From positions 3,596,001 through 3,660,000 of the forward strand of contig AP026073.1 in the NCBI GenBank assembly GCA_024349765.1: a stretch of DNA of 64,000 nucleotides, in the 5' to 3' direction. The stretch comes from Streptomyces nigrescens. GTDB taxonomy: Bacteria; Actinomycetota; Actinomycetes; Streptomycetales; Streptomycetaceae. The notes beneath the pieces were generated by a model. It was not told where the DNA came from and did no database searches. It saw only the letters and a list, made by a program, of their open reading frames with translations. Below are positions 1 to 64,000 of the stretch, piece by piece; position 1 is the first letter of the stretch; every line of letters begins with the position of its first letter. A program made the position numbers and the translations under genes.

Positions 1-2
1 AC

Positions 3-890
3 ACCGCGGGCGGCCGCGCCTTCTTCCGGCTGGTCACCGAGGGCGTGTTCTCCGCCGAGCCCGAGGACATGTCCGCGCTGTGGGCCGCCTTCTACGTCGG
101 CGGAGCCGGCGGCCTCGACGCGCTGATCAACACCGCAGGCGGGGCGCAGCAGGACCGCGTGGTCGGCGGAACGCAACGCATCGCGCTGGGACTGGCGGAG
201 CAACTCGGTGACCGGGTCGTCCTCGACGCGCCGGTGACCGACATCGACTGGCAGACCTCCGGTGTCCGCGTCGTCACCCGCAACGGCCTGACCGTGCGCG
301 CCCGCCGGGCCGTGGTCGCGGTGCCGCCCCCGCTCGCCGCGCGCATCCGCTTCACACCGGGCCTTCCTGGCGACCGTGACCAGCTCGTCCAGCGGATGCC
401 GATGGGCCGGGTCATCAAGGTCAACGTCGCCTACGACGAGCCGTTTTGGCGCCACGCGGGCCTGAGCGGCCAGGCGAACAGCACCGACCGCCCCCTGGGC
501 ACCGTGTTCGACAACACGCCCTTCGGCGGCTCTCCCGGCGTGCTCGTCGGCTTCCTCGAAGGCCGGCACGCCGATGCCGGCGCGCGCATGGACCTCGACG
601 CGCGGCGCGCCCAGGTGATCGATGACCTCGTCGGCTACTTCGGGCCCCGGGCCGGCAACCCCATCGCCTACATCGAGCGTGACTGGGCGGAAGAGGAGTA
701 CAGCCGCGGATGCTACGGAGCGTTCGCCGTGCCCGGCACCCTCACCCGCTTCGGGCCGGCCCTGCGCAGCCCGGTCGGTCCCCTGCACTGGGCGGGCACC
801 GAGACCGCCACGAACTGGGCGGGCTACATCGACGGAGCCGCTGAATCCGGCCACCGCGTCGCGGGCGAGGTCCTCCCCGAGCTCTCCTGA
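3..890 (+). CDS. Flavin monoamine oxidase, C-terminal part (5' end outside window)
   Basis: This is the C-terminal 295 residues of an FAD-dependent amine oxidase, which would oxidatively deaminate an amine to an aldehyde. The frame is open to the left edge of the window, so the true start and the N-terminal dinucleotide-binding motif lie upstream. Seen here are a VVAVPPPLA strand, typical of the FAD/substrate domain, and the C-terminal HWAGTETATNWAGYIDGA motif that closes over the flavin in monoamine and polyamine oxidases. The substrate cannot be told from this part. A strong inverted repeat downstream (1127-1162) probably terminates the transcript. Confidence 0.88.
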   Translation, partial: TAGGRAFFRLVTEGVFSAEPEDMSALWAAFYVGGAGGLDALINTAGGAQQDRVVGGTQRIALGLAEQLGDRVVLDAPVTDIDWQTSGVRVVTRNGLTVRARRAVVAVPPPLAARIRFTPGLPGDRDQLVQRMPMGRVIKVNVAYDEPFWRHAGLSGQANSTDRPLGTVFDNTPFGGSPGVLVGFLEGRHADAGARMDLDARRAQVIDDLVGYFGPRAGNPIAYIERDWAEEEYSRGCYGAFAVPGTLTRFGPALRSPVGPLHWAGTETATNWAGYIDGAAESGHRVAGEVLPELS

Positions 891-1126
891 CACCCGCACC
901 CGACCTGCGAGCGAGGCTGCGAACGCGAAGACCAGCCCCACCACCGACGATCTCGCCGTGGCCCCGACATCGACGCACTCCTCGTGCGATCGCGCAACTC
1001 GCCGCCGGGGGAACGCACCCGGGCCCGGAGTCCCTGTCCCTGTCTCTGTCCCTGCCTGTCCGAACGACGCGACCTGCTCCGCGAAGTCGCCGACTCCACA
1101 ACGGCCGTGGCCGACGGGTCAGACAT

Positions 1127-1162
1127 GTCACCTCTTCGGGCCTGACCGCCCGAAGAGGTGAC
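1127..1162. terminator. Bidirectional terminator hairpin
   Basis: A perfect 15-bp stem (1127-1141 with 1148-1162, core CACCTCTTCGGGC) around a 6-nt loop lies between two convergent genes that end at 890 (+) and 1171 (-). There is no clear U-tract, as is common in actinobacteria. Confidence 0.75.
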
Positions 1163-1170
1163 GAGCGCGC

Positions 1171-1755
1171 CTACGGAAGGCCCGGCCAGCCGCTGGAGAT
1201 CGGGCTCGGGTAGCCGGGGTCGACCTTGTCCCCGGCCATGTCGTAGCGCATGTACTCCGATCCGCGGAAGAAGTAGGCCTTGCCGTTGTTCCACACCACG
1301 CCACCGTCGAGATCAGACGTCCAAAGGCCGGGCCAAGCACCGGAGATCGGCTTGGGGTAGCCCGGGTCGACTTTGTCCCCGGCGATGTCGTAGCGCATGT
1401 ACTCCGATCCGCGGAAGAAGTAGGCCTTGCCGTTGTTCCACACCACGCTGGTGTCAATCCGGTCCGTGAAGAGCCCGGGCCAGCCGCTGGAGATCGGCTT
1501 CGGGTAGCCGGGGTCGACTTTGTCTGCGGCGATGTCGTAGCGGACGTACTCCGATCCGCGGAAGAAGTAGGCCTTGCCGTTGTTCCACACCACACCGGCG
1601 TCGGCCCGGGACGTGAACAGCCCGGGCCAGCCGCTGGAAATCGGCTTCGGATAGCCCGGGTCAACCTTGTCGCTGGCCACGTCGTAGCGGTAATAGTTTC
1701 CGCCGTCGAACATGTAGGCCTTGCCGTTGTTCCACAGAACTGGTGCTGTGACCAT
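1171..1755 (-). CDS. Hemopexin-repeat protein (four repeats)
   Basis: A 194-residue protein made almost wholly of four hemopexin-like repeats of about 49 residues. Each has the pattern VVWNNGKAYFFRGSEYxRYD, then DKVDPGYPxPIS and GWPGL. A full set of four would make one four-bladed hemopexin propeller. The start is set at ATG 1755, where AGGAGGT sits 8 bases upstream; longer in-frame starts lack such a site. No signal peptide or other domain is present. Bacterial hemopexin proteins (for example photopexins) bind haem or act in host or competitor interaction, but nothing here shows the ligand. It is divergent from a second hemopexin gene at 2359. Confidence 0.87.
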   Translation of the reverse strand: MVTAPVLWNNGKAYMFDGGNYYRYDVASDKVDPGYPKPISSGWPGLFTSRADAGVVWNNGKAYFFRGSEYVRYDIAADKVDPGYPKPISSGWPGLFTDRIDTSVVWNNGKAYFFRGSEYMRYDIAGDKVDPGYPKPISGAWPGLWTSDLDGGVVWNNGKAYFFRGSEYMRYDMAGDKVDPGYPSPISSGWPGLP

Positions 1756-1772
1756 CGCTCTGACACCTCCTG

Positions 1773-1831
1773 TGTGAGTGTTTGCCACCGCGCGGGATGT
1801 CCTCTGTGAGTGTTTGCCACTGCGCGGGATG
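1773..1831. repeat. 32-bp-period direct repeat upstream of hemopexin gene
   Basis: Two copies of a 27-bp unit (core GTGAGTGTTTGCCAC, then TGCGCGGGATG) start at 1773 and 1805 and differ at one base. They lie just upstream of the ribosome-binding site of the minus-strand hemopexin gene, so they fall in its leader or promoter. They could be paired regulator sites or a recent duplication. Confidence 0.6.
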
Positions 1832-2358
1832 CGGAGCGCGTCCACCGGCCGGGTTCATCGCTGGGCAGAAGGCCGAGGTTTCCCTCGGGGAGCGCAGGCC
1901 AGAGCGAGCTTCCGACGCACGCTCTCGTGTGCCCTATGTGCGGACGCCCCGGTGCCGGGCTGATGACCGATCCGCGGAGCCGGCGCTGAGCCGCCCCCAA
2001 CCGTCGTGAAGGCCCTGGTGGGGACCTTCTCACTGCCAGGGTGCACGATGACGGCAACGCGCGCACACTCGAATGGGGCCCATGGCGGGGCACTCCTGGG
2101 GGCACCTGACCGTGGCACTCCGGTCCGCGACGGCATGTTCTGCCGTGGACGTGCGAGGCCGCATCAGGGCGGGCCCGAGCCATCCGCGGTGGTACTGGGT
2201 GGTACTGGCGGGAGTGGACCACGCGCATCGCAGAAGCACGGGTGGACCACGTGCATCACACAAGCGCTGACTGGCGCGTTCGCACGGGGCCGGTTCGGCC
2301 GGGCCGCGGGCCCATCGGTCGTCCAGCCGGCGGCCCTGATCGGCCTGATCGGAGAATC
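1832..2358. other. Intergenic region between divergent hemopexin genes
   Basis: About 530 bases between the leader repeats of the minus-strand hemopexin gene and the plus-strand hemopexin-lysozyme gene. Open frames here lack coding character and overlap on both strands. The region presumably holds both promoters; I see no gene, RNA or clear palindrome. Confidence 0.5.
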
Positions 2359-3600
2359 ATGAGTGACAGACTGGCCTATTTCTTCAGGGCAGACCGCTAT
2401 CTGCGGTACAACATCGACAGCGACTCGGTCGATGTCGGGCCCACCGAGATCTCGCGTTTCTGGCCCGCCCTCCCGGAAGAGTTCCAAAGCGACCTCGATG
2501 CCACGATCAACTGGGGTGACGGTCATGCCTATTTCTTCAAGGACGACCGTTATCTGCGGTACGACATCGGCAGCGATTCGGTAGACGTCGGACCTACGGA
2601 GATCTCGCGTTTCTGGCCTGCGCTCCCGGCAGAGTTCCAGAGCGATCTCGACGCCACGATCAACTGGGGAGACGGGCACGCCTACTTCTTCAAAGGCGAC
2701 CGCTATCTGCGGTACAACATCAAGAGCGATTCCGTCGACGTCGGACCCACCGAAGTCTCCCGTTTCTGGCCCGCCCTCCCGGCAGAGTTCCAGAGCAAGC
2801 TTGACACAATCATCAACTGGGGTGACGGTCATGCCTACTTCTTCAAGGACGACCGCTATCTGCGGTACAACATCGGCAGTGATGCGGTAGACGTCGGTCC
2901 CACCGAAGTCTCCCGTTTCTGGCCTGCGCTCCCGGCAGAGTTCCAAAGCGACCTCGACGCCATCGTCAACTGGAGCGAGGTCTGGTCCTGGGAGAAATTC
3001 CCCCTGGACCGGCGGCTTCTCTACGTGATGGAACGACTCGTCGACCACTACGGGTACCCGGTGAACGGGGCGGCCGGGCTGCTGGGCAACCTCGTTGCCG
3101 AGTCCGGTGTGATCCCGCCGCGTGTGGAGGGAAGCGCCGCCGACACCCCGATGCGATCGAAGAACTTCGCTGGTGTCGTCGTGGACCACGAAGCGGATGA
3201 CATCATGAACCGTAGCGCGGCCCTGCACGTGGGCCCTGCGCTTCCCGGTATCGGCCTGGCCCAGTGGACGTCAGGGGCCCGACGCGCCGGCCTGTTCACT
3301 CATCCGTTCGGCGGGGACGGGCTCGGGGCGCGCGCGGTGTTCAACATGGATGCCCAGATCGACTACCTGGACACCGAGCTCCGCAATCACTTCAGCGGAG
3401 TCCGGGCCGTCCTGATGAGGACGACGGTGACAGTCAACGATGCCTGTGACGAGGTCCTGTACGACTTCGAAGTTCCCGGATCCATCCTCCAGGGAGGAAC
3501 GAAGCTGCCCCGCTCCGATGCCCGCGTCCAGCAGGTCTTCGCGCAGCGCCGACCCTCGGCGCAACGCGCAGCGAACGTCTATCGCGCTGCCCACCCGTGA
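2359..3600 (+). CDS. Hemopexin-repeat / phage-tail-lysozyme-like fusion protein
   Basis: A 413-residue, two-part protein. Residues 1 to about 205 hold four hemopexin-like repeats of about 48 residues (YFFKDDRYLRYN, then DSVDVGPTEISRFWPALP and INWGDGHA). The repeats are nearly identical in DNA, which points to recent tandem duplication. Residues about 215-413 resemble the phage tail lysozyme family: an AAGLLGNLVAESG helix holding a candidate catalytic glutamate, then GIGLAQWTSGARR. The ATG at 2359 follows GGAG and starts the first repeat, so upstream in-frame codons are not needed. There is no signal peptide, so export by a contractile or other device, or by lysis, is a guess. It lies opposite the repeat-only gene at 1171. 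Confidence 0.82.
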   Translation: MSDRLAYFFRADRYLRYNIDSDSVDVGPTEISRFWPALPEEFQSDLDATINWGDGHAYFFKDDRYLRYDIGSDSVDVGPTEISRFWPALPAEFQSDLDATINWGDGHAYFFKGDRYLRYNIKSDSVDVGPTEVSRFWPALPAEFQSKLDTIINWGDGHAYFFKDDRYLRYNIGSDAVDVGPTEVSRFWPALPAEFQSDLDAIVNWSEVWSWEKFPLDRRLLYVMERLVDHYGYPVNGAAGLLGNLVAESGVIPPRVEGSAADTPMRSKNFAGVVVDHEADDIMNRSAALHVGPALPGIGLAQWTSGARRAGLFTHPFGGDGLGARAVFNMDAQIDYLDTELRNHFSGVRAVLMRTTVTVNDACDEVLYDFEVPGSILQGGTKLPRSDARVQQVFAQRRPSAQRAANVYRAAHP

Positions 3601-3756
3601 AGGATTGGTCGCTGGCCAGTCGGCGCCGCGAGCGCGGGCAAGGTGAGTCGTACCTGATGTGGTACATGTTGCGGCACTGCTGCTCCCGCCACCTCGGCTG
3701 ACGCAGGCGGGTGCCAGGCCCGCGCCCGCAACGCCGCCCCGAGCGCGGTAAGGGAT

Positions 3757-3794
3757 GGCGGTCCCGCACAACGTGCGGGGAATGCGGGACCGCC
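3757..3794. terminator. Terminator hairpin between convergent genes
   Basis: A 12-bp perfect stem (3757-3768 GGCGGTCCCGCA with 3783-3794) has an inner GC-rich loop that can itself pair. It lies in the 360-base gap between the hemopexin-lysozyme gene and the convergent CbrC-like gene. Nothing else in 3601-3959 looks like a gene. Confidence 0.68.
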
Positions 3795-3959
3795 GGCCAC
3801 GCCGTCCTGTCACCAGCGGGCTGTCTGCCGACCGTACGGCGCACCGAGCCGACGTGCACGCCACAGACGCCGACGAACCGCCAGCTGAGTGACGGGGAGC
3901 GTGGGAGGCGGTGCGTTGCCTCACCTCATGGTTTCGCGGTTGCCGAGCCGGGCGGTGGG

Positions 3960-4493
3960 CTAGGAGGCATCGGCATAGGCGAGATGGGTGCCGCAGACGG
4001 TGCAGCGGAAGAGCATGGCGCTTGCCCCTTCACCGAGGTGGGTGAGGAAGTGCTCCAGCTGGGATGCGTCGTGCCAGCCGCCCATCCGCAGGTCGGCTCT
4101 GAGCTGGTCCAGGGCGTCGGGGTGCGCCGCCAGCTCGGAGTACCCGACCTCGCCGAGGAAGGCGGCCGCGTCCTGGCAGTGGACCAGCCAGTGCGGATCC
4201 TGCCAGGCGTGGAAACCAGGGGTGCGGCGGGTGACCTCGTGCAGGGTCTCCTCGCTGACGCCGTCGAGCCCGTAGGCGTCGGAGAACTCACCGGCGAATC
4301 GTTCAGCGGCGCTGCCGTCGGCGATGCACCAGGGGCAGAAGCGCCCGTTGACCTCTTGGGCGGTGTAGAAGGTCGCGGTGTAGATCCACCCCGAGCTGCG
4401 GTGGCAACAGACGCACTCTTCGGCGCTCGCCCGGATGGATCCACTGGCCAGGGGGTCAGGGTGGTAGCGGAAGATGGGCAGGCCGGTGCTCAC
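3960..4493 (-). CDS. CbrC family protein (UPF0167)
   Basis: A 177-residue protein matching the CbrC/UPF0167 family throughout: LPIFRYHPDP at the start, a CVCCHR cysteine pair near residue 28, then TATFY, FCPWCIADGS and a closing FRCTVCGTHLAYAD. The three CxxC-type pairs suggest bound zinc. In E. coli CbrC influences colicin E2 tolerance, but the biochemical role of the family is unknown. The GTG at 4493 gives a normal N-terminus, though the ribosome-binding site is weak. It appears to be a single-gene unit. Confidence 0.85.
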   Translation of the reverse strand: MSTGLPIFRYHPDPLASGSIRASAEECVCCHRSSGWIYTATFYTAQEVNGRFCPWCIADGSAAERFAGEFSDAYGLDGVSEETLHEVTRRTPGFHAWQDPHWLVHCQDAAAFLGEVGYSELAAHPDALDQLRADLRMGGWHDASQLEHFLTHLGEGASAMLFRCTVCGTHLAYADAS

Positions 4494-4791
4494 CGCTGCT
4501 GCCCGAGAAGGGACATACCGACTTCACCATGGGGGTTCTGTACGTCGTCGTCGGCCACGCCTGTGAGCTTCATGGGGTGCAGTCTGTCCCCAGGCAGTCT
4601 CGTGATCAAGGCGATGGGGTCGTATCCCCACCACCCTGACGACCGCCGACCCTTCGAGCGCCATCCTGGTCAGCCCTCAGCTGTTGCCACTCGGCAACGG
4701 GAGAGCCCCCGCCGCGCGGAGCACCCGCACAGTGCGCCCGGGGGAGTGGCCCCGGGATCGTGCCAGTACTGCCCGGTGTCTGCGGACGGGT

Positions 4792-5460
4792 TCAGGCTGC
4801 GGCATTCCCGTGAGGGCCGGATGCGAAGGCCAGTATGTGTGGGACTGCCTGGCGCAGACTGTCGAAGTGGCGATGCACGCCCTCCACCGCGACAGCTCCG
4901 TTCACACCCCATACCGTCATCCCGGCGGACAGCCCGGACCGTACTCCGGACGGGGCGTCCTCGATGACCAGGCAGGATTCCGGCGAAGCACCCAGCCGGG
5001 CAGCGGCCTGCAGATACGGGACCGGAGACGGCTTGCCTTCCTCCACAGCGGCCGCGTCCACGATCACGCTCGGCACCGGCAATCCCGTCCGCAGAAAACG
5101 GCCGCGCACCCGGTGCTCGTAGTTCGAGGTCACCAGCGCCCAGGAACCTCGCGGCAGGCCCTGCAGCAGGTCCAACGCGCCGTCGAATGCCGCATATACG
5201 CCGGACCGGACGTCCTCGTCCTCCAACTCGTGCAGTGCGGCCAGGCACTCGCGCGGGTCCTGGTCCGCGGCGACCTGGGCGAACGTCTCCATCGGCCGCG
5301 TTCGCAGCGCCACCTGGTAGACCTCGTCCGCATCCAGCCCGTACCGCTGCGCCCACGTTCCCCAGACCCGGCGCTGGTTGCTCATCGCGTCGATCAACGT
5401 GCCGTCGACATCGAACAGGACGTATTTCGTGCGGCCGGGCCGCGCAGGTTCGCTGGTCAC
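4792..5460 (-). CDS. HAD-superfamily phosphatase (phosphoglycolate/beta-phosphoglucomutase-like)
   Basis: A 222-residue haloacid-dehalogenase-family hydrolase. Motif I is FDVDGTLID, with Asp17 as nucleophile and Asp19 as general acid. A helical cap follows; motif II is LVTSN; the motif III lysine is in EEGKPSP; and motif IV is VIEDAPSGV. This order fits subfamily IA enzymes such as phosphoglycolate phosphatase or sugar phosphatases; the substrate cannot be told. The start is taken as GTG 5460, four residues before the conserved core, with only a weak ribosome-binding site. Just upstream lies an IS5 transposase remnant, so the original promoter may have been altered. Confidence 0.85.
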   Translation of the reverse strand: MTSEPARPGRTKYVLFDVDGTLIDAMSNQRRVWGTWAQRYGLDADEVYQVALRTRPMETFAQVAADQDPRECLAALHELEDEDVRSGVYAAFDGALDLLQGLPRGSWALVTSNYEHRVRGRFLRTGLPVPSVIVDAAAVEEGKPSPVPYLQAAARLGASPESCLVIEDAPSGVRSGLSAGMTVWGVNGAVAVEGVHRHFDSLRQAVPHILAFASGPHGNAAA

Positions 5461-5467
5461 CCACTGA

Positions 5468-5764
5468 TCATGCCAGCAGCATCTGTGGGAGCGGATAGTC
5501 CCGCTGCTCCGGGCCCGTTCGCCCCGGCGGCGCCGTCTCCCCGGCAGGCTTCCGGCGGACGACCGTGTTGCCTTGACCGGCATCGTCTACGGCACCTTCG
5601 CCTGGCTTCACCAAGTCACACGCCTGCGGATCCGCTACGAGGTACGCGCCGACCTCCACCAAGGAATCCTCGAACTCGCCTGCAGCATCATCTGCTTGAG
5701 ACGACTACGCACGGCATTCCGAAACATCAGTAGGGCCGTCCTCACCCTGGACAGGCAACGCTGA
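5468..5764 (+). pseudogene. IS5-family transposase, internally deleted in frame
   Basis: The plus-strand frame reads HLWERIVPLL, an arginine-rich stretch, then PADDRVALTGIVY. This matches the N-terminus of IS5-family DDE transposases. It runs directly, in frame, into FAWLHQVTRLRIRYE and LELACSIICLRRLRTAF, the C-terminal end of the same family. About two thirds of the protein, including the catalytic DDE core, is missing. The remaining frame is about 99 codons and cannot be an active transposase. No terminal inverted repeats were identified. It overlaps the 3' end of the minus-strand gene at 5705. Confidence 0.75.
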
Positions 5765-6739
5765 CGTTGCTGATTGGTATGCCTTGGCCATGGCGTGGAA
5801 GGAGCGCTTGGGGGCGAGGCTGCCGTCGGGCATCAGCTTGCATACCCCGTAGGAGGCCAGGTCGAGGTCGAAGCGCGGGTCGGCGTGGTGCGGGTACTCG
5901 TAGCCGGCGAAGGTGAACCAGAATGCGGTGTCCACGCCTTCCTCGTCGAAGACGGCGAGCATCTCGCGCAGGTAGTGGGCCTGTTCTTCCTCGTCGCGGA
6001 CGTAATCGCCGTTGATGCGGGGCGGATCGGCGTCGTGATCGACGACATCCACCCAGCCCATGCCGCCGCGCTCGGCTGCACCTCGGTAGGTGCAGCAGCC
6101 GAACTCGGTCGCCGCGAGCGGCTTGCCGTGCCGGAAGTACTCGCGCAGACCCTGACGGAAGGCGTCACTGGCATCACCGTAGGCGTCCGCACTCACGATG
6201 TCGAAGGGCGCCCAATCGACCCGTTCCCACGTTCCGGAAGCGTAGGTGATCTTTCCGCGGAACCGTGAACGCACCGTCTCAACGATGTTGGCCAGCAAGG
6301 AGTTCAGCCGGGCAGGAACCTCGGCGAGCCCGGCCAATGCCTCGGGGACGCCGCTGGTCAGGGCTTCGATTCTGGCGAGGCTGTGGTCTCCGGGGAGAAT
6401 GTCGGCGGCAAACAGGCTCAGCTCGCAGCCGGTGACGAAGACGTCCGCTCCCACCTCCTGGGCGCGGTCGGCACAGGTGCCGAAGTAGGGCAGCAGCTCT
6501 TCGGCGGACAGTTCGCAAGGGAATGGGGAGAACCAGACCTCAAGCCCGGCATCAGCGGCGTGCCGGGCCGCAAGGGCCAGTCGCCCAGGGTCGCCGCCGG
6601 TGATCCGCACGGCATCGCAGTGCAAGTCGTCTGCGATGACGCGGATCTCGCGTCGCACCGCGTCGGCGTCGAAGACGGGCCGCGAACTCTTTCCGCCCGG
6701 AGTGAAGCCAGTGTCGTAGGTGATGCCTTTGGCTCGCAT
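5705..6739 (-). CDS. TIM-barrel glycoside-hydrolase-like protein
   Basis: A 344-residue cytosolic protein resembling a (beta/alpha)8 glycosidase. The order of strands and two carboxylates fits clan GH-A: Glu106 in FVTGCELSLF as possible acid/base and Glu212 in LAATEFGCC as possible nucleophile, with a late FWFTFAGYEYPHH strand. Close relatives are mostly annotated as hypothetical, so the substrate is unknown. ATG 6739 is preceded by AGGAG with six bases' spacing. It is divergent from the regulator gene at 7124 and may be its target. The 3' end runs into IS5-remnant DNA, so the last few residues may not be original. Confidence 0.68.
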   Translation of the reverse strand: MRAKGITYDTGFTPGGKSSRPVFDADAVRREIRVIADDLHCDAVRITGGDPGRLALAARHAADAGLEVWFSPFPCELSAEELLPYFGTCADRAQEVGADVFVTGCELSLFAADILPGDHSLARIEALTSGVPEALAGLAEVPARLNSLLANIVETVRSRFRGKITYASGTWERVDWAPFDIVSADAYGDASDAFRQGLREYFRHGKPLAATEFGCCTYRGAAERGGMGWVDVVDHDADPPRINGDYVRDEEEQAHYLREMLAVFDEEGVDTAFWFTFAGYEYPHHADPRFDLDLASYGVCKLMPDGSLAPKRSFHAMAKAYQSATSALPVQGEDGPTDVSECRA

Positions 6740-7058
6740 GGGATGCTCCTGACAACCGATCGATATCTGTTGCTGCGTCTCGCCGGGCGTCGATGGGAAT
6801 CGGTTCGGCGGACGGACCGCATGACGACTCGGGGTGTGTCTGGAGATCAGCTCGACCGCGACCTTGGCCGCGCTGCCGCCTCGCTGCTCCCTGGGAGACC
6901 ACCTGACACCCGTGTTCGGCGATCGGAGCCGAACGTTAGGTACGAGTCGAAATGCCAGTCAATGGCGATCTCCTCGGGACCGTGCTATTTGCGCTGGTCA
7001 GCTACGCAACTGTCGATGCAATGACAGTGATGGTCAACGCACGGCGAAGGAGGGGGTG

Positions 7059-7095
7059 TTGCAACGATCGGCGACCGGTGCACACACTGTGTGCA
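7059..7095. promoter_or_regulatory. Candidate operator sites upstream of the HTH_38/MarR regulator
   Basis: TTGCAACGA (7059-7067) also occurs upstream of the paralogous regulator at 59164. A palindrome TGCACACA-C-TGTGTGCA (7079-7095) lies about 30 bases before the start at 7124. Both sit in the 384-base gap between divergent genes, which holds nothing else recognisable. Confidence 0.45.
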
Positions 7096-7123
7096 AGACA
7101 ACCGAATCAGAGGAACCGACCCG

Positions 7124-7867
7124 ATGCCAGGACGCAGGCTGACCAGAGCCGACCGGCAACAGATCGCCGCGGGGTTGGCGCAGCACCTGAGTTACGCCGA
7201 CATCGCCAGACGCCTGAACCGTCCCGCCTCGACGGTGAGCCGCGAGGTCGCGCGCAACGGCGGGCCTGCCCGGTACCGCGCGGAACTGGCACAGCTCGCG
7301 ACCACCCACCGAGCCCAGCGCCGGCCGCAGCCCCCCGCTCCGGCGCAGCGGACCATCGAGCATCTCGGCCCCGACCCCGACGCAATGACCGCGTTCGTCA
7401 CCGACCTCACCTCAGCACTTGTCGAAACCGGCCTCCCGCGCACCGCCGCCCGCGTGATGGCCTGCCTGTTCGCCTCCGAGACCGGCAGTCGCACCGCCAT
7501 CGAGATGGCGCAGCACCTGCAAGTCAGCGCGGCGACCATCTCGCACGCGGTCCGCCTGCTGGAACGGCAGGACCTGATCCGCCGCGGTCGCGATGACCGT
7601 GGCCGCCGCCACCGGTATTTCCTCGACGACAAGGCGGGCTTGCGGACCGTCGCGGCCAGCGTCGCCGCCAACCAGCGGCTCGCCGCCACCGCGCTGCGCG
7701 GCGCCGAGCTCTTCGGAGCCGAGACCGCTGCCGGATCCCGGCTCGCCCTGGCAGGCCGATTCCTCGAACGCCTCGGCGCCGACCTCATCCGCTCCGCTGA
7801 AAAGCACTGGCGTGACATGGTTGGTGACAGGGGCGACGCATACCCGCTGACGAGCCACGCGGACTAG
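7124..7867 (+). CDS. Transcriptional regulator: IS30-type HTH fused to MarR/GbsR-like winged helix
   Basis: A 247-residue DNA-binding protein with two likely DNA-binding parts. Residues 1-50 carry a helix-turn-helix like that of IS30 transposases (LTRADRQQIAAGL, then YADIARRLNRPASTVSREV). Residues about 95-170 hold a winged helix of MarR/GbsR type (VSAATISHAVRLLERQDLIRR with a basic wing). The C-terminal helix-rich part is probably for dimerisation. ATG 7124 follows GAGGAA. A paralogue with the same layout lies at 58463-59164. It probably represses itself and the divergent gene at 5705; this is inferred from position and shared upstream motifs. Confidence 0.82.
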   Translation: MPGRRLTRADRQQIAAGLAQHLSYADIARRLNRPASTVSREVARNGGPARYRAELAQLATTHRAQRRPQPPAPAQRTIEHLGPDPDAMTAFVTDLTSALVETGLPRTAARVMACLFASETGSRTAIEMAQHLQVSAATISHAVRLLERQDLIRRGRDDRGRRHRYFLDDKAGLRTVAASVAANQRLAATALRGAELFGAETAAGSRLALAGRFLERLGADLIRSAEKHWRDMVGDRGDAYPLTSHAD

Positions 7868-7872
7868 TGGTC

Positions 7873-8202
7873 TTACTTCTCGGCCGTACCGGGTTTCCCG
7901 CTGATGATGGACTCCTTGTAGATGTCCGCGTAGGTGCGCGAGTCCTTGACCAGGTCGTCGCAGAAGGCAGCGACGTCGTTGCCGATGAGTTCCAGGACTC
8001 CCTTGTCGGCCGCGACGCCCTCCTCGAAGAAATCGACAATCCCTGAGAGCAGGGTCCCGTCAGGCAAATCGACGGGGCCGACCTTGAAGAAGTACTTCTG
8101 CATCTCCCTGTAGACGATCTGGTAATCCGGTGGGAGCGCCTTGATCCGCGCCATGTGCGCTCGCCACTGCTTCTTGCCCTCGATGATGTCTTGGATGCCC
8201 AT
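7873..8202 (-). CDS. DUF1048 domain protein
   Basis: A 109-residue protein of the DUF1048 family, recognised by the helical pattern MGIQDIIEGKKQWRAHMAR, ALPPDYQIVYREMQKY and GVLELIGNDVAAFCDDLV. The family is small, all-helical and of unknown function, and is often encoded right after a PadR regulator. It is the last gene of a three-gene unit with 8204 and 8557. The two DUF1048 proteins share the same core but differ clearly in sequence, so they may pair with each other. Confidence 0.85.
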   Translation of the reverse strand: MGIQDIIEGKKQWRAHMARIKALPPDYQIVYREMQKYFFKVGPVDLPDGTLLSGIVDFFEEGVAADKGVLELIGNDVAAFCDDLVKDSRTYADIYKESIISGKPGTAEK

Positions 8203-8203
8203 G

Positions 8204-8560
8204 TCAGCCTCCTAGCTGGCCCAATTTCCTTGCGACATTCCGGTTCAACTGCTCGCGCCACCGGTCGCGATGGTTCCGAGCCCCTTCTCCGCCGGCCAGC
8301 GCCGCGCAGAAGCCCTCGACGTCATCGCCCAGCACCTCTTGAATGCTCTGCCCATCCGCCGCCGTTTCTTCGAGCAGCCCCAGGGCTCCGTCGAGGATCG
8401 GCATCAGGTTCCGCCCCGTGAAGCCCGAGTAGGGGGAGAGGTGAACCTTGATCTGTTCCCATGCCGCCCGGTAGTCGGCCGGCAATGCCTCGGCCCGGGC
8501 TTCGAACGCCTTCCATTCCCTGGTGAGGTCGCTTCCGGTGATGGTCTCCCAGAAATTCAT
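8204..8560 (-). CDS. DUF1048 domain protein
   Basis: A 118-residue DUF1048 protein (LPADYRAAWEQIKVHL, then VLGDDVEGFCAALAGGEG). ATG 8560 overlaps the stop of the PadR gene as ATGA and is preceded by GGGAGG, which decides the start over longer in-frame codons. It lies one base from the next DUF1048 gene. The C-terminus ends with a basic helix after the conserved aspartates. Function is unknown; tight coupling to PadR suggests it acts in the response PadR controls. Confidence 0.85.
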   Translation of the reverse strand: MNFWETITGSDLTREWKAFEARAEALPADYRAAWEQIKVHLSPYSGFTGRNLMPILDGALGLLEETAADGQSIQEVLGDDVEGFCAALAGGEGARNHRDRWREQLNRNVARKLGQLGG

Positions 8561-8883
8561 CTCCCGCCTCCCTTGAGCATGTCGATTCGTGATGAGAGGT
8601 ACTCCCATTTCGCCCAGAACCTCCTGAGCTCTTCGCGCCCCGCGTCGTTGAGTGCATAGAACTTGCGCGGCGGACCCACACCGGAGGGTCGTTTCGTCAC
8701 CTGCACGAGCCCGTTCTTCTCCAGTCGCAGCAAGATGGTGTAGACCGTCCCCTCGACGACGTCGGCGAAGCCGAGTTCATTCAGTCGACGCGTGATGGCG
8801 TACCCGTAGGTCTCCTCGCTGTCGATGATTTCAAGCACGCAACCCTCAAGCGTGCCCTTCAGCATCTCCGTCAGGTCGTCCAT
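8557..8883 (-). CDS. PadR-family transcriptional regulator
   Basis: A 108-residue PadR winged-helix repressor. Seen are LKGTLEGCVLEIIDSEETYGYAI in the first helices, the GTVYTILLRLEKNGLV recognition helix, then the wing with PRKFYALNDAGREELRRFW. It is the short form with one C-terminal dimerisation helix. The start at 8883 is supported by AGAGGAGA upstream. It leads a three-gene unit with two DUF1048 genes. A palindromic operator candidate lies 25-40 bases upstream, which fits autoregulation, usual for PadR. Confidence 0.9.
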   Translation of the reverse strand: MDDLTEMLKGTLEGCVLEIIDSEETYGYAITRRLNELGFADVVEGTVYTILLRLEKNGLVQVTKRPSGVGPPRKFYALNDAGREELRRFWAKWEYLSSRIDMLKGGGR

Positions 8884-8907
8884 CGCGGGTCTCCTCTGAG
8901 CCTTTCC

Positions 8908-8941
8908 GGTACTGCGTAGTACCAAGTACCACTATACGGTA
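8908..8941. promoter_or_regulatory. Promoter/operator of the PadR-DUF1048 operon
   Basis: The inverted repeat GGTACT-GCGT-AGTACC (8908-8923) sits beside a second near-copy AAGTACC and a minus-strand TATAGT (8931-8936) that could be a -10 box. The position fits repression by the PadR protein encoded downstream. No matching -35 box is clear. Confidence 0.5.
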
Positions 8942-9534
8942 TCACCGAGTAGCTCGGCGAGCGGCGAGCGCGGCGCCACGGAAGCGATTCGAATCATCGG
9001 CGCCGCGCTCGGTGCGCAGCACGTGAGGGGACGTCGCGGCCACGGTGAGCCCGTCGGGCCGCTGCGGCTCGTCCGCGGCGCTCGCTGCACGGCCATCACC
9101 AGCGGCATGCGCAGCGGACGGGGGGCGGAGCACGCCGGCTCGTTGTTGCTGCCCCCGGCGCCGCTCGCCCGTGCCCGCGAGGTCGGTGCGGCCGTGTACG
9201 GGCATGCGGCACCGATGGACTGTCTGCTGACCCGTCACGGCGAGGGGGCCAGGCGTCGCCGGCTCACGAGAGCCCGGACCGCGGCCGTGGCAGCCGTCGC
9301 ACTGACTGGTGCGCTGTCACTGTCGGCCGGGGCCCGCCTGGCTCTCCCCAGCTTCCCTGGTGCTGCTCCTGCTCGCCGAGCTCGTGGGCCGGGACCGCTA
9401 TCGCAGTCTCGGTCACGCCCTGCTGGAGGGCAGTTCGCCATTGCTGCTCTGAGCCCGTCCGTCGCGCGTTGAGCGAGGTGCGGACGGATCGGCGGCGGTG
9501 CCCGGGGTCTGCTGGAACACTTCGTGTGGAGCAC
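8942..9534. other. Stretch without a convincing gene
   Basis: About 590 bases with no supported gene. One plus-strand frame near 9340-9452 gives a hydrophobic segment (SLVLLLLAELVGRDRY) that could be a remnant of a membrane-protein end, but nothing upstream continues it. Other open frames look like chance products of GC-rich DNA. Confidence 0.4.
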
Positions 9535-9660
9535 TCACATCGTCTGCGAGCGGGCAGAGTCTGCGAGATCTGCAAGGCGGCGTAGTTCGGCCAGGTGTCC
9601 TGCCAGTGCCTTCCGGCCCGAAGAGGTGAGGGACAGCCACGTCCGCAGGTGGGAGTTCGA
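9535..9660 (-). pseudogene. C-terminal fragment of a winged-helix regulator
   Basis: The minus-strand frame reads HLRTWLSLTSSGRKALAGHL, then AELRRLADLADS and a stop. This is the wing and last helix typical of small winged-helix (MarR/PadR-like) regulators in Streptomyces. The frame loses similarity upstream of about 9660, before any recognition helix, so it is a truncated remnant. The residues before HLRTW are low-complexity and not family-like. Confidence 0.5.
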
Positions 9661-9740
9661 CGTCGCGGGCGCTCCTGCTGGACACCGTCGTCGGCTACCG
9701 TGCGCCGAGATCAACGGCTGGTGCGGTGGAGGAGTAGGGG

Positions 9741-11015
9741 ATGAACACGGTGGGGTCCTCGTCGGGCTCGGGTGAGCTGAAGCGCCGCTTGGGAGTCTCC
9801 GACGCGGTGGTGATCGGACTGGGGTCGATGATCGGGGCCGGGCTCTTCGCTGCGTTCGGCCCAGCGGCCGGTGCTGCCGGTTCCGGGCTCATGGTCGCCC
9901 TGGCGCTGGCTGCGGTCGTGGCGTACTGCAACGCGACGTCATCGGCCCGGCTGGCAGCCCGCTATCCCGAGTCAGGAGGGACGTACGTCTACGGCCGTGA
10001 GCGTCTGGGCGACTTCTGGGGGTATCTGGCCGGCTGGGCGTTCGTGGTCGGCAAGACCGCGTCCTGCGCTGCGATGGCCTTGACCGTCGGGTTCTATGCG
10101 TGGCCGGGCCAGGCCCATGCTGTTGCGGTCGCCGCTGTGGTGGCGCTGACCGTGCTCAACTACACCGGCGTGCAGAAGTCCGCGTTGCTGACCCGTGCCA
10201 TCGTCGCTGTGGTTCTCGCGGTCCTGGCTGCCATGGTGACTACCTGTCTGATCAGTGATGCCGGCGATATCGCACGCCTGGATGTCGGCGCGGACATGAC
10301 CGTCGGGGGGACGCTCCAGGCGGCCGGCCTGCTGTTCTTCGCCTTCGCCGGTTACGCCCGGATCGCCACGCTCGGCGAAGAGGTTCGAGATCCCGCCCGC
10401 ACCATTCCCCGCGCGATCCCTCTCGCGCTCGGTATCACCCTCGTCGTGTATGCGGCTGTTGCCGTGGGCGTGCTCGCGGTACTGGGGCCGGACCGTCTCG
10501 CCCAGAGCGCCGCGCCGCTCGCTGAGGCTGTACGTGCCGCCGGTGTCCCGGGCCTGGTTCCGGTCGTGCGTGTTGGCGCGGCCATCGGGGCGCTCGGATC
10601 GCTTCTCGCACTGATCCTCGGCGTCTCGCGCACCACCTTCGCCATGGCCCGCGACCGTCACCTGCCGCATGCTTTGGCCGTGGTCCACCCGCGCTTCCAG
10701 GTTCCCCATCGTGCCGAACTGGTTGTCGGCGCCGTGGTCGCCGTGCTGGCCGCGTCTGTCGATGTGCGGGGCGTGATCGGCTTCTCCTCCTTCGGGGGCC
10801 TGGCCTACTACGCCATCGCCAACGCAGCGGCGTGGACCCTCAGACAGGGCGAAGGGCGGCCGCCCCGCCTCGTGCCCGTCATCGGCCTGGCGGGCTGCAC
10901 GGCGCTCGCCTTCGCCCTGCCCGTGGCCACGGTGATCTCCGGTGCCGGCGTCCTCGCCCTCGGTGCTGCCGTTTACGGCTTGCGGAAGGTCATGGCCACC
11001 GGCTCCGGCCGCTGA
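9741..11015 (+). CDS. APC-family amino-acid permease
   Basis: A 424-residue integral membrane protein with about 12 hydrophobic segments. The first bears the APC signature GLGSMIGAGLFAAFGP, the unwound helix that contacts the substrate backbone. TM6 reads LLFFAFAGYARIATLGEEVRDP, matching the amino-acid transporter family. ATG 9741 follows GGAGGAG. It would import, or exchange, amino acids or amines by cation symport; the substrate cannot be set. It stands alone, with a decayed lactamase-fold fragment just downstream. Confidence 0.9.
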   Translation: MNTVGSSSGSGELKRRLGVSDAVVIGLGSMIGAGLFAAFGPAAGAAGSGLMVALALAAVVAYCNATSSARLAARYPESGGTYVYGRERLGDFWGYLAGWAFVVGKTASCAAMALTVGFYAWPGQAHAVAVAAVVALTVLNYTGVQKSALLTRAIVAVVLAVLAAMVTTCLISDAGDIARLDVGADMTVGGTLQAAGLLFFAFAGYARIATLGEEVRDPARTIPRAIPLALGITLVVYAAVAVGVLAVLGPDRLAQSAAPLAEAVRAAGVPGLVPVVRVGAAIGALGSLLALILGVSRTTFAMARDRHLPHALAVVHPRFQVPHRAELVVGAVVAVLAASVDVRGVIGFSSFGGLAYYAIANAAAWTLRQGEGRPPRLVPVIGLAGCTALAFALPVATVISGAGVLALGAAVYGLRKVMATGSGR

Positions 11016-11097
11016 GCCCGTTGATCTTCGCAGCCGTCGGAGCCTTCACCCCTTTCCCTCTCTGTGGGGACCGGGGCGGTGCTCGTGATCCGAACAG

Positions 11098-11300
11098 GCA
11101 TGGGCGACCGCCACGATCGGGCCCTTCAGCATCGCCGCCGTGCCCGCCCTCGACGGCATCGGAGACGCCCAGGCGTCCTGGGCGATCGATGCCGGAGGTA
11201 AGCGCGTGATCTACCTGGGCGACAGCATGTTCCACGGCTATGGGTGGCGCGCGGCCCGTCGATCCGGCCCCTTCGACGCCGTGCTGACCGATCTTGCTCA
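11098..11300 (+). pseudogene. Metallo-beta-lactamase-fold hydrolase fragment
   Basis: The plus-strand frame reads TIGPFSIAAVPALDGIGDAQ, then ASWAIDAGGKRVIYLGDSMFHGYGW and RSGPFDAVL. This is the middle of a UlaG-like MBL-fold hydrolase (strand, GD metal-ligand motif and following helix). The N-terminal HxHxDH site and the C-terminal part are absent, and the frame then runs into unrelated sequence antisense to the TPR gene, so the fragment is not functional. Confidence 0.6.
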
Positions 11301-13688
11301 TGGATCGGTCGACGGAGGAACGTCCTCGCCCTGTGCCCTTTCCCGCCAATGGGCGAGGCTTGCCTCAGCGGTGAGGGTGGCAGGGTGATCGGTGCCCAGG
11401 ACCCGCCTGCGGTCGGTCAGCAGCCGGTCGAAGTCTGCCGCGGCGCCGACCGCATCCCCGGCCTTACCGCGCCAGTGCGCAAGGTCGCTCCGGGTTCTGA
11501 GGGTGGTGGGATGGTCCGCTCCCAGTACCCTCACCCGATCGGCCAGCACCTCTTGGAAGCTGGTTACGGCTTGTTCCGGTGACCCTGCCTCGCCTTGGCA
11601 CCGTGCCAGGGTGTGTCGGGTCTGCAACGTGTCAGGGTGGTCGGGGCCGAGCACTCGCAGACAGCGTTCGAGTAGTTGATCGAGGGCGGCTTCAGCACCG
11701 GGAAGGTCCCCGGAGGTCAATCTCCAGGACGCGAGATTGGTTTGGGTGGCAAGGGTTCGAGGGTGGTCCGGACCGAGCACGCGCCGACAGTCTCTGAGGA
11801 GATGCGTATAGGCATCCGCAGCGCCGGCCGCGCCTCCTGTCTCGCCTTGCCAGTCCGCAAGGTTGGCTCGTGCCGCGAGGGTTCGGGTGTGGTCCGGGCC
11901 GAACACCCTCAAGCAGTCCTCCAACAACTCGCCAAGCGCGGCAACGGCGCCGACCGCGTCGCCCGCCTCACCTCGCCAGTAGGCAAGATTGTGCTTGGCT
12001 GCCAACGTATCGCTGTGGTGGGGGCCGTGTACTCGCAGAAGATCGGACAACAGTTGGTGAAAGGCGGTTTCAGCGCCGGTCGCGTCGCCTGCCTCGCCCC
12101 GCCAGTAGGCAAGATTGTGCTTGGCACGGAGGGTCTTCGGGTGTTCGGGTCCCAACACCCGCAGCATCTGCTGGAGTACCTCCTCACAGCTGGATACGGC
12201 GCCGGCCGTGTCCCCTGCGTTTCCCAGACAGGAGGCGATGTTGACCTGAGCGGTGAGGGCGTCGGGGTGGTCCGGGCCGAGATGCTCGTGGCTTGCCCGC
12301 CTCAGATGCTGCCAGTAGGTGATGGCGGCGGTGAGCTGGTCGGCCTCCAGAAGGCTGTGGCCCATGCGGAAGAGTAATGGGTGGGCGCCGTCGACCTGGT
12401 ACAGGGCATCTTCCGCATGATGGGTAAGGGCTTCGGTGTTGGCACGCAGGGCCTGGGCGAGGGCCGTGTCGCGCTCGATCTCGGGCCAGACTTCTCTGAG
12501 CGCGTCTGCGGCGGCGTGGGCGAGTCGGTCGCGCTGCCGTGTGGTGAGGGCGTCGAGGGTAGCGCGTTGGACGAGTTGGTGGACGCGTACTGCCTGGTGG
12601 GGGTTCCTGGGGGTGTGGTCCAGCAGACTCAGGCGGTGCAGCGTGCGCAGCGCCCGCTCGGCGTCGTGGGCCGTGGCCTCTTCCGCATCGGCTGGTGCTG
12701 TGACGCCGGCGTCGGCTGGTCCTGTGACACCGGTATCGGCTGGTCCTGTGGCGCCGGTGCGGTGCTCAGTGAGATAGCCGAGAGCGGGCGGGCTGACCAG
12801 GACGGGAGCGGGGATGCCGTTGGGGGCGAGGATCGCGGTGAGTTGCAGCAGGGGGCGCGCCAGGCCAATCGGTGGGATCCGGTCGGCGCGGTCGATGGAC
12901 AGTGCCCAGGCGGCGGCCGTGGTGGTGGCTTGGTCATCGGGCAGTCCCGAAGGGTCGGGGAGCGCATCGGTGAGACTCGCGGCGCGGTCGGTCAGCAGGG
13001 TGCGGTAGGCAGCGCAGTCCATGTCGGCGTCGATGAGATAGGCGACAGCCTGGGACAGGGCAAGCGGGAGGTGACCGAGGTCGGTGGCGAGAGCGGCGAG
13101 CTCGGCCGGAGGTTCCAGGCGACCGTGGGAGGCCAGTGCGGCGGTGAGGTATGTGGCTGCTTCGTCCGGTGTGAACAGGCCTACCGGTACCAGCTTTCGA
13201 CCGCTGCCGGTCAGGGTGGCGTCCCGGCGGCGGGAGGTGACCAGGGTACGGCCGTGTGGGCTGGCGGGTGGCCACAGCCCGCGCAGGTGAGCCGGGTCGG
13301 CGAGGTCGTCCAGCACCACCAGCCAACGGCGCTGTGTGGTACCGGGTTTGGGCTCCAGCCAGGCAAGGAAGGAGCGCGCAGCGTGTTCCGGGTCGGTGGG
13401 GTCGCTCCCGAGGATCTCGGCGGCCGCCTGGGCATAGGCGGAGATGACGGTCTCGCGGGTGGTGGCGTTCGTCCACACCAGCAGGTCCACACCACCCGTG
13501 GCCCACACTTGGCGGGCGTGGTGGGCAGCGAGCTGAGTCTTGCCGACTCCGCCCATGCCGGCCAGGACCTGGCACAGCACCGCCGTGCCCCCGCCGGACA
13601 CCGCCTCTTCGAGCTGGGCGACGGCCGCGCGGTACTGGAAGCAGTCGGCCTGCCGGGGCAGTACCCCGATCTGGTGTGGCCAGTTCAC
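11298..13688 (-). CDS. NB-ARC / tetratricopeptide-repeat STAND protein
   Basis: About 796 residues from the first standard start. An N-terminal P-loop NTPase of NB-ARC (STAND) type has Walker A GMGGVGKTQL near residue 45 and Walker B WLVVLDDLAD, followed by the LVTSRRR sensor and the GHLPLAL motif. Residues about 440-790 hold seven or so TPR repeats of 42 residues, pattern RVLGPDHPxTLxxxxNLAxWRGEAGD. STAND proteins are ATP-driven signalling switches; the partner is unknown. Coding similarity extends upstream of GTG 13688 toward 13853, where a CTG overlaps the stop of the small upstream gene, but no ATG or GTG lies there; the true start is uncertain. Confidence 0.82.
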   Translation of the reverse strand: MNWPHQIGVLPRQADCFQYRAAVAQLEEAVSGGGTAVLCQVLAGMGGVGKTQLAAHHARQVWATGGVDLLVWTNATTRETVISAYAQAAAEILGSDPTDPEHAARSFLAWLEPKPGTTQRRWLVVLDDLADPAHLRGLWPPASPHGRTLVTSRRRDATLTGSGRKLVPVGLFTPDEAATYLTAALASHGRLEPPAELAALATDLGHLPLALSQAVAYLIDADMDCAAYRTLLTDRAASLTDALPDPSGLPDDQATTTAAAWALSIDRADRIPPIGLARPLLQLTAILAPNGIPAPVLVSPPALGYLTEHRTGATGPADTGVTGPADAGVTAPADAEEATAHDAERALRTLHRLSLLDHTPRNPHQAVRVHQLVQRATLDALTTRQRDRLAHAAADALREVWPEIERDTALAQALRANTEALTHHAEDALYQVDGAHPLLFRMGHSLLEADQLTAAITYWQHLRRASHEHLGPDHPDALTAQVNIASCLGNAGDTAGAVSSCEEVLQQMLRVLGPEHPKTLRAKHNLAYWRGEAGDATGAETAFHQLLSDLLRVHGPHHSDTLAAKHNLAYWRGEAGDAVGAVAALGELLEDCLRVFGPDHTRTLAARANLADWQGETGGAAGAADAYTHLLRDCRRVLGPDHPRTLATQTNLASWRLTSGDLPGAEAALDQLLERCLRVLGPDHPDTLQTRHTLARCQGEAGSPEQAVTSFQEVLADRVRVLGADHPTTLRTRSDLAHWRGKAGDAVGAAADFDRLLTDRRRVLGTDHPATLTAEASLAHWRERAQGEDVPPSTDP

Positions 13689-13849
13689 CGGGGGCCGGGG
13701 TGCGGCGTAGTAGGAGACCTGGCCGCCTTCGGCGACGTAGCCGACGGCCAGGCTGCCACGGCGGGCGTGCGCCGTAACGCCTCCGGGGCCTCGCCCGGCA
13801 GCGGATGTCGATCCGGTGGAGGAGGTTGGGCTTGGGGCGGCCGGTCCGT

Positions 13850-14326
13850 TCAGCCCTGCGACGGATCCGGCAGCTGAGGGTTGCCGATGTGCGCACCCCC
13901 GTGGATCACCCCGGCGGCGATCGACCCGCCCTCGGCGCGGATGTTCGCGGTGCCGCCCACGGCGAGACTGCCCGGCCCAGCGCTTACGCCGCTCCCGGGG
14001 GCGTGCTGTGCCAGCAGGCTCCGCAGCTCGTCGGCGGCTCGGTCGCGCTCGGCCTCGTCCAGGCTTTCCAGAACGGCCTCGATGCGCGCCTGCCACGTCG
14101 CCTCCAGGCGCAGGCGCCCCCGCTCCGCCTCGGCCCCATCCGTGGTCTGCAGCGCGGTCGCCGTTCGGTCCAGGCGCTCCAGTTCTCCCTGCTGGCGCCG
14201 GCCGTCACCCCGACCGAACCAGCGTGCCACCGCCTGCCGCAAGCCGGCCCAGGCCTCCGTACCCGCGGCCTGCACCACCGCGCTACCGCCGGTCGCCGCC
14301 AGCGCCACCAACGCCTCTTCCAGCAT
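13850..14326 (-). CDS. Small partner protein of the NB-ARC/TPR protein
   Basis: A 158-residue protein of unknown function. Residues 1-110 are helical, beginning MLEEALVALAATGG, with an amphipathic charged helix (ERLDRTATAL, then LESLDEAERDRAADELRSLL). The C-terminal third is glycine- and alanine-rich with a repeating pattern (SLAVGGTANIRAEGGSIAAG, then VIHGGAHIGNPQLP). Similar small genes sit directly upstream of NB-ARC/TPR genes in other Streptomyces, as here. ATG 14326 has AAGGGG with five bases' spacing. The stop TGA at 13850 overlaps a CTG in the frame of the next gene. Confidence 0.7.
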   Translation of the reverse strand: MLEEALVALAATGGSAVVQAAGTEAWAGLRQAVARWFGRGDGRRQQGELERLDRTATALQTTDGAEAERGRLRLEATWQARIEAVLESLDEAERDRAADELRSLLAQHAPGSGVSAGPGSLAVGGTANIRAEGGSIAAGVIHGGAHIGNPQLPDPSQG

Positions 14327-14640
14327 CTCCACCCCTTGATAGTGGACCTCACCGGAACGGTAGCGCCGTCCGCCGGGTCACGCAGCGTCGTTGAGAGAAC
14401 ACAGGCCTGGACAGTGAGGTGATCTCCGCAGGGAAGGTGGCTGCTCTTCCGAGCGGGGTCACCAGGCTCGACAGCAGTTGTTCAGCACTTTGAGAGGCAC
14501 CTCAACGGCGTCGTGTTCGATGGTCGTGACGAGGGACAGCGCCGGCCTCGGCGCTCAACCCCGTCCCCGCAAGAGGGAGTAGTGAGGGCTCTCGGCAGCG
14601 TCTCAGGGTCACCACACCACCGACAGGAGAGTCCCCACTC
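14327..14640. other. Divergent intergenic region
   Basis: About 310 bases between the small NB-ARC partner gene and the CadD-like gene. It must hold both promoters. I see no gene or clear palindrome. Confidence 0.4.
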
Positions 14641-15246
14641 GTGGACCTGGGCATCATCGGACAGGCAGCCGGACTGTTCGCCGTCACCAACATCGACGAC
14701 ATCCTGGTCCTGGCGCTGTTCTTCGCCCAGGGCTCCGGGCACCGCGGTTCCACACGCCGCATCGTGCTCGGCCAGTACCTGGGCTTCGCCGCGATCCTCA
14801 CTGTGGCGGTGGCCGCAGCGTTCGGCGCCACGTTCCTGCCCGAGTCCGCGATTCCCTACCTCGGTCTGCTGCCCCTCGCGCTCGGCCTCAAGGCTGCCTG
14901 GCAGGCATGGAAGGACCATCGCGACGGCGGTTCTGACGAGGACGAGGCGCAGGCCGAGGCGAGCGGACCCCGCCCGCTGGAGGTCGCCGCGGTCACCTTC
15001 GCCAACGGTGGCGACAACATCGGCGTCTACGTGCCCGTGTTTGCCACCGCCGGCGTCGGTGGGATGAGCGTGTACGCCGTGGTGTTCCTCGCCTTGGTGG
15101 CGGTGTGGTGCTTCGCCGGTCGGTTCTTCGCCACCCGCCCGGTCATCGCCAAGGCCCTCGCCCGATGGGGTCACATCCTGTTGCCGCTGGTCCTGATCGC
15201 CATCGGGCTGCTCATCCTCATCGAAGGCGGCGCCTTCGGCTTGTGA
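14641..15246 (+). CDS. CadD-family cadmium resistance / cation transporter
   Basis: A 201-residue membrane protein of the CadD family, related to LysE-type exporters. It has about six hydrophobic segments and two hallmark motifs that form an inverted pair: AVTNIDDILVLALFF near residue 14 and TFANGGDNIGVYVPVFA near residue 120. The central loop is acidic (GGSDEDEAQAEA). Family members are linked to cadmium resistance in Gram-positive bacteria; specificity here is not shown. GTG 14641 follows AGGAGA. Confidence 0.87.
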   Translation: MDLGIIGQAAGLFAVTNIDDILVLALFFAQGSGHRGSTRRIVLGQYLGFAAILTVAVAAAFGATFLPESAIPYLGLLPLALGLKAAWQAWKDHRDGGSDEDEAQAEASGPRPLEVAAVTFANGGDNIGVYVPVFATAGVGGMSVYAVVFLALVAVWCFAGRFFATRPVIAKALARWGHILLPLVLIAIGLLILIEGGAFGL

Positions 15247-15335
15247 GCTTGCCGGCACACCCATCAGGACCAGTTGGAGCGCGGCACCAAGTACAGGGAT
15301 GGAATCTGTCGTCGGATCAGTGGCAGGCGGGCAGC

Positions 15336-15377
15336 GCGTCCTGACCTTCGCATCCCGACCTTCGCGTCCTGACCTTC
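15336..15377. repeat. Three 14-bp tandem repeats
   Basis: Units GCGTCCTGACCTTC, GCATCCCGACCTTC and GCGTCCTGACCTTC lie between the convergent CadD-like and PucR genes. Units 1 and 3 are identical. No function is evident. Confidence 0.55.
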
Positions 15378-15402
15378 GTGTCTGGCCCCGGTGACCGTGC
15401 GC

Positions 15403-16641
15403 TCAGCGTCGGGCGGCGTCGATGCGCAGCTGCAGCCAGCAGGACAGGCGGTCGTCCGGCTGGTCCAGGTCGAGGCCGAACAGCTCGCGGGCGCGGCGCA
15501 GCCGGTACTTGAGGGTGTTCTGGTGCACCGTCAGCCGGCGGGCCGCTTCGCCTACGTTGCCGACCGCGTCAAGCCAGGCGGTGACCGAGGTGGCGTAGTA
15601 CGTGCCGCGGGTTCGGTCGTGGGTGAGCATCGCCTCGACACCAGGGTGGCGCAGCCGGGGCCGCTGGGCGAGCTCGTCCGACAGGTGAGCGAGGAGCACT
15701 CGGGCGTGGACATCGGTCAGTGCGGCGACGTCCGGCGCTTCGGGGTCGGTCGTGGTCACCCGTAGCACATCATCCACGTCCGAGCGCAGCTCGGGCAGCT
15801 CGCTCAGGAGTGCGGCGGGCCGGCTGAGGGCGGCGCGCAGCGGCCGCGTGCCGGGGCGGGAGGCCGCGGCGAGGGCCTGTGCTGCCAGCCGGCGAGACGA
15901 GTCGGGGTCGGCGTCCGGCAGCAGGGTGTACACGGCGCGCGGGCCGGTGCAGACGGCGGCGGAGGGCCGTACCGCGGCCCAGTGCCGACCGAGCTCGGCT
16001 CCCAGACGGGTCAGCAGCGTGCCGGCGTCCGGGGAGGCGCCGACGGGGGCGAAACCGAGGAGGGTCAGGGGCGTGTTCGCCGGGACGCCGAGCCGGTAGG
16101 CCGTGTCCGTCGCGGGGGCGGTGCCGTCCAGGCCGGCACGGAGTGCCTGCTCCCGGGCGTGCAGCTCCAGGGCGGTGGCGCTGCGGCGGCGCAGCATGTG
16201 CAGGGCGGCGGTCCGGGCGCCGTCCAGCAGCACCCGCTCACCGGCCTCGTCGAGTGGGCTCCGGTCCTCGATTGCCCAGATGGTGCCGAGGGGGAGGTCT
16301 CCGGCGCGGACGGCGACCGCGGCGCGCGGCAGTTCGTCCTCGGCCAGCCCCGGCATCCGTATGACGCCGGGGGCGGTGAGCACCTGCCGGTACTGGCGGA
16401 GCTGCCGCTCGGCCTGGGGACCGGGCTGTTCGGGGACCCGTCGGCCGAGGATGCCCTGGCGGCGGAGCTCGTCGATGGCCTGTCCCGGCCGCGTCGAGTA
16501 GGCGACCACCCGGGTTTCCAGGTCTTCGATGGCCACCGATCCACCGATGACGGCGGCGATGGCGTCGGCGAGGGCGAAGAGTTCCTCACCGGCCCCGTCG
16601 CCGCCTCCGGCGTGCGTGCTTGTCATTTCCGACGGAACCAT
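15403..16641 (-). CDS. PucR-family transcriptional regulator
   Basis: A 412-residue regulator of the PucR/CdaR type. The C-terminal 60 residues carry the PucR helix-turn-helix (VGEAARRLTVHQNTLKYRL, then RARELFGLDLD). The middle resembles the GGDEF-like diguanylate fold seen in CdaR proteins, and the N-terminus (EELFALADAIAAVIGGSVAIED) resembles a GAF-like sensor. It is divergent from the decarboxylase gene at 16753, with about 110 bases between, so it probably regulates that gene and the former permease downstream. ATG 16641 is used; a second in-frame ATG is five codons on. Confidence 0.85.
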   Translation of the reverse strand: MVPSEMTSTHAGGGDGAGEELFALADAIAAVIGGSVAIEDLETRVVAYSTRPGQAIDELRRQGILGRRVPEQPGPQAERQLRQYRQVLTAPGVIRMPGLAEDELPRAAVAVRAGDLPLGTIWAIEDRSPLDEAGERVLLDGARTAALHMLRRRSATALELHAREQALRAGLDGTAPATDTAYRLGVPANTPLTLLGFAPVGASPDAGTLLTRLGAELGRHWAAVRPSAAVCTGPRAVYTLLPDADPDSSRRLAAQALAAASRPGTRPLRAALSRPAALLSELPELRSDVDDVLRVTTTDPEAPDVAALTDVHARVLLAHLSDELAQRPRLRHPGVEAMLTHDRTRGTYYATSVTAWLDAVGNVGEAARRLTVHQNTLKYRLRRARELFGLDLDQPDDRLSCWLQLRIDAARR

Positions 16642-16752
16642 GCCCTGACCCTAGGCGATCGCGACAACGCGCGGCCCGGAGGGCGGACCGGAACATGATG
16701 CGGCCGGCCCGGAGAGCGGGACCGGTCACACGGCAAGCACGGAGGAAAACCC

Positions 16753-18066
16753 ATGGCCGTTCCGGTCGCTCGCCCAGCCACCGCTGGGAGGTCCCCCCAG
16801 ACCGACGCCACTACGTCCCAGGAGGCACTGCTCGGGCTGTTCCCGCCGGGCACTGCGCTCGGCCAGGACGGAGAGCTGGTGATCGGCGGCTGCCCGGTGA
16901 CCGACCTCGCGGAAGGCTTCGGCACACCGGCACTGGTCGTCGACGAGGCCGCGCTGCGGTCCCGCGCCCGCTCCTACGCCGACGGACTCGCCGCCCGGTG
17001 GCCGAATTCGCGGGTCGCGTTCGCCTCCAAGGCATTCCCCTGCACGGCGGTGTACCGGCTGCTGGCCGAGGAGGGGCTGAGCATCGACGTCGCGGGCGGT
17101 GGCGAACTGACCCTGGCCCTGGCCGGGGGAGTCGACCCGGCCTCGCTGGTGGTCCACGGCAACGCCAAGACCGAGGACGAGCTGCGGATGGCCGTGGAGG
17201 CCGGAGCCGGGCTGATCGTCATCGACAACTTCGACGACGTCGACCGGCTGGAACGGATCGTCACCGACGAGCAGCCCGTCCTCGTCCGTGTGACGCCCGG
17301 TATCCGCCCGGACACCCACGCCGCGGTGTCCACCGGGCAGGAGGGCGCCAAGTTCGGCCTGACCCTGCCGCAGGCCCGGGAGGCGATCGCCCGGCTGCGC
17401 GCCAGCAGCCGGCTGCGCCTGGATGGGGTGCACGTCCACATCGGATCCCAGATCCTCGACACCGAGCCGTTCGCGCGCGCAGTGGAGGCCGTGGCGGGCC
17501 TCGGCACCTTCGCCGTCTACGACCTCGGCGGTGGCCTCGGCACCCGCTACACCTACGAGGACCACCCGCCCGCCGTCGGGGAGTATCTGGACACCCTGGT
17601 GGCCGCGGCCCACCGGACGCTGCCCGCCGACGCGCAGATCATCATCGAGCCCGGCCGGTCGATGGTGGCCGAGGCCGGAGTGACGCTCTACCGGGTGGCC
17701 ACCGTCAAACGTGGCGAGCCGACCTTCGTCGCCGTCGACGGTGGTATGGGCGACAACCTCGAAGTCGCGCTGTACGGACAGCGCTTCGAGGCCACGGTCG
17801 CCACCCGCGTGGGCGGCGGCGAGCCGTATCACCTGGTGGGCCGGCACTGCGAGTCCGGCGACCTGCTCAGCGCCGGTGTACCTCTGCGTGACCCCCGTCC
17901 CGGCGACCTGATCGCCGTGCCGGTCACCGGTGCGTACTGCTTCTCGCTGAGCAACAACTACAACGGCGCGCTGCGGTCGCCCGTCGTCTTCTGCCGCGAC
18001 GGCGAGGCGCGGGCCGTGGTGCGCCGCGAGACCTACGGCGACCTGCTGCGGCGCGACCGTCCCTGA
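16753..18066 (+). CDS. Diaminopimelate decarboxylase-like PLP enzyme
   Basis: A 437-residue fold-type III PLP decarboxylase. Lys93 in VAFASKAFPC would bind PLP. The family motifs follow: VHIGSQI, DLGGGLGTRYT, IEPGRSMVAEA and, for the second-subunit active site, CESGD. These are shared by LysA and by related decarboxylases of ornithine or modified amino acids. It is not near lysine genes. Here it sits divergent to a PucR regulator and upstream of a broken amino-acid permease, so a catabolic or specialised role is as likely as lysine synthesis. GGAGG precedes ATG 16753. Confidence 0.85.
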   Translation: MAVPVARPATAGRSPQTDATTSQEALLGLFPPGTALGQDGELVIGGCPVTDLAEGFGTPALVVDEAALRSRARSYADGLAARWPNSRVAFASKAFPCTAVYRLLAEEGLSIDVAGGGELTLALAGGVDPASLVVHGNAKTEDELRMAVEAGAGLIVIDNFDDVDRLERIVTDEQPVLVRVTPGIRPDTHAAVSTGQEGAKFGLTLPQAREAIARLRASSRLRLDGVHVHIGSQILDTEPFARAVEAVAGLGTFAVYDLGGGLGTRYTYEDHPPAVGEYLDTLVAAAHRTLPADAQIIIEPGRSMVAEAGVTLYRVATVKRGEPTFVAVDGGMGDNLEVALYGQRFEATVATRVGGGEPYHLVGRHCESGDLLSAGVPLRDPRPGDLIAVPVTGAYCFSLSNNYNGALRSPVVFCRDGEARAVVRRETYGDLLRRDRP

Positions 18067-18150
18067 GCCGCTGACGCCGTCCTGCCCTCCCCACCCTCAA
18101 CCCTCACCCCGCATCCCGTTGCCCGTCACCGTCATCCTGGAGAGTTCCCC

Positions 18151-19331
18151 ATGTCCCATCGGCCGACGCTGCGTCAGCAGATGCTCAGACGCAAGCCGTT
18201 GCACACCTTCACCACGGATTCGCACGGAGCGGGCGGGCTGCGCCGCACCGTCGGACTCTTCCAGCTCACGATGATCGGGATCGGCGCCACCATCGGCACC
18301 GGCATCTTCTTCGCGCTGGACTCCGCGGTGCCGGAGGCGGGCCCCGCCGTGATCGTGTCCTTCGTCATCGCGGCCATGGTCGCCGCCCTCACCGCCCTCT
18401 GTTACGCGGAGCTGGCGTCGGCGGTACCGGTCTCCGGCTCCTCGTACTCCTACGCGTACGCCACACTGGGCGAGTTCGCGGCCTGGGCGGTGGGCTGGTG
18501 CCTGCTGCTGGAGTACGCGGTCTCCGGCGCCGCGATCGCGGTGAGCTGGGGACAGTACCTCAACGACTTCACCGAACGGCTCTTCGGCTGCCGGATGCCC
18601 GAGGCGATCTCGGCGCCCCCGGGCGCGGGCGGAATCGTCAACCTCCCCGCCGTACGCTGCCCCTGGCCATCATCCTGGCGCTGGTCGGCGTCACCCTCGT
18701 GTACGCCCTGGTGGCGCTGGTCGGCGTGGGTGCCCAGCCGTGGACGCGCTTCGAGGGACAGGAAGCCGGGCTCTCCGCCATCCTCGGCCGACTCACCGGC
18801 ACCAGCTGGCCCGCCGTACTGCTCTCCGCCGGCGCGGTGCTGTCCATCATCAGCGTCACGCTGGTCGTTCTGTACGGACAGAGCCGGATCCTCTACAGCA
18901 TGGGCCGCGACGGCATGCTGCCCGCCGCCTTCCGCCGGGTGAACCCCAGCACCGGTACTCCGGTGTTCACCACCCTGCTGACCGGCGGTTTCGTCGCCCT
19001 TCTCGCGGCGGTCTTCCCACTGGACCTGCTCGCCGACCTCACCAGCATGGGCACCTTGGTGGCCTTCTCCGTGGTCTCGCTCGGCGTGCTGATCCTCCGC
19101 CGCACGGCCCCGGACCTCGAACGCGGCTTCCGCGTCCCAGGACACCCCGTCGTCCCCCTCCTCTCCATCCTCGCCTGCAGCTACCTGGTGTACGAACTCC
19201 CCCTCGACACCTACCTGTTGTTCGGCGGATGGCTGGCCCTGGCCCTGGTCGTCTACCTGCTCTACAGCCGCCGGAACTCACGGTTGGAGACGACCGCACC
19301 AGGCATTGCCGTGGAGAAGGCCCGGGCCTGA
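18151..19331 (+). pseudogene. APC-family amino-acid permease broken by internal deletion and frameshift
   Basis: The first frame (from ATG 18151) encodes the N-terminal APC permease half: QLTMIGIGATIGTGIFFALD, then ELASAVPVSGSSYSYAY, to GGIVNLPAV. At about 18651 similarity jumps to another frame, resuming at RTLPLAIILALVGVTLVYAL and running to the natural C-terminus at 19331. Intact relatives have roughly 80 more residues between, so this is a deletion of about 240-260 bases that also shifts frame, not a single miscalled base. The product would lack about two membrane helices. It lies 84 bases after the decarboxylase gene and was probably co-transcribed. Confidence 0.8.
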
Positions 19332-20302
19332 GTCCGGACGATGACGAGCGCTCCGGCCGGTTCACGGCCGGAGCCCTTCGCCGTTCTTGCTCCCGAGGGT
19401 TCTGCGATGGGGGAGGGCCTTGCGTGGCGTCGGTGGCCGGTGGCCGGTGGCGAGGCTTTTCGTGCGCCATGAGCGGCAGTCGGCCACCCCCTGTCCGGAA
19501 CCTGCAGGGCGCCGTCGCCGATGTCGCGGCGGTCGCCGACCCGGCCACCGGTCTCGCGGTCTACGACACCTACCAGGCCAGCGGCTGGAACGTGTACGGC
19601 GGCACCAGCGCCTCCGCGCCGTTCATCGCCGGCGTCTACGCCCTCGCGGGCACCCCGGGCGCGGATGACGTGCCTGCCTCGTAGCCGTACGCGCACACGG
19701 ACAAGCTGAACGACGTCACCGAAGGCGCCAACAGCACCTGCGGCAACTACCTCTGCCAGGCAGGCAAGGACTACGACGGCCCGACGGGCCTGGTCGCCCC
19801 GAACGCCCGTGGTGCGGGCGTCGAACACTTCCTCCGCGATGCTCCGCCAGAAGGCTTCCGTACCCTCGACGTCGACGTTGGTGTGGAGGTAGACGCGCTC
19901 GTATCCGGGTGTGTCCGCGATGATGTCGCAAGCTGTGCGGACCAGGGTGCGGGCGAGCCCTCGCCGCCGGTGCTCGGGGCGTACGTAGACGCGGACCAGT
20001 TGGGCGGTGGTTCCGGAGGGGTAGCGTTCGGCCAGCCAGCGCGGGTGCGGTGGGTGGGCCGGGCCCGCGGACCGTACTCCGGTCGTGGCGACCACTTCGC
20101 CGTCGTGGACGGCCACGAGGAGCAGGTGCCGTGGGTCGTCGAGGTAGGTGCCTTCGATGTCCACCACATCGTGGTGCCAGTGGGGCACGTACCCGTATCC
20201 GAACTCGTGGTAGAGGGTGTCGAGGATGACGCGGCGGGCGGCGTCCACGTCGGCAGGTGTCGCGGGGCGCACGGTGTATCCGGGGTGCGCGGTCTCGGTC
20301 AC
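19262..20302 (-). pseudogene. GNAT acetyltransferase with lost 3' end (run-on frame)
   Basis: From GTG 20302 (AGGAG seven bases upstream) the frame encodes a GNAT N-acetyltransferase: YTVRPATPADVDAARRVIL, then LVRVYVRPEHRRRGLARTLV (the acetyl-CoA-binding Q/RxxGxG/A-type loop) and YLHTNVDVEGTEAFWRS. Family similarity ends near residue 165 (about 19805), where the frame enters the antisense strand of the protease fragment and stays open to 19262. The usual last strand of the fold is therefore replaced by a foreign tail of about 180 residues. Activity is doubtful. It could still be translated as a chimera. Confidence 0.65.
19503..19812 (+). pseudogene. S53/sedolisin-type protease C-terminal fragment
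   Basis: The plus-strand frame reads VADVAAVADPATGLAVYDTY, then GWNVYGGTSASAPFIAGVYALAG. This contains the GTSASAP catalytic-serine motif of S53/S8 peptidases. A TAG stop at 19682-19684 interrupts it, but the same frame continues with the family-like PYAHTDKLNDVTEGAN, CGNYLCQAGKDYDGPTGL. Only the last 100 or so residues of a protease of 400 or more remain. Confidence 0.75.
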
Positions 20303-20346
20303 AAGTTTCTCCTGTCCGGCATGCGTTGGTGCGGTGCGCATGCTTC

Positions 20347-20381
20347 TGTGCGGTGTGCGGTGTGCGGTGTGCGGTGTGCGG
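20347..20381. repeat. Heptanucleotide tandem repeat (TGTGCGG)x5
   Basis: Five exact copies of TGTGCGG lie 45-79 bases upstream of the GNAT start, within its likely promoter or leader. Such simple repeats can change copy number by replication slippage. Confidence 0.85.
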
Positions 20382-20418
20382 GCGGTGGCGCTGTTGCCGC
20401 GGGAGTGCCATCCCGGAT

Positions 20419-21909
20419 CTACGGAACTTCCGGCAGTCCGGGGCCGGTGCAGTTCACGTCCGCCTTCGGAGTCGTGCCGTTGACGAGGTAGGCAGCGGCG
20501 GTGTCGTCCACGCATGCGTTGCCTCGGCTGGCGAACACGCCGTGCGAGTAGTCGTTGTCGAGCGTGACCAGGCGCGAGCCGGGCAGCAGTCGGCGCAGAC
20601 GGTGTGCGCCCTCGATGGGGGTGACGGGGTCGTGCGCGGAGGCCACCAGCAGTACGGGTGGGGCGTCGGGGCTGCCGAGCGGGGTGCGGTGGGTCGGCTT
20701 GTGGTGCCAGTAGGCGCAGGTGGATGCCTCCATGCCGGTCAGGATCGGCTGCGGGTCGAGCCGGCGGGTGCGGCGGATGTCCGCCAGGATCCGGTGGGGT
20801 GCGGGGGTGGGGGAGTCGGCGCACTTGACGAGCCGGTTCGCCGCTTCGTAGTTGCGCGAATCCGGGCTGTCGAAGGCGGTAGCGGGGCGGAGTCCGTCGG
20901 GACGTCCGTCGTGCAGGTAGTCGCGCAGGCCCTCGGCGAGGCCGGCCCAGCGTTCGGTGCGGCCCAGTGCACGGTAGACGGTGCGGTCGAACTCGGCAGG
21001 CCCGAAGCCGTCCACGGGGTGCGCGGTGAGGTGGTGTCGTGCGCGCAGATAGGCCCGGCGTACGGCGTTCGTACTGCCGCCGAGGCCGAAGCGTTCGGCG
21101 TGGGCGGCGGTCCAGGTGAAGAAGGTGTCGCGCTGTCGCAGCAGTGCGTGGCTCTGGATGACGTCGAAGTCGTACCAGTCCCAGGGACCGACCACGCTGT
21201 CGAGCACCATGCGGCCCACACGGTGCGGGAACCGAGCGGCGTACGCGGCGCCGAGGTAGCTGCCGTAGGAGACGCCGAGGAAGCTCGTCCGGCGTTCGCC
21301 GAGGGCGGCGCGGAGGGCGTCCATGTCCCGTGCCGTCTGTTCCGTGGACAGGTGGGGCAGCGTTTCGCCCGCCGCCGTGGCGCAGTCGTCGGCCAGGCTG
21401 CGCAGCGAGGTGAGGTAGTTCTTCTCTGCCGGCGCGCCTTTGGGTACGGGATTCGCGCCCGGGCTGGTGAAGAGGCCGCCCATCGGGCCGCAGTTCACGG
21501 GAGCGCTCTGCCCGACGCCACGAGGGTCGAAGCCGATGACGTCGTAGGCGCGTCGCACGCTCTCCGGGAGCTTGGCCCGCTTCGTGACCGCGTAGGAGAG
21601 CCCTGAGCCGCCCGGTCCGCCCGGATTCACCAGCAGGATGCCGCGCCGCTCGGCGGGGGTGCCCGACGCGCGCACCCGCGAGACGGTCACGTCGATGTGG
21701 GGTCCTCGCGGGTGGTCCCAGTCGAGCGGAACCCGGAGCCGTCCGCACTCGACGTGTTCGGGGGCCGGCGGGTTCGGGAGGGAGCCGGGGCATGCGCCGA
21801 AGCGCAGGGGCAACGTCGGTGTGGCGGCCTGGGTCGGGCCGGCGGGGGTGAGGGTGGCGGCGGTCAGCAATGCGCACAGCGCGGCGGTGCGGCGGAGGGG
21901 ACGGGTCAC
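20419..21909 (-). CDS. Secreted alpha/beta-hydrolase (tripeptidyl-aminopeptidase-like)
   Basis: A 496-residue exported hydrolase. Residues 1-30 are a signal peptide (RPLRRTAALCALLTAATL, then an AxA-type site before TPTLPLRFG). The catalytic domain has LVNPGGPGGSGLSY (oxyanion loop), VIGFDPRGVGQS, and nucleophile Ser in FLGVSYGSYLG. The acid Asp is in ASAHDPVTP and the His in NDYSHGVFA. The C-terminal TAP-like domain places it with the Streptomyces SlpD/tripeptidyl-aminopeptidase group, which cleave short N-terminal peptides. GTG 21909 follows GAAGG. It is divergent from the metallophore-like operon, with the Zur-like box 62 bases upstream, so it may share that control. Confidence 0.85.
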   Translation of the reverse strand: MTRPLRRTAALCALLTAATLTPAGPTQAATPTLPLRFGACPGSLPNPPAPEHVECGRLRVPLDWDHPRGPHIDVTVSRVRASGTPAERRGILLVNPGGPGGSGLSYAVTKRAKLPESVRRAYDVIGFDPRGVGQSAPVNCGPMGGLFTSPGANPVPKGAPAEKNYLTSLRSLADDCATAAGETLPHLSTEQTARDMDALRAALGERRTSFLGVSYGSYLGAAYAARFPHRVGRMVLDSVVGPWDWYDFDVIQSHALLRQRDTFFTWTAAHAERFGLGGSTNAVRRAYLRARHHLTAHPVDGFGPAEFDRTVYRALGRTERWAGLAEGLRDYLHDGRPDGLRPATAFDSPDSRNYEAANRLVKCADSPTPAPHRILADIRRTRRLDPQPILTGMEASTCAYWHHKPTHRTPLGSPDAPPVLLVASAHDPVTPIEGAHRLRRLLPGSRLVTLDNDYSHGVFASRGNACVDDTAAAYLVNGTTPKADVNCTGPGLPEVP

Positions 21910-21970
21910 AGGGCCTTCAAAGGGGTTGGACGGACAAGGGGGCGGCAAAGGGCTGCCCACGAGATGACAA

Positions 21971-21985
21971 TGAAAATGATTATCG
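21971..21985. promoter_or_regulatory. Zur-like box between hydrolase gene and metallophore-like operon
   Basis: TGAAAATGATTATCG matches the Streptomyces Zur palindrome TGAAAATGATTTTCA at 13 of 15 positions, as I recall that consensus. It is strikingly AT-rich for its surroundings and lies 89 bases before the first gene of the operon. The same stretch also partly resembles an enterobacterial Fur site, but streptomycete iron control usually uses a different box. Confidence 0.72.
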
Positions 21986-22073
21986 TTAATGTTCTCGCCA
22001 GGCAACCCGGACCCCTTCCACGGAAGGGCGCTGGGCTGCCCCTTGTCTGAAATCCAAGCCCGGAAGGGGAGTT

Positions 22074-23330
22074 GTGGCTCATCTGTTGGTGGTCGAGAGC
22101 TGGGTCGGAGCGATGAGCCGACTGCTGCCGCGGGCGATACGGGAGGGCGGGCACACCTTCACCTTCCTCACCCGTGACCTGCACCACTACCTGCGCTCCG
22201 CGCCCGAGGGGACGGCGCACCCGCTACTCGGTGCCCGCGACATCATCACCGCCGAGACCAACGACACCGAGGCCCTGCTGTCCGAAGCCGAGCGACTGCA
22301 CGCGATGTGGGGGTTCGACGGGGTGGTCACGTCCTGCGACTACTACCTGCCTACCGTGGCGCGGATCGCCGAGCGGCTCGGTCTGCCGGGCCCCGGGCCG
22401 GAAGCGATGGAGAACGCCTGCCGCAAGGACGCCACCCGCCGCGTCCTCGCCGATGCCGGAGTGCCCGGCCCGCGCTTCGCCGTACACGAGGAGTGGGTCG
22501 ACATCGCGGGCGCTGCCCGGGAGATCGGCTATCCGCTGGTGGTCAAGCCCGTCGACCTGTGCGCCGGGATGTACGTACGGCGCGTGGATGACGAAGCCCA
22601 ACTCGCCGATGTGTGCCGCACGTTGGCGGAATTCCCGGTGAATGCGCGCGGACAGCGGCGCGCTCCCGTCGTCCTGCTCGAAGAGTTGCTGGACGGCCCC
22701 GAGGTGAGCGTCGAGACCGTCTCGTGTGCAGGGACGGTCCACGTGGTCGGCGTGACCGACAAGAGCGTCGGCGGGGCGCCCGCCTTCATCGAGACCGGCC
22801 ATATGTTCCCCGCAGCTCTGACGCCCGCCGATGCCGAGGCCGCCGAGCAGACCGCGCTGCGCGCCCTGAAGGCGCTCGGGCTGGTCGACGGTGTCGTGGC
22901 GCACACCGAGATCAAGCTGACCGCCGCCGGCCCCCGCGTGGTCGAGGTCAACCCGCGTCCCGCCGGGAACCGCATCACCGAACTGATCCGCCACGTCACC
23001 GGCATCGACCTCGCGGCGGCCTCCGTGGACGTCGCGCTGGGCCGCCAACCCCGGTTGAGGCGTACGGACACCGGACTGCGCAGCGCCGCCATCGGATTCC
23101 TGGTGCCACAGACCACCGGCACGCTCGAAGCGCTGGACGGCGGCGCACTGCGAGACGCACCGGACGTGCTGGAGGTGCGGCTCGCCGACCCCGGCAGGGT
23201 GGTGAAGGCGGCGGGCAGTAACAACGAGTACCTCGGGCACGTCATGGCCGGTGACGCCGACGGGCCAGGTGCCCGCGACCGCGTCGAGGCCCTGCTGGCC
23301 GGGCTGCGCGCGGGACTGGTGATCCGATGA
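22074..23330 (+). CDS. ATP-grasp ligase (carboxylate-amine ligase)
   Basis: A 418-residue ATP-grasp enzyme, which would form an amide or peptide bond via an acyl phosphate. Seen are the pre-ATP-grasp strand (MAHLLVVESWVG), the central ATP-grasp fold with YPLVVKPVDLCAG (the phosphate-binding loop), a VLLEELLDGPEVSVET lid, and the metal-binding end VVEVNPRPAGNRI. Length and motifs fit the L-amino-acid ligase group. GTG 22074 follows AAGGGGA. It is the first gene of the Zur-box operon and overlaps the next by ATGA. The ligated substrates are unknown; the context suggests an amino-acid-derived chelator. Confidence 0.86.
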   Translation: MAHLLVVESWVGAMSRLLPRAIREGGHTFTFLTRDLHHYLRSAPEGTAHPLLGARDIITAETNDTEALLSEAERLHAMWGFDGVVTSCDYYLPTVARIAERLGLPGPGPEAMENACRKDATRRVLADAGVPGPRFAVHEEWVDIAGAAREIGYPLVVKPVDLCAGMYVRRVDDEAQLADVCRTLAEFPVNARGQRRAPVVLLEELLDGPEVSVETVSCAGTVHVVGVTDKSVGGAPAFIETGHMFPAALTPADAEAAEQTALRALKALGLVDGVVAHTEIKLTAAGPRVVEVNPRPAGNRITELIRHVTGIDLAAASVDVALGRQPRLRRTDTGLRSAAIGFLVPQTTGTLEALDGGALRDAPDVLEVRLADPGRVVKAAGSNNEYLGHVMAGDADGPGARDRVEALLAGLRAGLVIR

Positions 23331-24205
23331 CCGCCGTCACCGGCGCGGCCGGCACGGTGGCGTACGCGACGTGCCCGACGTACGGCGAGCTGGTGGACCG
23401 CGTTCGCGCGGGCGGACTGGGCCCCGACCCGGCCACGCAACGGATAGCCGTGGCCTTCACCACTCGGCAGGCCGTACGGCATGACGGGCGCGACACCGGC
23501 TATCGCAACGAAGTGCTCAGCCTGCGCCTGGCCGAGGCCGTCGGCTCCTGCGCGGTCGAGCCAGGCACACTGCCCGACAGAGCGCTCGACGACTGTGTGG
23601 GCGCGGAGGTGGCCCGGCTCCTGGAGCATCCGCTGCTGCCGGTGCGGGTGGCCGCCCTGGACGCCTATCTGATGCACGTCACCCCGCACACCCCGGAGAG
23701 CGGGGCGCGTCCCTTCCCGCTGCCCGCCGGGTCGTCGCTGGAGAAGTCCCGGGCACGGGCGGAGGCGGTCGCCGAGCTGATCGACCTGCCGCCGGGGGCC
23801 ACGGTTCTGGTGATCGGAGTCGTCAACTCCCTTCTTGAGGCGCTGCGTGCGCGCGGCCTCCGGTACGTCCCGTGCGACCTCAAGGGCGGCGTCACGGAGT
23901 GGGGCGAGCAGGTCGTCACCGATGCGCTTGCCGAGGCCGGCCGCTGTGATGCGCTGCTCGTCTCCGGCATGACCCTGGGCAACGGCACCTTCGAACCACT
24001 GCGGCGGCACGCGCTGCGGCACGGCAAGCAGCTGGTGATGTTCGCCCAGACCGGCAGCGCCGTGCTGCCCCGTTTCCTCGGCCACGGCGTGAGCGCGGTG
24101 TGCGCGGAGCCGTACCCCTTCTTCTGGCTCGACGGCGGGCCCGGAGCCGTCCACCGCTACCGGGGTCCGTCCGGCAGCTTGTGCCCGGGAGGCGACGACC
24201 GTTGA
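23327..24205 (+). CDS. DUF364/DUF4213-like (putative heavy-metal chelation) Rossmann protein
   Basis: A 292-residue protein. The N-terminal part (residues about 1-150) begins TYGELVDRVRAG with RIAVAFTTRQAVRHDG. The C-terminal part has a Rossmann-like glycine region ATVLVIGVVNSLLEALRARG, then DALLVSGMTLGNGTFEPL and LVMFAQTGSAVLPRFLGHGV. This layout resembles the DUF4213+DUF364 pair, which Pfam describes as putative heavy-metal chelation, with no proven enzyme role. It overlaps the ligase gene by ATGA and the next gene by TTGA, so the three are tightly coupled. It could bind the product's metal, or be a synthase whose substrate is a metal-binding amino acid. Confidence 0.72.
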   Translation: MTAVTGAAGTVAYATCPTYGELVDRVRAGGLGPDPATQRIAVAFTTRQAVRHDGRDTGYRNEVLSLRLAEAVGSCAVEPGTLPDRALDDCVGAEVARLLEHPLLPVRVAALDAYLMHVTPHTPESGARPFPLPAGSSLEKSRARAEAVAELIDLPPGATVLVIGVVNSLLEALRARGLRYVPCDLKGGVTEWGEQVVTDALAEAGRCDALLVSGMTLGNGTFEPLRRHALRHGKQLVMFAQTGSAVLPRFLGHGVSAVCAEPYPFFWLDGGPGAVHRYRGPSGSLCPGGDDR

Positions 24206-25299
24206 CCGCGACCGCTGTCCGTCTCACCGCCCGACCGGAGCTGCTCGCCCTGCTCGGCCGTACACCACTGGTGCGCATCACCGCTGACCTGCCGGGCCCC
24301 CACCCCGGATTCTGGGCCAAGCTCGAAGGGCTCGCCGCCGGCGGCATGAAGGCGCGGGCTGCCGTGTCGATGCTGCTCGGTGCCCGCCGGCGCGGCGAAC
24401 TACGGCCCGGTGCACCGGTGGTGGAGTCCACCTCCGGCACCCTCGGCCTCGGCCTGGCCTTCGCCGGGCAGGCGCTCGGTCACCCCGTCGTGCTCGTCGG
24501 CGACCGGGAACTGGAGCCGTCCATGCGGCAGTTGCTGTGTGCCCACGGCGTCCGCCTGGAACTTGTCGACCGCCCGGCCCCCGAGGGCGGCTGGCAGGCC
24601 GCCCGCCTCGCCCGGCTGCGCGAACTGCTCGCCGTACTGCCCGACGCCTACTGGCCCGACCAGTACAACAACCCCGACAACACCGTGGGTTACGCCGCAC
24701 TGGCCGCCGAACTCACGGACCAGCTCGACCACCTCGACGTCCTGGTGTGCAGCGTCGGCACCGGCGGCCACAGCGCGGGCATCATCGGTCCCCTGCGGCG
24801 GCGCTGGCCCGCCCTGCGGCTCATCGGGGTCGACGCCACCGGCTCCACGATCTTCGGCCAGCCCGCCCGGCCCCGGCTCATGCGCGGCCTCGGCAGCAGC
24901 ATCCACCCACGCAACGTCGCCTACGGCGCCTTCGACGAGGTCCACTGGGTCGGCCCGGCCGAGGCCGTGGACAGCTGCCGGCGGCTTGCCCGGGGCAGCT
25001 TCGTCAGCGGCGGCTGGAGTACCGGCGCGGTCGCCCTCGTCTCGGCCTGGGCCGCCCGCGTCCACCCGGGGGCGGTGGTCGCCACCGTCTTCCCCGACGG
25101 TCCGCACCGCTACCTCGGCACGGTCTACGACGACGACTTCACCGCCGCGCACGGCCTCGACCCGTCCGCCGCGGCCACCCGACCCGTCGAGATACCGCAC
25201 CCCCGTGCGGCCGAGGCGGCCGGGTGGGTCCGCTGCAGCCGCGTCACCGACCCGCTCCGGGCTCCCATATCCCCGCACCCTTCGGAAGAGAACCTGTGA
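24202..25299 (+). CDS. Cysteine-synthase-like PLP enzyme
   Basis: A 365-residue fold-type II PLP enzyme. Lys50 in GGMKARAA replaces the usual SVKDR lysine context and would carry PLP. The substrate loop ESTSGTLG (75-82) aligns with TSGNTG of cysteine synthases, and the phosphate loop is SVGTGGHSAG. Such enzymes do beta-replacement on O-acetyl- or O-phosphoserine; SbnA of staphyloferrin B synthesis, which starts 2,3-diaminopropionate formation, is a relative with a biosynthetic role. The start is taken as TTG 24202, which overlaps the previous stop as TTGA; no ATG or GTG lies near it. Its place between ligase and epimerase suggests it makes the building block. Confidence 0.8.
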   Translation: MTATAVRLTARPELLALLGRTPLVRITADLPGPHPGFWAKLEGLAAGGMKARAAVSMLLGARRRGELRPGAPVVESTSGTLGLGLAFAGQALGHPVVLVGDRELEPSMRQLLCAHGVRLELVDRPAPEGGWQAARLARLRELLAVLPDAYWPDQYNNPDNTVGYAALAAELTDQLDHLDVLVCSVGTGGHSAGIIGPLRRRWPALRLIGVDATGSTIFGQPARPRLMRGLGSSIHPRNVAYGAFDEVHWVGPAEAVDSCRRLARGSFVSGGWSTGAVALVSAWAARVHPGAVVATVFPDGPHRYLGTVYDDDFTAAHGLDPSAAATRPVEIPHPRAAEAAGWVRCSRVTDPLRAPISPHPSEENL

Positions 25300-26351
25300 A
25301 GGTCACCCAGCGCACCGTACGACTCGACCTCGCCGAGCCGCTGCGCATCTCCCGCTCCACCATGGCCGCGCGTGACGCGGTGTGGCTGACCATCGAACAC
25401 GCCGGGGTGCGCGGTCACGGCGAGGCCGTCACCAGCGTCTACTACGGGCTGGATGTCGGCACCCTCGAACGGCTCCTCGCGGCCGTCGCCACGGACCTCC
25501 GCCGCTTCCGCGACCCCGAAAGCGCTCTTGATGCCCTGCGGTCGGGCGAGCCGGTCGGGGAGGGCACCCCGCCGGCCGTGACCGCCGCCGTCGAGGCCGC
25601 GCTCCTCGATCTCGTCGGCAAGCGCGCCGGCAGCCCGGTCCACCGACTCCTCGGGGCCACCGCCGCTCCGGTGGCGGCAACGGCCCGCACCATCGGCATC
25701 ACCTCGCCGGTGCGCGCCGCGGCCGAGGCGCGGTGCCTCACGGCGAGCGGCTTCGAGGTCATCAAGGTCAAGGCGGGAGCGCGCGACCCCGAGGACGACG
25801 TGGAGCGGGTGCGCGTCATCCGGGATGCCGCGCCCCGGGCCCGGTTGCTCCTCGATCCCAACGGCGCCTGGACCACGGCCCAGGCCGAGGCCCTGCTGCC
25901 CCGGTTCGCCGACCTCGGGGTCGAGGCCGTCGAACAGCCCCTCGCACCGGGCGATCCGGAGGCGCTCGGCGCGCTCGCCGCCCGCTCACCGCTCCCGGTC
26001 ATCGCCGACGAGGACGCCGTGAGCCTGGAGGACGCCCGCCGTCTGGCCGGACGCGTGCACGGAGTCAACGTCAAGCTCGCCAAGTGCGGTGGCGTTCACG
26101 CGGCCCTGCGCATCGCCGAGGCGATCGAGGGCAGCGGCACCGCGCTGATGCTCGGCTGCCTGACGGCCAGCAGCCTCGGCCTCGCCCCGGCTGTCCATCT
26201 GGCCGACCGCGCCCGCTGGGCCGACCTCGACGGACACCTGCTGCTCGCACGCGACCCGTGGACCGGGATCGGCGGCACCGACGGCTTCGTACGGGCAAGT
26301 TACCTACCCGGCCTGGGAGTCCGGCGCAACACGGGTGAGGAGACGGCATGA
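25296..26351 (+). CDS. Dipeptide epimerase (enolase superfamily, muconate-lactonizing subgroup)
   Basis: A 351-residue enolase-superfamily protein with all catalytic residues of the L-Ala-D/L-Glu epimerase type. The base pair is Lys159 (in KVKAG) and Lys263 (in KLAKCGG); the metal ligands are Asp187 (LLLDPNGAW), Glu213 (VEQPL) and Asp238 (ADED). These enzymes invert the alpha carbon of a residue in a dipeptide. GTG 25296 overlaps the previous stop as GTGA. In this operon it probably sets the stereochemistry of a ligase-made dipeptide, a role that CntK (a DapF-type racemase) plays on histidine in staphylopine synthesis. Confidence 0.87.
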   Translation: MKVTQRTVRLDLAEPLRISRSTMAARDAVWLTIEHAGVRGHGEAVTSVYYGLDVGTLERLLAAVATDLRRFRDPESALDALRSGEPVGEGTPPAVTAAVEAALLDLVGKRAGSPVHRLLGATAAPVAATARTIGITSPVRAAAEARCLTASGFEVIKVKAGARDPEDDVERVRVIRDAAPRARLLLDPNGAWTTAQAEALLPRFADLGVEAVEQPLAPGDPEALGALAARSPLPVIADEDAVSLEDARRLAGRVHGVNVKLAKCGGVHAALRIAEAIEGSGTALMLGCLTASSLGLAPAVHLADRARWADLDGHLLLARDPWTGIGGTDGFVRASYLPGLGVRRNTGEETA

Positions 26352-27607
26352 AGATCTGGCACGAGATGCGCCGTTTCCCCCTGGCCGTCCGCCTCCTGCT
26401 GGCCAACCAGCTCGGTGTCAACACCGGCTTCTACCTCCTCATCCCCTATCTCGCCACTCACCTCAGTCAGAACCTGGGCATGTCGGCGGCCGTCGTAGGG
26501 ATCGTCCTCGGCGTCCGCAACCTCAGCCAGCAGGGCTTGTTCCTCATCGGCGGCTCCGCCTCCGACCGGCTCGGCGCGCGCGGCGTCATCATCGCCGGCT
26601 GCGCCCTGCGCACCGTCGGGTTCGCACTGTTCGCGCTGGGTGACGGGCTGGCGGTGCTACTTGCCGCTTCCGTGCTCAGCGGGCTGGCCGGCGCCTTGTT
26701 CAACCCTGCCGTGCGCGCCTACCTCGCACAGGAGGCGGGGGAGCGCAAGGCCGAGGCGTTCGCCTTGTTCAACGTCTTCGCCACCACCGGCGCGTTGATC
26801 GGTCCGCTGCTGGGAAGTGCGCTGCTGCTCGTGGACTTCCGTGCGTCCGCGCTCACCGCCGCCGGGATCTTCGCCGTCCTGACCGTCGCGCAGGCCCTGG
26901 TCCTGCCGGCGCGCGAGGTGGAGCCGAGCGAGGGCAGTGTCCTCGCCGACTGGCGCGAGGTCCTCGGCAACCGTGCCTTCCTGGCCTTCGCACTCGCCAT
27001 GGTCGGCATGTTCACCCTGCAGAACCAGCTCTACCTGCTGCTGCCCGATGGAGCCCGGCGGACGACCGGCTGGGACGGCGCGGCGGGCCTGGTCTTCCTC
27101 GTCGGCACCGTCACCAACCTCACCCTGCAACTGCGCATCACTCGGGCTCTCAAAGGGCGTGGGAGCAGGGCGCGTTGGATCGTCGCCGGGCTCGCCTTGA
27201 TGGCGCTGGCCTTCCTGCCGCCGGCCCTGGTGGCGGGCGGAGCCGGCGCCCCGGACGGCGCCGCCGACGCGGTGCTGCGCACGCTCCCCGTCCTGCTCGG
27301 TGCCCTGCTGCTCTACCTGGGCGTCATGATCGCCCAGCCGTTCGTGCTGGAGCTCATTCCCGGATTCGGCCGCGCGGAACTGACCGGCACCTACTACGGG
27401 ATCTTCTACGTGGTCTCCGGCGTCGCCGCCGCGGCCGGCAACACCGCCGTCGGCTGGGCCATGGACACCGGGGCACGCGGCGCCGCCTGGCTGCCCTGGG
27501 CCTGCTGCGTCCTGTTCGGTCTCGTCTCCGCAGGCGGCGTGGCCTGGCTGCACCGGCGCAACGCGCTTCCGACGACGCCGAAGCCCGCCGTGACGGTGGC
27601 GGCCTGA
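26348..27607 (+). CDS. MFS transporter, likely exporter
   Basis: A 419-residue major facilitator protein with about 12 membrane segments. TM1 reads LLLANQLGVNTGFYLLIPYL, and the loop 2-3 motif is QGLFLIGGSASDRLGAR, the MFS motif A. The two halves are joined by a hydrophilic loop near residue 195 (EVEPSEGSVLADWREVL). It resembles drug:H+ antiporters. ATG 26348 overlaps the epimerase stop as ATGA. Placed between biosynthetic enzymes and an ABC importer, export of the operon's product is the simplest role. Confidence 0.85.
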   Translation: MKIWHEMRRFPLAVRLLLANQLGVNTGFYLLIPYLATHLSQNLGMSAAVVGIVLGVRNLSQQGLFLIGGSASDRLGARGVIIAGCALRTVGFALFALGDGLAVLLAASVLSGLAGALFNPAVRAYLAQEAGERKAEAFALFNVFATTGALIGPLLGSALLLVDFRASALTAAGIFAVLTVAQALVLPAREVEPSEGSVLADWREVLGNRAFLAFALAMVGMFTLQNQLYLLLPDGARRTTGWDGAAGLVFLVGTVTNLTLQLRITRALKGRGSRARWIVAGLALMALAFLPPALVAGGAGAPDGAADAVLRTLPVLLGALLLYLGVMIAQPFVLELIPGFGRAELTGTYYGIFYVVSGVAAAAGNTAVGWAMDTGARGAAWLPWACCVLFGLVSAGGVAWLHRRNALPTTPKPAVTVAA

Positions 27608-27620
27608 GGAAGGAGACGAC

Positions 27621-28433
27621 ATGACTCACACCGCCACTGACGACTTGCGCAACCTGCTCACCGACAACCCCGAGCTGTATGAGGCCCGTTTTCCCGACAC
27701 CCACCGGCTGGCCGGACGCTGGACGGAGGACTGCCTGCGGCGGTACGGCGCGGGCCCGCGGGTGCTGGACATGGGCTGTGGCACCGGCCGTGACGCCGCC
27801 CACCTGCACGCCGTCGGCCGCAAGGTGACCGGCGCCGACCTCTCCGAGGCGATGCTCGCCCACGCCCGCGCCCACCACCCCGGGCCCGCGTACGTCCGCG
27901 CCGACCTGCACGGGTTCGACCTGGGCCACGGCGCGTTCGACGCGGTCGTCTGCCTGGACAGCTCCCTGCTGTACTGCCACACCAATGCCCAGCTCGACGG
28001 CTTTCTGGCCTCCTGCCGCCGCGCGCTGTCCCCGGGCGGTCTGCTCGTCGCGGAGATGCGTAACGGCGCCTACTTCCTGGGCCGTACCGACCTGCTCGAC
28101 ACCCCCACCGTCCACGAATTCGCCTGGCAGGGATCGGTCCATCGGTCCACCACCACGCTCACGGTGGACCGCACCGCCCAACTCCTGCGCCGAAGCCGTG
28201 TATGGACCGCGGACGACGGATCACCGCCCGTCGAGCAGCGCTCCGCATGGCGGTTGCTGTTCCCGCAGGAACTCCGTCGTCTCCTGGCGGCACACGGTTT
28301 CGAGGTTCTCGACCTGCACGACGGTCCGGGCCCGCGCACCGAGCCGCCTTGGCGAGAAGGCATGCCCCCGGGCGACGCGACGGACGCCGACCGACTGCAC
28401 GTCGTCGCCCGGCTCACCGAGCCGGCACCGTGA
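27621..28433 (+). CDS. Class I SAM-dependent methyltransferase
   Basis: A 270-residue Rossmann-fold methyltransferase. Motif I is VLDMGCGTGRDAAHLHAVG (residues about 48-66), followed by VTGADLSEAML (motif II acidic residue for the ribose) and FDAVVCLDSSLLY (motif IV). The C-terminal half is a beta-rich region (HRSTTTLTVDRTAQLLRRS) as in small-molecule N- or O-methyltransferases. Ribosome-binding site GAAGGAGA is strong. Within the operon it would tailor the product. Confidence 0.85.
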   Translation: MTHTATDDLRNLLTDNPELYEARFPDTHRLAGRWTEDCLRRYGAGPRVLDMGCGTGRDAAHLHAVGRKVTGADLSEAMLAHARAHHPGPAYVRADLHGFDLGHGAFDAVVCLDSSLLYCHTNAQLDGFLASCRRALSPGGLLVAEMRNGAYFLGRTDLLDTPTVHEFAWQGSVHRSTTTLTVDRTAQLLRRSRVWTADDGSPPVEQRSAWRLLFPQELRRLLAAHGFEVLDLHDGPGPRTEPPWREGMPPGDATDADRLHVVARLTEPAP

Positions 28434-28458
28434 CCCATCCATACCACGAGGAACCCGC

Positions 28459-30048
28459 ATGACCGAAGAATCCGACACCCACCTCCCCTTCCCGGGCCTG
28501 CGCCGCCGTGGCTTCCTCGCCGCCACGGGCGCCGCCTCGCTCGGCGCCCTCGCGCTCAGCGGTTGCGGCGGCCCCGGCTCCGACGACGGCAAGGGCACGG
28601 GCGACGGCCGGCCCCGGCGGGGCGGGCGGCTGCGCGCCGCCTTCGCCGGGGGCGGTGCGAGCGAGACCCTCGACCCCCACCTGGCCAACCTCTTCGCCGA
28701 CGTCGCCCGCGCCAAGGCGCTCTTCGACAAACTCGCCGACTACGGCGCCGACCTGTCCGCGCAACCCCGCCTCGCCGAGAAGTGGCAGGCGAACAAGACC
28801 CTGGACCGCTGGCAGGTCACCCTGCGCAAGGCCACCTTCCACAACGGCAAGCCGGTCACCGCCCAGGACGTCCTGTACAGCTACCGCCGCATCGCCGACC
28901 CGACGAAGGGGTTCCGCGCCAAGGCGTCCCTGGAACCCATCGACCTCGACGCGAGCCACGCCACCGGCAAGCGGAGTATCGAGTTCGTCCTCAAGCGGCC
29001 CACCGCCGAATTCCCCAACATCCTTGCCGCGTTCGGCGCGTACATCGTTCCCGAGAACGCGACCGCCTTCGACGAGAAGCCGATCGGCTCCGGCCCCTTC
29101 CGCTGTGTCTCCTTCGCCCCCGGCCGCTCGGCCGTCTTCCGCCGCTACGACGACTACTGGGAGGGCGCCCCACACCTCGACGAGATCGAATTCGTCGTCG
29201 CCAACGAGGAGTCCGCACGCGTCAACGCACTCCTCGGCGGCCAGGTCGAGTACGCCCACGAACTCGACCCCACCACCGCCCGCGCGCACGAGGACAACGG
29301 GCAGATCGAGATCGTTCGGCTGCGCAACAGCGCCATGCAGGGCTTCGCGATGAAGACCGATCGTGCTCCGTTCGACGACAAGCGGGTACGCCAGGCGTTC
29401 TTCCTCATCGCCGACCGCAAGGAGCTCGTCGACGGCGCCCTGTCCGGCGCCGGCGAGATCGGCAACGACCTGTTCGGCAAGGGCTACGAGTACTACGCCG
29501 ACGGCCTCCCCCAGCGCGAACAGGACCTGGGACGCGCCCGCGCCCTGCTGAAGCAGGCCGGCGCCGAAAGGCTCAAGGTCACCCTCGACACCTCGGCCGT
29601 CGCCGCCGGATTCACCGAGGCCGCCACCATCTTCCGCGACCAGGCCGCCAAAGCAGGCGTCACCATCGACGTCAAGACAGGCAGCAAGGACACGTACTGG
29701 AGCGACATCCTCGACTCCGGCACCCTGTGCTGCTACCGCTCCGGAGCCATGCCCATCGAGGCCCATATCTCCCAACGGCTGCTCACCGGCTCCACCACCA
29801 ACGCCACCAAGTGGCACCACAAGGACTTCGACGCCCTCTACCAGCAGGCGCAGTCCACCCCCGACACCAAGGACCGGGCGGCCGTCTACGCGCGCATGCA
29901 GCGCCGCCTGTACACCGACGGCGGCTTCCTGATCTGGGGCTTCGCCGACTGGATCCTGGGAACCGCACGCAAGGTGAAGGGGGTTGACCGGAAGGCGCCC
30001 GCCAACACGCTCGACTGGGCCCGGTTCGACAAGGTGTGGCTGGCGTGA
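28459..30048 (+). CDS. ABC transporter substrate-binding lipoprotein (SBP_bac_5, peptide/nickel type)
   Basis: A 529-residue extracytoplasmic binding protein. The signal has twin arginines (RRRGFLAA, 15-22) and a lipobox ending LALSGC with Cys36 as lipid site, so it is a Tat-type lipoprotein. The mature part has the family-5 pattern (TLDPHLANLFADVARAK, then TAQDVLYSYRRIADP and KRVRQAFFLIADRKELVDG) shared by OppA, DppA, NikA and CntA. The last two bind metals or metallophores. It starts 26 bases after the methyltransferase gene, with the permeases directly following, so it should capture the operon's product or its metal complex. Confidence 0.9.
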   Translation: MTEESDTHLPFPGLRRRGFLAATGAASLGALALSGCGGPGSDDGKGTGDGRPRRGGRLRAAFAGGGASETLDPHLANLFADVARAKALFDKLADYGADLSAQPRLAEKWQANKTLDRWQVTLRKATFHNGKPVTAQDVLYSYRRIADPTKGFRAKASLEPIDLDASHATGKRSIEFVLKRPTAEFPNILAAFGAYIVPENATAFDEKPIGSGPFRCVSFAPGRSAVFRRYDDYWEGAPHLDEIEFVVANEESARVNALLGGQVEYAHELDPTTARAHEDNGQIEIVRLRNSAMQGFAMKTDRAPFDDKRVRQAFFLIADRKELVDGALSGAGEIGNDLFGKGYEYYADGLPQREQDLGRARALLKQAGAERLKVTLDTSAVAAGFTEAATIFRDQAAKAGVTIDVKTGSKDTYWSDILDSGTLCCYRSGAMPIEAHISQRLLTGSTTNATKWHHKDFDALYQQAQSTPDTKDRAAVYARMQRRLYTDGGFLIWGFADWILGTARKVKGVDRKAPANTLDWARFDKVWLA

Positions 30049-30998
30049 CGGGGCTGCGCTCCTTCGTCGCCCGGCGGCTGCTCCTCGGCGTCGCACAGAC
30101 CGTGGCCGTGGTGCTGCTGGTCTTCGCGCTCACCGAGGCGCTGCCGGGCGACGCCGCCGTCGCCCTCGCCGGCGACCAGCCCGACCCCGCCCGTATCGCC
30201 GCGATCCGCGAGGCCATGCACCTGGACCGGCCGGCATACGAGCGGTTGGCCGAGTGGGCGGCGGGCCTGGTGCACGGCGACTTCGGCACCTCCGTGACCT
30301 CCGGACGTCCCGTCAGCCAGTACCTCGCCGAAGGCTTCGGCCCCACCCTGCTGCTGGCCGCCCTCACCGTGGCACTGCTCGTCCCGGCCGGCTTCGGCCT
30401 GGGCGTACTGGCCGCCCGCCACGAAGGGCGACTCGCCGACCGACTGATCAGCTCCGTGACGCTCACGGTCTACGCGGTCCCCGAATTCGCCCTCGGAATC
30501 TTGCTGGTGACCGTCTTCGCCCTCCACCTGGGCTGGCTGCCACCCACCGCCGTCGGCTACGGCACGGACCTGCTCGCCCATCCCGCAGCGCTGCTCCTGC
30601 CCGTCCTCGTCCTGCTCTCCCGACCGGTGTGCTCACTGGCCCGCCTGGTTCGTGCAGGCATGGTCGACGCCCTGGCCGCGCCCTACGCGGTGCACGCCCG
30701 CCGCTACGGCATCGGCGGCGCCCGCGTCCGCTACGCCCATGCCCTGCCCAACGCCCTCGCACCGGCCGTCCAGCAGCTCGCCCGCACCATCGACTGGCTG
30801 CTGTGCGGTGTCATCGTCGTGGAGGCCCTCTTCGTGATCCCCGGACTCGGGACCGTCCTGCTCAACGCCGTCGCCGAACGCGACGTACCGGTGGTGCAGG
30901 GCCTCGCCGTGGTGTTCGGCGTCCTGACCGTCGTGCTCAACCTCGGTGCCGACCTCGTCGCCCACCGACTCGCACCACGGGCGGGGGTGGCCGCGTGA
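30045..30998 (+). CDS. ABC transporter permease (DppB/NikB type)
   Basis: A 317-residue inner-membrane permease with about six segments. The N-terminal LGVAQTVAVVLLVFALTEAL, followed by LPGDAA, is typical of DppB proteins; the cytoplasmic coupling loop reads ARRYGIGGARVRYAHALPNALAP (the EAA motif). GTG 30045 overlaps the binding-protein stop as GTGA. It forms the heterodimeric channel with the next gene's product. Confidence 0.9.
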   Translation: MTGLRSFVARRLLLGVAQTVAVVLLVFALTEALPGDAAVALAGDQPDPARIAAIREAMHLDRPAYERLAEWAAGLVHGDFGTSVTSGRPVSQYLAEGFGPTLLLAALTVALLVPAGFGLGVLAARHEGRLADRLISSVTLTVYAVPEFALGILLVTVFALHLGWLPPTAVGYGTDLLAHPAALLLPVLVLLSRPVCSLARLVRAGMVDALAAPYAVHARRYGIGGARVRYAHALPNALAPAVQQLARTIDWLLCGVIVVEALFVIPGLGTVLLNAVAERDVPVVQGLAVVFGVLTVVLNLGADLVAHRLAPRAGVAA

Positions 30999-31861
30999 CC
31001 CACAAGCCCTCCACGCTCCTATCCGACACCTACGCCGTCGTCCAGCCACGCCGCGCCGGCCGCTACGCCCTCGGCCTCGCCGTCATCTCCGTACCCCTCG
31101 TCCTTGCCGTCCTGGGACCGGTGTTCGCGGGCGCCCCGGGAGCGCGGGCCGCCTCCTTCACCCCCGGCGACGGACACTGGTTCGGCACCGACTTCGTGGG
31201 CCGTGACGTGTGGCGTCAGGTCCTGCTCGGCGGCCGGCCGGTGGCGCTGACTGCGCTCGCCGCGACGGCTCTGGCCTACCTCGTGGCGCTGCCCGTCGGA
31301 CTCATCGGAGCGCTCACCCACCGCCGCTGGCTGGAGGAGACGCTACTGCGACCGCTGGACGTGCTGCTGGCGGTGCCGTCCCTGCTGCTGATCCTGCTGG
31401 TGGCCTCCGTGCTCACACCGGACGCGGTCGGGCTGGCCCTGCTCGTCGCGCTGGTCAACGTCCCGGATGCGGCGCGGATCGTGCGCGCGGCCGCCGCCGA
31501 CGCCGCGGCGCGTCCCGCAGTCGAGGCGTTGCGCATGCAGGGCGAGACGTGGTGGCGCACGGCTGTCGGATACGTCGGCCGCTCGATACTGCGCACCCTG
31601 GCCGCGGACGCCGGCACCCGGCTCACCGGCGTGCTGTACCTCGTGGCCACGGCCGCGTTCCTCGGTGTCGGCGTCGCGCCGGATGCCGCCGACTGGGCGG
31701 TGATGGTGGACCGCAACCGCACCGGACTGTTCGTGCAGCCCTGGGCCGTGGTGGTGCCCGCGCTGCTGATCGTCGCGCTGACCACGGGCAGCAACCTGCT
31801 CTTCGACGCGGCACTCCACAAGCCCGGTCGGCGCCGGGGAGAGAGGAAACCACGGCTGTGA
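30995..31861 (+). CDS. ABC transporter permease (DppC/NikC type)
   Basis: A 288-residue permease partner. It has HWFGTDFVGRDVWRQVLLGG, the conserved N-terminal DppC motif, about five to six membrane segments, and a coupling loop in ALRMQGETWWRTAVGYV. GTG 30995 overlaps the previous stop as GTGA. With the 30045 product it forms the import pore for a small peptide-like or metal-complexed ligand. Confidence 0.9.
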   Translation: MTHKPSTLLSDTYAVVQPRRAGRYALGLAVISVPLVLAVLGPVFAGAPGARAASFTPGDGHWFGTDFVGRDVWRQVLLGGRPVALTALAATALAYLVALPVGLIGALTHRRWLEETLLRPLDVLLAVPSLLLILLVASVLTPDAVGLALLVALVNVPDAARIVRAAAADAAARPAVEALRMQGETWWRTAVGYVGRSILRTLAADAGTRLTGVLYLVATAAFLGVGVAPDAADWAVMVDRNRTGLFVQPWAVVVPALLIVALTTGSNLLFDAALHKPGRRRGERKPRL

Positions 31862-33459
31862 CCGAACGGAACGACACGACCGCACCGACGGGCGCGTGCA
31901 CCGATGCCGGGCCGGCCCCGGTCGCGGAGATCCGTGACCTGCGGGTGGAGATCGATGGTCGGGCGATCGTGGACGGCGTGCACCTGCGGGCTCTGCCCGG
32001 CAAGGTGACGGCGCTCGTCGGAGCCTCCGGCAGCGGCAAGACCACCACGGGCCTCGCCCTGCTCGGCGCGTACCCGTCGGGTGCCCGGGTCACCGGCGAC
32101 GTCCGCGTGGCGGCGGACGGCCCGGCCGGCTACGTGCCCCAGCATCCGGCGTCGGTCCTCAACCCCGCCCGCCGGGTCTCGGCGCTGCTGAACGACATCG
32201 CCCGCACCCAGGTGCGCGACCTACCTCGCCACGAGCGCCGGGCGGCCGCCCGCAAACGCATCCTGCAAGCGCTGTCCGACGCCCAGCTCCCGCACGCCGA
32301 AGCCCTGTTGCGGCGCTATCCACACCAACTGTCCGGGGGCCAGCAGCAGCGCGTCGTCCTCGCCCAGGCGCTGCTGCTGGGGGCCCGCGTCATCGTCGCC
32401 GACGAACCCACCACCGGCCAGGACGCGTTGACCAAGAGCCGCATCGTCGACCAGCTGGCAGCGCTGGCGGCCCGCGGCATCGCGGTCGTACTGCTCAGCC
32501 ACGACCTCGATGTGGTGCATGCACTCGCCGACGAGGTCCTCGTCATGCGGGCGGGCCGGGTCGTGGAGTCGGGCCCGGTCCAGCGGTTGTGGCTCGCACC
32601 GCGTCACGAGTGGACCCGCCAACTGCTCGATACCCGACCGTCGTCCACCGGGCACGAGCCCCCGTCCGACACCGGACGGCCCGTCCTGCGCGTACGCCAC
32701 CTCACCGCCCGCCACCGGGATGGTGCCCACGGCCCCACCGTGGTGCTACGCACCCCAGAACTCGCCCTGCACCCTGGTGAGTCGCTCGCTGTCGTCGGCC
32801 GCTCGGGCAGCGGAAAGACCACCCTCGCCCGCTGCCTGGCCGGCCTCCACCGCGACCACGACGGCCAGGTCCACCTCGACGGCACCCCACTGCCGCGCAG
32901 CGTACGGCAGCGCAGTCGCGCGCAGTTGGCGGCTGTGCAGTACGTCTTCCAGGACGCACGGGCCGCCTTCGACGAGCACCGCCCCGTCCTCGACCAGGTC
33001 GCCCGCACGGCGGTACGCCTGCGTGGACTCGACCACGAGTCGGCCGTTCAAGAGGCCCTGGCCACACTGACCGGCCTTGGCCTCCCGCCTGAGGCGACCC
33101 ACCGCCTTCCCTCGGAGCTGTCCGGCGGCGAACTCCAGCGGGCGGCTCTGGCCCGCGCGCTGTTGGCCCGGCCCCGGGTCCTGATCTGCGACGAGATCAC
33201 CTCTGGCCTCGACACCGTCACGCGCCGCGGCATCCTGGACGCCCTCACGGATCTGCTGCGCGACCGTGCGGACGTGTCCCTCATGCTGATCACCCACGAC
33301 CTGGAGTCCGCGCGCCTGGCCCACCGCATCGCCGTGCTGGAGGCGGGCGAGCTGGTCGAACAGGGCCCGGCCCACCGCATACTGACCGAGCCGCGGCACC
33401 CGTTCACGGTCTCGCTCATGGAGACGACGGCACGTCTTGAGGCGAAGACCGGGGCCTGA
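31858..33459 (+). CDS. ABC transporter ATPase, two nucleotide-binding domains fused (DppD-DppF type)
   Basis: A 533-residue fusion of two ATPases. Domain 1 (about 20-245) has Walker A GASGSGKTT, signature LSGGQQQRVVLAQAL and Walker B VIVADEPTTGQD. Domain 2 (about 275-530) has GRSGSGKTT, LSGGELQRAALARAL and VLICDEITSGLD. Both sites look complete. In most Dpp/Nik systems these are separate genes. GTG 31858 overlaps the previous stop as GTGA. It is the last gene of the operon; a GC-rich palindrome follows at 33482-33497. Confidence 0.9.
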   Translation: MTERNDTTAPTGACTDAGPAPVAEIRDLRVEIDGRAIVDGVHLRALPGKVTALVGASGSGKTTTGLALLGAYPSGARVTGDVRVAADGPAGYVPQHPASVLNPARRVSALLNDIARTQVRDLPRHERRAAARKRILQALSDAQLPHAEALLRRYPHQLSGGQQQRVVLAQALLLGARVIVADEPTTGQDALTKSRIVDQLAALAARGIAVVLLSHDLDVVHALADEVLVMRAGRVVESGPVQRLWLAPRHEWTRQLLDTRPSSTGHEPPSDTGRPVLRVRHLTARHRDGAHGPTVVLRTPELALHPGESLAVVGRSGSGKTTLARCLAGLHRDHDGQVHLDGTPLPRSVRQRSRAQLAAVQYVFQDARAAFDEHRPVLDQVARTAVRLRGLDHESAVQEALATLTGLGLPPEATHRLPSELSGGELQRAALARALLARPRVLICDEITSGLDTVTRRGILDALTDLLRDRADVSLMLITHDLESARLAHRIAVLEAGELVEQGPAHRILTEPRHPFTVSLMETTARLEAKTGA

Positions 33460-33481
33460 TCCAGCCCTCGGGACAATGATT

Positions 33482-33497
33482 CCCCCGCCGGCGGGGG
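33482..33497 (+). terminator. Possible terminator of the metallophore-like operon
   Basis: CCCCCGCCGGCGGGGG is a self-complementary 16-mer, 23 bases after the ATPase stop. It would form a six-pair GC stem with a CCGG loop. There is no U-tract. Confidence 0.45.
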
Positions 33498-33627
33498 TGT
33501 CATCCTCCCACTGTCATGGCCGACGTGGTACGCCGCCGAGGACACCTGTGGCTGTCCGGCCCCGGTCTGCGGCGGTCGTAGCACTCGTCAAGGCAGGCGG
33601 CTACCTGGTGTTTCACCGTCACAAGGC

Positions 33628-33672
33628 ACACCGGTGCCCCCGTGCTCACTGCGAGCGCGGGGGCACCGGTGT
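33628..33672. terminator. Terminator hairpin after the CobW gene
   Basis: A perfect 15-bp stem (33628-33642 ACACCGGTGCCCCCG with 33658-33672) and a 15-base loop lie 66 bases beyond the CobW stop. It probably ends transcripts from both sides. The gap 33460-33737 contains no gene. Confidence 0.7.
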
Positions 33673-33737
33673 ACGCACCGTCGTGCATACCGGGTTGGGC
33701 GGTGCCGTGGCTGCGACCACCTCCCAACCCGGAGCTT

Positions 33738-34913
33738 TCAAGCCTGCGGCACCAGGTCGGGGCCGAGGTGCTCGTGCTCGCAGGCGTCGTCGATTCCGTA
33801 CGTGTCCCATGCGGGGAACGGGTCGTCGCAGGGCTGCTCCCCGTCGGCCAGGAGGCAGTCGGCAAGAGCGGTGTGCAGTGCCTCAGCGCGCAACTCCGTC
33901 CCGATGAAGACCAGTTCCTGTCCCTGGCTGTCGCAGACGGCACGGGCACCGGACGGCTCGAAGCGGGCGACGGCGCCCGCCTGTGACCACAACCCGGTGA
34001 CGTTCGGGCGGCTGGCGAGCCAGAAGAAGCCTTTCGAGCGCAGGACGTTGCCGTAGGCGCCGCTGTCGAGGCCCTCGGTGACGAAGGTCCACAGGCGGCC
34101 GGGATGGAACGGCGTATCGGCGCGGAAGACCGTGCTGGAGATGCCGTATTCCTCGGTCTCCGGGACGTGGTCGCCGTTGAGTTCCCGTACCCAGCCGGGG
34201 GCCTGCTGGGCCCGTTCGAGGTCGAAGAGCCCGGTGCCGAGGATGTCGCAGGGGTTCACCTGTCCGTGCCGGGCGGGCACGATCCGGGCGGCTGGATTGA
34301 GACGGGCGAGTGCGGCCTGAAGGTGATCGGCGCTGTCTGCATCGACGAGGTCGGTCTTGTTGAGGACGATGACGTCGGCGAATTCGATCTGGTCCATCAG
34401 CAGGTCGCTGACGGTGCGCTCATCGTCTTCGTACTGGTCCAGTCCCCGCTCGACCAGCCCGTCGCCTCCGGTCAGCTCCGGCAGGAAGTTGGCGGCGTCG
34501 ACAACGGTGACCATGGTGTCGAGCCTGGCGAGGTCACCCAGGGTCGCTCCGTCGTCGCGGGGGAAGGCGAAGGTGGCTGCGACGGGCATCGGTTCCGAGA
34601 TGCCGCTGGACTCGATGAGGAGGTAGTCGAAGCGGCCTTCGTGGGCCAGCCTGTCGACCTCTTCGAGCAGATCGTCGCGCAGGGTGCAGCAGATGCAGCC
34701 GTTGGTCATCTCGACCAGGCGTTCCTCGGTGCGGGAGAGGGCGGCTTCACCCCCGCGCACCAGGGTCGCGTCGATGTTGATCTCGCTCATGTCGTTCACG
34801 ATGACCGCGACGCGCAGGCCCTCCCGGTTGCTCAGGACGTGACGGAGCAGGGTCGTCTTGCCAGCGCCGAGGAAGCCCGACAGGACGGTGACGGGCAGTC
34901 GGTTGTGCGTCAT
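33738..34913 (-). CDS. CobW/COG0523-family GTP-binding zinc-homeostasis protein
   Basis: A 391-residue COG0523 GTPase. Walker A is GFLGAGKTT (13-21); the hallmark CxCC metal site is in [12 protein letters not shown]; Walker B-like IESSGISEP and the NKTD base-recognition motif follow. The C-terminal CobW_C domain has GFFWLAS. The tail ends [20 protein letters not shown], with possible metal ligands. Zur-regulated members such as ZagA or ZigA deliver zinc under starvation. It follows the zinc-independent L32 gene by nine bases and should share its Zur-like promoter. Confidence 0.87.
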
Positions 34914-34922
34914 TCCGTCGGC

Positions 34923-35093
34923 TCAGCTCTCCGGGCGCAGCAGCCCGCGCTCGTACGCCTTGGCCAGCCGCTGCGGGACCAGGTACGGGGTGCCGTCGAC
35001 GGTGACGGGCACGAGCTGGGGAGTCGTGGCCTTCCACTGGGCCCGGCGGTGGCGGGTGTTGCTGCGGGACATCTTCCGCTTCGGTACGGCCAT
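34923..35093 (-). CDS. rpmF: 50S ribosomal protein L32, zinc-independent paralogue
   Basis: A 56-residue L32: the start [20 protein letters not shown] is the conserved L32 N-terminus. The four zinc-binding cysteines of ordinary L32 are all missing; the C-terminal half reads [20 protein letters not shown]. Cysteine-free (C-minus) ribosomal paralogues replace the zinc forms when zinc is scarce and are controlled by Zur in streptomycetes. AGGAGG precedes ATG 35091-35093. It leads a two-gene unit with the CobW gene. Confidence 0.9.
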
Positions 35094-35137
35094 GACGACC
35101 TCCTGCGTTGTCGGGTGAGGTGGGATGAAACGCTATA

Positions 35138-35152
35138 TGAAAACGACTGTCA
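35138..35152. promoter_or_regulatory. Zur-like box upstream of rpmF-cobW
   Basis: TGAAAACGACTGTCA matches the Zur palindrome TGAAAATGATTTTCA at 12 of 15 positions and has matching TGA..TCA ends. It lies 45 bases upstream of the L32 start. The gene content downstream (C-minus L32, CobW) is classic Zur-regulated content, which supports the reading. Confidence 0.75.
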
Positions 35153-35261
35153 TTGCCAAATGGATTATGCGGCGGGGCGCGAAGCAACTCAGTCACTGCT
35201 TCGCGCCCCGTTCCACAGGAGCCGCGCGGGTCCCTCAACCCGGCGGCGGAGCCGGGGCCCC

Positions 35262-35660
35262 TCAACCCCGGTGGTAGGTGTGGAACCCCCGGCCCGTCTT
35301 GCGGCCCAGCAGGCCCGCCTCCACCATCCGCTGGAGCAGCGGTGGCGGCGCGTAGAGGGGTTCTTTGAATGCGTCGTACAGGGACTCCGCGATCGAGGCG
35401 ACGGTGTCCAGCCCGATCAGGTCCGCGAGTTGGTGTGGAGGGAGGTGACGACCTCCACCAGAGGAAGGACCGGGACGGGGTTGAAGAAGTGCAGGCCGAC
35501 GACCCGGTCGGCGCGCCGGGTCGTCATGCCCAGGCGCATGACGGGGAGGGAGGAGGTGTGCGTGGCGAGCACGGCCTGAGGATCCTCCACGATCTTGTCG
35601 AGCGCGGCGAAGACCTCGGTCTTGGACTCGGCGTTCGGCACTCCGGCGCGGCCCCTGCCT
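35262..35660 (-). pseudogene. 3-hydroxyacyl-CoA dehydrogenase fragment
   Basis: The minus strand encodes AESKTEVFAALDKIVEDP, then THTSSLPVMRLGMTTRRADR and VGLHFFNPVPVLPLVEVV, the middle of a 3-hydroxybutyryl-CoA dehydrogenase. At about 35430 a deletion and frame change jump to LADLIGLDTVASIAESLYDAF and GLLGRKTGRGFHTYHRG, the natural end. The NAD-binding N-terminus is missing and about 60 central residues are lost, so it is a dead remnant. Confidence 0.8.
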
Positions 35661-35809
35661 ACTGGCGATATGCGACCACGCAAAGGGCACGCCCACCTCG
35701 AAACGCTCCCGCCGTACGCCGTGTTGGCGGGCGGCATCCTGGAACGTATCCCGGGCCGGGCACGAGGACCGACATGTTTGTCCGGGCGGGGGAGGGCAAC
35801 GCGAGGTCC

Positions 35810-36238
35810 ATGAAGGAATCCAGCAACGAGACGCGTCAGAAGTCCGAACAGAAGCGGAAGGCCGCCGCACAGGCCCGGCGGACGGCGGAGCGGGCAACGG
35901 CACCGGCCGGCCGCGGGGCGAAGAAGGCCGTTGCCGCCACCGACGACGCGGTGTCAGCCGCGGAGGCCGGCACCGAGCGAGCGGCCGAGGCCACGAGCGC
36001 GGCCGCCCGCACGGCGGCCCGGGGCGTCGAGTCGGGACGGCAGGCGCTGATCACGGCCTCGGGCCGGGTCGCGGCCACGGCCAAGACGGCCTGGGTGGTG
36101 CTTGCCCACCGCAAGTGGGTAGCCACCGGCATGGGCGCGGGCGCCATCGCGCTGAGCGCGGCGTCCTACGGGATAGGCCGCCGTGCCGAGCGTCATTCGC
36201 ACGGGCCCCTGACCCGCCTCACCCAAGGCCGTATCTGA
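35810..36238 (+). CDS. Alanine/lysine-rich protein with one membrane segment
   Basis: A 142-residue protein I do not recognise. Residues 1-85 are highly charged and alanine-rich (KAAAQARRTAERATAP, then AAEATSAAARTAARG), likely a long helix with histone-tail- or phasin-like composition. A hydrophobic segment follows near 105-125 (WVATGMGAGAIALSAASYGI), ending with a basic tail GRRAERHSHG. ATG 35810 is chosen because AGG lies just upstream; an in-frame ATG 36 bases earlier is possible. It could be a membrane-tethered DNA- or polymer-binding protein, but this is only composition. Confidence 0.6.
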   Translation: MKESSNETRQKSEQKRKAAAQARRTAERATAPAGRGAKKAVAATDDAVSAAEAGTERAAEATSAAARTAARGVESGRQALITASGRVAATAKTAWVVLAHRKWVATGMGAGAIALSAASYGIGRRAERHSHGPLTRLTQGRI

Positions 36239-36288
36239 ATTCGAGAGCCTGCCGGTCCTCCCACCGTTCGACGACCACCATGTCGCCT

Positions 36289-37329
36289 TCACGCGTGGCG
36301 GGCGGGACCGCTGCCCGCGCCCGAGACCGTGATCGCGTGGGCGATCTCCGCTATGTCGGCAGGGGTCAGTTCCAACGAGCCCGCTCCGATCCAGCCGTCC
36401 ACCTGGGCGGCCTTGCGCGCGCCCACGATCGCCCCGGTGATGCCGGGCCAGGCGAGCACCCAGGCGATGGCCACCTCGGCGACGGTGCGCCCATGGCGTA
36501 CAGCGATCGGCCGCAGCGCCTCGGCGAGCTGGAGGTTGGCGGTCAGGCCGGTCGTGAAGTCGTGGTGGGCGGTCCGCCAATCCTCGGCGGGCAGCCCGGC
36601 CACGCGCTCGGCGGAGAAGGCCCCGGTCAGTAGGCCGGACTGCAGCGGCGAGTAGACGATCACGCCGGTCTCGTGCGCGCGTGCCCAGGCGATCTCAGCG
36701 GCGGAGGACCGGTTGATCGCCGAGAACGGCGGCTGGATGACGTCGACATGGGCGATCTGCTCGGCCGCCTGGAGCAGGTCGGGCGTGTGATTGGACAGCC
36801 CGATCGCCCGCACCTTGCCTTCGGCCTTCAGGTCCGCCATGACCTGCCAGTACTCCTCCAGCGGCGTGGCGTTGGGCGATACCGCTCCGAAGCCGCCACC
36901 GGCGTACTCCAGCGATTCGCCGGTGTCGGGATAGTGCACCTGGTACAGGTCGATGTGGTCGACGCCCAGCCGCCTCAGCGAGTCTTCGAGCTCGCGGCGG
37001 ACACTGGCCGGCTTCATGATCCGCCGAGGCGCGGCCGACGGATTGTCCGGGTCCCAGACCAGGCCGACCTTGGTGAAGAGGTACGGGCGATCGGCCTGTG
37101 GCAGGCCGGCGACGGCCTTGCCGACCAGTTCCTCCGAATGGCCCAGGCCGTACACCGCGGCGGTGTCGATCCAGTTGACGCCCGCGTCCAGTGCGTGGCG
37201 GATCGCGGCGATGGACTCGGCGTCGTCCGTGGCACCCCAGCTGAAGGTCCAGCCCGAGCCCGAGACGGCCCACGAACCGAAGCCCAACCGAGAAATCTCC
37301 ATGCCCGTACGGCCAAGCATGACAGTCAT
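36289..37329 (-). CDS. Aldo/keto reductase
   Basis: A 346-residue NADPH-dependent TIM-barrel oxidoreductase. The catalytic tetrad is visible: Asp in NWIDTAAVYG, Tyr in the same AVYGLGHSEE motif, Lys in LFTKVGL and His in QVHYPDTG. The C-terminal NADPH site reads VIVYSPLQSGLLTG and AIVGARKAAQVD. The start is ATG 37329, next to GGGAG; upstream in-frame sequence is not family-like. It stands alone, divergent from a methyltransferase gene. Substrate unknown. Confidence 0.9.
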   Translation of the reverse strand: MTVMLGRTGMEISRLGFGSWAVSGSGWTFSWGATDDAESIAAIRHALDAGVNWIDTAAVYGLGHSEELVGKAVAGLPQADRPYLFTKVGLVWDPDNPSAAPRRIMKPASVRRELEDSLRRLGVDHIDLYQVHYPDTGESLEYAGGGFGAVSPNATPLEEYWQVMADLKAEGKVRAIGLSNHTPDLLQAAEQIAHVDVIQPPFSAINRSSAAEIAWARAHETGVIVYSPLQSGLLTGAFSAERVAGLPAEDWRTAHHDFTTGLTANLQLAEALRPIAVRHGRTVAEVAIAWVLAWPGITGAIVGARKAAQVDGWIGAGSLELTPADIAEIAHAITVSGAGSGPARHA

Positions 37330-37514
37330 GAGTGATGCGCTCCCGTGAATCGGAATGCCGGATCCGTTCCGGCGGATTCCACTCTCGGCGCTCCACGCGA
37401 GGGCGGGCAGTGCTCGGCGCTGCCTAGGCACGCCACGACCAGGCGCGCGCAAAGTCAGCATGCGCTGCGCGTCACAAAAGGGTTTGTGCCCGCCGGAGAG
37501 GTCGGCTTGAGTTC

Positions 37515-38285
37515 GTGCCCGTGACTGCCTTGAACGATCTCGTACGACCGGACCGCTACCCGCGCTCGTCCCGCTATGACCCGGCGTGGCTCGTCGGCCT
37601 GGACATGGGGCCCAATCCGCTGTGGCTCCTTGAGGACCTCGCCCGCGATCTCGATCTGCGCCCTGGGATGAGGGTGCTCGACCTCGGTTCGGGCAAGGGG
37701 GCCACGTCGGTGTTCCTGGCCCGCGAGTACGGCGTGGACGTCGTCGCCGCCGACTGGTGGGTCCCCGCGGAGGACGCGGTTGCGGTGTTCGCCGAGGCGG
37801 GGGTCGCCGACCGGGTCGAGGCCGTCCAGGCAGAGGCGCACGTCCTGCCGTTCGAGCCGGAAAGCTTCGACGCGATCGTGAGCATCGATGCCTTCGAGTA
37901 CTTCGGCACGGCGGACAGCTACCTGCCCTACCTGATGCGGTTCCTGCGCCCCGGCGGCCAGTTGGGCGTGGCCACGCCGGGCATGAGCCGGGAGGTCCGC
38001 GAACTCGGGACGATCCCGGCCCACATCAAGCGGGTCGTCGGCTGGGAGGCGATCGCCTGGCACACGGCCGAGTGGTGGCGCTTCCAGTGGGAGATCACCG
38101 AGCTGGTGGACGTCACGTCCGCCCGGCTCCAGGAAGACGCCTGGCGGGACTGGCTGCTCTGGGCACGGGCCTGCGCCGAGCAGCAGCCCGGCGGCTTGAC
38201 GGCCAACCAGCCCGTCATCGACATGCTCACCGAAGACGGTGGGGAGTTTCTCTCCTTTGCCCTGGTGACCGCCCGCAAGAGGTGA
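37515..38285 (+). CDS. Class I SAM-dependent methyltransferase
   Basis: A 256-residue methyltransferase with motif I VLDLGSGKGATSVFLAREYG near residue 55, the acidic VVAADWWVP, and FDAIVSIDAFEYFG as motif IV. The layout matches UbiE/cyclopropane-like small-molecule enzymes; WHTAEWWRFQWEITELVDV in the C-terminal half is distinctive but not diagnostic. GTG 37515 is the most upstream reasonable start. No pathway is evident from neighbours. Confidence 0.85.
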   Translation: MPVTALNDLVRPDRYPRSSRYDPAWLVGLDMGPNPLWLLEDLARDLDLRPGMRVLDLGSGKGATSVFLAREYGVDVVAADWWVPAEDAVAVFAEAGVADRVEAVQAEAHVLPFEPESFDAIVSIDAFEYFGTADSYLPYLMRFLRPGGQLGVATPGMSREVRELGTIPAHIKRVVGWEAIAWHTAEWWRFQWEITELVDVTSARLQEDAWRDWLLWARACAEQQPGGLTANQPVIDMLTEDGGEFLSFALVTARKR

Positions 38286-38460
38286 CCGGGAGGGGCGGCC
38301 GGCGGGCGGTCAGCTCCGTGCACCTTGTGCTAGTGGGGCAGGCATTCCACTCGGGGCACGTCCTCGCCTGCGAGTCCGGACCTTGGAGGCCACTCATGCA
38401 CCGCAGCCGGCGCGTTCGAGGGCATGCCTCGGGTCGGTTGCGCCTCGGCCGTCGAGAGGT

Positions 38461-39516
38461 TCAGTCCGCCGCTTCCGGCTCCAGCCGATCGGTGACGATC
38501 TCGGTCATCGACAGGCAGTCGCCGCCGAGGGTGACTCCGCCCGCGGTCACGCTCGGCGTGAGGGAGATGGGGCAGGCACCGGGACGGTCGATGGCGAAGA
38601 GACCGAAGGTGGCAGTCCCATTGGCGATCTCATCGCTGTTGGCGTGGCCGAAATAGGCCTCAGCCCCGTTGGGCTGGCAGAGCATCACATGGAATCCGCC
38701 GGTGCCATCGGGCCAGGTGAGGACCAGGTAGCGCACGGAGTAGTCCGTGCCGAGCGGCGCGAGTGTGGTGACCACCCCGGCGAGCGACGGCCCCTGCAGG
38801 AACGTGTCCGGCATGCCCATCTGGATGTCGGAGTCGATGCAGAGCAGCATCCGTTCGTCCCCGCACTCAATGGCGAGCATCCCCTCCCGTTCCGGCCGTA
38901 CCAGGTACAGCTCACCGGCCGGCATCCGGCTCAGCAGCGCGAAGTCCTCCTCCGTCGGCGCAGAAGTGTTGATGAAGAACACCTTGTCCTCGTTGGCCGG
39001 GATCGCAACGATGCGTGAATCGTCCGCGGGCGTGAGTTCAAAGCCCGACCGCCCCGCCCGGTAGGCGATCACCGACAGCGCGAAGGCGGCCTGGTCGCCG
39101 ACCGGATCCCCGGCCGGGGGCGCCATCTGGGCGAGGGCGTCCAGCGAATCGGAGCGGGCCACCTGCTGCAGGGTGCGCCAGGCGGCCAGCGCGATGACCG
39201 GTTCGTCGGAGACGGCCGCGGCCTGGGCCAACGGAACGGCGTCCTGGCCCATCACCGCGGCACGGTCGAGCGCTGCGGCGACCGTGAAGGGGTCGGGCGC
39301 AGGCTCCGCCAGGACCTGGCCGACCGCCTGGGCCAGCGCCCCCAGCGGGCTCGGGTCGATCAGGGAGAGGATGCCCAGTGCGCGGACCCGGTTTTCGTCG
39401 TCCGCGGCGAGCGCACGGCCGAGGGCGTCGGCGAGGTCGTCGGCGTCGAGCGCGGCCAGGAGCGAGGGGTCCGCCTCGTCCTTGGACGCGAGCAGTTGGT
39501 CGATGCGGTCGGTCAT
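38461..39516 (-). CDS. Uncharacterised protein with alanine-rich helical (HEAT-like) N-terminus
   Basis: A 351-residue protein I do not recognise. Residues 1-150 are short paired helices (LAALDADDLADALGRALAAD, then VIALAAWRTLQQVARS) that resemble HEAT-type repeats. Residues 160-351 are beta-rich (IVAIPANEDKVFFINTSAPT, then SVRYLVLTWPDGTGGFHVML). There is no signal peptide. It ends 39516, 68 bases downstream of a zincin gene on the same strand, so the two probably form one unit. Confidence 0.7.
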   Translation of the reverse strand: MTDRIDQLLASKDEADPSLLAALDADDLADALGRALAADDENRVRALGILSLIDPSPLGALAQAVGQVLAEPAPDPFTVAAALDRAAVMGQDAVPLAQAAAVSDEPVIALAAWRTLQQVARSDSLDALAQMAPPAGDPVGDQAAFALSVIAYRAGRSGFELTPADDSRIVAIPANEDKVFFINTSAPTEEDFALLSRMPAGELYLVRPEREGMLAIECGDERMLLCIDSDIQMGMPDTFLQGPSLAGVVTTLAPLGTDYSVRYLVLTWPDGTGGFHVMLCQPNGAEAYFGHANSDEIANGTATFGLFAIDRPGACPISLTPSVTAGGVTLGGDCLSMTEIVTDRLEPEAAD

Positions 39517-39583
39517 GGTCTCCGCGCCTCTCTCGCAACCCTCTGGGGTGTGACAGGGGGTCTGACCTACAGGGTGATCTGAC

Positions 39584-40141
39584 CTACAGGGTGACCTGGC
39601 AATGTGTGATCATCTTGACCGCCTGGGCGGGCGTGACCCCCGTGTTGGTACCCGACTGCGCCCGCATGAAGTTCGCGGGGCCGCACAGCGATTCGTCCTT
39701 CTCGCAGTGCGGCAGGCCCAGGAAGTGACCGACCTCGTGGGCGAAGGTGTTGCCGCTGTCCGCCGTGCTGCCGTTCAGGGACACCACCGGTGCTCTCAGC
39801 CCACCCCTGGCCTTGTTCTTCCCGCACGCGCCGGGCGTGGGGGCGTATCCGACGTCCGTGGGATGGAACATGCGCTTCACGACGAACACGTCGAGAGCGT
39901 CGTTGCTGCGCACGGCAAACCGGTCGGCCAGGGCTGCGGCGTCGGCCGAGTTGAAGATGATCGCGTCCACCCCGGCGACCCTGTGCTGGATCTTGAAGCG
40001 GTTTACCGTACCGATCACCGGACCATGGGTGGCGAAGATCGTCTTCATGATGTCCACGGAGTCGTTGACCTGCTTCAACTCGGCCGGAGTGAAGATGTCC
40101 TCCGAGACGACGATCAGGTTGATGTCGAAGTGCACGGCCAT
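39584..40141 (-). CDS. Zincin-type metalloprotease, no signal peptide
   Basis: A 185-residue protein with the extended metzincin zinc site HEVGHFLGLPH: His135, Glu136, His139 and His145. A Met-turn candidate, NFM (Met159), follows. Cysteines 106, 146 and 153 could form disulfides, yet the N-terminus (MAVHFDINLIVVSEDIF) shows no signal peptide or membrane segment. Length is that of a bare catalytic domain. It lies 68 bases from the next same-strand gene and divergent from the gene at 40633. The substrate is unknown. An internal or lysis-released protease is possible. Confidence 0.78.
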   Translation of the reverse strand: MAVHFDINLIVVSEDIFTPAELKQVNDSVDIMKTIFATHGPVIGTVNRFKIQHRVAGVDAIIFNSADAAALADRFAVRSNDALDVFVVKRMFHPTDVGYAPTPGACGKNKARGGLRAPVVSLNGSTADSGNTFAHEVGHFLGLPHCEKDESLCGPANFMRAQSGTNTGVTPAQAVKMITHCQVTL

Positions 40142-40632
40142 GACGGCTCCAGAGGTGGCGATGCCGGGGGCGACGACTCCAGAGATCTCTCAGCAAAAGG
40201 ATGACGCCGGATCCGGGGCGCCGCCACTTGACGGTTTCTCTCGACTTCTCTCGACGGTTTTCCTTGTGCCATCGGGTGTTGTCGGGTCGTCCCAAGCCTT
40301 CGTCCGGGGACCTGCCGCCTCAAGTGGTGGCGGGTTTCGAGCTCGGACAGACTGGGTGAAAGGGAGGGATCGAAGGCGCTTGCACGTCATTCGGTGCGAG
40401 GCATTCCTATGGGTTCCTCAGGAACACACATGGTGGCTACCTGCCCGGCTTTTCAGGTAGCGCCGGTCACCCTGTATCCGATAGCGAATGAGCGGGAGCC
40501 TACGTCTGGCGAGGTGAGCACGTCACGACCGAGGCATGGAGCTGACCACCCCGACCGCTGATGCCTCGTGCGACCAAGGTTGCGTCGGCCGTGCGCGCCA
40601 TATGCGGCGCGTCTCGCTGGGAGGAGACCTTC
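40142..40632. promoter_or_regulatory. Divergent intergenic region with 8-bp hairpin
   Basis: About 490 bases between the zincin gene and the regulatory-domain gene. The only structure seen is GCTACCTG (40436-40443) pairing with CAGGTAGC (40454-40461) across a 10-base loop. As the genes diverge, this is more likely a regulatory site or leader structure than a terminator. No gene is supported. Confidence 0.4.
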
Positions 40633-41100
40633 ATGCATGGCCATGTGCGAACCATCGATGGAAATGAACCGATTCGGCTGATCCAGGTCAGCGTCTACCG
40701 TCGCGATCTGTCGCGCATCAAGCACGTCTATACGGACGATCAGGGGCGTTACGACGTGGAGATTCCCTCCGGTGAATCAGTCACCGTTCGGTTCGACACC
40801 CATCCCACCCTCAACAACGCAGAGGACTGGCAGCCTTCCGTGGTCTCCAACGTGGTGCCCGACAACGCCGTACCTTTGGACCGCTGCCTGCTGCGCAGCG
40901 GTCAGGACGCCGATCCGGCATCGGCCGTGGACGCTCTGGGCGGGTATCTCTTTGCGGCGGCGTTGGGCGACGCGGAGGCGGAGGGGGAGGACGGCTACGC
41001 GGCCACGGCACGGGCACGCCTGTCCAGGCTCAAACAGCACACCCAGGCGCTTCAGGAAGTCCAGGAACGGCTTCACCGTCATTTCAGCGGACAGGCATAG
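40633..41100 (+). CDS. Protein with carboxypeptidase-regulatory-like (beta-sandwich) domain
   Basis: A 155-residue protein. Residues 1-85 look like a carboxypeptidase regulatory-like/Cna-B-type beta sandwich: MHGHVRTIDGNEPIRLIQVS, then TDDQGRYDVEIPSGESVTVRF. Residues 100-155 are helical (GYAATARARLSRLKQHTQAL). ATG 40633 follows GGAGGAGA. No signal peptide. It faces the zincin and HEAT-like genes and may belong with them; the role is unknown. Confidence 0.7.
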   Translation: MHGHVRTIDGNEPIRLIQVSVYRRDLSRIKHVYTDDQGRYDVEIPSGESVTVRFDTHPTLNNAEDWQPSVVSNVVPDNAVPLDRCLLRSGQDADPASAVDALGGYLFAAALGDAEAEGEDGYAATARARLSRLKQHTQALQEVQERLHRHFSGQA

Positions 41101-41298
41101 CAGGGGCACCGTGGCCGTGCAGTTGGTCCATGGAGTCGGCTGTCTCGTGCAGAGGGAGCCACAGCTGGTCGAGAGGGTCGACGCTGCCGTTGACGCAGCG
41201 CGTTCGCGCAACTCGACCAGCCCGTGAGCTCCGTGCGAAGCACGATTCTCGTCGCCGCGGAAGCCGCCGTCCTGGACCTCCTGTGGAGTGTCCTTGGG

Positions 41299-41847
41299 TC
41301 ACCGCCGCCCGCCGAACTCCCAGTCGTGGACCTCGATGTCGGCATACCGGTCCGCAGTCAGGATGGCGCGTGCAGAGTCCGGGGCCAGGGCCCGGACCAG
41401 CGCTGCCGTGCCCAGCCAGGTGGCGCCGTCGTCGGACAACAGTGGCCCGTACGCGATCACATCGTCCTGGTGAGGTGGCACATCGACGTCGGCGGGCTGC
41501 CCCGAGCCGAGGCCGAGCACCAGGTACCGATTGCCACCGGTCCGGCCTCCAGGGAAATCCCACATGGTGCGCCCCAGCAGGTTGCGCCACCGACGCAGCA
41601 GCACATCCCGGTACACACCGGCCTGGTAGTTGGGCTCGTCGAAGGCGAACGCGCGGGCGGCGGCGGGGTCCGGCAGGTCGACGATGTGGAGGCTGCCGCT
41701 GGGCGTTTCGCCGTCACTGGCGAACGTCGGGCCGCGAGCGATGATCTCCTTCTCGTACCGGTCCATGTAGGACCAGTGCTCTTCCACCAGCTCGTTGCGC
41801 AACGTGAGGGATCCGGGCCGGTCGCGGTGGTAGCAGAAGTACTCCAT
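41299..41847 (-). CDS. YCII-related domain protein
   Basis: A 182-residue protein with two YCII-like ferredoxin-fold halves. The first starts MEYFCYHRDRPGSLTLRNEL, with EEHWSYMDRYEKEIIARGPT; the second covers PHQDDVIAYGPLLSDDGATW and ALAPDSARAILTADRYADIE. YCII proteins include a chlorohydroquinone-type dehalogenase and many unknowns; His and Asp residues in this fold may be catalytic. ATG 41847 is preceded by GGGAGG. It stands alone. Confidence 0.78.
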   Translation of the reverse strand: MEYFCYHRDRPGSLTLRNELVEEHWSYMDRYEKEIIARGPTFASDGETPSGSLHIVDLPDPAAARAFAFDEPNYQAGVYRDVLLRRWRNLLGRTMWDFPGGRTGGNRYLVLGLGSGQPADVDVPPHQDDVIAYGPLLSDDGATWLGTAALVRALAPDSARAILTADRYADIEVHDWEFGGRR

Positions 41848-42188
41848 GCTCCAGACCCTCCCTGAGATTCGGCAGCATCTCAACGGCCTTTCGCAACGAA
41901 TACCACACGCTCCACACGCGGGCGTCGTTCCCTCAGACGGCCTCAGTGGAAGATCCTCACCGTGGAGCCGGTTGCCCGGGAGCGCACCTATTGGATCTCC
42001 CGCCGCCGATGAGTGAAGTATCCCTCGGCCGAGGACCTCCTCGACTGATCCGTCGCCCGCAACGATCCGCGAGCTCTCCCGCAGCACCCGTTGTTATCCG
42101 CCGCCACATGAGATGGCCTGAGGCACGGGCGGGTGCCCTCGGCGGAAGGCGCGCAGGCTTCTTGGAACGGATGCCGAGGAGGGGGGCG
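41848..42188. other. Intergenic region
   Basis: About 340 bases between two minus-strand genes. It holds the promoter of the YCII gene and the end of the methyltransferase transcript. No gene, repeat or strong hairpin was recognised. Confidence 0.4.
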
Positions 42189-43046
42189 TCAGGTGGTGGC
42201 CAGCAGCAGGTCTTCTCCGCTTGTCGGGCGGAGGCCGTCGGTGCGACCGGCGAAGTAGCGCTCGGCGAGGGAACGCCCCGACACGTGTCGGGTGTCTTCG
42301 AAGCCGGCTTCGCGGGCCAGTGCCAGCATCTCGGACGGGGTGTAGAAGCTGATGAACGGCGTTCCGGATGCTTGCGCGCCTGCCTTGCTCGTCCGGAGGC
42401 CGGAGCGATCGGCGTCGTCGAGCAGTTCGGCCGGCAGCAGGAAGGACATGGCGAGCGTCGATCCGGGTGCGAGCCCCGTGATCTGGCGCAGGGTGGCCGC
42501 GGTGGCCTCTTTGGTGAGGTACATGGTGACGCCGGTGGAGACGATGACCGCCGGCCGGGTGGAATCGAAGCCGGCAGCGGCCAGCTTCTTCAGCCAGTCT
42601 TCGCTCGCCTCGAAGTCGACCGGCACCAGGTGCAGCCAGTCGGGGATGCCGTAGCCGAGTTCGACCAGGCGGTGGCGCTTCCATGCCTGGGTTCCGGGCT
42701 GGTCGACCTCGAAGACCCGTAGGCGGGAGGCGATCTCCGGCCTGCGTTGGGCAAAGGTGTCCAGGCCGGCTCCCAGGATGACGTACTGGGTGACACCGCG
42801 GTCGGCCTGCTCAGTGATCAGGTCCTCGATGAAACGGGCGCGGGCCACCATGGCTGCCCGGAATCCTCTGGTGGTGTGCGGGTCCATGTCGGGGCGGTGG
42901 CGCCAGTCGGCGTCCGGGGCCGCCAGCCGCAGGCCGATCTCGTCCTTGAGCACGTGCGGTGGCGGGTCGACCTGGACGTGCATCGCCCGCCACAGGGCGG
43001 TCCGCACCGCAGTGTTGTCCGGTGCCTCGATCTGTGCGTCTGCCAT
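42189..43046 (-). CDS. SAM-dependent methyltransferase, leucine-carboxyl-methyltransferase-like (PPM1/TIGR00027 family)
   Basis: A 285-residue methyltransferase of the actinobacterial family related to leucine carboxyl methyltransferases. Seen are ARARFIEDLITEQADRGVTQ, the SAM loop VILGAGLDTFAQRRPE, VFEVDQPGTQAWKR (acidic residue for ribose), and VIVSTGVTMYLTKEAT. The family is abundant in streptomycetes and mycobacteria and methylates unknown small molecules or lipids. ATG 43046 follows GAAGAAGGGGGAA. Confidence 0.88.
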   Translation of the reverse strand: MADAQIEAPDNTAVRTALWRAMHVQVDPPPHVLKDEIGLRLAAPDADWRHRPDMDPHTTRGFRAAMVARARFIEDLITEQADRGVTQYVILGAGLDTFAQRRPEIASRLRVFEVDQPGTQAWKRHRLVELGYGIPDWLHLVPVDFEASEDWLKKLAAAGFDSTRPAVIVSTGVTMYLTKEATAATLRQITGLAPGSTLAMSFLLPAELLDDADRSGLRTSKAGAQASGTPFISFYTPSEMLALAREAGFEDTRHVSGRSLAERYFAGRTDGLRPTSGEDLLLATT

Positions 43047-43078
43047 GGTGTTCCCCCTTCTTCCCCTTCGCTGCACAG

Positions 43079-43423
43079 TCAGTTCTTGGTGGGAGCTTGG
43101 AGGCTCCACAGACGCCCGTCGGGGTCGCGGACGGTCATCTCCTTGGTCCCGTAATGGGTGTCCTCGAACGGTGTGACCACCTCGACGGCAGGATCGGGAC
43201 GGAACGTGTCTGCGTTCGGCACCTTCAACACCATCTGCGTCTGGGGCTCCTGGTCCGCGGGGACCTCGGCGATGAAGACGTATGGCCCGTCGCCGTTGCG
43301 GAGCCGGCCGGAGTTGTGGTCGGTCGAGAACTCCAACTCGTAGCCCAGCGCCTGGAAGAACTTCGCCGCCTTACCCCAGTTGTGGGTCGTCAGGAACACG
43401 GCCTCGATGCCTTCGGTCGCCAT
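43079..43423 (-). CDS. VOC-superfamily (glyoxalase-like) protein
   Basis: A 114-residue vicinal-oxygen-chelate protein with the paired beta-alpha-beta-beta-beta modules: AVFLTTHNWGKAAKFFQALG, then YVFIAEVP, and VTPFEDTHYGTKEMTVRDPD. It may bind a metal and a small ligand, as in glyoxalase or antibiotic-sequestering proteins. The start lies one base after the stop of the small RHH gene, whose last codons contain the GGAG ribosome-binding site, so the two are co-translated. Confidence 0.85.
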   Translation of the reverse strand: MATEGIEAVFLTTHNWGKAAKFFQALGYELEFSTDHNSGRLRNGDGPYVFIAEVPADQEPQTQMVLKVPNADTFRPDPAVEVVTPFEDTHYGTKEMTVRDPDGRLWSLQAPTKN

Positions 43424-43424
43424 G

Positions 43425-43604
43425 TCAGGTCTCCTTGTCGGTCGATTGCTGTCTGTGCCCGTGGGTGTCGTCGAGGTAGGCGCGCAGTGCGTCAGCCACC
43501 AACGCCGACAACGACATGCCCGACTCGATGGCGCGGAACTTGACCTGCTTGATCAGCCCGATCGGCAGGTAGACGTTGAACTGCTTGACTTCCTCATCGC
43601 TCAC
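43425..43604 (-). CDS. Small ribbon-helix-helix DNA-binding protein
   Basis: A 59-residue protein of CopG/Arc type: a short beta strand [19 protein letters not shown], then a helix-turn-helix pair with [22 protein letters not shown] 43604 is the only start that keeps the ribbon. It is directly upstream of the VOC gene (one-base gap). Overlapping palindromes upstream of its start (43610-43634) should be its operator. It may be an autoregulator that senses the VOC substrate, or an antitoxin-like fold without a toxin. Confidence 0.8.
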
Positions 43605-43609
43605 GAGCC

Positions 43610-43634
43610 GATGCTAGCATCCTAGCAAGCTAGG
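43610..43634. promoter_or_regulatory. Operator palindromes for the RHH/VOC operon
   Basis: GATGCTAGCATC (43610-43621) is a perfect palindrome, followed by the inverted repeat CCTAGC-AA-GCTAGG (43621-43634). Both share a CTAG core and are AT-richer than the surroundings. They begin five bases upstream of the RHH start, a usual place for an RHH autorepressor. Confidence 0.65.
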
Positions 43635-43760
43635 TCACTAGTCTCGCCGTGGACTTTCCGAGCCTGTGGAGCCGGCCGGGAGGCAGGTGGCCGCCGGTGA
43701 CTCCTGACACCGCTCAGGCACGGGGGAACGGGGAAAACGGGAGGATGAGGTGCCGGAACC

Positions 43761-44282
43761 TTGGCACGATGCCCGGATAGTGATCAGCAGCAGACGGAGC
43801 CCCCGCGGACAGCGGACGAGCGTGCCTCGTTGAGCGGCTTCCTGCAGTATCAGCGCGAGACTCTCGCCATGAAGTGCGCCGGGCTGACCGCTGAGCACCT
43901 GAAGGAGAGGGCTGTTCCACCATCCGGCCTGTCTCTGCTCGGGCTGGTCCGGCATCTGGCGGAGGTCGAGCGGAGCTGGTTCCAGGTCGTGTGGAACGGC
44001 GAGGACATCCGGGCCTATTGGCCGGGAGCCGTGCACGACACATTCGCCGAATTCGATGTCGACTCGGTTGACCCTGACGACGCTTTCACGACCTGGCAGA
44101 CAGCGTGCGCGCGGTCCCGTGCAATTGTGGACGCCACCGAATCCCTCGACAGCACTGTGCAATGGGGTGAAGACGTCTTCACTCTCCGCTATGTCCTCAC
44201 CCACATGATCGAGGAATACGCGCGGCACAACGGTCACGCCGACATGCTCCGCGAACAGATCGACGGTGCCACCGGAGAGTAG
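43761..44282 (+). CDS. DinB-like protein (DUF664)
   Basis: A 173-residue four-helix DinB-superfamily protein: FLQYQRETLAMKCAGLTAEH, then SLLGLVRHLAEVERSWF (first metal His), DAFTTWQTACARSRAIVD and LTHMIEEYARHNGHADMLRE (later His residues). DinB-like folds bind metals with three histidines and include bacillithiol- and mycothiol-dependent transferases. TTG 43761 is the earliest start with family-like sequence soon after; GAGG lies upstream. A second DinB-like gene follows at 44445. Confidence 0.82.
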   Translation: MARCPDSDQQQTEPPRTADERASLSGFLQYQRETLAMKCAGLTAEHLKERAVPPSGLSLLGLVRHLAEVERSWFQVVWNGEDIRAYWPGAVHDTFAEFDVDSVDPDDAFTTWQTACARSRAIVDATESLDSTVQWGEDVFTLRYVLTHMIEEYARHNGHADMLREQIDGATGE

Positions 44283-44444
44283 TCACTCCTGCGAAGTGAG
44301 GCGATCAGCCGGCCGACTTCGGCCTGCCCGTTCAGATGTGGACGGCGCCCAGGGCCCACTCGACGACGGTTGTGTCAGCATATCGAGGGCTGGGTGAACG
44401 GACTCACGGGGTCACACCGGCTCCAGATACCAGGGGAGAGTCTT

Positions 44445-44963
44445 ATGGAATTCATGGAAGAACCGCCCATGACCCTTTCGGTCCCGGATGAACTTATGGC
44501 GGGGTACCTCGACTTCTACCGCAACACGGTGCTGCGCAAGCTCGACGGTCTGTCCGACGAGGAGTTGCGCCGCAGCAGAGTGCCCTCGGGGTGGGCGCCG
44601 CTGGAATTGCTCAAGCATCTGGCCCATGTCGAGATGCGGTGGCTCCAGTGGGGATTTGCCGGGGAGACCGTAAGCGAGCCGTGGGGTGACCTGGAATGCC
44701 GCGGTGGTAGGTGGCGGGTCGGCCCGGAGGAGACGTTCGAAGAGATCAGGGCATTCTTCGAGGAACAGTGCGACCGCTCCCGAGCGATCGTTGCCGGAGC
44801 ACGATGGGAGGACCGCGCCGCGACCCTCGGTGGGAAAGTGCTGCCGGAGGGGGAACGGCCCGCGTTGGGCTGGATCCTGTTCCACCTGCTCCAGGAGTAC
44901 GCGCGGCACACCGGACACCTCGACATCGCCCGCGAGCTCGCTGACGGCAGCGTCGGCGAGTAG
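44445..44963 (+). CDS. DinB-like protein
   Basis: A 172-residue DinB-superfamily protein, similar in order to the one at 43761: YLDFYRNTVLRKLDGLSDEE, then PLELLKHLAHVEMRWLQWGF, SRAIVAGARWEDRA and LFHLLQEYARHTGHLDIARE. The three metal-ligand histidines lie in the second, and in the last, helices. ATG 44445 follows GGGAGAG. The two genes are 163 bases apart and probably arose by duplication, though their sequences have diverged. Confidence 0.82.
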   Translation: MEFMEEPPMTLSVPDELMAGYLDFYRNTVLRKLDGLSDEELRRSRVPSGWAPLELLKHLAHVEMRWLQWGFAGETVSEPWGDLECRGGRWRVGPEETFEEIRAFFEEQCDRSRAIVAGARWEDRAATLGGKVLPEGERPALGWILFHLLQEYARHTGHLDIARELADGSVGE

Positions 44964-45027
44964 ACGCGAGAGGCCTCCGCTGGCCCGACGGTGATGGGCC
45001 TGGGTGGGGTGTAGCGGTCCCGCCTGC

Positions 45028-45378
45028 CTACCCCAGACGGTCGGCCCAGTCCTCCGGGACCCGTCCCGCCGGGCCTGGGGTGGGCTGATCGGCCGGGTGG
45101 CTCTCGGGAGGAGCCAGGGGCGGGCCCGAGGCGTACATCTCCGAGGTCTCGTAGTTGTAGAACCACGTTTCGCCCGGTTCGAAGCTGCGGATCAGCGGGT
45201 GCCCGGTGGCCCGTGCGTGAGCCGTCCCGTGCTTGGCCGGTGAGTCGTCGCAGCAGCCGATGTGGCCGCACTGTGCGCAGCGTCGCAGGTGGAACCACCA
45301 GCCGCCGGCCGCGTCACACTCGGCGCATCCGGTTCCGCTGGGTGGGACCGAGGGGTCGATTCCGTCGGGAGAGCTCAT
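45028..45378 (-). CDS. UBP-type zinc-finger protein
   Basis: A 116-residue protein with a UBP-type zinc finger in its first half: GCAECDAAGGWW, then RCAQCGHIGCCDDSPAKHG and HARATGHPLIRSFEPGETWF. The finger's cysteines and histidines are all present. The tail is proline-rich. In eukaryotes this fold binds the free ubiquitin C-terminus; in actinobacteria, which lack ubiquitin, it must do something else. ATG 45378 overlaps the histidine-kinase stop as ATGA, so it belongs to the three-gene redox-signalling unit. Confidence 0.87.
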   Translation of the reverse strand: MSSPDGIDPSVPPSGTGCAECDAAGGWWFHLRRCAQCGHIGCCDDSPAKHGTAHARATGHPLIRSFEPGETWFYNYETSEMYASGPPLAPPESHPADQPTPGPAGRVPEDWADRLG

Positions 45379-46835
45379 GAGGACTCCTCCTGTGGAAGAT
45401 GGGGGTCGGTGGAGGCCAGCGGGAGGCGTACCTGGAACCGCGTGTCGCCGGGGACGGACTGGAACCGCAAATCCCCCTTGTGCTTGTTGACGACGATGCG
45501 CCATGAGATGTCCAAGCCGAGACCGGTGCCTTGGCCCACCGGTTTGGTGGTGAAGAAGGGGTCGAAGATGCGATCGCGGAACTCTGCGGGGATTCCTGGA
45601 CCGGTGTCGCGGAATTCGACGAGTAGATGGTCTCCATCACGCGCGGTTCGTACGGTCAACGTTCCGTCGGCGCCCGTGCTGTCCATCGCCGAGACGGCGT
45701 TGTCGATCAGATTCGTCCATACCTGGTTGAGCTCGCTGGGGTAGCCGGGGATCTTCGGCAGGCTGCGGTCGTAGTCCTTGACGACGGTGATGTGGGGCCC
45801 GATCTTCGCGGAGACCATCAGCAGGGTGCTGTCGAGCAGCTCATGCACATCTGCGACCTGGTGGGGCGCTCGATCGAGTTGCGAGTACTGTTTCGCCGCG
45901 GTCACGAGGGCCGAGACGCGGGTGGTCGACTCCTCGATCTCGTTCATCAACACCTCGATTTCGACAGTGCAGTTGAGCCACCGCACGGCACCTTCGAGGG
46001 TGTCCGCGTCCACCGCCGCGGCGACCTGGTCCAGCCAGTCGATGTCGAGGCCGGCCTGTACGAAGGTCGGCGCGAGCTGCCATCCGTCCGCGATGCCGTG
46101 GTCGTCCAGCCAGTCGGAGAGGGCGTCCTCCCGGTCCGAGGCTTCCAACGGACTCAGGGTGGTGGCCTTGGCGACGCGTTCGGCGGTGCGTTCTTGGACC
46201 TCGATGAGCGTCTCCAGGCTGTCGCGCCGGTACGGGCGTGCCGCGATGACACCGAGCTTGTGGCGCATCCCGGCAACACGCTCACGGAGCGCGGACGTTG
46301 CTCGCACGGCAGCGGCGGCGGGGTTGTTCAGCTCATGGGTCAGCCCGGCGGACAGCGACCCGAGAGCCAGCAGCCGTTCGCGCTGGCCGACGGCCTCCTG
46401 GACGCTTTTGGCGCCGAAGAAGAGGCCTTCGAGGAGGTGCACGGCCATGGGAAACCACTCACGCATGATCGCGGCGAAGGTCTCCGCGGGCAGCACGAAA
46501 AAGCGTGTGGGTTCGATGACCCGCAGGGAGCTGTTGTACACCTGCCGCAGGCGGTCGCCCAGATAGGCCTGGAAGGCTCCCGCGTACACCCCGCGGCTGG
46601 AGCTGCGGGTGATCTCCACGTCGTAGTCCCCGATCCGGCGCGAGAGCACGATGGTCCCTTCGAGCAGCACGTAGAAGCACGTGGCATCGTCGCCCTCGGC
46701 GTACACGGGACCGGGCTCGAACTCCTCCACGCGGCCTTCGCGGCAGAGCCGGGCGATCTGGTCGGGGGCCAGCTTCTCGAACAGGAACAGCGAGCCGAGT
46801 TCTTCCTGGCTGCACGGCAGCGGCCGGCCGTTCAT
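45375..46835 (-). CDS. Histidine kinase with cyclic-nucleotide-binding-like sensor domain
   Basis: A 486-residue cytosolic kinase. Residues 15-125 are a cNMP-binding-type beta barrel (LFLFEKLAPDQIARL, then YAEGDDATCFYVLLEGTIVL). The kinase core has LSAGLTHELNNPAAAAV (phospho-accepting His), NLIDNAVSAMD (N box), DTGPGIPAEF and GTGLGLDIS. No membrane segment. It overlaps the upstream receiver-reductase gene and downstream UBP gene by ATGA, a gene trio seen in other actinobacteria. It likely phosphorylates the receiver domain of 46832. Confidence 0.9.
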   Translation of the reverse strand: MNGRPLPCSQEELGSLFLFEKLAPDQIARLCREGRVEEFEPGPVYAEGDDATCFYVLLEGTIVLSRRIGDYDVEITRSSSRGVYAGAFQAYLGDRLRQVYNSSLRVIEPTRFFVLPAETFAAIMREWFPMAVHLLEGLFFGAKSVQEAVGQRERLLALGSLSAGLTHELNNPAAAAVRATSALRERVAGMRHKLGVIAARPYRRDSLETLIEVQERTAERVAKATTLSPLEASDREDALSDWLDDHGIADGWQLAPTFVQAGLDIDWLDQVAAAVDADTLEGAVRWLNCTVEIEVLMNEIEESTTRVSALVTAAKQYSQLDRAPHQVADVHELLDSTLLMVSAKIGPHITVVKDYDRSLPKIPGYPSELNQVWTNLIDNAVSAMDSTGADGTLTVRTARDGDHLLVEFRDTGPGIPAEFRDRIFDPFFTTKPVGQGTGLGLDISWRIVVNKHKGDLRFQSVPGDTRFQVRLPLASTDPHLPQEESS

Positions 46836-48514
46836 GACTGCTCCAGATATCGGTGGGCGAGCATGACGGCCATGGCTCCCTCTCCTACCGCGGAAGCGAC
46901 ACGCTTGGCGGACTCGGCGCGGGCGTCCCCGGCCACGAACACGCCCGGGACGTTGGTCTCCAAGTGGTAGGGCGGCCGGTCCAACTCCCAGCCGGCCGGC
47001 GGGCGTCCGTCGGCGGTCAGATCGGGGCCGGTCAGGATGAACCCGCGGGAGTCCCGGAGCACCGTACCCTCCAGCCAGTCGGTCAGCGGGGCTGCGCCGA
47101 TGAAGACGAACAGCCACTGGGCGTCGACGAGTTCGGTGTGGCCGGTCGCGATGTCGCGCAGGGTGAGCCGTTCCAGTTGGCGCGAGCCGTGGGCGGCGTC
47201 GACCACCGTGTTGGTCCGCACGGAGATCGTGGGTGTCTCGTCCACCTGCTGGATGAGGTAGTGCGACATCGACGTGGACAAGGACGGCTTACGTACCAGT
47301 ACGGTGACCGACTTGGCGCTCCGGGCCAGGTATATCGCGGCCTGGCCTGCGGAGTTCGCGCCGCCCACGATGTACACGTCGTGGCCCTGGCACGCGGCTG
47401 CTTCGGTCAGGGCCGAGCCGTAGAACACTCCGCAGCCGGTCAATTCGGCCACCTGGGGTGCATCCAGTTGCCGGTACGACACGCCGGTCGCGAGAATCAC
47501 GGAGTGCGCGGCGACAGCGGAGCCGTCCGAGAACCGGACGACGCGTGACGCGCCATTGATCTCCAGCCCGGTGACCTCGCACGCGGTCAGTATCTCGGCA
47601 CCGAACTTCGCTGCCTGGCGCCGCGCCCGGTCGGTGAGCTGTGCCCCGGACACTCCGTCCGGGAATCCGAGATAGTTCTCGATGCGCGAGCTCTGGCCTG
47701 CCTGGCCTCCGGTCGCGGAGCGTTCCACGAGGACGGTCCGCAGGCCCTCGGAGGCCCCGTACACCGCCGCACCCAAGCCGGCTGGTCCGCCGCCGATGAT
47801 GACGAGGTCGTAGACGTCGGTTGCCGGGGTCGTCGCCAGGCCGACCCGCGTGGCGAGCTCCCGGTCCTCGGGTTCGATGAGGGCCGTGCCGTCCGGAGTG
47901 ATCACCAGCGGGAGCCGCAGGCCCTCCTGGCCCGCGGCGCACAGCAGCCGCCGGCCTTCCGGGTCGTCGGACGAGTACCACCGGTACGGCACCTGGTTGC
48001 GGGCCAGGAACTCCCGTACGGCCGACGAGCGCGCCGACCAGCGGTGTCCGACGACCTTGGTGAGGGGCACCGGCCGGTGGTCGGTGGCCCGCCAGGCCGA
48101 CAGGAGATCGTCGATGACGGGGTAGAGCTTCTCCTCGGGCGGCTCCCAGGGCTTGAGGAGGTAGTGATCGAGGTCGACGACGTTGATCGCGTCGATGGCC
48201 GCATCGGTGTCCGCGTACGCGGTCAGCAGGACCCGCCGGGTGTCGGGGTAGATGTCGAGTGCCTGCTCGAGGAACTCGATGCCGTTCATGTTCGGCATCC
48301 GGTAGTCGGCCACGATCACCGCGACGGGGCCACCGCGCAGCTTCAGCTCGCGCAGGGCGGCAAGAGCGGACTCACCGGACTCCGCACGTACGATCCGGTA
48401 CGAGGCACCGTAGCGTCGCCGCAGATCGCGGGCGACGGCACGGGACACGCCCGGGTCGTCGTCCACAGTCAGGATGACGGTCCGCGCCGGACCGGCGGCC
48501 TGGTCCATAGGCAT
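46832..48514 (-). CDS. Response-regulator receiver domain fused to thioredoxin-reductase-like FAD protein
   Basis: A 560-residue fusion. Residues 12-135 form a CheY-like receiver: ILTVDDDPGVSRA (acidic pair), VAVIVADYRMPN (phospho-acceptor Asp), VLLTAYAD and YLLKPWEPP (Lys). Residues about 240-555 are a thioredoxin-reductase-like flavoprotein: IIGGGPAGLGAAVYGASEG (FAD), YIVGGANSAGQAA (NADPH) and GVFVAGDARAES (FAD). The redox CxxC pair expected after ATGVSY is missing; only isolated cysteines (TGCGVFYG, AAACQGH) remain. So it may transfer electrons to something else, under phosphorylation control. It heads the unit with the kinase and UBP finger. Confidence 0.88.
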   Translation of the reverse strand: MPMDQAAGPARTVILTVDDDPGVSRAVARDLRRRYGASYRIVRAESGESALAALRELKLRGGPVAVIVADYRMPNMNGIEFLEQALDIYPDTRRVLLTAYADTDAAIDAINVVDLDHYLLKPWEPPEEKLYPVIDDLLSAWRATDHRPVPLTKVVGHRWSARSSAVREFLARNQVPYRWYSSDDPEGRRLLCAAGQEGLRLPLVITPDGTALIEPEDRELATRVGLATTPATDVYDLVIIGGGPAGLGAAVYGASEGLRTVLVERSATGGQAGQSSRIENYLGFPDGVSGAQLTDRARRQAAKFGAEILTACEVTGLEINGASRVVRFSDGSAVAAHSVILATGVSYRQLDAPQVAELTGCGVFYGSALTEAAACQGHDVYIVGGANSAGQAAIYLARSAKSVTVLVRKPSLSTSMSHYLIQQVDETPTISVRTNTVVDAAHGSRQLERLTLRDIATGHTELVDAQWLFVFIGAAPLTDWLEGTVLRDSRGFILTGPDLTADGRPPAGWELDRPPYHLETNVPGVFVAGDARAESAKRVASAVGEGAMAVMLAHRYLEQS

Positions 48515-48833
48515 CCCGTCCCCGGGTCGATCGCCCTACCGCACCGCCTTGACGTGCCTGTGTGGCACGCCGGTGCATCGGCAGTATCCATCCTATGGGC
48601 GTTTGTCATCCTTTGCCGCGAAAGATCAGGAGAGCGGGTCCCTGCCGTTGCTGCCGGGCCCGCTCCCGCCGCGAGACGTTGTCGGGCACCACACCACCAG
48701 GGCCGATCACAGCCCGCCGAAGCCGCGCGGCGTCGGCGGCCCCGGCAGCCTCGGTGGGGAACGCTCACATGTGGCCCTCCGATGCCGCGCGCCTGACCCA
48801 CGGCTCGTGCCACAGGCACTTAAATATCGGAGC
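48515..48833. other. Divergent intergenic region
   Basis: About 320 bases upstream of the redox-signalling operon and the small gene at 48834. It must hold both promoters. No gene or clear inverted repeat is seen. Confidence 0.4.
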
Positions 48834-49091
48834 GTGACTACACAGCCGCGGCGCTTCACGATCTTGTTGGTCCCTGAACATGTCGAGGACAGAGGCGGTG
48901 CCTCCGTCGAGGACTCAGCCGTGCGCTCCGCGGTCGTCGAGGCGACGGGCGAGATGGGCGCCTCGGGCTACCCCCGCTACGCCGGGCACGGGATCGTGGC
49001 CGACATCGACCCCAGTACGCGCACGATCGAGGCGATGCTCGTCGACGGTGCAGAGCTGGACTACGGCCTGACCGCCCTGGTCACTTCCTGA
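48834..49091 (+). CDS. Small uncharacterised protein
   Basis: An 85-residue protein with a compact mixed fold: RRFTILLVPEHVEDRGGA, then GASGYPRYAGHGIVADIDPS and TIEAMLVDGAELDYGLTALV. Codon pattern is that of a real Streptomyces gene, and the length is like that of small DUF proteins in streptomycetes. GTG 48834 has GGAG close by but with short spacing. No function can be assigned. Confidence 0.55.
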   Translation: MTTQPRRFTILLVPEHVEDRGGASVEDSAVRSAVVEATGEMGASGYPRYAGHGIVADIDPSTRTIEAMLVDGAELDYGLTALVTS

Positions 49092-49269
49092 CCGCGACGA
49101 CGTCAGCGAGCGGCCTGCGACCAGGCACAGTAGGCGAGTTGAGGAAAGCGTCGATCGTGTCCGCTCGCCGTTCCCAGCGCATTCGCAGTCAGTGCGACCA
49201 GGCAGCCGTGCAACAGACAAAGATCCGCTCATCTGCGAACCGCACACACAAGACCCTCAGGTGCGGCAA

Positions 49270-50211
49270 TCAATGGGCCTGGCGGCGCCAGGTCGAGGGG
49301 GTGACGCCCCGGGCGCGCTTGAACGCCACGCTGAAAGCGAAGGGATCGTCGTACCCCACCTCGTGGGCCACGGCAGCGACGGTCGCCTCGGTGTTACGGA
49401 GCAGGTCCGCCCCCAAGGCCATCCGCCAGCCGGTGAGGTAGGCAATCGGGGGTTCACCGACCAGCGCGGTGAAGCGAGCGGCGAAAGCGGCGCGGGACAT
49501 CCCGGCCTGGGTGGCCAACTCGGCGACCGTCCAGCGACGGCCGGGCTCCTCATGCAGCAGGCGCAGCGCGTCGCCGATCGCGGGATCGGCCAGCGCCTGG
49601 TACCAGGCGGGCGCTCTGCCCGGTCTGGCGCACCATGCACGCAATGCCAGCACGAGCACGAGGTCCAGCGCCCGGTCGAGGACAGTGTCCTGACCTGGTT
49701 CGTCGCGGGTGACCTCGGTGGCGAGGAGATCGAGCGCCGCGCGAGTCGCGGGCCCGGAGGGCACGGTCGCCACCGGTGGGAGCATGCCCAGCAGGCGGTC
49801 GCCGACGTCGCCGCGGAGCTCGTAGGCGCCCCGGAGCATGACCGTGGCCCCGGGCGCACCGTCGCCGTAGGTACGCGGGCCCAGGCTCCGGGCCAGGCCC
49901 AGAGTTTCTTGGCGACCGCCGACGAGGTGTTTGTTCCGCCCGTGGATCACGACCTGAGGCGGGGTGGAGGGGGCGTCGGCGATGGTGTAGCGGCCGGGTC
50001 CGGTGATCAGGGCGATGTCACCCGCGCTGAGACGTACGGGCGCAGTGCCCGCCTCGTCGAACCGGATGGAGGCGTGGCCGGCGAGTGTGGTCACGACCGT
50101 GAGCGGTGGAGCGTCGGCGAACGTCAGCGACCACGGCGGACGTTGGATCAGCTGCCTGACCAACGCGTTCCTGGCACGGGCCCGATGGAGCAGATCACTG
50201 AGGACGTCCAC
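49270..50211 (-). CDS. AraC-family transcriptional regulator (cupin type)
   Basis: A 313-residue regulator. The N-terminal cupin (AraC_binding_2-like) part has LTVVTTLAGHASIRFDEAGT and DIALITGPGRYTIADAP. The C-terminal double HTH has WTVAELATQAGMSRAAFAAR and VAAVAHEVGYDDPFAFSVAF, then VTPSTWRR. It is divergent from the NmrA-like gene at 50317 with about 105 bases between, the usual arrangement for control of a neighbouring oxidoreductase. Confidence 0.92.
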   Translation of the reverse strand: MDVLSDLLHRARARNALVRQLIQRPPWSLTFADAPPLTVVTTLAGHASIRFDEAGTAPVRLSAGDIALITGPGRYTIADAPSTPPQVVIHGRNKHLVGGRQETLGLARSLGPRTYGDGAPGATVMLRGAYELRGDVGDRLLGMLPPVATVPSGPATRAALDLLATEVTRDEPGQDTVLDRALDLVLVLALRAWCARPGRAPAWYQALADPAIGDALRLLHEEPGRRWTVAELATQAGMSRAAFAARFTALVGEPPIAYLTGWRMALGADLLRNTEATVAAVAHEVGYDDPFAFSVAFKRARGVTPSTWRRQAH

Positions 50212-50316
50212 ATTCCCACGTTAGAGGACGTCCCCTCCGCACGTTGGACGATCACAAAGGTGGATTCGACGTTCTCCCATGGAAGGTCTACAGGCTCTTG
50301 GAGTTGTCTGGACGGC

Positions 50317-51150
50317 ATGCAGAACACCATCCTCATTCTCGGTGGCACCGGAAAGACCGGCAGCCGCATCGCCCGGCACCTGACGGCCGCCGGACGGCCC
50401 GTCCGAACCGCGTCCCGCACCGGCGGCGACATCCGCTTCGACCTCGACGACCCGACGACATGGAAGCCCGCGCTCGACGGGGTCACCGCCGCCTACCTCG
50501 TGGAGCCCAACCTGCGAGCGAGCACGGACCACCAAGCGCGCGTCCCCCGGTTCGTGACCGAGGCGGTGACCGCGGGCGTGCGGCGGCTGGTGCTGTTGTC
50601 CGCCCCGCGCGCCGATGAAGAGGATCACCCCCTGCATGCCGCCGAGCAGGCCGTGCGTGGCTCAGGCGTTGACTGGGCCATCCTGCGCCCGAACTGGTTC
50701 TCGCAAAACTTCAGCGAGGGCCCTTGGCTGCCTGGCATCCTTGCCGGAACCCTGGCTCTGCCCACCGGCGACGGGCGTACTCCCTTCATCGACGCCGAGG
50801 ACATCGCCGCGGTCGCCGCATCGGCGCTGACCGAGGACCGTCACCACGGCCAGACCTACGAGTTGACCGGCCCGCGGGCGATCAGCTTCGGTGAAGCGGC
50901 GGACCTCATCGCCAAGGCAACCGGGCGCACGGTTCGGCACGTCGATGTTGATCCGGAGGTCTTTGTCCAGCGCCAGGTCGTGGCAGGCGCCTCACCCGCC
51001 GTGGCGCGACTCTTCGCCGAAATCCTCATGACCATCGGCCGCGGCTCGGGCGCCGCGCTCTGCGACGGTGTGGAACGAGCCCTCAATCGGCCGCCGCGGC
51101 CTTTCGAGGACTTCGTCACCGAGGCTGCCGCCGCAGGCCACTGGGCCTGA
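50317..51150 (+). CDS. NAD(P)-binding NmrA-like oxidoreductase/regulator
   Basis: A 277-residue atypical short-chain dehydrogenase. The dinucleotide loop ILGGTGKTGSRIARHLTAAG is at the N-terminus. No YxxxK catalytic pair is evident, as in NmrA and azoreductase-like QorB relatives. Later parts read VLLSAPRADEEDHPLHAAEQ, WAILRPNWFSQNFSEG and PFIDAEDIAAVAASAL. ATG 50317 is chosen because it starts the first beta strand. It is probably controlled by the divergent AraC regulator. Confidence 0.88.
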   Translation: MQNTILILGGTGKTGSRIARHLTAAGRPVRTASRTGGDIRFDLDDPTTWKPALDGVTAAYLVEPNLRASTDHQARVPRFVTEAVTAGVRRLVLLSAPRADEEDHPLHAAEQAVRGSGVDWAILRPNWFSQNFSEGPWLPGILAGTLALPTGDGRTPFIDAEDIAAVAASALTEDRHHGQTYELTGPRAISFGEAADLIAKATGRTVRHVDVDPEVFVQRQVVAGASPAVARLFAEILMTIGRGSGAALCDGVERALNRPPRPFEDFVTEAAAAGHWA

Positions 51151-51239
51151 AGTTCCCCGCAGCACCCGACACGCCGGCGGTGAGCGCCGAAGCAGCTGGG
51201 CTCCGAGCTGCCTGACGCCCTGGCGCTCGCCGCCGCCGG

Positions 51240-51752
51240 TCAGAGCTGACTGTTGATCCGACGAGCCAGCCCTTCGAAGAACTCCTGGAGGCTTGCCGCG
51301 TTGAGATCGAACTGGGCGAACCACGAGGCGGTGGTGGACCTCCAGACCCGCCCGGAGCCTGCCAGCGCGAACAGATGGCCGCCGCCATCGCTGGCGAACA
51401 CCAGGGCCGGCTCTTCCCCGTTGATCTGGAGGGCCCCGTACTCGCGGAAGTGGCGTGCGACCACTGAAGCCGGGTGGACGAAGTAGCCGCTGTCCACATC
51501 GGGCAGGGAGACCTCGCCGATCACCCAGTACATCGTCGTGAGATCCGAGGGTATCGGCGTCAGCTCCACCAACTCGTCCGTCGCCTGGTGACTCTCGTCC
51601 GTTGCCCACGCGACCACGTTCTGGCCCGGCGGGAATCCGTGCCGCTCCTCGAACGACTCCACCAGCTTCGCGAGGGCCACTTCCGCCCGCTCGCACCAGC
51701 TTCGGACCCACCCGGCCGCAAGCCGTTCAGCAGCCACGATCGACCCCTTCAC
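51240..51752 (-). CDS. SUKH-superfamily (SMI1/KNR4-like) protein
   Basis: A 170-residue protein resembling the SUKH fold: ELTPIPSDLTTMYWVIGEVS, then PDVDSGYFVHPASVVARHFR and EPALVFASDGGGHLFALAGS. The DGGGxxF stretch is the family mark. SUKH proteins often act as immunity proteins to polymorphic toxins. GTG 51752 overlaps the stop of the FGE-like gene as GTGA. A second GTG at 51737 has better ribosome-binding spacing (AAGGGG), so the start could be either. Confidence 0.75.
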   Translation of the reverse strand: MKGSIVAAERLAAGWVRSWCERAEVALAKLVESFEERHGFPPGQNVVAWATDESHQATDELVELTPIPSDLTTMYWVIGEVSLPDVDSGYFVHPASVVARHFREYGALQINGEEPALVFASDGGGHLFALAGSGRVWRSTTASWFAQFDLNAASLQEFFEGLARRINSQL

Positions 51753-52462
51753 CCTCCCGGAAGACCCGCCTTCAGTGAGTGCTGCGCATCAGCCCACCCT
51801 GAACGTGCAAGCCGGAATCCGACGTCGTCGACGCGAAATGTGGGGTGGCTGCGACGCCGCACAGAGGCCCGGCAGCTCCAGTGTTCATCGAACCAGCCGC
51901 CCCCGCGCAGCACCCGATAGCAGCCGTAGACCTCCGCGTCGTAGATGTCCCAGCACCACTCCCACACGTTGCCGAGCATGTCGTGCACGCCCCACGGGTT
52001 GGGCCGCTTGCCTCCCACCGCGTGGATCCGCTCGTCGGAGTTGCCTCGATGCCAGGCAACCTCGTCAAGAGGACCGAAACGCGGTCCGGCCGTACCTGCC
52101 CGACAGGCATACTCCCATTCCGCCTCGGTCGGCAGCCGGTATCCGTCGGCCGATGCGTCCCATGCGACGTCATCGCTCTCGGCCCGGAAGCGGTAGGCGG
52201 GAGTGAATCCGTCTCGCTGGGACAAGGCGTTGCAGAACCGGATCGCATCCCACCAGGAGACGCTCTCGACGGGCAGCTGATCACCCTGGGCGCTGCTCGG
52301 GTGTTGGCCGGTGACCTGCGCGTACACGTCTTGGGTGACCGGGTACCTCGCGAGCTGACAGGGCGCGAGCTCAACCGTCCAACTGCGTTGGGTCCGCCGG
52401 TCCGACAGCGTCACCTGACCCGCGGGCACTGCGACCATCTCGGGCTCTGCACTCGCATCCAT
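51749..52462 (-). CDS. FGE-sulfatase-domain (SUMF1-like) protein
   Basis: A 237-residue protein with the formylglycine-generating-enzyme fold: EMVAVPAGQVTLSDRRTQRS, then VTQDVYAQVTG, LPVESVSWWDAIRFCNALSQ, YRLPTEAEWEYACRAG, NPWGVHDMLGNVWEWCWDIY and YRVLRGGGWFDEHWSCRASV. Oxygen-dependent FGEs use two cysteines in the GGSFLCH..YCNRYR stretch to bind copper; here only the second is present (WSCRAS). It is therefore unlikely to be a true sulfatase maturase and may be a ligand-binding or oxidase-like relative. It overlaps the SUKH gene. Confidence 0.85.
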   Translation of the reverse strand: MDASAEPEMVAVPAGQVTLSDRRTQRSWTVELAPCQLARYPVTQDVYAQVTGQHPSSAQGDQLPVESVSWWDAIRFCNALSQRDGFTPAYRFRAESDDVAWDASADGYRLPTEAEWEYACRAGTAGPRFGPLDEVAWHRGNSDERIHAVGGKRPNPWGVHDMLGNVWEWCWDIYDAEVYGCYRVLRGGGWFDEHWSCRASVRRRSHPTFRVDDVGFRLARSGWADAQHSLKAGLPGG

Positions 52463-52767
52463 GAGGAGATCTTCTCACCGGCGCCTGCGCGATCAGTGCC
52501 CCCTGTTGGGCGGCAAGGCCGCCGAAGGCCGAACGTGCTCAAGGGAGGGCGCCTGAGCGGGACAGCGCCGGGCCGTCCCGGCAGAGCGTATCCAGGGAGT
52601 CTGGGGCGGCGGTTACGTGCCTGATGTCCTCCGGTGCCTGACCGGGTATCCGGGCCGCGGAAGACCGTGCGCGTGCGCCGTTGGTGATGCCAGGCGGGAA
52701 CGTCAGGCGGACCGAGGCACGATGGTCACTGCTCGGTCGTCGTACCCGTCCTGCTTGACGCCGGTCA
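52463..52767. other. Intergenic region
   Basis: About 305 bases between two minus-strand genes. It holds the promoter of the FGE/SUKH pair. No other feature was recognised. Confidence 0.4.
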
Positions 52768-53382
52768 TCAGCCGACCCCGGTGACGGTCGAGACCATCGA
52801 CAGGAGCAACGCACCCAGTGCTCCCGTAGCGCCGAAGAGCCGCACCTCGCGCCGGACGTCCTGTCGGCGGACATACCTCGTGGTAGCGGCGGCGAAGGCC
52901 AGACCGCCGACGATGAACCACGGTCCCCACAGATACAGGTACCAGCGCGTCAGCCCGACCAGGTCAGGCACAGCGGAGAGAACGGCACTCTCCACCAGCA
53001 CTCCGTGCGCCACGAAGAGACAACCGTGCCAGACAAGCAGCACCGCCGCACCGCCGCCACAGAACACCATGAGGGGGCTGACCCCTCTGCCGCGCCGGCG
53101 CGTCAGACCGATTCCCACCAGCGTACCGAAGAGCTTCAGGAAACCGGTCACCCACAAGACGGCCACGAACCACGTCACCCGGTCGTGAGCGAGCTTCACC
53201 AGCGACGGGGAAATGGTCGACTGGGCGCCGAAGTCGCTGCCCATCGCCCAGGCGAAACTGGGCACAGCGAACAGCAGCCCCCACGCCGCGGCACCGAGTC
53301 CTGGCCATCGGCCCAGCCCCAGACGGGGTGTCTCGTGGAGGGCCGGACGCGCTGCGTCGTCCACAGAACGCTTGATCATCAT
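52768..53382 (-). CDS. DUF3995-like four-helix membrane protein
   Basis: A 204-residue membrane protein with four to five hydrophobic segments: AAWGLLFAVPSFAWAMGSDF, then WFVAVLWVTGFLKLFGTLVG, VFCGGGAAVLLVWHGCLFVA and LWGPWFIVGGLAFAAATTRY. The first segment's W-G-x-x-F-A-x-P-S-F-x-W-A pattern resembles DUF3995 proteins. Function is unknown. ATG 53382 is used; the next codon but one is also ATG. No strong ribosome-binding site. Confidence 0.68.
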   Translation of the reverse strand: MMIKRSVDDAARPALHETPRLGLGRWPGLGAAAWGLLFAVPSFAWAMGSDFGAQSTISPSLVKLAHDRVTWFVAVLWVTGFLKLFGTLVGIGLTRRRGRGVSPLMVFCGGGAAVLLVWHGCLFVAHGVLVESAVLSAVPDLVGLTRWYLYLWGPWFIVGGLAFAAATTRYVRRQDVRREVRLFGATGALGALLLSMVSTVTGVG

Positions 53383-53757
53383 GGCGCCATCGTGGCCGTA
53401 CCACGATGATGAGGCCTCATCCGAAGAGACGATCAACCTCCCCCATGAGAGTTACCTCGCGGCGTCCTTGTGGCCGAGGCGCAGGGGAGCGGCACGGCAA
53501 CCTCAGGGTCAGTTACCTGGGCCTGATCTTCAGGGTGGCGCAGCGCAAGAACCGGGGCCACTCGTAGTGCGCCGGGTATGGCGTTCCGGCGCTCGCTGAC
53601 GTGTGCCGGCCGCACCGCAATGTCGGGCTCCCGCACGGTTCCGTGCTCGTCGGATGGCTGGGGACTCGACTGGCGCAGCAACTGTTTAAAACGAGGGAAA
53701 TTTTCATAGTTACATATTTGTAATCATAAACGCACTCTATGTGATCGGGAGTGTCGC
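53383..53757. promoter_or_regulatory. DyP promoter region with AT-rich inverted repeat
   Basis: About 375 bases, mostly without features. From 53683 to 53745 it is unusually AT-rich for this genome and contains TTACA-TATT-TGTAA (53710-53723), an inverted repeat that could bind a regulator of the peroxidase gene. The rest shows nothing recognisable. Confidence 0.5.
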
Positions 53758-55224
53758 ATGACCACCACCCGCATGCGCCCCACCGCTGCGCCCGCAATGG
53801 AGCAGCTGCCCACACCCACGCTCCGTACGTCGCGGGAGATCCAGGGCAATGTCCTGGCCGCGTTCAACAAGGACTACATGGCGTTCCGCTACATGCGGTT
53901 CCCGGAGGACAAGGCGAAGGGGCGCGGATGGCTGTCCGTGATCCTCAACAGCGTGTCGGTGACCGCCGACGTGGAGGACTTCAACGAGGAGTTCTCGCTG
54001 GCCCGCCGGGCATACGGCCACGACCCGGCGAAGCAGGCGACCTGGGTCGGGGTTTCCCTCACCTTCCCGGGCCTGCTCAGTGTCGCCGCGGACAGCGAGC
54101 AGGTGCTCAGGGAAGACCTCAAGAACTTCCCGCAACTGCTCAACGGTGCGGCCGCGAGTGCCGCGAAACTCAGCGACACCGGAGCAAGCGACCCGAAGAA
54201 CTGGCTGTTCGGCTCGCCCAGCACCATGGTGCACGCGGTCCTCCTGGTGGCCTCGGACAGCCCGGAGGCGCTCGAGGCGAAGCTGCAGAACATCAAGGCC
54301 GCGGACGAGGCGCACGACATGACGTTGGTCCATCAGGACGACGGTCAGACGCTGCCCGGCAAGCTGAAGGGCCATGAGCACTTCGGCTACAAGGACGGCA
54401 TCTCCCAGCCCGGTGTCAAGGAATTCCACCGCGAGGAGCCCACCAAGCCAGGCTTCCGCGAGAACCGCCCCGGCGCCAAGCTCATCGAACCGGGTGAGTT
54501 CGTCTTCGGCTACAAGACCGAGCCGAACAGCAAGAACCGCACCGGACCCGCCTGGATGAAGAACGGTTCGCTCCAGGTCGTGCGCCGCATGAGCCAGGAC
54601 GTCCAGGGCTGGCGCGACGCCGTGGCGAAGCAGGCCGCGAAGTTCGTACCGGAGCTCGATGCCACCCAACTGGGAGCGTGCCTGGTGGGCAGGCACCTGG
54701 ACGGCACGCCCTTGGCGACCCCCACCGATCGCCTGAAGGGCCTCGGCGGCGACGCCAACGATTTCGACTACGCGGACGACGCGGACGGCGGCCAGACCCC
54801 CTGCGCTGCGCACATCCGCCGAACCAATCCCCGCAAGGCCAGCCCCAACATCCCCGTGGACAGCAACCGCATCATGCGCAGGGGCATCCCCTACGGCCCT
54901 GTCCTGGAGGATGACCCCAAGGCGGACCGCGGCCTGATGTTCGTCTGCTACGGCACGTCATTCGAGGAGCAGTTCGAATTCGTCCAGGCGATCTGGTCCA
55001 ACAACCCGAGGTTCACCCCTGGGGAAACGGGGGCGCCCAACTGCATCGACAAGGTCACCGGGCCCGACGGCGGCGGTGAGATCGCGCTCGACCCGCCGCG
55101 CGGACCGAAGGCCACGATCAGCATGGCGCAGTGCGTCACCACCAAGGGATCCTTGTACGCCTTCACCCCCTCGATCACCACGCTGCGCCACCTCGCTGCG
55201 GGCAGTCCGTTGCCCAGAGGTTGA
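53758..55224 (+). CDS. Dye-decolorising (DyP-type) haem peroxidase
   Basis: A 488-residue DyP peroxidase. The GxxDG motif is GYKDGISQPG with catalytic Asp213. The proximal haem ligand is His352 in AAHIRRTNPR, and a downstream GIPYGPVLEDDP and LMFVCYGTSFEEQFEFVQ complete the second ferredoxin-like half. At 488 residues it is longer than typical A- or B-type enzymes, consistent with the C/D class. No Tat or Sec signal is present, so it is cytosolic or in an encapsulin, though no encapsulin gene is nearby. ATG 53758 lies 3' of an AT-rich promoter; a 12-bp terminator stem follows. Confidence 0.9.
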   Translation: MTTTRMRPTAAPAMEQLPTPTLRTSREIQGNVLAAFNKDYMAFRYMRFPEDKAKGRGWLSVILNSVSVTADVEDFNEEFSLARRAYGHDPAKQATWVGVSLTFPGLLSVAADSEQVLREDLKNFPQLLNGAAASAAKLSDTGASDPKNWLFGSPSTMVHAVLLVASDSPEALEAKLQNIKAADEAHDMTLVHQDDGQTLPGKLKGHEHFGYKDGISQPGVKEFHREEPTKPGFRENRPGAKLIEPGEFVFGYKTEPNSKNRTGPAWMKNGSLQVVRRMSQDVQGWRDAVAKQAAKFVPELDATQLGACLVGRHLDGTPLATPTDRLKGLGGDANDFDYADDADGGQTPCAAHIRRTNPRKASPNIPVDSNRIMRRGIPYGPVLEDDPKADRGLMFVCYGTSFEEQFEFVQAIWSNNPRFTPGETGAPNCIDKVTGPDGGGEIALDPPRGPKATISMAQCVTTKGSLYAFTPSITTLRHLAAGSPLPRG

Positions 55225-55247
55225 GAGCGGGAACCCTGAGCGCCGAA

Positions 55248-55288
55248 GCCTTGCCGGTGGGGGCCCACCGGCCCTGCACCGGCAAGGC
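55248..55288. terminator. Terminator hairpin after the DyP gene
   Basis: A perfect 12-bp stem (55248-55259 GCCTTGCCGGTG with 55277-55288) has a 17-base loop and lies 24 bases past the DyP stop. It sits between convergent genes, so it may work in both directions. Confidence 0.75.
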
Positions 55289-55330
55289 GAAAGAAGAGGC
55301 CGCGGAAGAGTGGAGTCGGAGGGGGCCGAT

Positions 55331-56614
55331 TCACGACTCCGTGTGTGACAGGTGCGCGGGTGGCACAGCCGTCCCGCGATGCTTGATGTTGACGGCCGCA
55401 GCCTTCGCCACTGCCATGGGGTTCAAGAAACGCAGCGGACCGATCAGGCGGGATGCGAAGAGATGCATGTGCCGCGCCACCGACTCATCGCGCGCTGCCG
55501 CCGAATACATCAGCCGCTCCAAGGGGTTGAACGGACGGGCCTCGGCGAAGTCGGTGGCCAGATACTGGTGACCACGCAGCCGGCGCCGGTGTCTGCGTGC
55601 GTACGCCACGAGCGATCTATTGAGGTCGCCCCGACCGGTTGCGGCCGAGGCGACCGCCTCTGCCAACCATTGCGCGGACTCCAGAGCCCACCCACATCCC
55701 ACTCCCCACACGGGGTCGCCGGTCAGGGCGGCGTCACCGATGAACGCAACGCCCGGTGCGGTCGGCTTGCGGCTGTGAAGTGGGTAGTCGACAGTTCCGG
55801 TGATCTTCGTGATGCGCTCGGCGGAGTCGATGGGCGGTGCCTCGGGTAGGGCGCGGATGAATGCGAAGAAACTACCCTCCAGGTCTTCCCGGAAGGCCGG
55901 CAGCCGCTTCTTGTCCGGGAGCACCGCGATGACCGCTACTCCGTCGTCGTTGGGAAACGCGTAGGCCATGTCGGGCTCGAGGAACCAGGCGTGACTGACC
56001 CCACCGTGCAGCGGAAGATCGCGGAAGTGCGCGAAATAGCCGAACCGCGCGTTCTCGTACCGCCGAGCAGGCACCCCGGCGAACTTTGCCACGGCCGAGT
56101 CCTTGCCGTCGGCGCCGACCACCAGGCGGGCCCGGATCTCGCGCTCGCCCTGTGATGTCGACGCGCGCACCCCCAAGGTTCGCCCGGCTTCCTGGACCAG
56201 CCCGGTCACCTGGTGACCGAGGAGTAGATCGACGCCAGGCGTCTCCGCCGCATGGGACCTGATCAACGGGTCGAGGGTGCTGCGCCGAATGTTGTACGCG
56301 TACGGGAGCTCGGGGCCTGCCGGCGCGGGTCTCGGCTCGATCCATCCCCAACGGGTGTACCAGCGGGCCTCGTTGCGGACGGCTCCAGCCTTCTCGAGAG
56401 CGGGGATGAGACCGAGTTCGTCCAGCACCGGGTAGGCGCTGGGCTGGAGGAAGTGGGTGCAGAGCACCTTGTACGCTTCGGGGTCCGAGCGGCGTTCCAG
56501 CAGTGCGACGCGGACGCCGCGTCGAGCGAGCAAGATCGCCGCGGCGCTGCCGGCGAGACTGGCTCCGCTGATGACGACGTCGTAGTCGTATCCCGCGCTC
56601 TCAGGCTTGGTCAT
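55331..56614 (-). CDS. FAD-dependent monooxygenase/reductase (PHBH fold)
   Basis: A 427-residue flavoprotein of the p-hydroxybenzoate hydroxylase fold, near geranylgeranyl-reductase/halogenase-like enzymes. Motifs: YDVVISGASLAGSAAAILLA (FAD ADP loop), RLVVGADGKDSAVAKFAG (DG motif) and VAFIGDAALTGDPVWGVGCG (GD motif). The usual tryptophan-loop of halogenases is absent. ATG 56614 follows GGAGGGGG. It is alone, convergent to the DyP gene. Substrate unknown. Confidence 0.88.
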   Translation of the reverse strand: MTKPESAGYDYDVVISGASLAGSAAAILLARRGVRVALLERRSDPEAYKVLCTHFLQPSAYPVLDELGLIPALEKAGAVRNEARWYTRWGWIEPRPAPAGPELPYAYNIRRSTLDPLIRSHAAETPGVDLLLGHQVTGLVQEAGRTLGVRASTSQGEREIRARLVVGADGKDSAVAKFAGVPARRYENARFGYFAHFRDLPLHGGVSHAWFLEPDMAYAFPNDDGVAVIAVLPDKKRLPAFREDLEGSFFAFIRALPEAPPIDSAERITKITGTVDYPLHSRKPTAPGVAFIGDAALTGDPVWGVGCGWALESAQWLAEAVASAATGRGDLNRSLVAYARRHRRRLRGHQYLATDFAEARPFNPLERLMYSAAARDESVARHMHLFASRLIGPLRFLNPMAVAKAAAVNIKHRGTAVPPAHLSHTES

Positions 56615-56827
56615 GCGCTGATCGCCCCCTCCGGGGTGTGGTGCGGTTCGTGGGAGTGGTGGTGCAGTGCCACTGCTGTCAGGGGGCATGACCAATTGTC
56701 AAGGGATGTGGACCGGTTGATGTGTGATCAGGCTGCGGTGGCCTCCTCCGTGCCGTTGCGCATCCGCCGTCCTTGCCGCGGACGCGGGCAGCGCGCCTTG
56801 TCCAATGCTGTCGAGGCTTCGCGCTGG

Positions 56828-57568
56828 TCAGTGGTCTGCACAGGCTTCAGGCACGCCGGCACTGCGCCAGGCAACGTTCGCCTGGTCCTCGTCCTCGGTC
56901 GCTGAGGTGGCTGTGGTCAGTCGGTCGGTCAGCCGGTCGGTGATCTGCTCGGCGGTCAGAACGAGCGCGAAGCCCTTGCGCAGGACCGCGAGTTCGGGTT
57001 CTTGCCGGGACTCGTCGTCGGTGGCTGTGACGTCGGATCCGAAGACGACCTTGTAGCCGCGTTCGTATGCCTGCCGGGCCGTGGTGCCACAGCAGTAGTT
57101 GGTGAGGGTTCCCGTGACGATGACCGTGTCGCGGCCGAGGTTGCGCAGCATCGTATCGAGCGGCGTGTCGTAGAACGCCCCGTAGGAGGGCTTGCGGATC
57201 ACGGCCTCGTCGGGGTGGTGGCCCATCGGGGCCCATACCTCGGCAGGGCCCGGCCGGCGCCAGTCGGTGTCGGCATGTGGGAGGAACTGCAAGGCGTGCG
57301 GTCGGTCCAGTCCGAGGTGCGTGTCGTCGAAGATGGTCCAGAGCACCGGGACGGAGGCGGCGCGGCATTCTTCGATCAACCGCCGAAGCCGGGGCGCCAT
57401 CCGGGTCGCCGCGGGCACCCAATAGGGACTCCAGCCGGGCCGCACGAATTCGTCCTGCATGTCGATGACCAGCAGCGCCGCCCGCTCGGGTCGTATGTCG
57501 AACGAGGCCCGGCCCTGCTCGTAGGCGTTGCGCGCCCGCGTGGTCACCCATTCCTCGGTGTATGTCAT
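56828..57568 (-). CDS. Cysteine hydrolase, isochorismatase family
   Basis: A 246-residue hydrolase with the family's triad: Asp36 in LLVIDMQDEF, Lys in VIRKPSYGAF, and the nucleophile Cys in TGTLTNYCCGTTARQAYERG. Members hydrolyse amides such as nicotinamide, N-carbamoyl compounds or peroxyureidoacrylate. The C-terminal tail after VLTAEQITDRL is long and low-complexity. It is divergent from a PadR regulator; direct repeats lie between them. Confidence 0.9.
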   Translation of the reverse strand: MTYTEEWVTTRARNAYEQGRASFDIRPERAALLVIDMQDEFVRPGWSPYWVPAATRMAPRLRRLIEECRAASVPVLWTIFDDTHLGLDRPHALQFLPHADTDWRRPGPAEVWAPMGHHPDEAVIRKPSYGAFYDTPLDTMLRNLGRDTVIVTGTLTNYCCGTTARQAYERGYKVVFGSDVTATDDESRQEPELAVLRKGFALVLTAEQITDRLTDRLTTATSATEDEDQANVAWRSAGVPEACADH

Positions 57569-57593
57569 CCCCGCCCCCTATCGCGACTCGTGG

Positions 57594-57621
57594 TACCTCG
57601 TTTCGAGATACCTCGTTTCGA
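57594..57621. promoter_or_regulatory. Direct repeats between isochorismatase and PadR genes
   Basis: TACCTCGTTTCGA occurs twice (57594-57606 and 57609-57621), with a 15-base period. They lie 18 bases upstream of the PadR ATG and 26 bases upstream of the isochorismatase gene start, so they could be PadR sites controlling both. Confidence 0.6.
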
Positions 57622-57638
57622 TGTGCGAGAGTAGCAGC

Positions 57639-58151
57639 ATGCTTGAGCTCGCGATCCTGGGATTCCTGGCTGAGGGGCCACTGCACGGCTATCAACTGCG
57701 GCACCGGATAGCGCACTTGTCCGGCCATGCCCGCCCGGTCAGCGATGGCAGCCTCTACCCGGCGATCAATCGACTGGTCAGCGCCGGGCTGTTGGACCGG
57801 CGGACCGAACCGGGCGCCTCGGCCGCTCAGCGGCACACCCTGAGTCTGACCGAGGCCGGCCGCTGCGAGCTGCTGCACCGGCTGCGGGAGGCCGACGGCC
57901 TGGACATCAGCGACAGCACCCGGTACTTCACGGTCCTGGCCTTCCTCTCCCACCTGCCCGACACCGCTGACCAGCACGCGGTACTGCGTAGGCGGCTGCA
58001 ATTCCTGGAACAGCCCGCGAGCTTCTTCCACGACGGTGACCGTCCACTGGGCGTCGACGACACCGACGACCCCTACCGGCGCGGCATGCTCACCATCGCC
58101 CGCGCCACCAGCCGGGCGGAACGGTCCTGGCTCCGAGAGGTGTTGGCCTGA
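57639..58151 (+). CDS. PadR-family transcriptional regulator
   Basis: A 170-residue PadR protein of the long (PadR-s2-like) form. The winged helix has LELAILGFLAEGPLHGYQLR, VSDGSLYPAINRLVSAGLLD and HTLSLTEAGRCELLHRL. A C-terminal helical domain of about 80 residues (RYFTVLAFLSHLPD and RRLQFLEQPASFF) serves dimerisation. ATG 57639 is preceded by GAGAG; an ATG six codons earlier lacks a site. Divergent from the isochorismatase gene. Confidence 0.9.
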   Translation: MLELAILGFLAEGPLHGYQLRHRIAHLSGHARPVSDGSLYPAINRLVSAGLLDRRTEPGASAAQRHTLSLTEAGRCELLHRLREADGLDISDSTRYFTVLAFLSHLPDTADQHAVLRRRLQFLEQPASFFHDGDRPLGVDDTDDPYRRGMLTIARATSRAERSWLREVLA

Positions 58152-58331
58152 CGCCGCACCGGCAGGCACGCACCTGGTCCGTTCTGAACCCGGACGTCTC
58201 CTCTTCCCGGGAGACTGCGCGGGCGGCGGAGCCAGTACCGGTCCCCGAGGGCGACAGCGATGAGGGGCAGCGGCGCCTGCTACGGATCACCCGGCGCCTC
58301 CTAAGGATCATTCGCAGCCGCTTTCGCCCAT

Positions 58332-58454
58332 GAGGGCCTGCGGGTCCGGCTCCGCGACCAATCGCTTGTGGCTGAACCGTATCGAGACCCAGTTCATCGC
58401 CCTGCGCTGCTGCACCCTCTACGGCACCGATCACGCCGTATCCGGGGGATGCTG
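58332..58454 (+). pseudogene. IS630-family transposase C-terminal remnant
   Basis: The frame reads ATNRLWLNRIETQFIALRCC, then TLYGTDHAVSGGC and stop. It matches the SWLNRIEAQFTALRYFTLDGTDH stretch near the end of IS630 transposases (with the last catalytic acid, here Glu of NRIE). Only about 40 codons remain. The rest of 58152-58331 shows no gene. Confidence 0.65.
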
Positions 58455-58462
58455 ACGCCTGG

Positions 58463-59164
58463 TCAGCTGCGTGGTGTGGTGGTGTCGTGCTGCGGGGTGG
58501 TGGTTTGGGTTCTGGTGTAGAGGACTTCGCGGCCTTGTTCTGCGGCGCGGATGAGTGCTTCGCTGACGAAGTCGAGGAAGCGGGCGGCGTTTTCGAGGCG
58601 GGTGGCGGCCGGGGTGCCCTGGCCGAGGATGGTGATGCCTTGTCGTGCGGTGTCGATGAACTCGTCGTTGGCGCGGGCGCTGCGGAGCATGGATTGGTAC
58701 CACAGGTCGTCGTCGACGACGTAGCGTTCGCGGCGGCGTTGGTCGCGTTCTCGGCGGACGAGGGCCAGGCCTTCGAGGAAGGTGAGGGCTTTGGAGATCG
58801 ATGCCGGGCTGACGTTGAGGCGTTGGGCGAGTTCGGCGGCGGTCAGGCTGCCGGTGTCGGTGGTGTAGAGGCAACCCAGCACCCGGGCCATCATCTTGGG
58901 CAGGCCGGAGGTCATGAAGACGGTGGTGAGCCTCTCCTGGTAGTCGCGCACGGCTTCGGCGTCGCGTCCATGGGGTTGCGGTAGCGCCTGCGATCCCTGG
59001 GCTGGGGTCTGCTTGCGGCGCTGGGTGCGTTGTTGGGTGGCGCGCTGGGCCAGGTCGGCGCGGTAGCCGCTGGGGCCGCCGTTGCGCATCACCTCACGCG
59101 TGATCGTGGAGGTCGGACGCTCCAGACGCCGGGCGATCCCTGAGGCCTTCACCATAGCGTTCAT
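58463..59164 (-). CDS. Transcriptional regulator: IS30-type HTH fused to MarR/GbsR-like winged helix (paralogue)
   Basis: A 233-residue paralogue of the regulator at 7124. The N-terminal HTH keeps GIARRLERPTSTITREVMRN but lacks the preceding helix of its paralogue. The winged helix reads LTAAELAQRLNVSPASISKA, then TFLEGLALVRRERDQRRRER. Residues 170-233 resemble the C-terminal half of the other copy (AATRLENAARFLDFVSEALI). ATG 59164 is used; another ATG is three codons on. It is divergent from the DUF4097 gene, and TTGCAACGA-like motifs lie in the gap. Confidence 0.83.
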   Translation of the reverse strand: MNAMVKASGIARRLERPTSTITREVMRNGGPSGYRADLAQRATQQRTQRRKQTPAQGSQALPQPHGRDAEAVRDYQERLTTVFMTSGLPKMMARVLGCLYTTDTGSLTAAELAQRLNVSPASISKALTFLEGLALVRRERDQRRRERYVVDDDLWYQSMLRSARANDEFIDTARQGITILGQGTPAATRLENAARFLDFVSEALIRAAEQGREVLYTRTQTTTPQHDTTTPRS

Positions 59165-59174
59165 CTTCAACGCA

Positions 59175-59225
59175 TTGCAACGACTGGCCCTTCTGTCGTT
59201 GCGTTAAACGAGAGAACGTTGCAAT
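59175..59225. promoter_or_regulatory. TTGCAACG-type operator candidates
   Basis: TTGCAACGA (59175-59183), its near inverse TCGTTGC (59196-59202) and CGTTGCAAT (59217-59225) cluster between the regulator and the DUF4097 gene. The first is identical to 7059-7067, upstream of the paralogous regulator. Confidence 0.55.
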
Positions 59226-59351
59226 GATAATTGGACCTTGACCTGCGTAAATGCTGCATCGAAGCAAAGATCTCGTTGTCGCGGAATGGAAAGCAACGTA
59301 GTGTTTCCAGCGTTCGGAAACAGCGAGCCGCACGTCTCAAGGGAGAGCATG

Positions 59352-60014
59352 ATGCAGAAGTTCACCACCCCCACCCCGATCGCCGCCGTCCTGGAAATCC
59401 CCGCCGGACGCGTGCAGTTGATCGCCGCGGACCGGACCGACACCACCGTGGAGGTCCTGCCGGCCAACGCCTCGAAAAGCCGCGATGTGAAGGCGGCGCA
59501 GCAGACCACCATCGCCTTCGACGACGGCGTCCTGCGGATCGAGAACGCGGCGAAGAACCAGTACCTCGGCCCCTCCGGATCCATCGAGGTAACGGTCAAG
59601 CTGCCCACCGGCTCCCGCATCCAGGCCAAGACAGCCGCCGCCGAACTCCGCACCCTGGGCCGCCTCGGCGACGTCACCTTCGACGGCGCATACCGCCAGA
59701 TCAAGCTGGACGAGACCGCAAGCCTGCACCTCACCGCGGTCGACGGCGACGTCGAAGTCGGCCGACTGGGCGGAACCGCGAAGATCACCACCACACGAGG
59801 CGACATCCGCATCACCCAGGCCACGGGCGGCACGGTCGTGCTGGGCACCCAGTCCGGCGACGTCACCGTCGGCGCCGCCGCCGGAGTCTCCGCCACCCTG
59901 GACGCCGGCACCAGCCACGGCCGCATCAGCAACGCCCTCAAGAACGACGGCACCGCCGACCTCGACATCCGCGCCACCACCTCCCACGGCGACATCACCG
60001 CCCACAGCCTCTGA
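59352..60014 (+). CDS. DUF4097-family beta-strand repeat protein
   Basis: A 220-residue protein made of short, regular beta strands: FTTPTPIAAVLEIPAGRVQL, then IEVTVKLPTGSRIQAKTAAA, GDVEVGRLGGTAKITTTRGD and TSHGDITAHSL. This is the DUF4097 right-handed beta-helix-like family, often encoded next to a regulator and of unknown function. There is no signal peptide. ATG 59352 or the one three bases earlier both follow GGGAG. It is divergent from, and probably controlled by, the MarR-type regulator. Confidence 0.85.
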   Translation: MQKFTTPTPIAAVLEIPAGRVQLIAADRTDTTVEVLPANASKSRDVKAAQQTTIAFDDGVLRIENAAKNQYLGPSGSIEVTVKLPTGSRIQAKTAAAELRTLGRLGDVTFDGAYRQIKLDETASLHLTAVDGDVEVGRLGGTAKITTTRGDIRITQATGGTVVLGTQSGDVTVGAAAGVSATLDAGTSHGRISNALKNDGTADLDIRATTSHGDITAHSL

Positions 60015-60234
60015 CCCACCCCCAACGAACACCCCTCCGTACCAACCCACCTCTCGGGGCGAACGGGCTGCGCAGGCTGTGCGGGATGCGAACGCAGCAC
60101 AGCCACCGCCCTCGATGCGCGCACGCTCACGCCCGTGCCCCACGCCCTCGGCGGCCGGCACCACCTCATCGCCACCCTGGGCAGCCACACCCTCATCGCA
60201 ACAACCACCCAGGCAACCCATAAGGAGCACAGTC

Positions 60235-61395
60235 ATGTCCCTCACCTCCACCAGGCAGGATCGCCCGGAGCTGCAGAAGGCCATTGAGGAGATCGTCGAA
60301 TCCGGTTTCGCCGGGGTGCAGCTGCGCGTGAATGATGAGCGGGGCGAGTGGGTCGGCAGCGCCGGGGTGCGCAAGCTGGGCGAGAGCGCCAGGCCGGCGA
60401 CCAACGGGCGGTTCCGGATCGGCAGTTCCACCAAGACGTTCACCGCGACCGTGGTGCTGCAACTGGTGGCCGAGGGCAAGATCGGGCTGGACAGCCCGGT
60501 GGATGACTACCTGCCCCGGTTCGGGCTGGACCGGCGGATCACGGTGCGGATGCTGCTGCAACACACCAGTGGGCTGTTCAACTTCACCGGCGAGTACTAC
60601 GAGGACGGGACGGTCGCGCCGGGGATCCCCTGGCAGGGCCAGGAGTACGTGGACAACCAGTTCCACACCTACCAGGCGGAGGAGTTGGTACGGCTGGCGT
60701 TGTCCAAGCCGGCGCGGTTCGAGCCGGGGACGGACTGGAGCTACTCCAACACCAACTACGTGCTGGCCAAGTTGCTGATCGAGGAGGTCACCGGCCGCTC
60801 GTTGGCTGAGGAGATGCAGCGGCTGATCCTGCAGCCGCTGGGACTGTCGGGCACCGTGGTGCCAGGCGCCTCGCCGGAGATACCCGAGCCGCACGCTCAC
60901 GGCTACTACCGGTACGAGCATGCCGGCCAGTGGAAGCTGGTCGACGTCACCCGCTTCAACGTCTCCTGGATCTCCGCCGCCGGCGACATGATCTCGACCA
61001 CCGAGGATCTCCACACGTTCTTCTCCGCGCTGATGAGCGGCAAGCTCCTGCCGGACTCGCTGCTGGCCGAGATGCGCACACCACACCCCAAGAGCGGCGA
61101 ACACCGCTACGGCCTGGGGCTGTTCGTGGAGGAGACGGACGGCGGCGGCACCATCTACAACCACAACGGCGGCTTCTTTGGTTGGGCGGCGCTGATGTAC
61201 GGCACGCCCGACGGCAGTAGGACCCTGACCGCCTCGTTGACCAGCGGGGACGCCGAACTCGACTTCGCCGCCATGGCGGCGGCTTTCCAGAAGGCGCAGC
61301 AGAGGCTCGTCAAGGAGGTGTTCTGCGGCGGGCAGGTCAAGCCGGCTTGCGAGGCAGTCGAGTCGGCTCACGAGGCGGCCGAGTCGGCTCAGTAG
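60235..61395 (+). CDS. Serine hydrolase (beta-lactamase/esterase class C fold)
   Basis: A 386-residue serine-reactive hydrolase. SxxK is GSSTKTF with Ser64 and Lys67; the second motif YSN is in DWSYSNTNYVLAKLLIEEV; and the third box is HNGGFFGW, a variant of KTG/HxG. No signal peptide is seen, which suggests an intracellular esterase or D-peptidase. The last 30 residues (ACEAVESAHEAAESAQ) are a repetitive charged tail. AAGGAG precedes ATG 60235. Confidence 0.88.
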   Translation: MSLTSTRQDRPELQKAIEEIVESGFAGVQLRVNDERGEWVGSAGVRKLGESARPATNGRFRIGSSTKTFTATVVLQLVAEGKIGLDSPVDDYLPRFGLDRRITVRMLLQHTSGLFNFTGEYYEDGTVAPGIPWQGQEYVDNQFHTYQAEELVRLALSKPARFEPGTDWSYSNTNYVLAKLLIEEVTGRSLAEEMQRLILQPLGLSGTVVPGASPEIPEPHAHGYYRYEHAGQWKLVDVTRFNVSWISAAGDMISTTEDLHTFFSALMSGKLLPDSLLAEMRTPHPKSGEHRYGLGLFVEETDGGGTIYNHNGGFFGWAALMYGTPDGSRTLTASLTSGDAELDFAAMAAAFQKAQQRLVKEVFCGGQVKPACEAVESAHEAAESAQ

Positions 61396-61418
61396 ACGGA
61401 GCGAGCAGCGCGAACCGG

Positions 61419-61449
61419 GCCACGCCAAGCTCTCTGAGCTCGGCGTGGC
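61419..61449 (+). terminator. Terminator hairpin after the serine hydrolase gene
   Basis: GCCACGCC (61419-61426) pairs with GGCGTGGC (61442-61449), and inside it AGCTC pairs with GAGCT around a 3-base loop. It lies 24 bases after the stop. Confidence 0.68.
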
Positions 61450-61618
61450 TGGTCCACATGCGCGGACGCCGGGCCGAGAGCAGGCGCAGGGCCCGATTTG
61501 CCTGAAGGTCTTCGCGGAGAAGATCAGCGGCAAGCGGGCCGGGACCTCCTGGAAAGGTAGGGAACCGCCCGGCCGCAGGCAGTGGTGGTGCTGGTTGCCC
61601 GCGGCCGTGCAGTGGGAC

Positions 61619-62044
61619 TCAGCGGACGTTCACCTTCACCGGGCCAGAGGTCCTCTCGCGTACGGGGTGGTGGTCGTTCGGGCTGGTCAGGCCGTACACG
61701 ATCGCACGGTATTCGAGGATGCCGCGCTGCGTGGCCTTGACATGGGCGGTGGCTTTCGCCTCGGTGCCCGTGTCGACCACGGCGCCGCAGGTCACCCGGT
61801 GCCAGGCCTTCCCGGCGCTGCGGCCCTCCAGGCATATCTGCAGATAGCTGGCCGCATCGTCGTCCCCGTGCGCCGTGACCGTGAAGGTCTTGCCGACATT
61901 CGCCGTGTGCGGCGCCGTGATGTCCACACTGCCCTTGGCGAACGCCGGCACGGCGGCCAGAGTCACTGAGGCCAGACCCAGCGCCCCGACCACGGCCACC
62001 CGGCCGCCCCGCGCCTTCAACCCGGTCTTCTTCGTCCTGGTCAT
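61619..62044 (-). CDS. Small secreted protein
   Basis: A 141-residue protein with a clear Sec signal peptide: basic MTRTKKTGLKARGGRVAV, a hydrophobic core ALGLASVTLAAVPA, and an AFA-type cleavage site before KGSVDIT. The mature part of about 104 residues is beta-rich (DITAPHTANVGKTFTVTAHG, then ILEYRAIVYGL) and holds a pair of cysteines (QICLEG, VTCGAV) that may form a disulfide. It resembles an Ig-like secreted domain; no known function. GGGAGG precedes ATG 62044, with a strong hairpin just upstream. Confidence 0.8.
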   Translation of the reverse strand: MTRTKKTGLKARGGRVAVVGALGLASVTLAAVPAFAKGSVDITAPHTANVGKTFTVTAHGDDDAASYLQICLEGRSAGKAWHRVTCGAVVDTGTEAKATAHVKATQRGILEYRAIVYGLTSPNDHHPVRERTSGPVKVNVR

Positions 62045-62057
62045 GGAATTTCCTCCC

Positions 62058-62086
62058 GTGGGTCTCCCTCACATGGGGAGACCCAC
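62058..62086 (-). promoter_or_regulatory. 5'-leader hairpin next to the ribosome-binding site
   Basis: An 11-bp perfect stem (62058-62068 GTGGGTCTCCC with 62076-62086) with a 7-base loop abuts the minus-strand GGGAGG site (62052-62057). A second 7-bp hairpin (62096-62114) lies 10 bases further upstream. The stem could stabilise the mRNA or hide the ribosome site. Remaining bases to 62432 show no gene. Confidence 0.6.
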
Positions 62087-62432
62087 CTCTTCGCGAAGGC
62101 GCCCAGTGCGCCTTGCTGATTACCCAGATGAGCCGGCCACCCCGCCCGTTGTGCCCCTTTCGTCGCCGTTACGAATCCATGACAAAGACTGCCAACCACG
62201 CCTGACCCACCATCAGTAGGCAGAGAGCACGAAGTCCGGCCATCTCCCCTCAAGGGACCGGGCCTTGTGAGCGCCGGACCGGGCGGCGAGCGGCCGACAG
62301 GGGGTGCCTCTCTCGCAGCGGGTACGTGGCCCCGCTTGTCGTGCCGGGTCGCGACGGCCCGGGAGTCTCAGGCAACGATCTGACTGGAGTACCAGGGCCT
62401 GTCCGCAAAGTGGTTGGCGCGTTGGTCTGTTC

Positions 62433-62773
62433 GTGGTGCGTCGTCACGAGCTGACCGATCAGGCGCGGGCGGTAAGCGAGCCGTCGCCGACTCCGCCGCG
62501 GAAGGGCCGGCCGGTCCGCGACCGCCGGCAGGTGGTCAACCGCATTCTGCGGAAGCCAGTCTGCGGCCGGGGCTTGAAAACGGGGAAGTCCTGGCCCGGT
62601 GAGGCGAAAACCGGTGTCGGCTCGACCGGGCGGCCGCACCGGCATCGCAATGTCGTCGATGCTGCTTCAACCGGCCCAGGCACAACAAGGCCCTGGCAAC
62701 TCGGTACGACAAAGGCGCCCGGCGCTACGGATCCCTGGTCACCCCCGCCTGCCTCAGACTCTGGCTGACCTGA
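62433..62773 (+). pseudogene. IS5-family transposase remnant
   Basis: The first part reads VRRHELTDQARAVSEPSPTP, then GRPVRDRRQVVNRILRKP, matching the N-terminus of IS5-group transposases (RHELTDAEWERIAPLLP...HRQVVNAILW). In another frame near its end is ATRYDKGARRYGSLVTPACL, then RLWLT, matching the C-terminus (ATRYDK..). The DDE core is lost and the two parts are out of frame. Confidence 0.6.
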
Positions 62774-62808
62774 CGGCGGTTGTGGTGGGGCCAACGGGCA
62801 GTGACGCG

Positions 62809-63456
62809 TCAGGCGGTGGCGTAGTCGGACAGGGCGGGCTCCAGCAGGTTGAAGGCTTGGTTGGATTCGGCAGCGATGATGCGAGCGATCTCGTCGTCGG
62901 GGTGGCCGGCGAGGGTGAGCGCCTGGATGCGGTGGAACAGCACGCGGTGGACGGTCCCCAGCAGACCGGCGGCGGTCTGGACGGTGATGTCGTCGGGGTC
63001 GGCGTCAGTGGCCTCGGCGAGTGCCTGGGTCAGGTGCTGTTCGCGCTGCTCGTGCAGGCCGTGCAGGCAGTTGGTCAGGGTGGAGCTGTCCGCGACCATG
63101 CGAGCGAACTCCTGGCCGGAGAACCCGGCGACCGAGTCCTGGGCGGCCACGGCGTCGGCGAACGCGCGGCGCAGTGCGGCCAGCGCTGATTCGCCCGGGT
63201 GCCGGGCGGCAACGGTGTGGGCCAGGGAGGTGGCGAACTCCTCCTGGTGGTCCAAGGCCAGGTCTTCTTTGCGGGCGAAGTAGTTGGTGACGGTCTTCTT
63301 GGCGACGCGGGCGGCGGCGGCGATTTCGGCGATGGTCGTCTGCTCGAAACCCTGGGTGATGAACAGCCGGGTGGCGTGGTCGGAGATGAGCTGCCGGGTC
63401 TCCTGCTTCTTCGCCTCGCGCAGTCCGGTAGCCGGGGCGGGCGCCTGAGTAGCCAT
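62809..63456 (-). CDS. TetR-family transcriptional regulator
   Basis: A 215-residue TetR regulator. The N-terminal HTH reads TRQLISDHATRLFITQGFEQ, then TTIAEIAAAARVAKKTVTNY and FARKEDLA, an actinobacterial TetR signature. The helical C-terminal domain is a ligand pocket of unknown specificity. It is divergent from the VOC gene at 63785 and probably regulates it. An inverted repeat TTTAC-N7-GTAAA (63516-63532) lies in the gap. Confidence 0.92.
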   Translation of the reverse strand: MATQAPAPATGLREAKKQETRQLISDHATRLFITQGFEQTTIAEIAAAARVAKKTVTNYFARKEDLALDHQEEFATSLAHTVAARHPGESALAALRRAFADAVAAQDSVAGFSGQEFARMVADSSTLTNCLHGLHEQREQHLTQALAEATDADPDDITVQTAAGLLGTVHRVLFHRIQALTLAGHPDDEIARIIAAESNQAFNLLEPALSDYATA

Positions 63457-63784
63457 GACGCAATCTTACCCCCATGGCATCTTTATGTTGACGCCCTTGG
63501 AGGTCCTGGGCTAACTTTACCTCCGTCGTAAATTTACACTGAGGGAACGCGGGCATGAGGGGGGGGACGCCGTCGGCGCGCAAGCGCACCCATAACCTCG
63601 CCGACCCCGCGGACGAGTCCTCCCTCCGCCTCGGCTCAGCAGCCCGCGCAGTTCCCTCGCGGCGCCGAGCAGCGGCGCCCGACTTCCGACCACAGCATCC
63701 GCGTGCGGCAGCAAGTGCGAGGCGTCCGCGCCCTGCCTCGCCGTCGCTACCGACCACCGCCCCAGCGCACCCAGGGAGACCCCC
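63457..63784. promoter_or_regulatory. Divergent TetR/VOC intergenic region with operator candidate
   Basis: About 330 bases. TTTAC (63516-63520) and GTAAA (63528-63532) form an inverted repeat of TetR-operator type 60 bases upstream of the TetR start. A nearby AATTTACA gives a further half-site. No gene is supported in the rest. Confidence 0.5.
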
Positions 63785-64000
63785 GTGCAGTTCACCGCCT
63801 CCACCGTCTCGCTGACCGTTGATGACGTCGCCGCCTCCCAGGCGTTCTTCACCACCCACCTGGACTACACCGTCCAGCAGGCCGCCGACGGATTCGCCTC
63901 CCTGTCACGTCCCGACGCCGTCGATGTCGTTCTGCTCGTCCGCGGCATCCAGGTGCTGCCGCCCGAGCAGCGTGACCGGCACGCCGACGGCCTGATCCTG
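63785..64000 (+). CDS. VOC-superfamily protein, N-terminal part (cut by window end)
   Basis: The first 72 residues of a glyoxalase-like protein: STVSLTVDDVAASQAFFTTH, then YTVQQAADGFASLSRPDAVD and VVLLVRGIQVLPPEQ. This is one beta-alpha-beta-beta-beta module; the second lies beyond the window. GTG 63785 follows AGGGAG. Probably controlled by the divergent TetR regulator. Confidence 0.8.
   Translation, partial: MQFTASTVSLTVDDVAASQAFFTTHLDYTVQQAADGFASLSRPDAVDVVLLVRGIQVLPPEQRDRHADGLIL

Follow-up and report, generated by a model that had tools for sequence, protein, structure and literature searches.

The question raised by this locus is which task a compact block of ten genes from Streptomyces nigrescens fulfils behind a candidate Zur box. 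The block lies in a window of 64,000 nucleotides (the whole stretch of DNA analysed), and had been proposed to make, secrete and reclaim a dipeptide-like chelator, probably for zinc, by an enzyme set different from those described. Its conserved gene order and Zur boxes support this proposal as an interpretation, and with a probability of roughly 0.8 we read the operon as a zinc-starvation system that would make, secrete and take up again a small zinc chelator (zincophore) without an NRPS. An undescribed class of zincophore is the most likely reading, with product and metal deduced from the genes. No known pathway combining this enzyme set was found, and one of its members belongs to a family of unknown function.

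Operon layout and the Zur box

The plus-strand block consists of ten intact open reading frames, A to J (22074-33459; start codons chosen by us), which by their coordinates overlap by 4 bases at seven of nine junctions (A/B, B/C, C/D, D/E, G/H, H/I and I/J) and are spaced by 13 bases at E/F and 25 bases at F/G, confirming the ten overlapping genes described originally. The Zur box preceding them, TGAAAATGATTATCG at 21971-21985, agrees with 13/15 positions of TGAAAATSATTTTCA, our merge of two published Zur motifs, and deviates by one mismatch from the ChIP-derived S. coelicolor motif, given as tGaNNatSatNNtCa in PMC5472717. The box fills the spacer between the -35-like hexamer ATGACA (21964-21969, plus strand; 5/6 compared with TTGACA) and, 17 bp downstream of it, the -10-like hexamer TAATGT (21987-21992, plus strand; TANNNT). 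Among 26 aligned loci, the box stands directly before a -10-like TANNNT in 24, while the -35-like hexamer reaches 5/6 in 17 and 0-4/6 in the other nine. Judged by this anatomy and the known S. coelicolor Zur, zinc-loaded Zur positioned between -35 and -10 would block the promoter when zinc is replete and would leave the box when zinc is scarce.

Throughout the 9.33 Mb genome, TGATAATCATTTTCA with up to three mismatches yielded 15 strand-hits compared to 6 for a reversed control pattern. With up to two mismatches two sites only were retrieved, the operon box (one mismatch), which is the best match of the genome, and genome position 1,044,549 (two mismatches), where a znuA-like gene starts next to znuC-, znuB- and zur-like genes, all named from our reading of the translations. 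The looser ChIP motif is unspecific when one mismatch is allowed (109 matches per strand versus 26 for the control). The same Zur motif as in the operon box is present at rpmB2/rpsN2-like genes of the host, and the agreement of the operon box with the genome's own znuA box is what is expected of a member of the Zur regulon.

Conservation of the box is, at the level of sequence, stronger evidence for Zur control than the motif match in the host genome. A box of at least 11/15 is located within 260 bp of A in 79/79 named Streptomyces loci with upstream DNA, and one of at least 10/15 in 25/25 loci of another sample with upstream DNA, against scores of 6-9 for two control segments taken from each locus. 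Wherever upstream DNA is available, every locus of three overlapping sets (25, 79 and 13 loci) has a Zur box ahead of the operon; as the boxes sit in homologous promoters, the loci are not independent. In 365,134 bases from 53 loci lacking such promoters, one box scoring 12/15 or better was found. The original prediction had named as counterevidence that homologues are never accompanied by Zur boxes, and the 79/79 and 25/25 counts are the opposite of that.

Another Zur target, absent from the earlier description, was observed beside the operon. The box TGAAAACGACTGTCA (35138-35152; 12/15) stands ahead of a minus-strand pair, a cysteine-free ribosomal protein L32 paralogue (rpmF2-like, 34923-35093; translation named by eye) and, downstream of it, a ZigA/CobW-type GTPase (33738-34913; Pfam cobW; NCBIfam ZigA 521 bits, cut-off 600), which adjoins the operon and is a Zur-regulon neighbour outside it. 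On the other flank, a divergent minus-strand gene for an alpha/beta-hydrolase with a TAP-like domain (20419-21909; Pfam PF00561 and PF08386) shares the intergenic region with the operon box, is found in 33/80 named loci and is accessory at most.

Encoded proteins and a possible route

All NCBIfam matches listed for A to J score under their curated cut-offs, and the substrates assigned to A, B, C, D and F are conjectural. Gene A (22074-23330; Pfam ATP-grasp_4 and the L-amino acid ligase C-terminal domain LAL_C2) encodes an ATP-grasp protein whose closest solved structures are L-amino acid ligases (PDB 3vot, BL00235, E 2.4e-32), with 203 bits against the ATP-grasp half of PRK02186 (cut-off 625); we infer that it forms an amide or peptide bond. 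Gene D (25296-26351; Pfam MR_MLE N- and C-terminal domains) encodes an enolase-superfamily protein with below-cut-off scores of 224 bits to DgcA and 150 bits to L-Ala-D/L-Glu epimerase. Dipeptide epimerases possess Asp/Glu/Asp metal ligands, a KxK motif with a second Lys, and a DxD motif, all of which are seen in D upon alignment to solved relatives and recur in 76-78 of 78 sequences. The ligase likeness of A and the epimerase residues of D are consistent with the dipeptide-like product initially suggested. The remaining candidate tailoring and export functions are a SAM-dependent methyltransferase, F (27621-28433; Pfam methyltransferase), the nearest solved structures of which include N-methyltransferases, and an MFS exporter, E (26348-27607; Pfam MFS_1; MdtH/NorA-like).

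Gene B (23327-24205) encodes a DUF364 protein (Pfam PF04016, 27.5 bits, gathering cut-off 23) without NCBIfam match. Its AlphaFold model (pLDDT 84.2, pTM 0.83) is predicted to combine an enolase-N-like with a Rossmann-like domain, and Foldseek retrieves 3l5o and 3npg, both DUF364, as top matches. The family has remained a DUF since its structure became available in 2010. The PLP beta-replacement enzyme C (24202-25299, TTG start; Pfam PALP) is related to SbnA (PDB 5d87, E 3.9e-41) of the staphyloferrin B SbnA/SbnB pathway for 2,3-diaminopropionate. It scores, however, 237 bits against the SbnA model TIGR03945, under the cut-off of 349.95, carries SGTLG where SbnA has SGNLG and forms its own clade in the tree, and an SbnB partner is absent from the Pfam and listed NCBIfam matches of the operon; cut-off, motif and missing partner led us to reject an SbnA/SbnB pathway. 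SbnB over the cut-off is encoded elsewhere in 19/26 operon genomes, the host included; as seven of the 26 have none over the cut-off, two of the genomes giving no match at E 1e-20, a canonical SbnB is seemingly dispensable.

The importer comprises an SBP_bac_5 solute-binding lipoprotein with a twin-arginine-like motif and lipobox (G, 28459-30048), two permeases with Pfam BPD_transp_1 (H, 30045-30998, Opp2B/NikB-like; I, 30995-31861, Opp2C/NikC-like) and a fused double ABC ATPase with two Pfam ABC_tran stretches (J, 31858-33459). G scores best against Opp5A/NikA (153 bits, cut-off 600), and metal-chelate import by G is not established from sequence because its nearest solved structures are a mixture of peptide-, opine- and nickel-type binding proteins.

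Combining likeness to SbnA with family membership, a route can be outlined. C would couple another amino acid, through its amine, to activated serine (O-phospho- or O-acetylserine), and the N-(2-amino-2-carboxyethyl)-amino acid so formed would be the aminopolycarboxylate core. B may act on this core, probably catalysing a second step that forms a bond or depends on a cofactor. A would link the core to a further amino acid through an amide, one stereocentre of this dipeptide would be inverted by D, and F would methylate it, with export by E and re-import of the zinc complex by G-H-I-J.

Conservation and a second cluster family

Conserved gene order had been proposed as a check, and the order A-J indeed holds in 73/80 named Streptomyces loci, with six of the remaining seven interrupted by contig ends; A-E are tightly coupled among loci. 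Only A-D are retained in L202 and L044, apparently one genome, and only A-E, behind a weak 10/15 box, in L053. These loci appear to hold biosynthesis genes without an operon-type importer, which is counted against the zincophore reading.

A second Zur-boxed family sharing DUF364 with a PLP enzyme, absent from the original prediction, was observed, among others, in 14 further DUF364 loci (L064-L077). An MFS exporter is encoded in 14/14, a PLP enzyme in 13/14 and a GHMP kinase in 11/14, the importer is FecB/FecCD-type in 11/14 and SBP_bac_5 in one, and a Zur box of at least 11/15 is found in 13/14. Its DUF364 proteins are about 37-41% identical to B (over A1), the PLP enzymes, of another clade, 27-32% identical to C, and no homologue of the ligase, the epimerase or F was detected in these clusters at E 1e-8. 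Given the distant PLP enzyme, the failure to detect a kinase in L067 and L068 and that of an importer in L068, DUF364 and a PLP enzyme may have been paired on two occasions, in pathways that may not be the same. Both cluster types co-occur in 1/91 same-genus genomes (hypergeometric P 0.008 for at most one, phylogeny not being taken into account), a rarity that would be expected of zinc carriers with redundant roles. It seems rather probable, with less assurance than for the operon itself, that DUF364 and a PLP beta-replacement enzyme constitute the core of an undescribed NRPS-free, Zur-switched zincophore family of at least two cluster types, mostly in Streptomycetaceae-level relatives, with differing tailoring enzymes and interchangeable importers, DUF364 being a bond-forming enzyme of metallophore assembly.

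If correct, DUF364 gains a testable reaction, the first concrete function for the family, and DUF364 plus PALP plus a Zur box becomes a rule for genome mining; antiSMASH is reported to have missed the related EDHA cluster (PMC8914351). As DUF364 homologues of the kind of B occur in 81/297 sampled genomes of the host's family, such a zinc-acquisition route would, if so, be common in soil actinomycetes. Furthermore, the products would belong, as natural zinc chelators, to the wide class that comprises EDDS and aspergillomarasmine A (AMA), the latter described to inhibit metallo-beta-lactamases by removing their zinc (PMC8319579).

Alternative readings and known systems

A Zur-controlled relative of the EDDS/EDHA pathway with a product of that aminopolycarboxylate class is unlikely, although EDHA and [S,S]-EDDS (Streptomyces scabiei, Amycolatopsis japonicum) equally are NRPS-free chelators made with an SbnA-like PLP enzyme, and EDDS is reported under Zur control in Amycolatopsis (PMC6103462, PMC9252823). 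S. scabiei carries the operon plus, about 8.5 Mb apart, an EDHA-like cluster, in which an SBP_bac_5 ABC importer 36-40% identical to G-J accompanies a PLP beta-replacement enzyme; with both present separately, identity of operon and EDHA cluster was rejected. Its TauD dioxygenase, ornithine-cyclodeaminase-type protein, PLP decarboxylase and MATE exporter are missing from the operon, where DUF364, an ATP-grasp ligase, a dipeptide epimerase and a methyltransferase take their place. The promoter of the EDHA-like cluster shows matches to an iron-type box but lacks a strong Zur box, and the PLP enzyme of this cluster falls on a long branch in another clade than C, the comparison being made with the S. 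scabiei genes.

Quite unlikely is a metallophore for some other metal, for instance nickel, cobalt or copper, that came under Zur because shortages of zinc and of this metal go together. The best-scoring models for the importer subunits are indeed those of nickel systems (NikA-, Opp2B/NikB-, Opp2C/NikC- and NikD-type), all below cut-offs, and staphylopine-type chelators carry several metals; Zur, however, is a zinc sensor, and the neighbouring genes resemble zinc-sparing and zinc-chaperone genes. Distinctly improbable is an antibiotic, antimetabolite or signal induced by zinc starvation, with the importer for recycling or self-protection. ATP-grasp dipeptide ligases and epimerases are known from antibiotic pathways as well, BacD alanine-anticapsin ligase is among the relatives of A, and E is similar to multidrug exporters, but the operon has a dedicated ABC importer, sister clusters pair Zur boxes with two unrelated importer families, and the cluster types rarely co-occur. 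A zinc-responsive nutrient system importing and then modifying peptides or amino acids is very improbable: SBP_bac_5 importers are often peptide importers, several peptide-binding proteins are among the nearest structures of G, and DgcA and L-Ala-D/L-Glu epimerases, similar to D, are catabolic enzymes, but ligase, methyltransferase and MFS exporter are ill-suited to catabolism and the Zur box is present throughout the loci with upstream DNA.

For the zincophore reading, the staphylopine/pseudopaline (Cnt) systems share the proposed logic of a small secreted chelator, laid out as biosynthesis, MFS export and SBP_bac_5 import, the last putatively NikA/Cnt-like in the operon. NikD, CntF and CntD are the best three NCBIfam matches of J, and the CntA, CntC, CntD and CntF models match the importer below cut-off, with NikA-type higher for G. 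The parallel with staphylopine is less close than originally proposed: the staphylopine racemase CntK is a DapF-type histidine racemase, of another superfamily than the enolase-superfamily epimerase D, and no nicotianamine-synthase-like (CntL) or opine dehydrogenase (CntM) match was found for the ten proteins in Pfam or among the NCBIfam matches listed, so that a staphylopine type was rejected. AMA synthase is a PLP enzyme. By description it resembles the proposed role of C, since this single fungal synthase is reported to suffice for building the zinc-chelating aminopolycarboxylate from O-phosphoserine and aspartate (PMC8319579). Zur control is equally reported for pseudopaline (PMC6103462) and for coelibactin of S. 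coelicolor, a predicted zincophore, which in contrast to the operon is NRPS-made. The second cluster family shares DUF364, PLP enzyme, MFS exporter, ABC importer and Zur box with the operon, and the nearest enzyme chemistry is of the SbnA/EDHA type, PLP beta-replacement joining two amino acids by a C-N bond.

The operon and its promoter

The ten open reading frames A to J (22074-33459, plus strand) have been read by translation and by Pfam and NCBIfam searches as an ATP-grasp ligase (A), a DUF364 protein (B), an SbnA-like PLP enzyme (C), a dipeptide-epimerase-like enolase (D) and an MFS transporter (E), followed by a methyltransferase (F), an SBP_bac_5 binding protein (G), two permeases (H and I) and a fused double ATPase (J). 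As the NCBIfam scores lie under the curated cut-offs and B is without any NCBIfam match, these names hold at the family level only. The operon is probably a Zur-boxed, NRPS-free, zinc-chelating metallophore system, for which we infer both the product and the metal.

The Zur box TGAAAATGATTATCG (21971-21985) matches the Zur consensus at 13/15 positions. A degenerate Zur motif by itself has been rejected as evidence due to too many chance matches. In a scan of the whole host genome (9.33 Mb, two contigs), the pattern TGATAATCATTTTCA with up to two mismatches occurs at only two sites, the operon box and the start of a znuA-like gene adjoining znuC-, znuB- and zur-like genes. One more box, at 12/15, lies ahead of rpmB2- and rpsN2-like ribosomal genes; all these gene names are readings of translations. 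In 26 loci aligned at the box, the information content averages 1.43 bits per column over the surrounding 31 columns versus 0.35 in the flanks. The motif TANNNT stands at a fixed position 17 bp from the -35 site in 24 of the 26 aligned loci, and the -35 hexamer agrees with TTGACA at five of six positions in 17/26 loci, at three to four in another eight loci and at none in the remaining locus. Zur bound to a box in the -35/-10 spacer would block RNA polymerase.

The intergenic region with the box is shared with a divergent alpha/beta-hydrolase with a TAP-like domain (20419-21909), which is kept in 33/80 Streptomyces loci and could be co-regulated with the operon. Downstream and convergent with the operon, a ZigA/CobW-type GTPase (33738-34913, minus strand; 521 bits for ZigA, cut-off 600) and a cysteine-free L32 paralogue (34923-35093, minus strand) are preceded by a second Zur box (35138-35152, 12/15). 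A CobW homologue is found near the operon also in L188, L205 and L259 (L, fetched loci of relatives) and is absent there in most loci.

Conservation of gene order and Zur box

A DUF364 search among 150 relatives identified 46 carriers, 26 at 69-100% identity (own genome included) and 20 near 40% or weaker, with both kinds in one genome. The best 80 organism-labelled matches to the DUF364 protein of the window all derive from Streptomyces. Such DUF364 proteins are present in 81/297 sampled genomes of the host family (5/17 genera) and, in a phylum-wide sample, in 7/396 genomes (2/236 genera).

The prediction of a ten-gene unit with conserved order has been borne out, as A-J stand in order in 73 of the 80 Streptomyces loci, the other seven being six contig-end cuts and L202, with A-D only. 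Equally, all ten genes are in order in 22 of 25 fetched high-identity loci, among them L062 with split matches; the exceptions are L044 (A-D), L053 (A-E) and L057, broken in G. The 25- and 80-locus sets are not independent because they overlap (for example, apparently, L155 = G049, L199 = G063, L202 = G061 and L181 = G001, G denoting genomes). The overlaps between neighbouring genes within A-E are near-constant, as for B/C in 76/76 loci. Operons without importer genes are seen in L044/L202 and L053 and could be decaying copies.

The predicted linkage of homologues to upstream Zur boxes holds throughout these samples. Of the Streptomyces loci with upstream DNA, 79/79 have a box scoring 11/15 or better no more than 260 bp from A, and 72 have one scoring 12/15 or better; two of the best boxes (L147, L188) stand outside the usual position, further out. 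A box of at least 10/15 is present in 25/25 loci of the relatives set, and one of at least 11/15 within 300 bp in 13/13 further loci of this first type, other genera included, six of them under 12. In comparison, a control of 53 loci without these promoters, which takes in the DNA downstream of two operons (L141 and L142), holds, over 365,134 bases, a single box scoring 12/15 or better, and 1.6% of random windows, some of which overlap true boxes, reach 11/15 in the null for the 80-locus set.

A wider set of DUF364 and PLP enzyme clusters

The finding is wider than first reported, the operon being one member of a larger set of DUF364 + PLP clusters. A second type is represented by 14 fetched loci with weaker DUF364 matches (L064-L077), in which a PLP enzyme with 27-32% identity to C is found in 13/14 (L064 is cut), an MFS exporter in 14/14, a GHMP kinase in 11/14 (not found in L064, L067 and L068) and a FecB/FecCD-type importer in 11/14. 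The importer of L067 is of the SBP_bac_5 type, 46-50% identical to G-J; an importer was not found in L068, nor in L077 (contig end). Homologues of A or F were not found in second-type loci at E 1e-8, and D has a single distant match of 27% in L077. This make-up indicates that the DUF364 protein and the PLP enzyme form a shared core with an exchangeable importer. The PLP enzymes of the two types are nevertheless so distant from each other that the pairing may have had two separate origins.

Second-type Zur boxes lie either in the gap between divergent genes or upstream of the first gene and reach at least 11/15 in 13/14 loci, at least 12/15 in ten, with the fourteenth cut by a contig end; in a second sample of such loci, 5/6 have a box scoring 12/15 or better and the sixth is cut (the contigs of L064 and L256 end before the promoter). 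L068 has two extra genes (7139-7906 and 8844-9800), for a methyltransferase of the HemK-like kind and for a protein weakly matching dioxygenases, and L071 and L077 hold, by eye, similar methyltransferase-like genes. These additions suggest a family of related products.

In a set of 91 genomes of the same genus, the first type occurs in 26, the second in 19 and both in one, versus 5.4 expected; the hypergeometric P for both types in at most one genome is 0.008, with phylogeny ignored and second-type calls made partly by identity alone. Of the 22 weaker B matches, 15 were fetched; identity alone places six of the other seven, near 40%, in the second type, while the seventh (31%, the second in G053) stands outside the type counts, as does L078 (29% DUF364 match), without a B match at E 1e-6. 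In another family, L266 (G374) holds a distant DUF364 gene, 24% identical, on an AT-rich contig with, by eye, ATP-grasp-like proteins and a decarboxylase-like gene as neighbours. It is perhaps a further DUF364 cluster type, with little weight given to a 13/15 box in so distant and AT-rich a locus.

Encoded proteins and known chelator systems

The AlphaFold model of B (pLDDT 84.2, pTM 0.83) best matches two solved DUF364 structures, 3l5o (TM 0.57/0.67) and 3npg; phmmer with B alone against solved structures gave no match. In the 2010 DUF364 structure paper, condensation or hydrolysis in the synthesis of a siderophore-like metal chelator has been proposed, partly from genome context. D184, placed in the model just past the second Rossmann strand, and N219 are kept in all 30 sequences of B and second-type relatives. 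Equally kept are E279, E291 and N293 of A (79/79 sequences), the presumed PLP lysine K50 of C (78/78) and, identified by alignment to solved relatives, K157, K159, D187, E213, D238, K260, K263, D310 and D312 of D (76-78 of 78). The nearest solved structures of F include N-methyltransferases and glycine N-methyltransferase, and those of G are mixed, compatible with peptide or metal-chelate binding alike.

C has SGTLG in place of the SGN found in SbnA and in the EDHA enzyme. In a tree whose long branches leave deep joins unsure, C joins the PLP enzyme of a two-gene PLP + MFS unit, apart from the SbnA, EDHA and second-type enzymes. Such a unit is seen in S. scabiei (L236, about 6500-9041, at about 10.01 Mb) with no strong Zur box, its PLP enzyme being 58% identical to C and its MFS exporter 44% identical to E; L228-L231 are likened to it on the PLP gene alone. 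By analogy, the unit is possibly a one-enzyme aminopolycarboxylate pathway like that of AMA synthase.

In contrast to the known systems, the operon is without the defining enzymes of staphylopine (among the Pfam and NCBIfam matches listed for the ten proteins), the SbnB partner of the SbnA/SbnB pathway and the enzymes of the EDHA cluster. Identity with the EDHA cluster is rejected, as S. scabiei 87.22 carries both at separate loci, the operon at about 9.09 Mb and, at about 0.59-0.60 Mb, an EDHA-like cluster of 11 kb with TauD, an ornithine-cyclodeaminase-type protein, a decarboxylase, a PLP enzyme, a MATE protein and an SBP_bac_5 importer. Judged by its position, its size of 11 kb and its genes, we infer this cluster to be SCAB_5231-5311, where PMC8914351 places the EDHA cluster (11 kb, missed by antiSMASH). 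The divergent promoter region of the EDHA-like cluster matches an iron-type box at 15/19 and 14/19, and its best Zur match, 11/15, lies within a gene. SbnB elsewhere in the genome as a required partner is likewise rejected, with none over the cut-off in 7/26 operon genomes (one of them, G001, only 79% complete). Reading A as the marker of an ATP-grasp/argininosuccinate-lyase cluster is rejected too, such clusters in relatives looking, by eye, NRPS-linked or other. Varied sets of argininosuccinate-lyase-like, SbnA-like, GHMP-kinase-like, ATP-grasp or NRPS genes, seen by eye in L135-L138, perhaps represent an aspartate-releasing diamino-acid route.

In the literature searched, with most subscription papers outside its reach, no paper was found that joins DUF364 with a metallophore, nor one that joins SbnA, ATP-grasp and a metallophore, and a 2026 eLife survey of peptide metallophores (PMC12971057) mentions neither DUF364 nor Zur. 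No description of DUF364 + PLP clusters was found in these searches, and the original prediction of an undescribed metallophore enzyme set stands. Zur-controlled metallophore systems with both an export and an import arm are already known as a kind; the enzyme set seems new to us.
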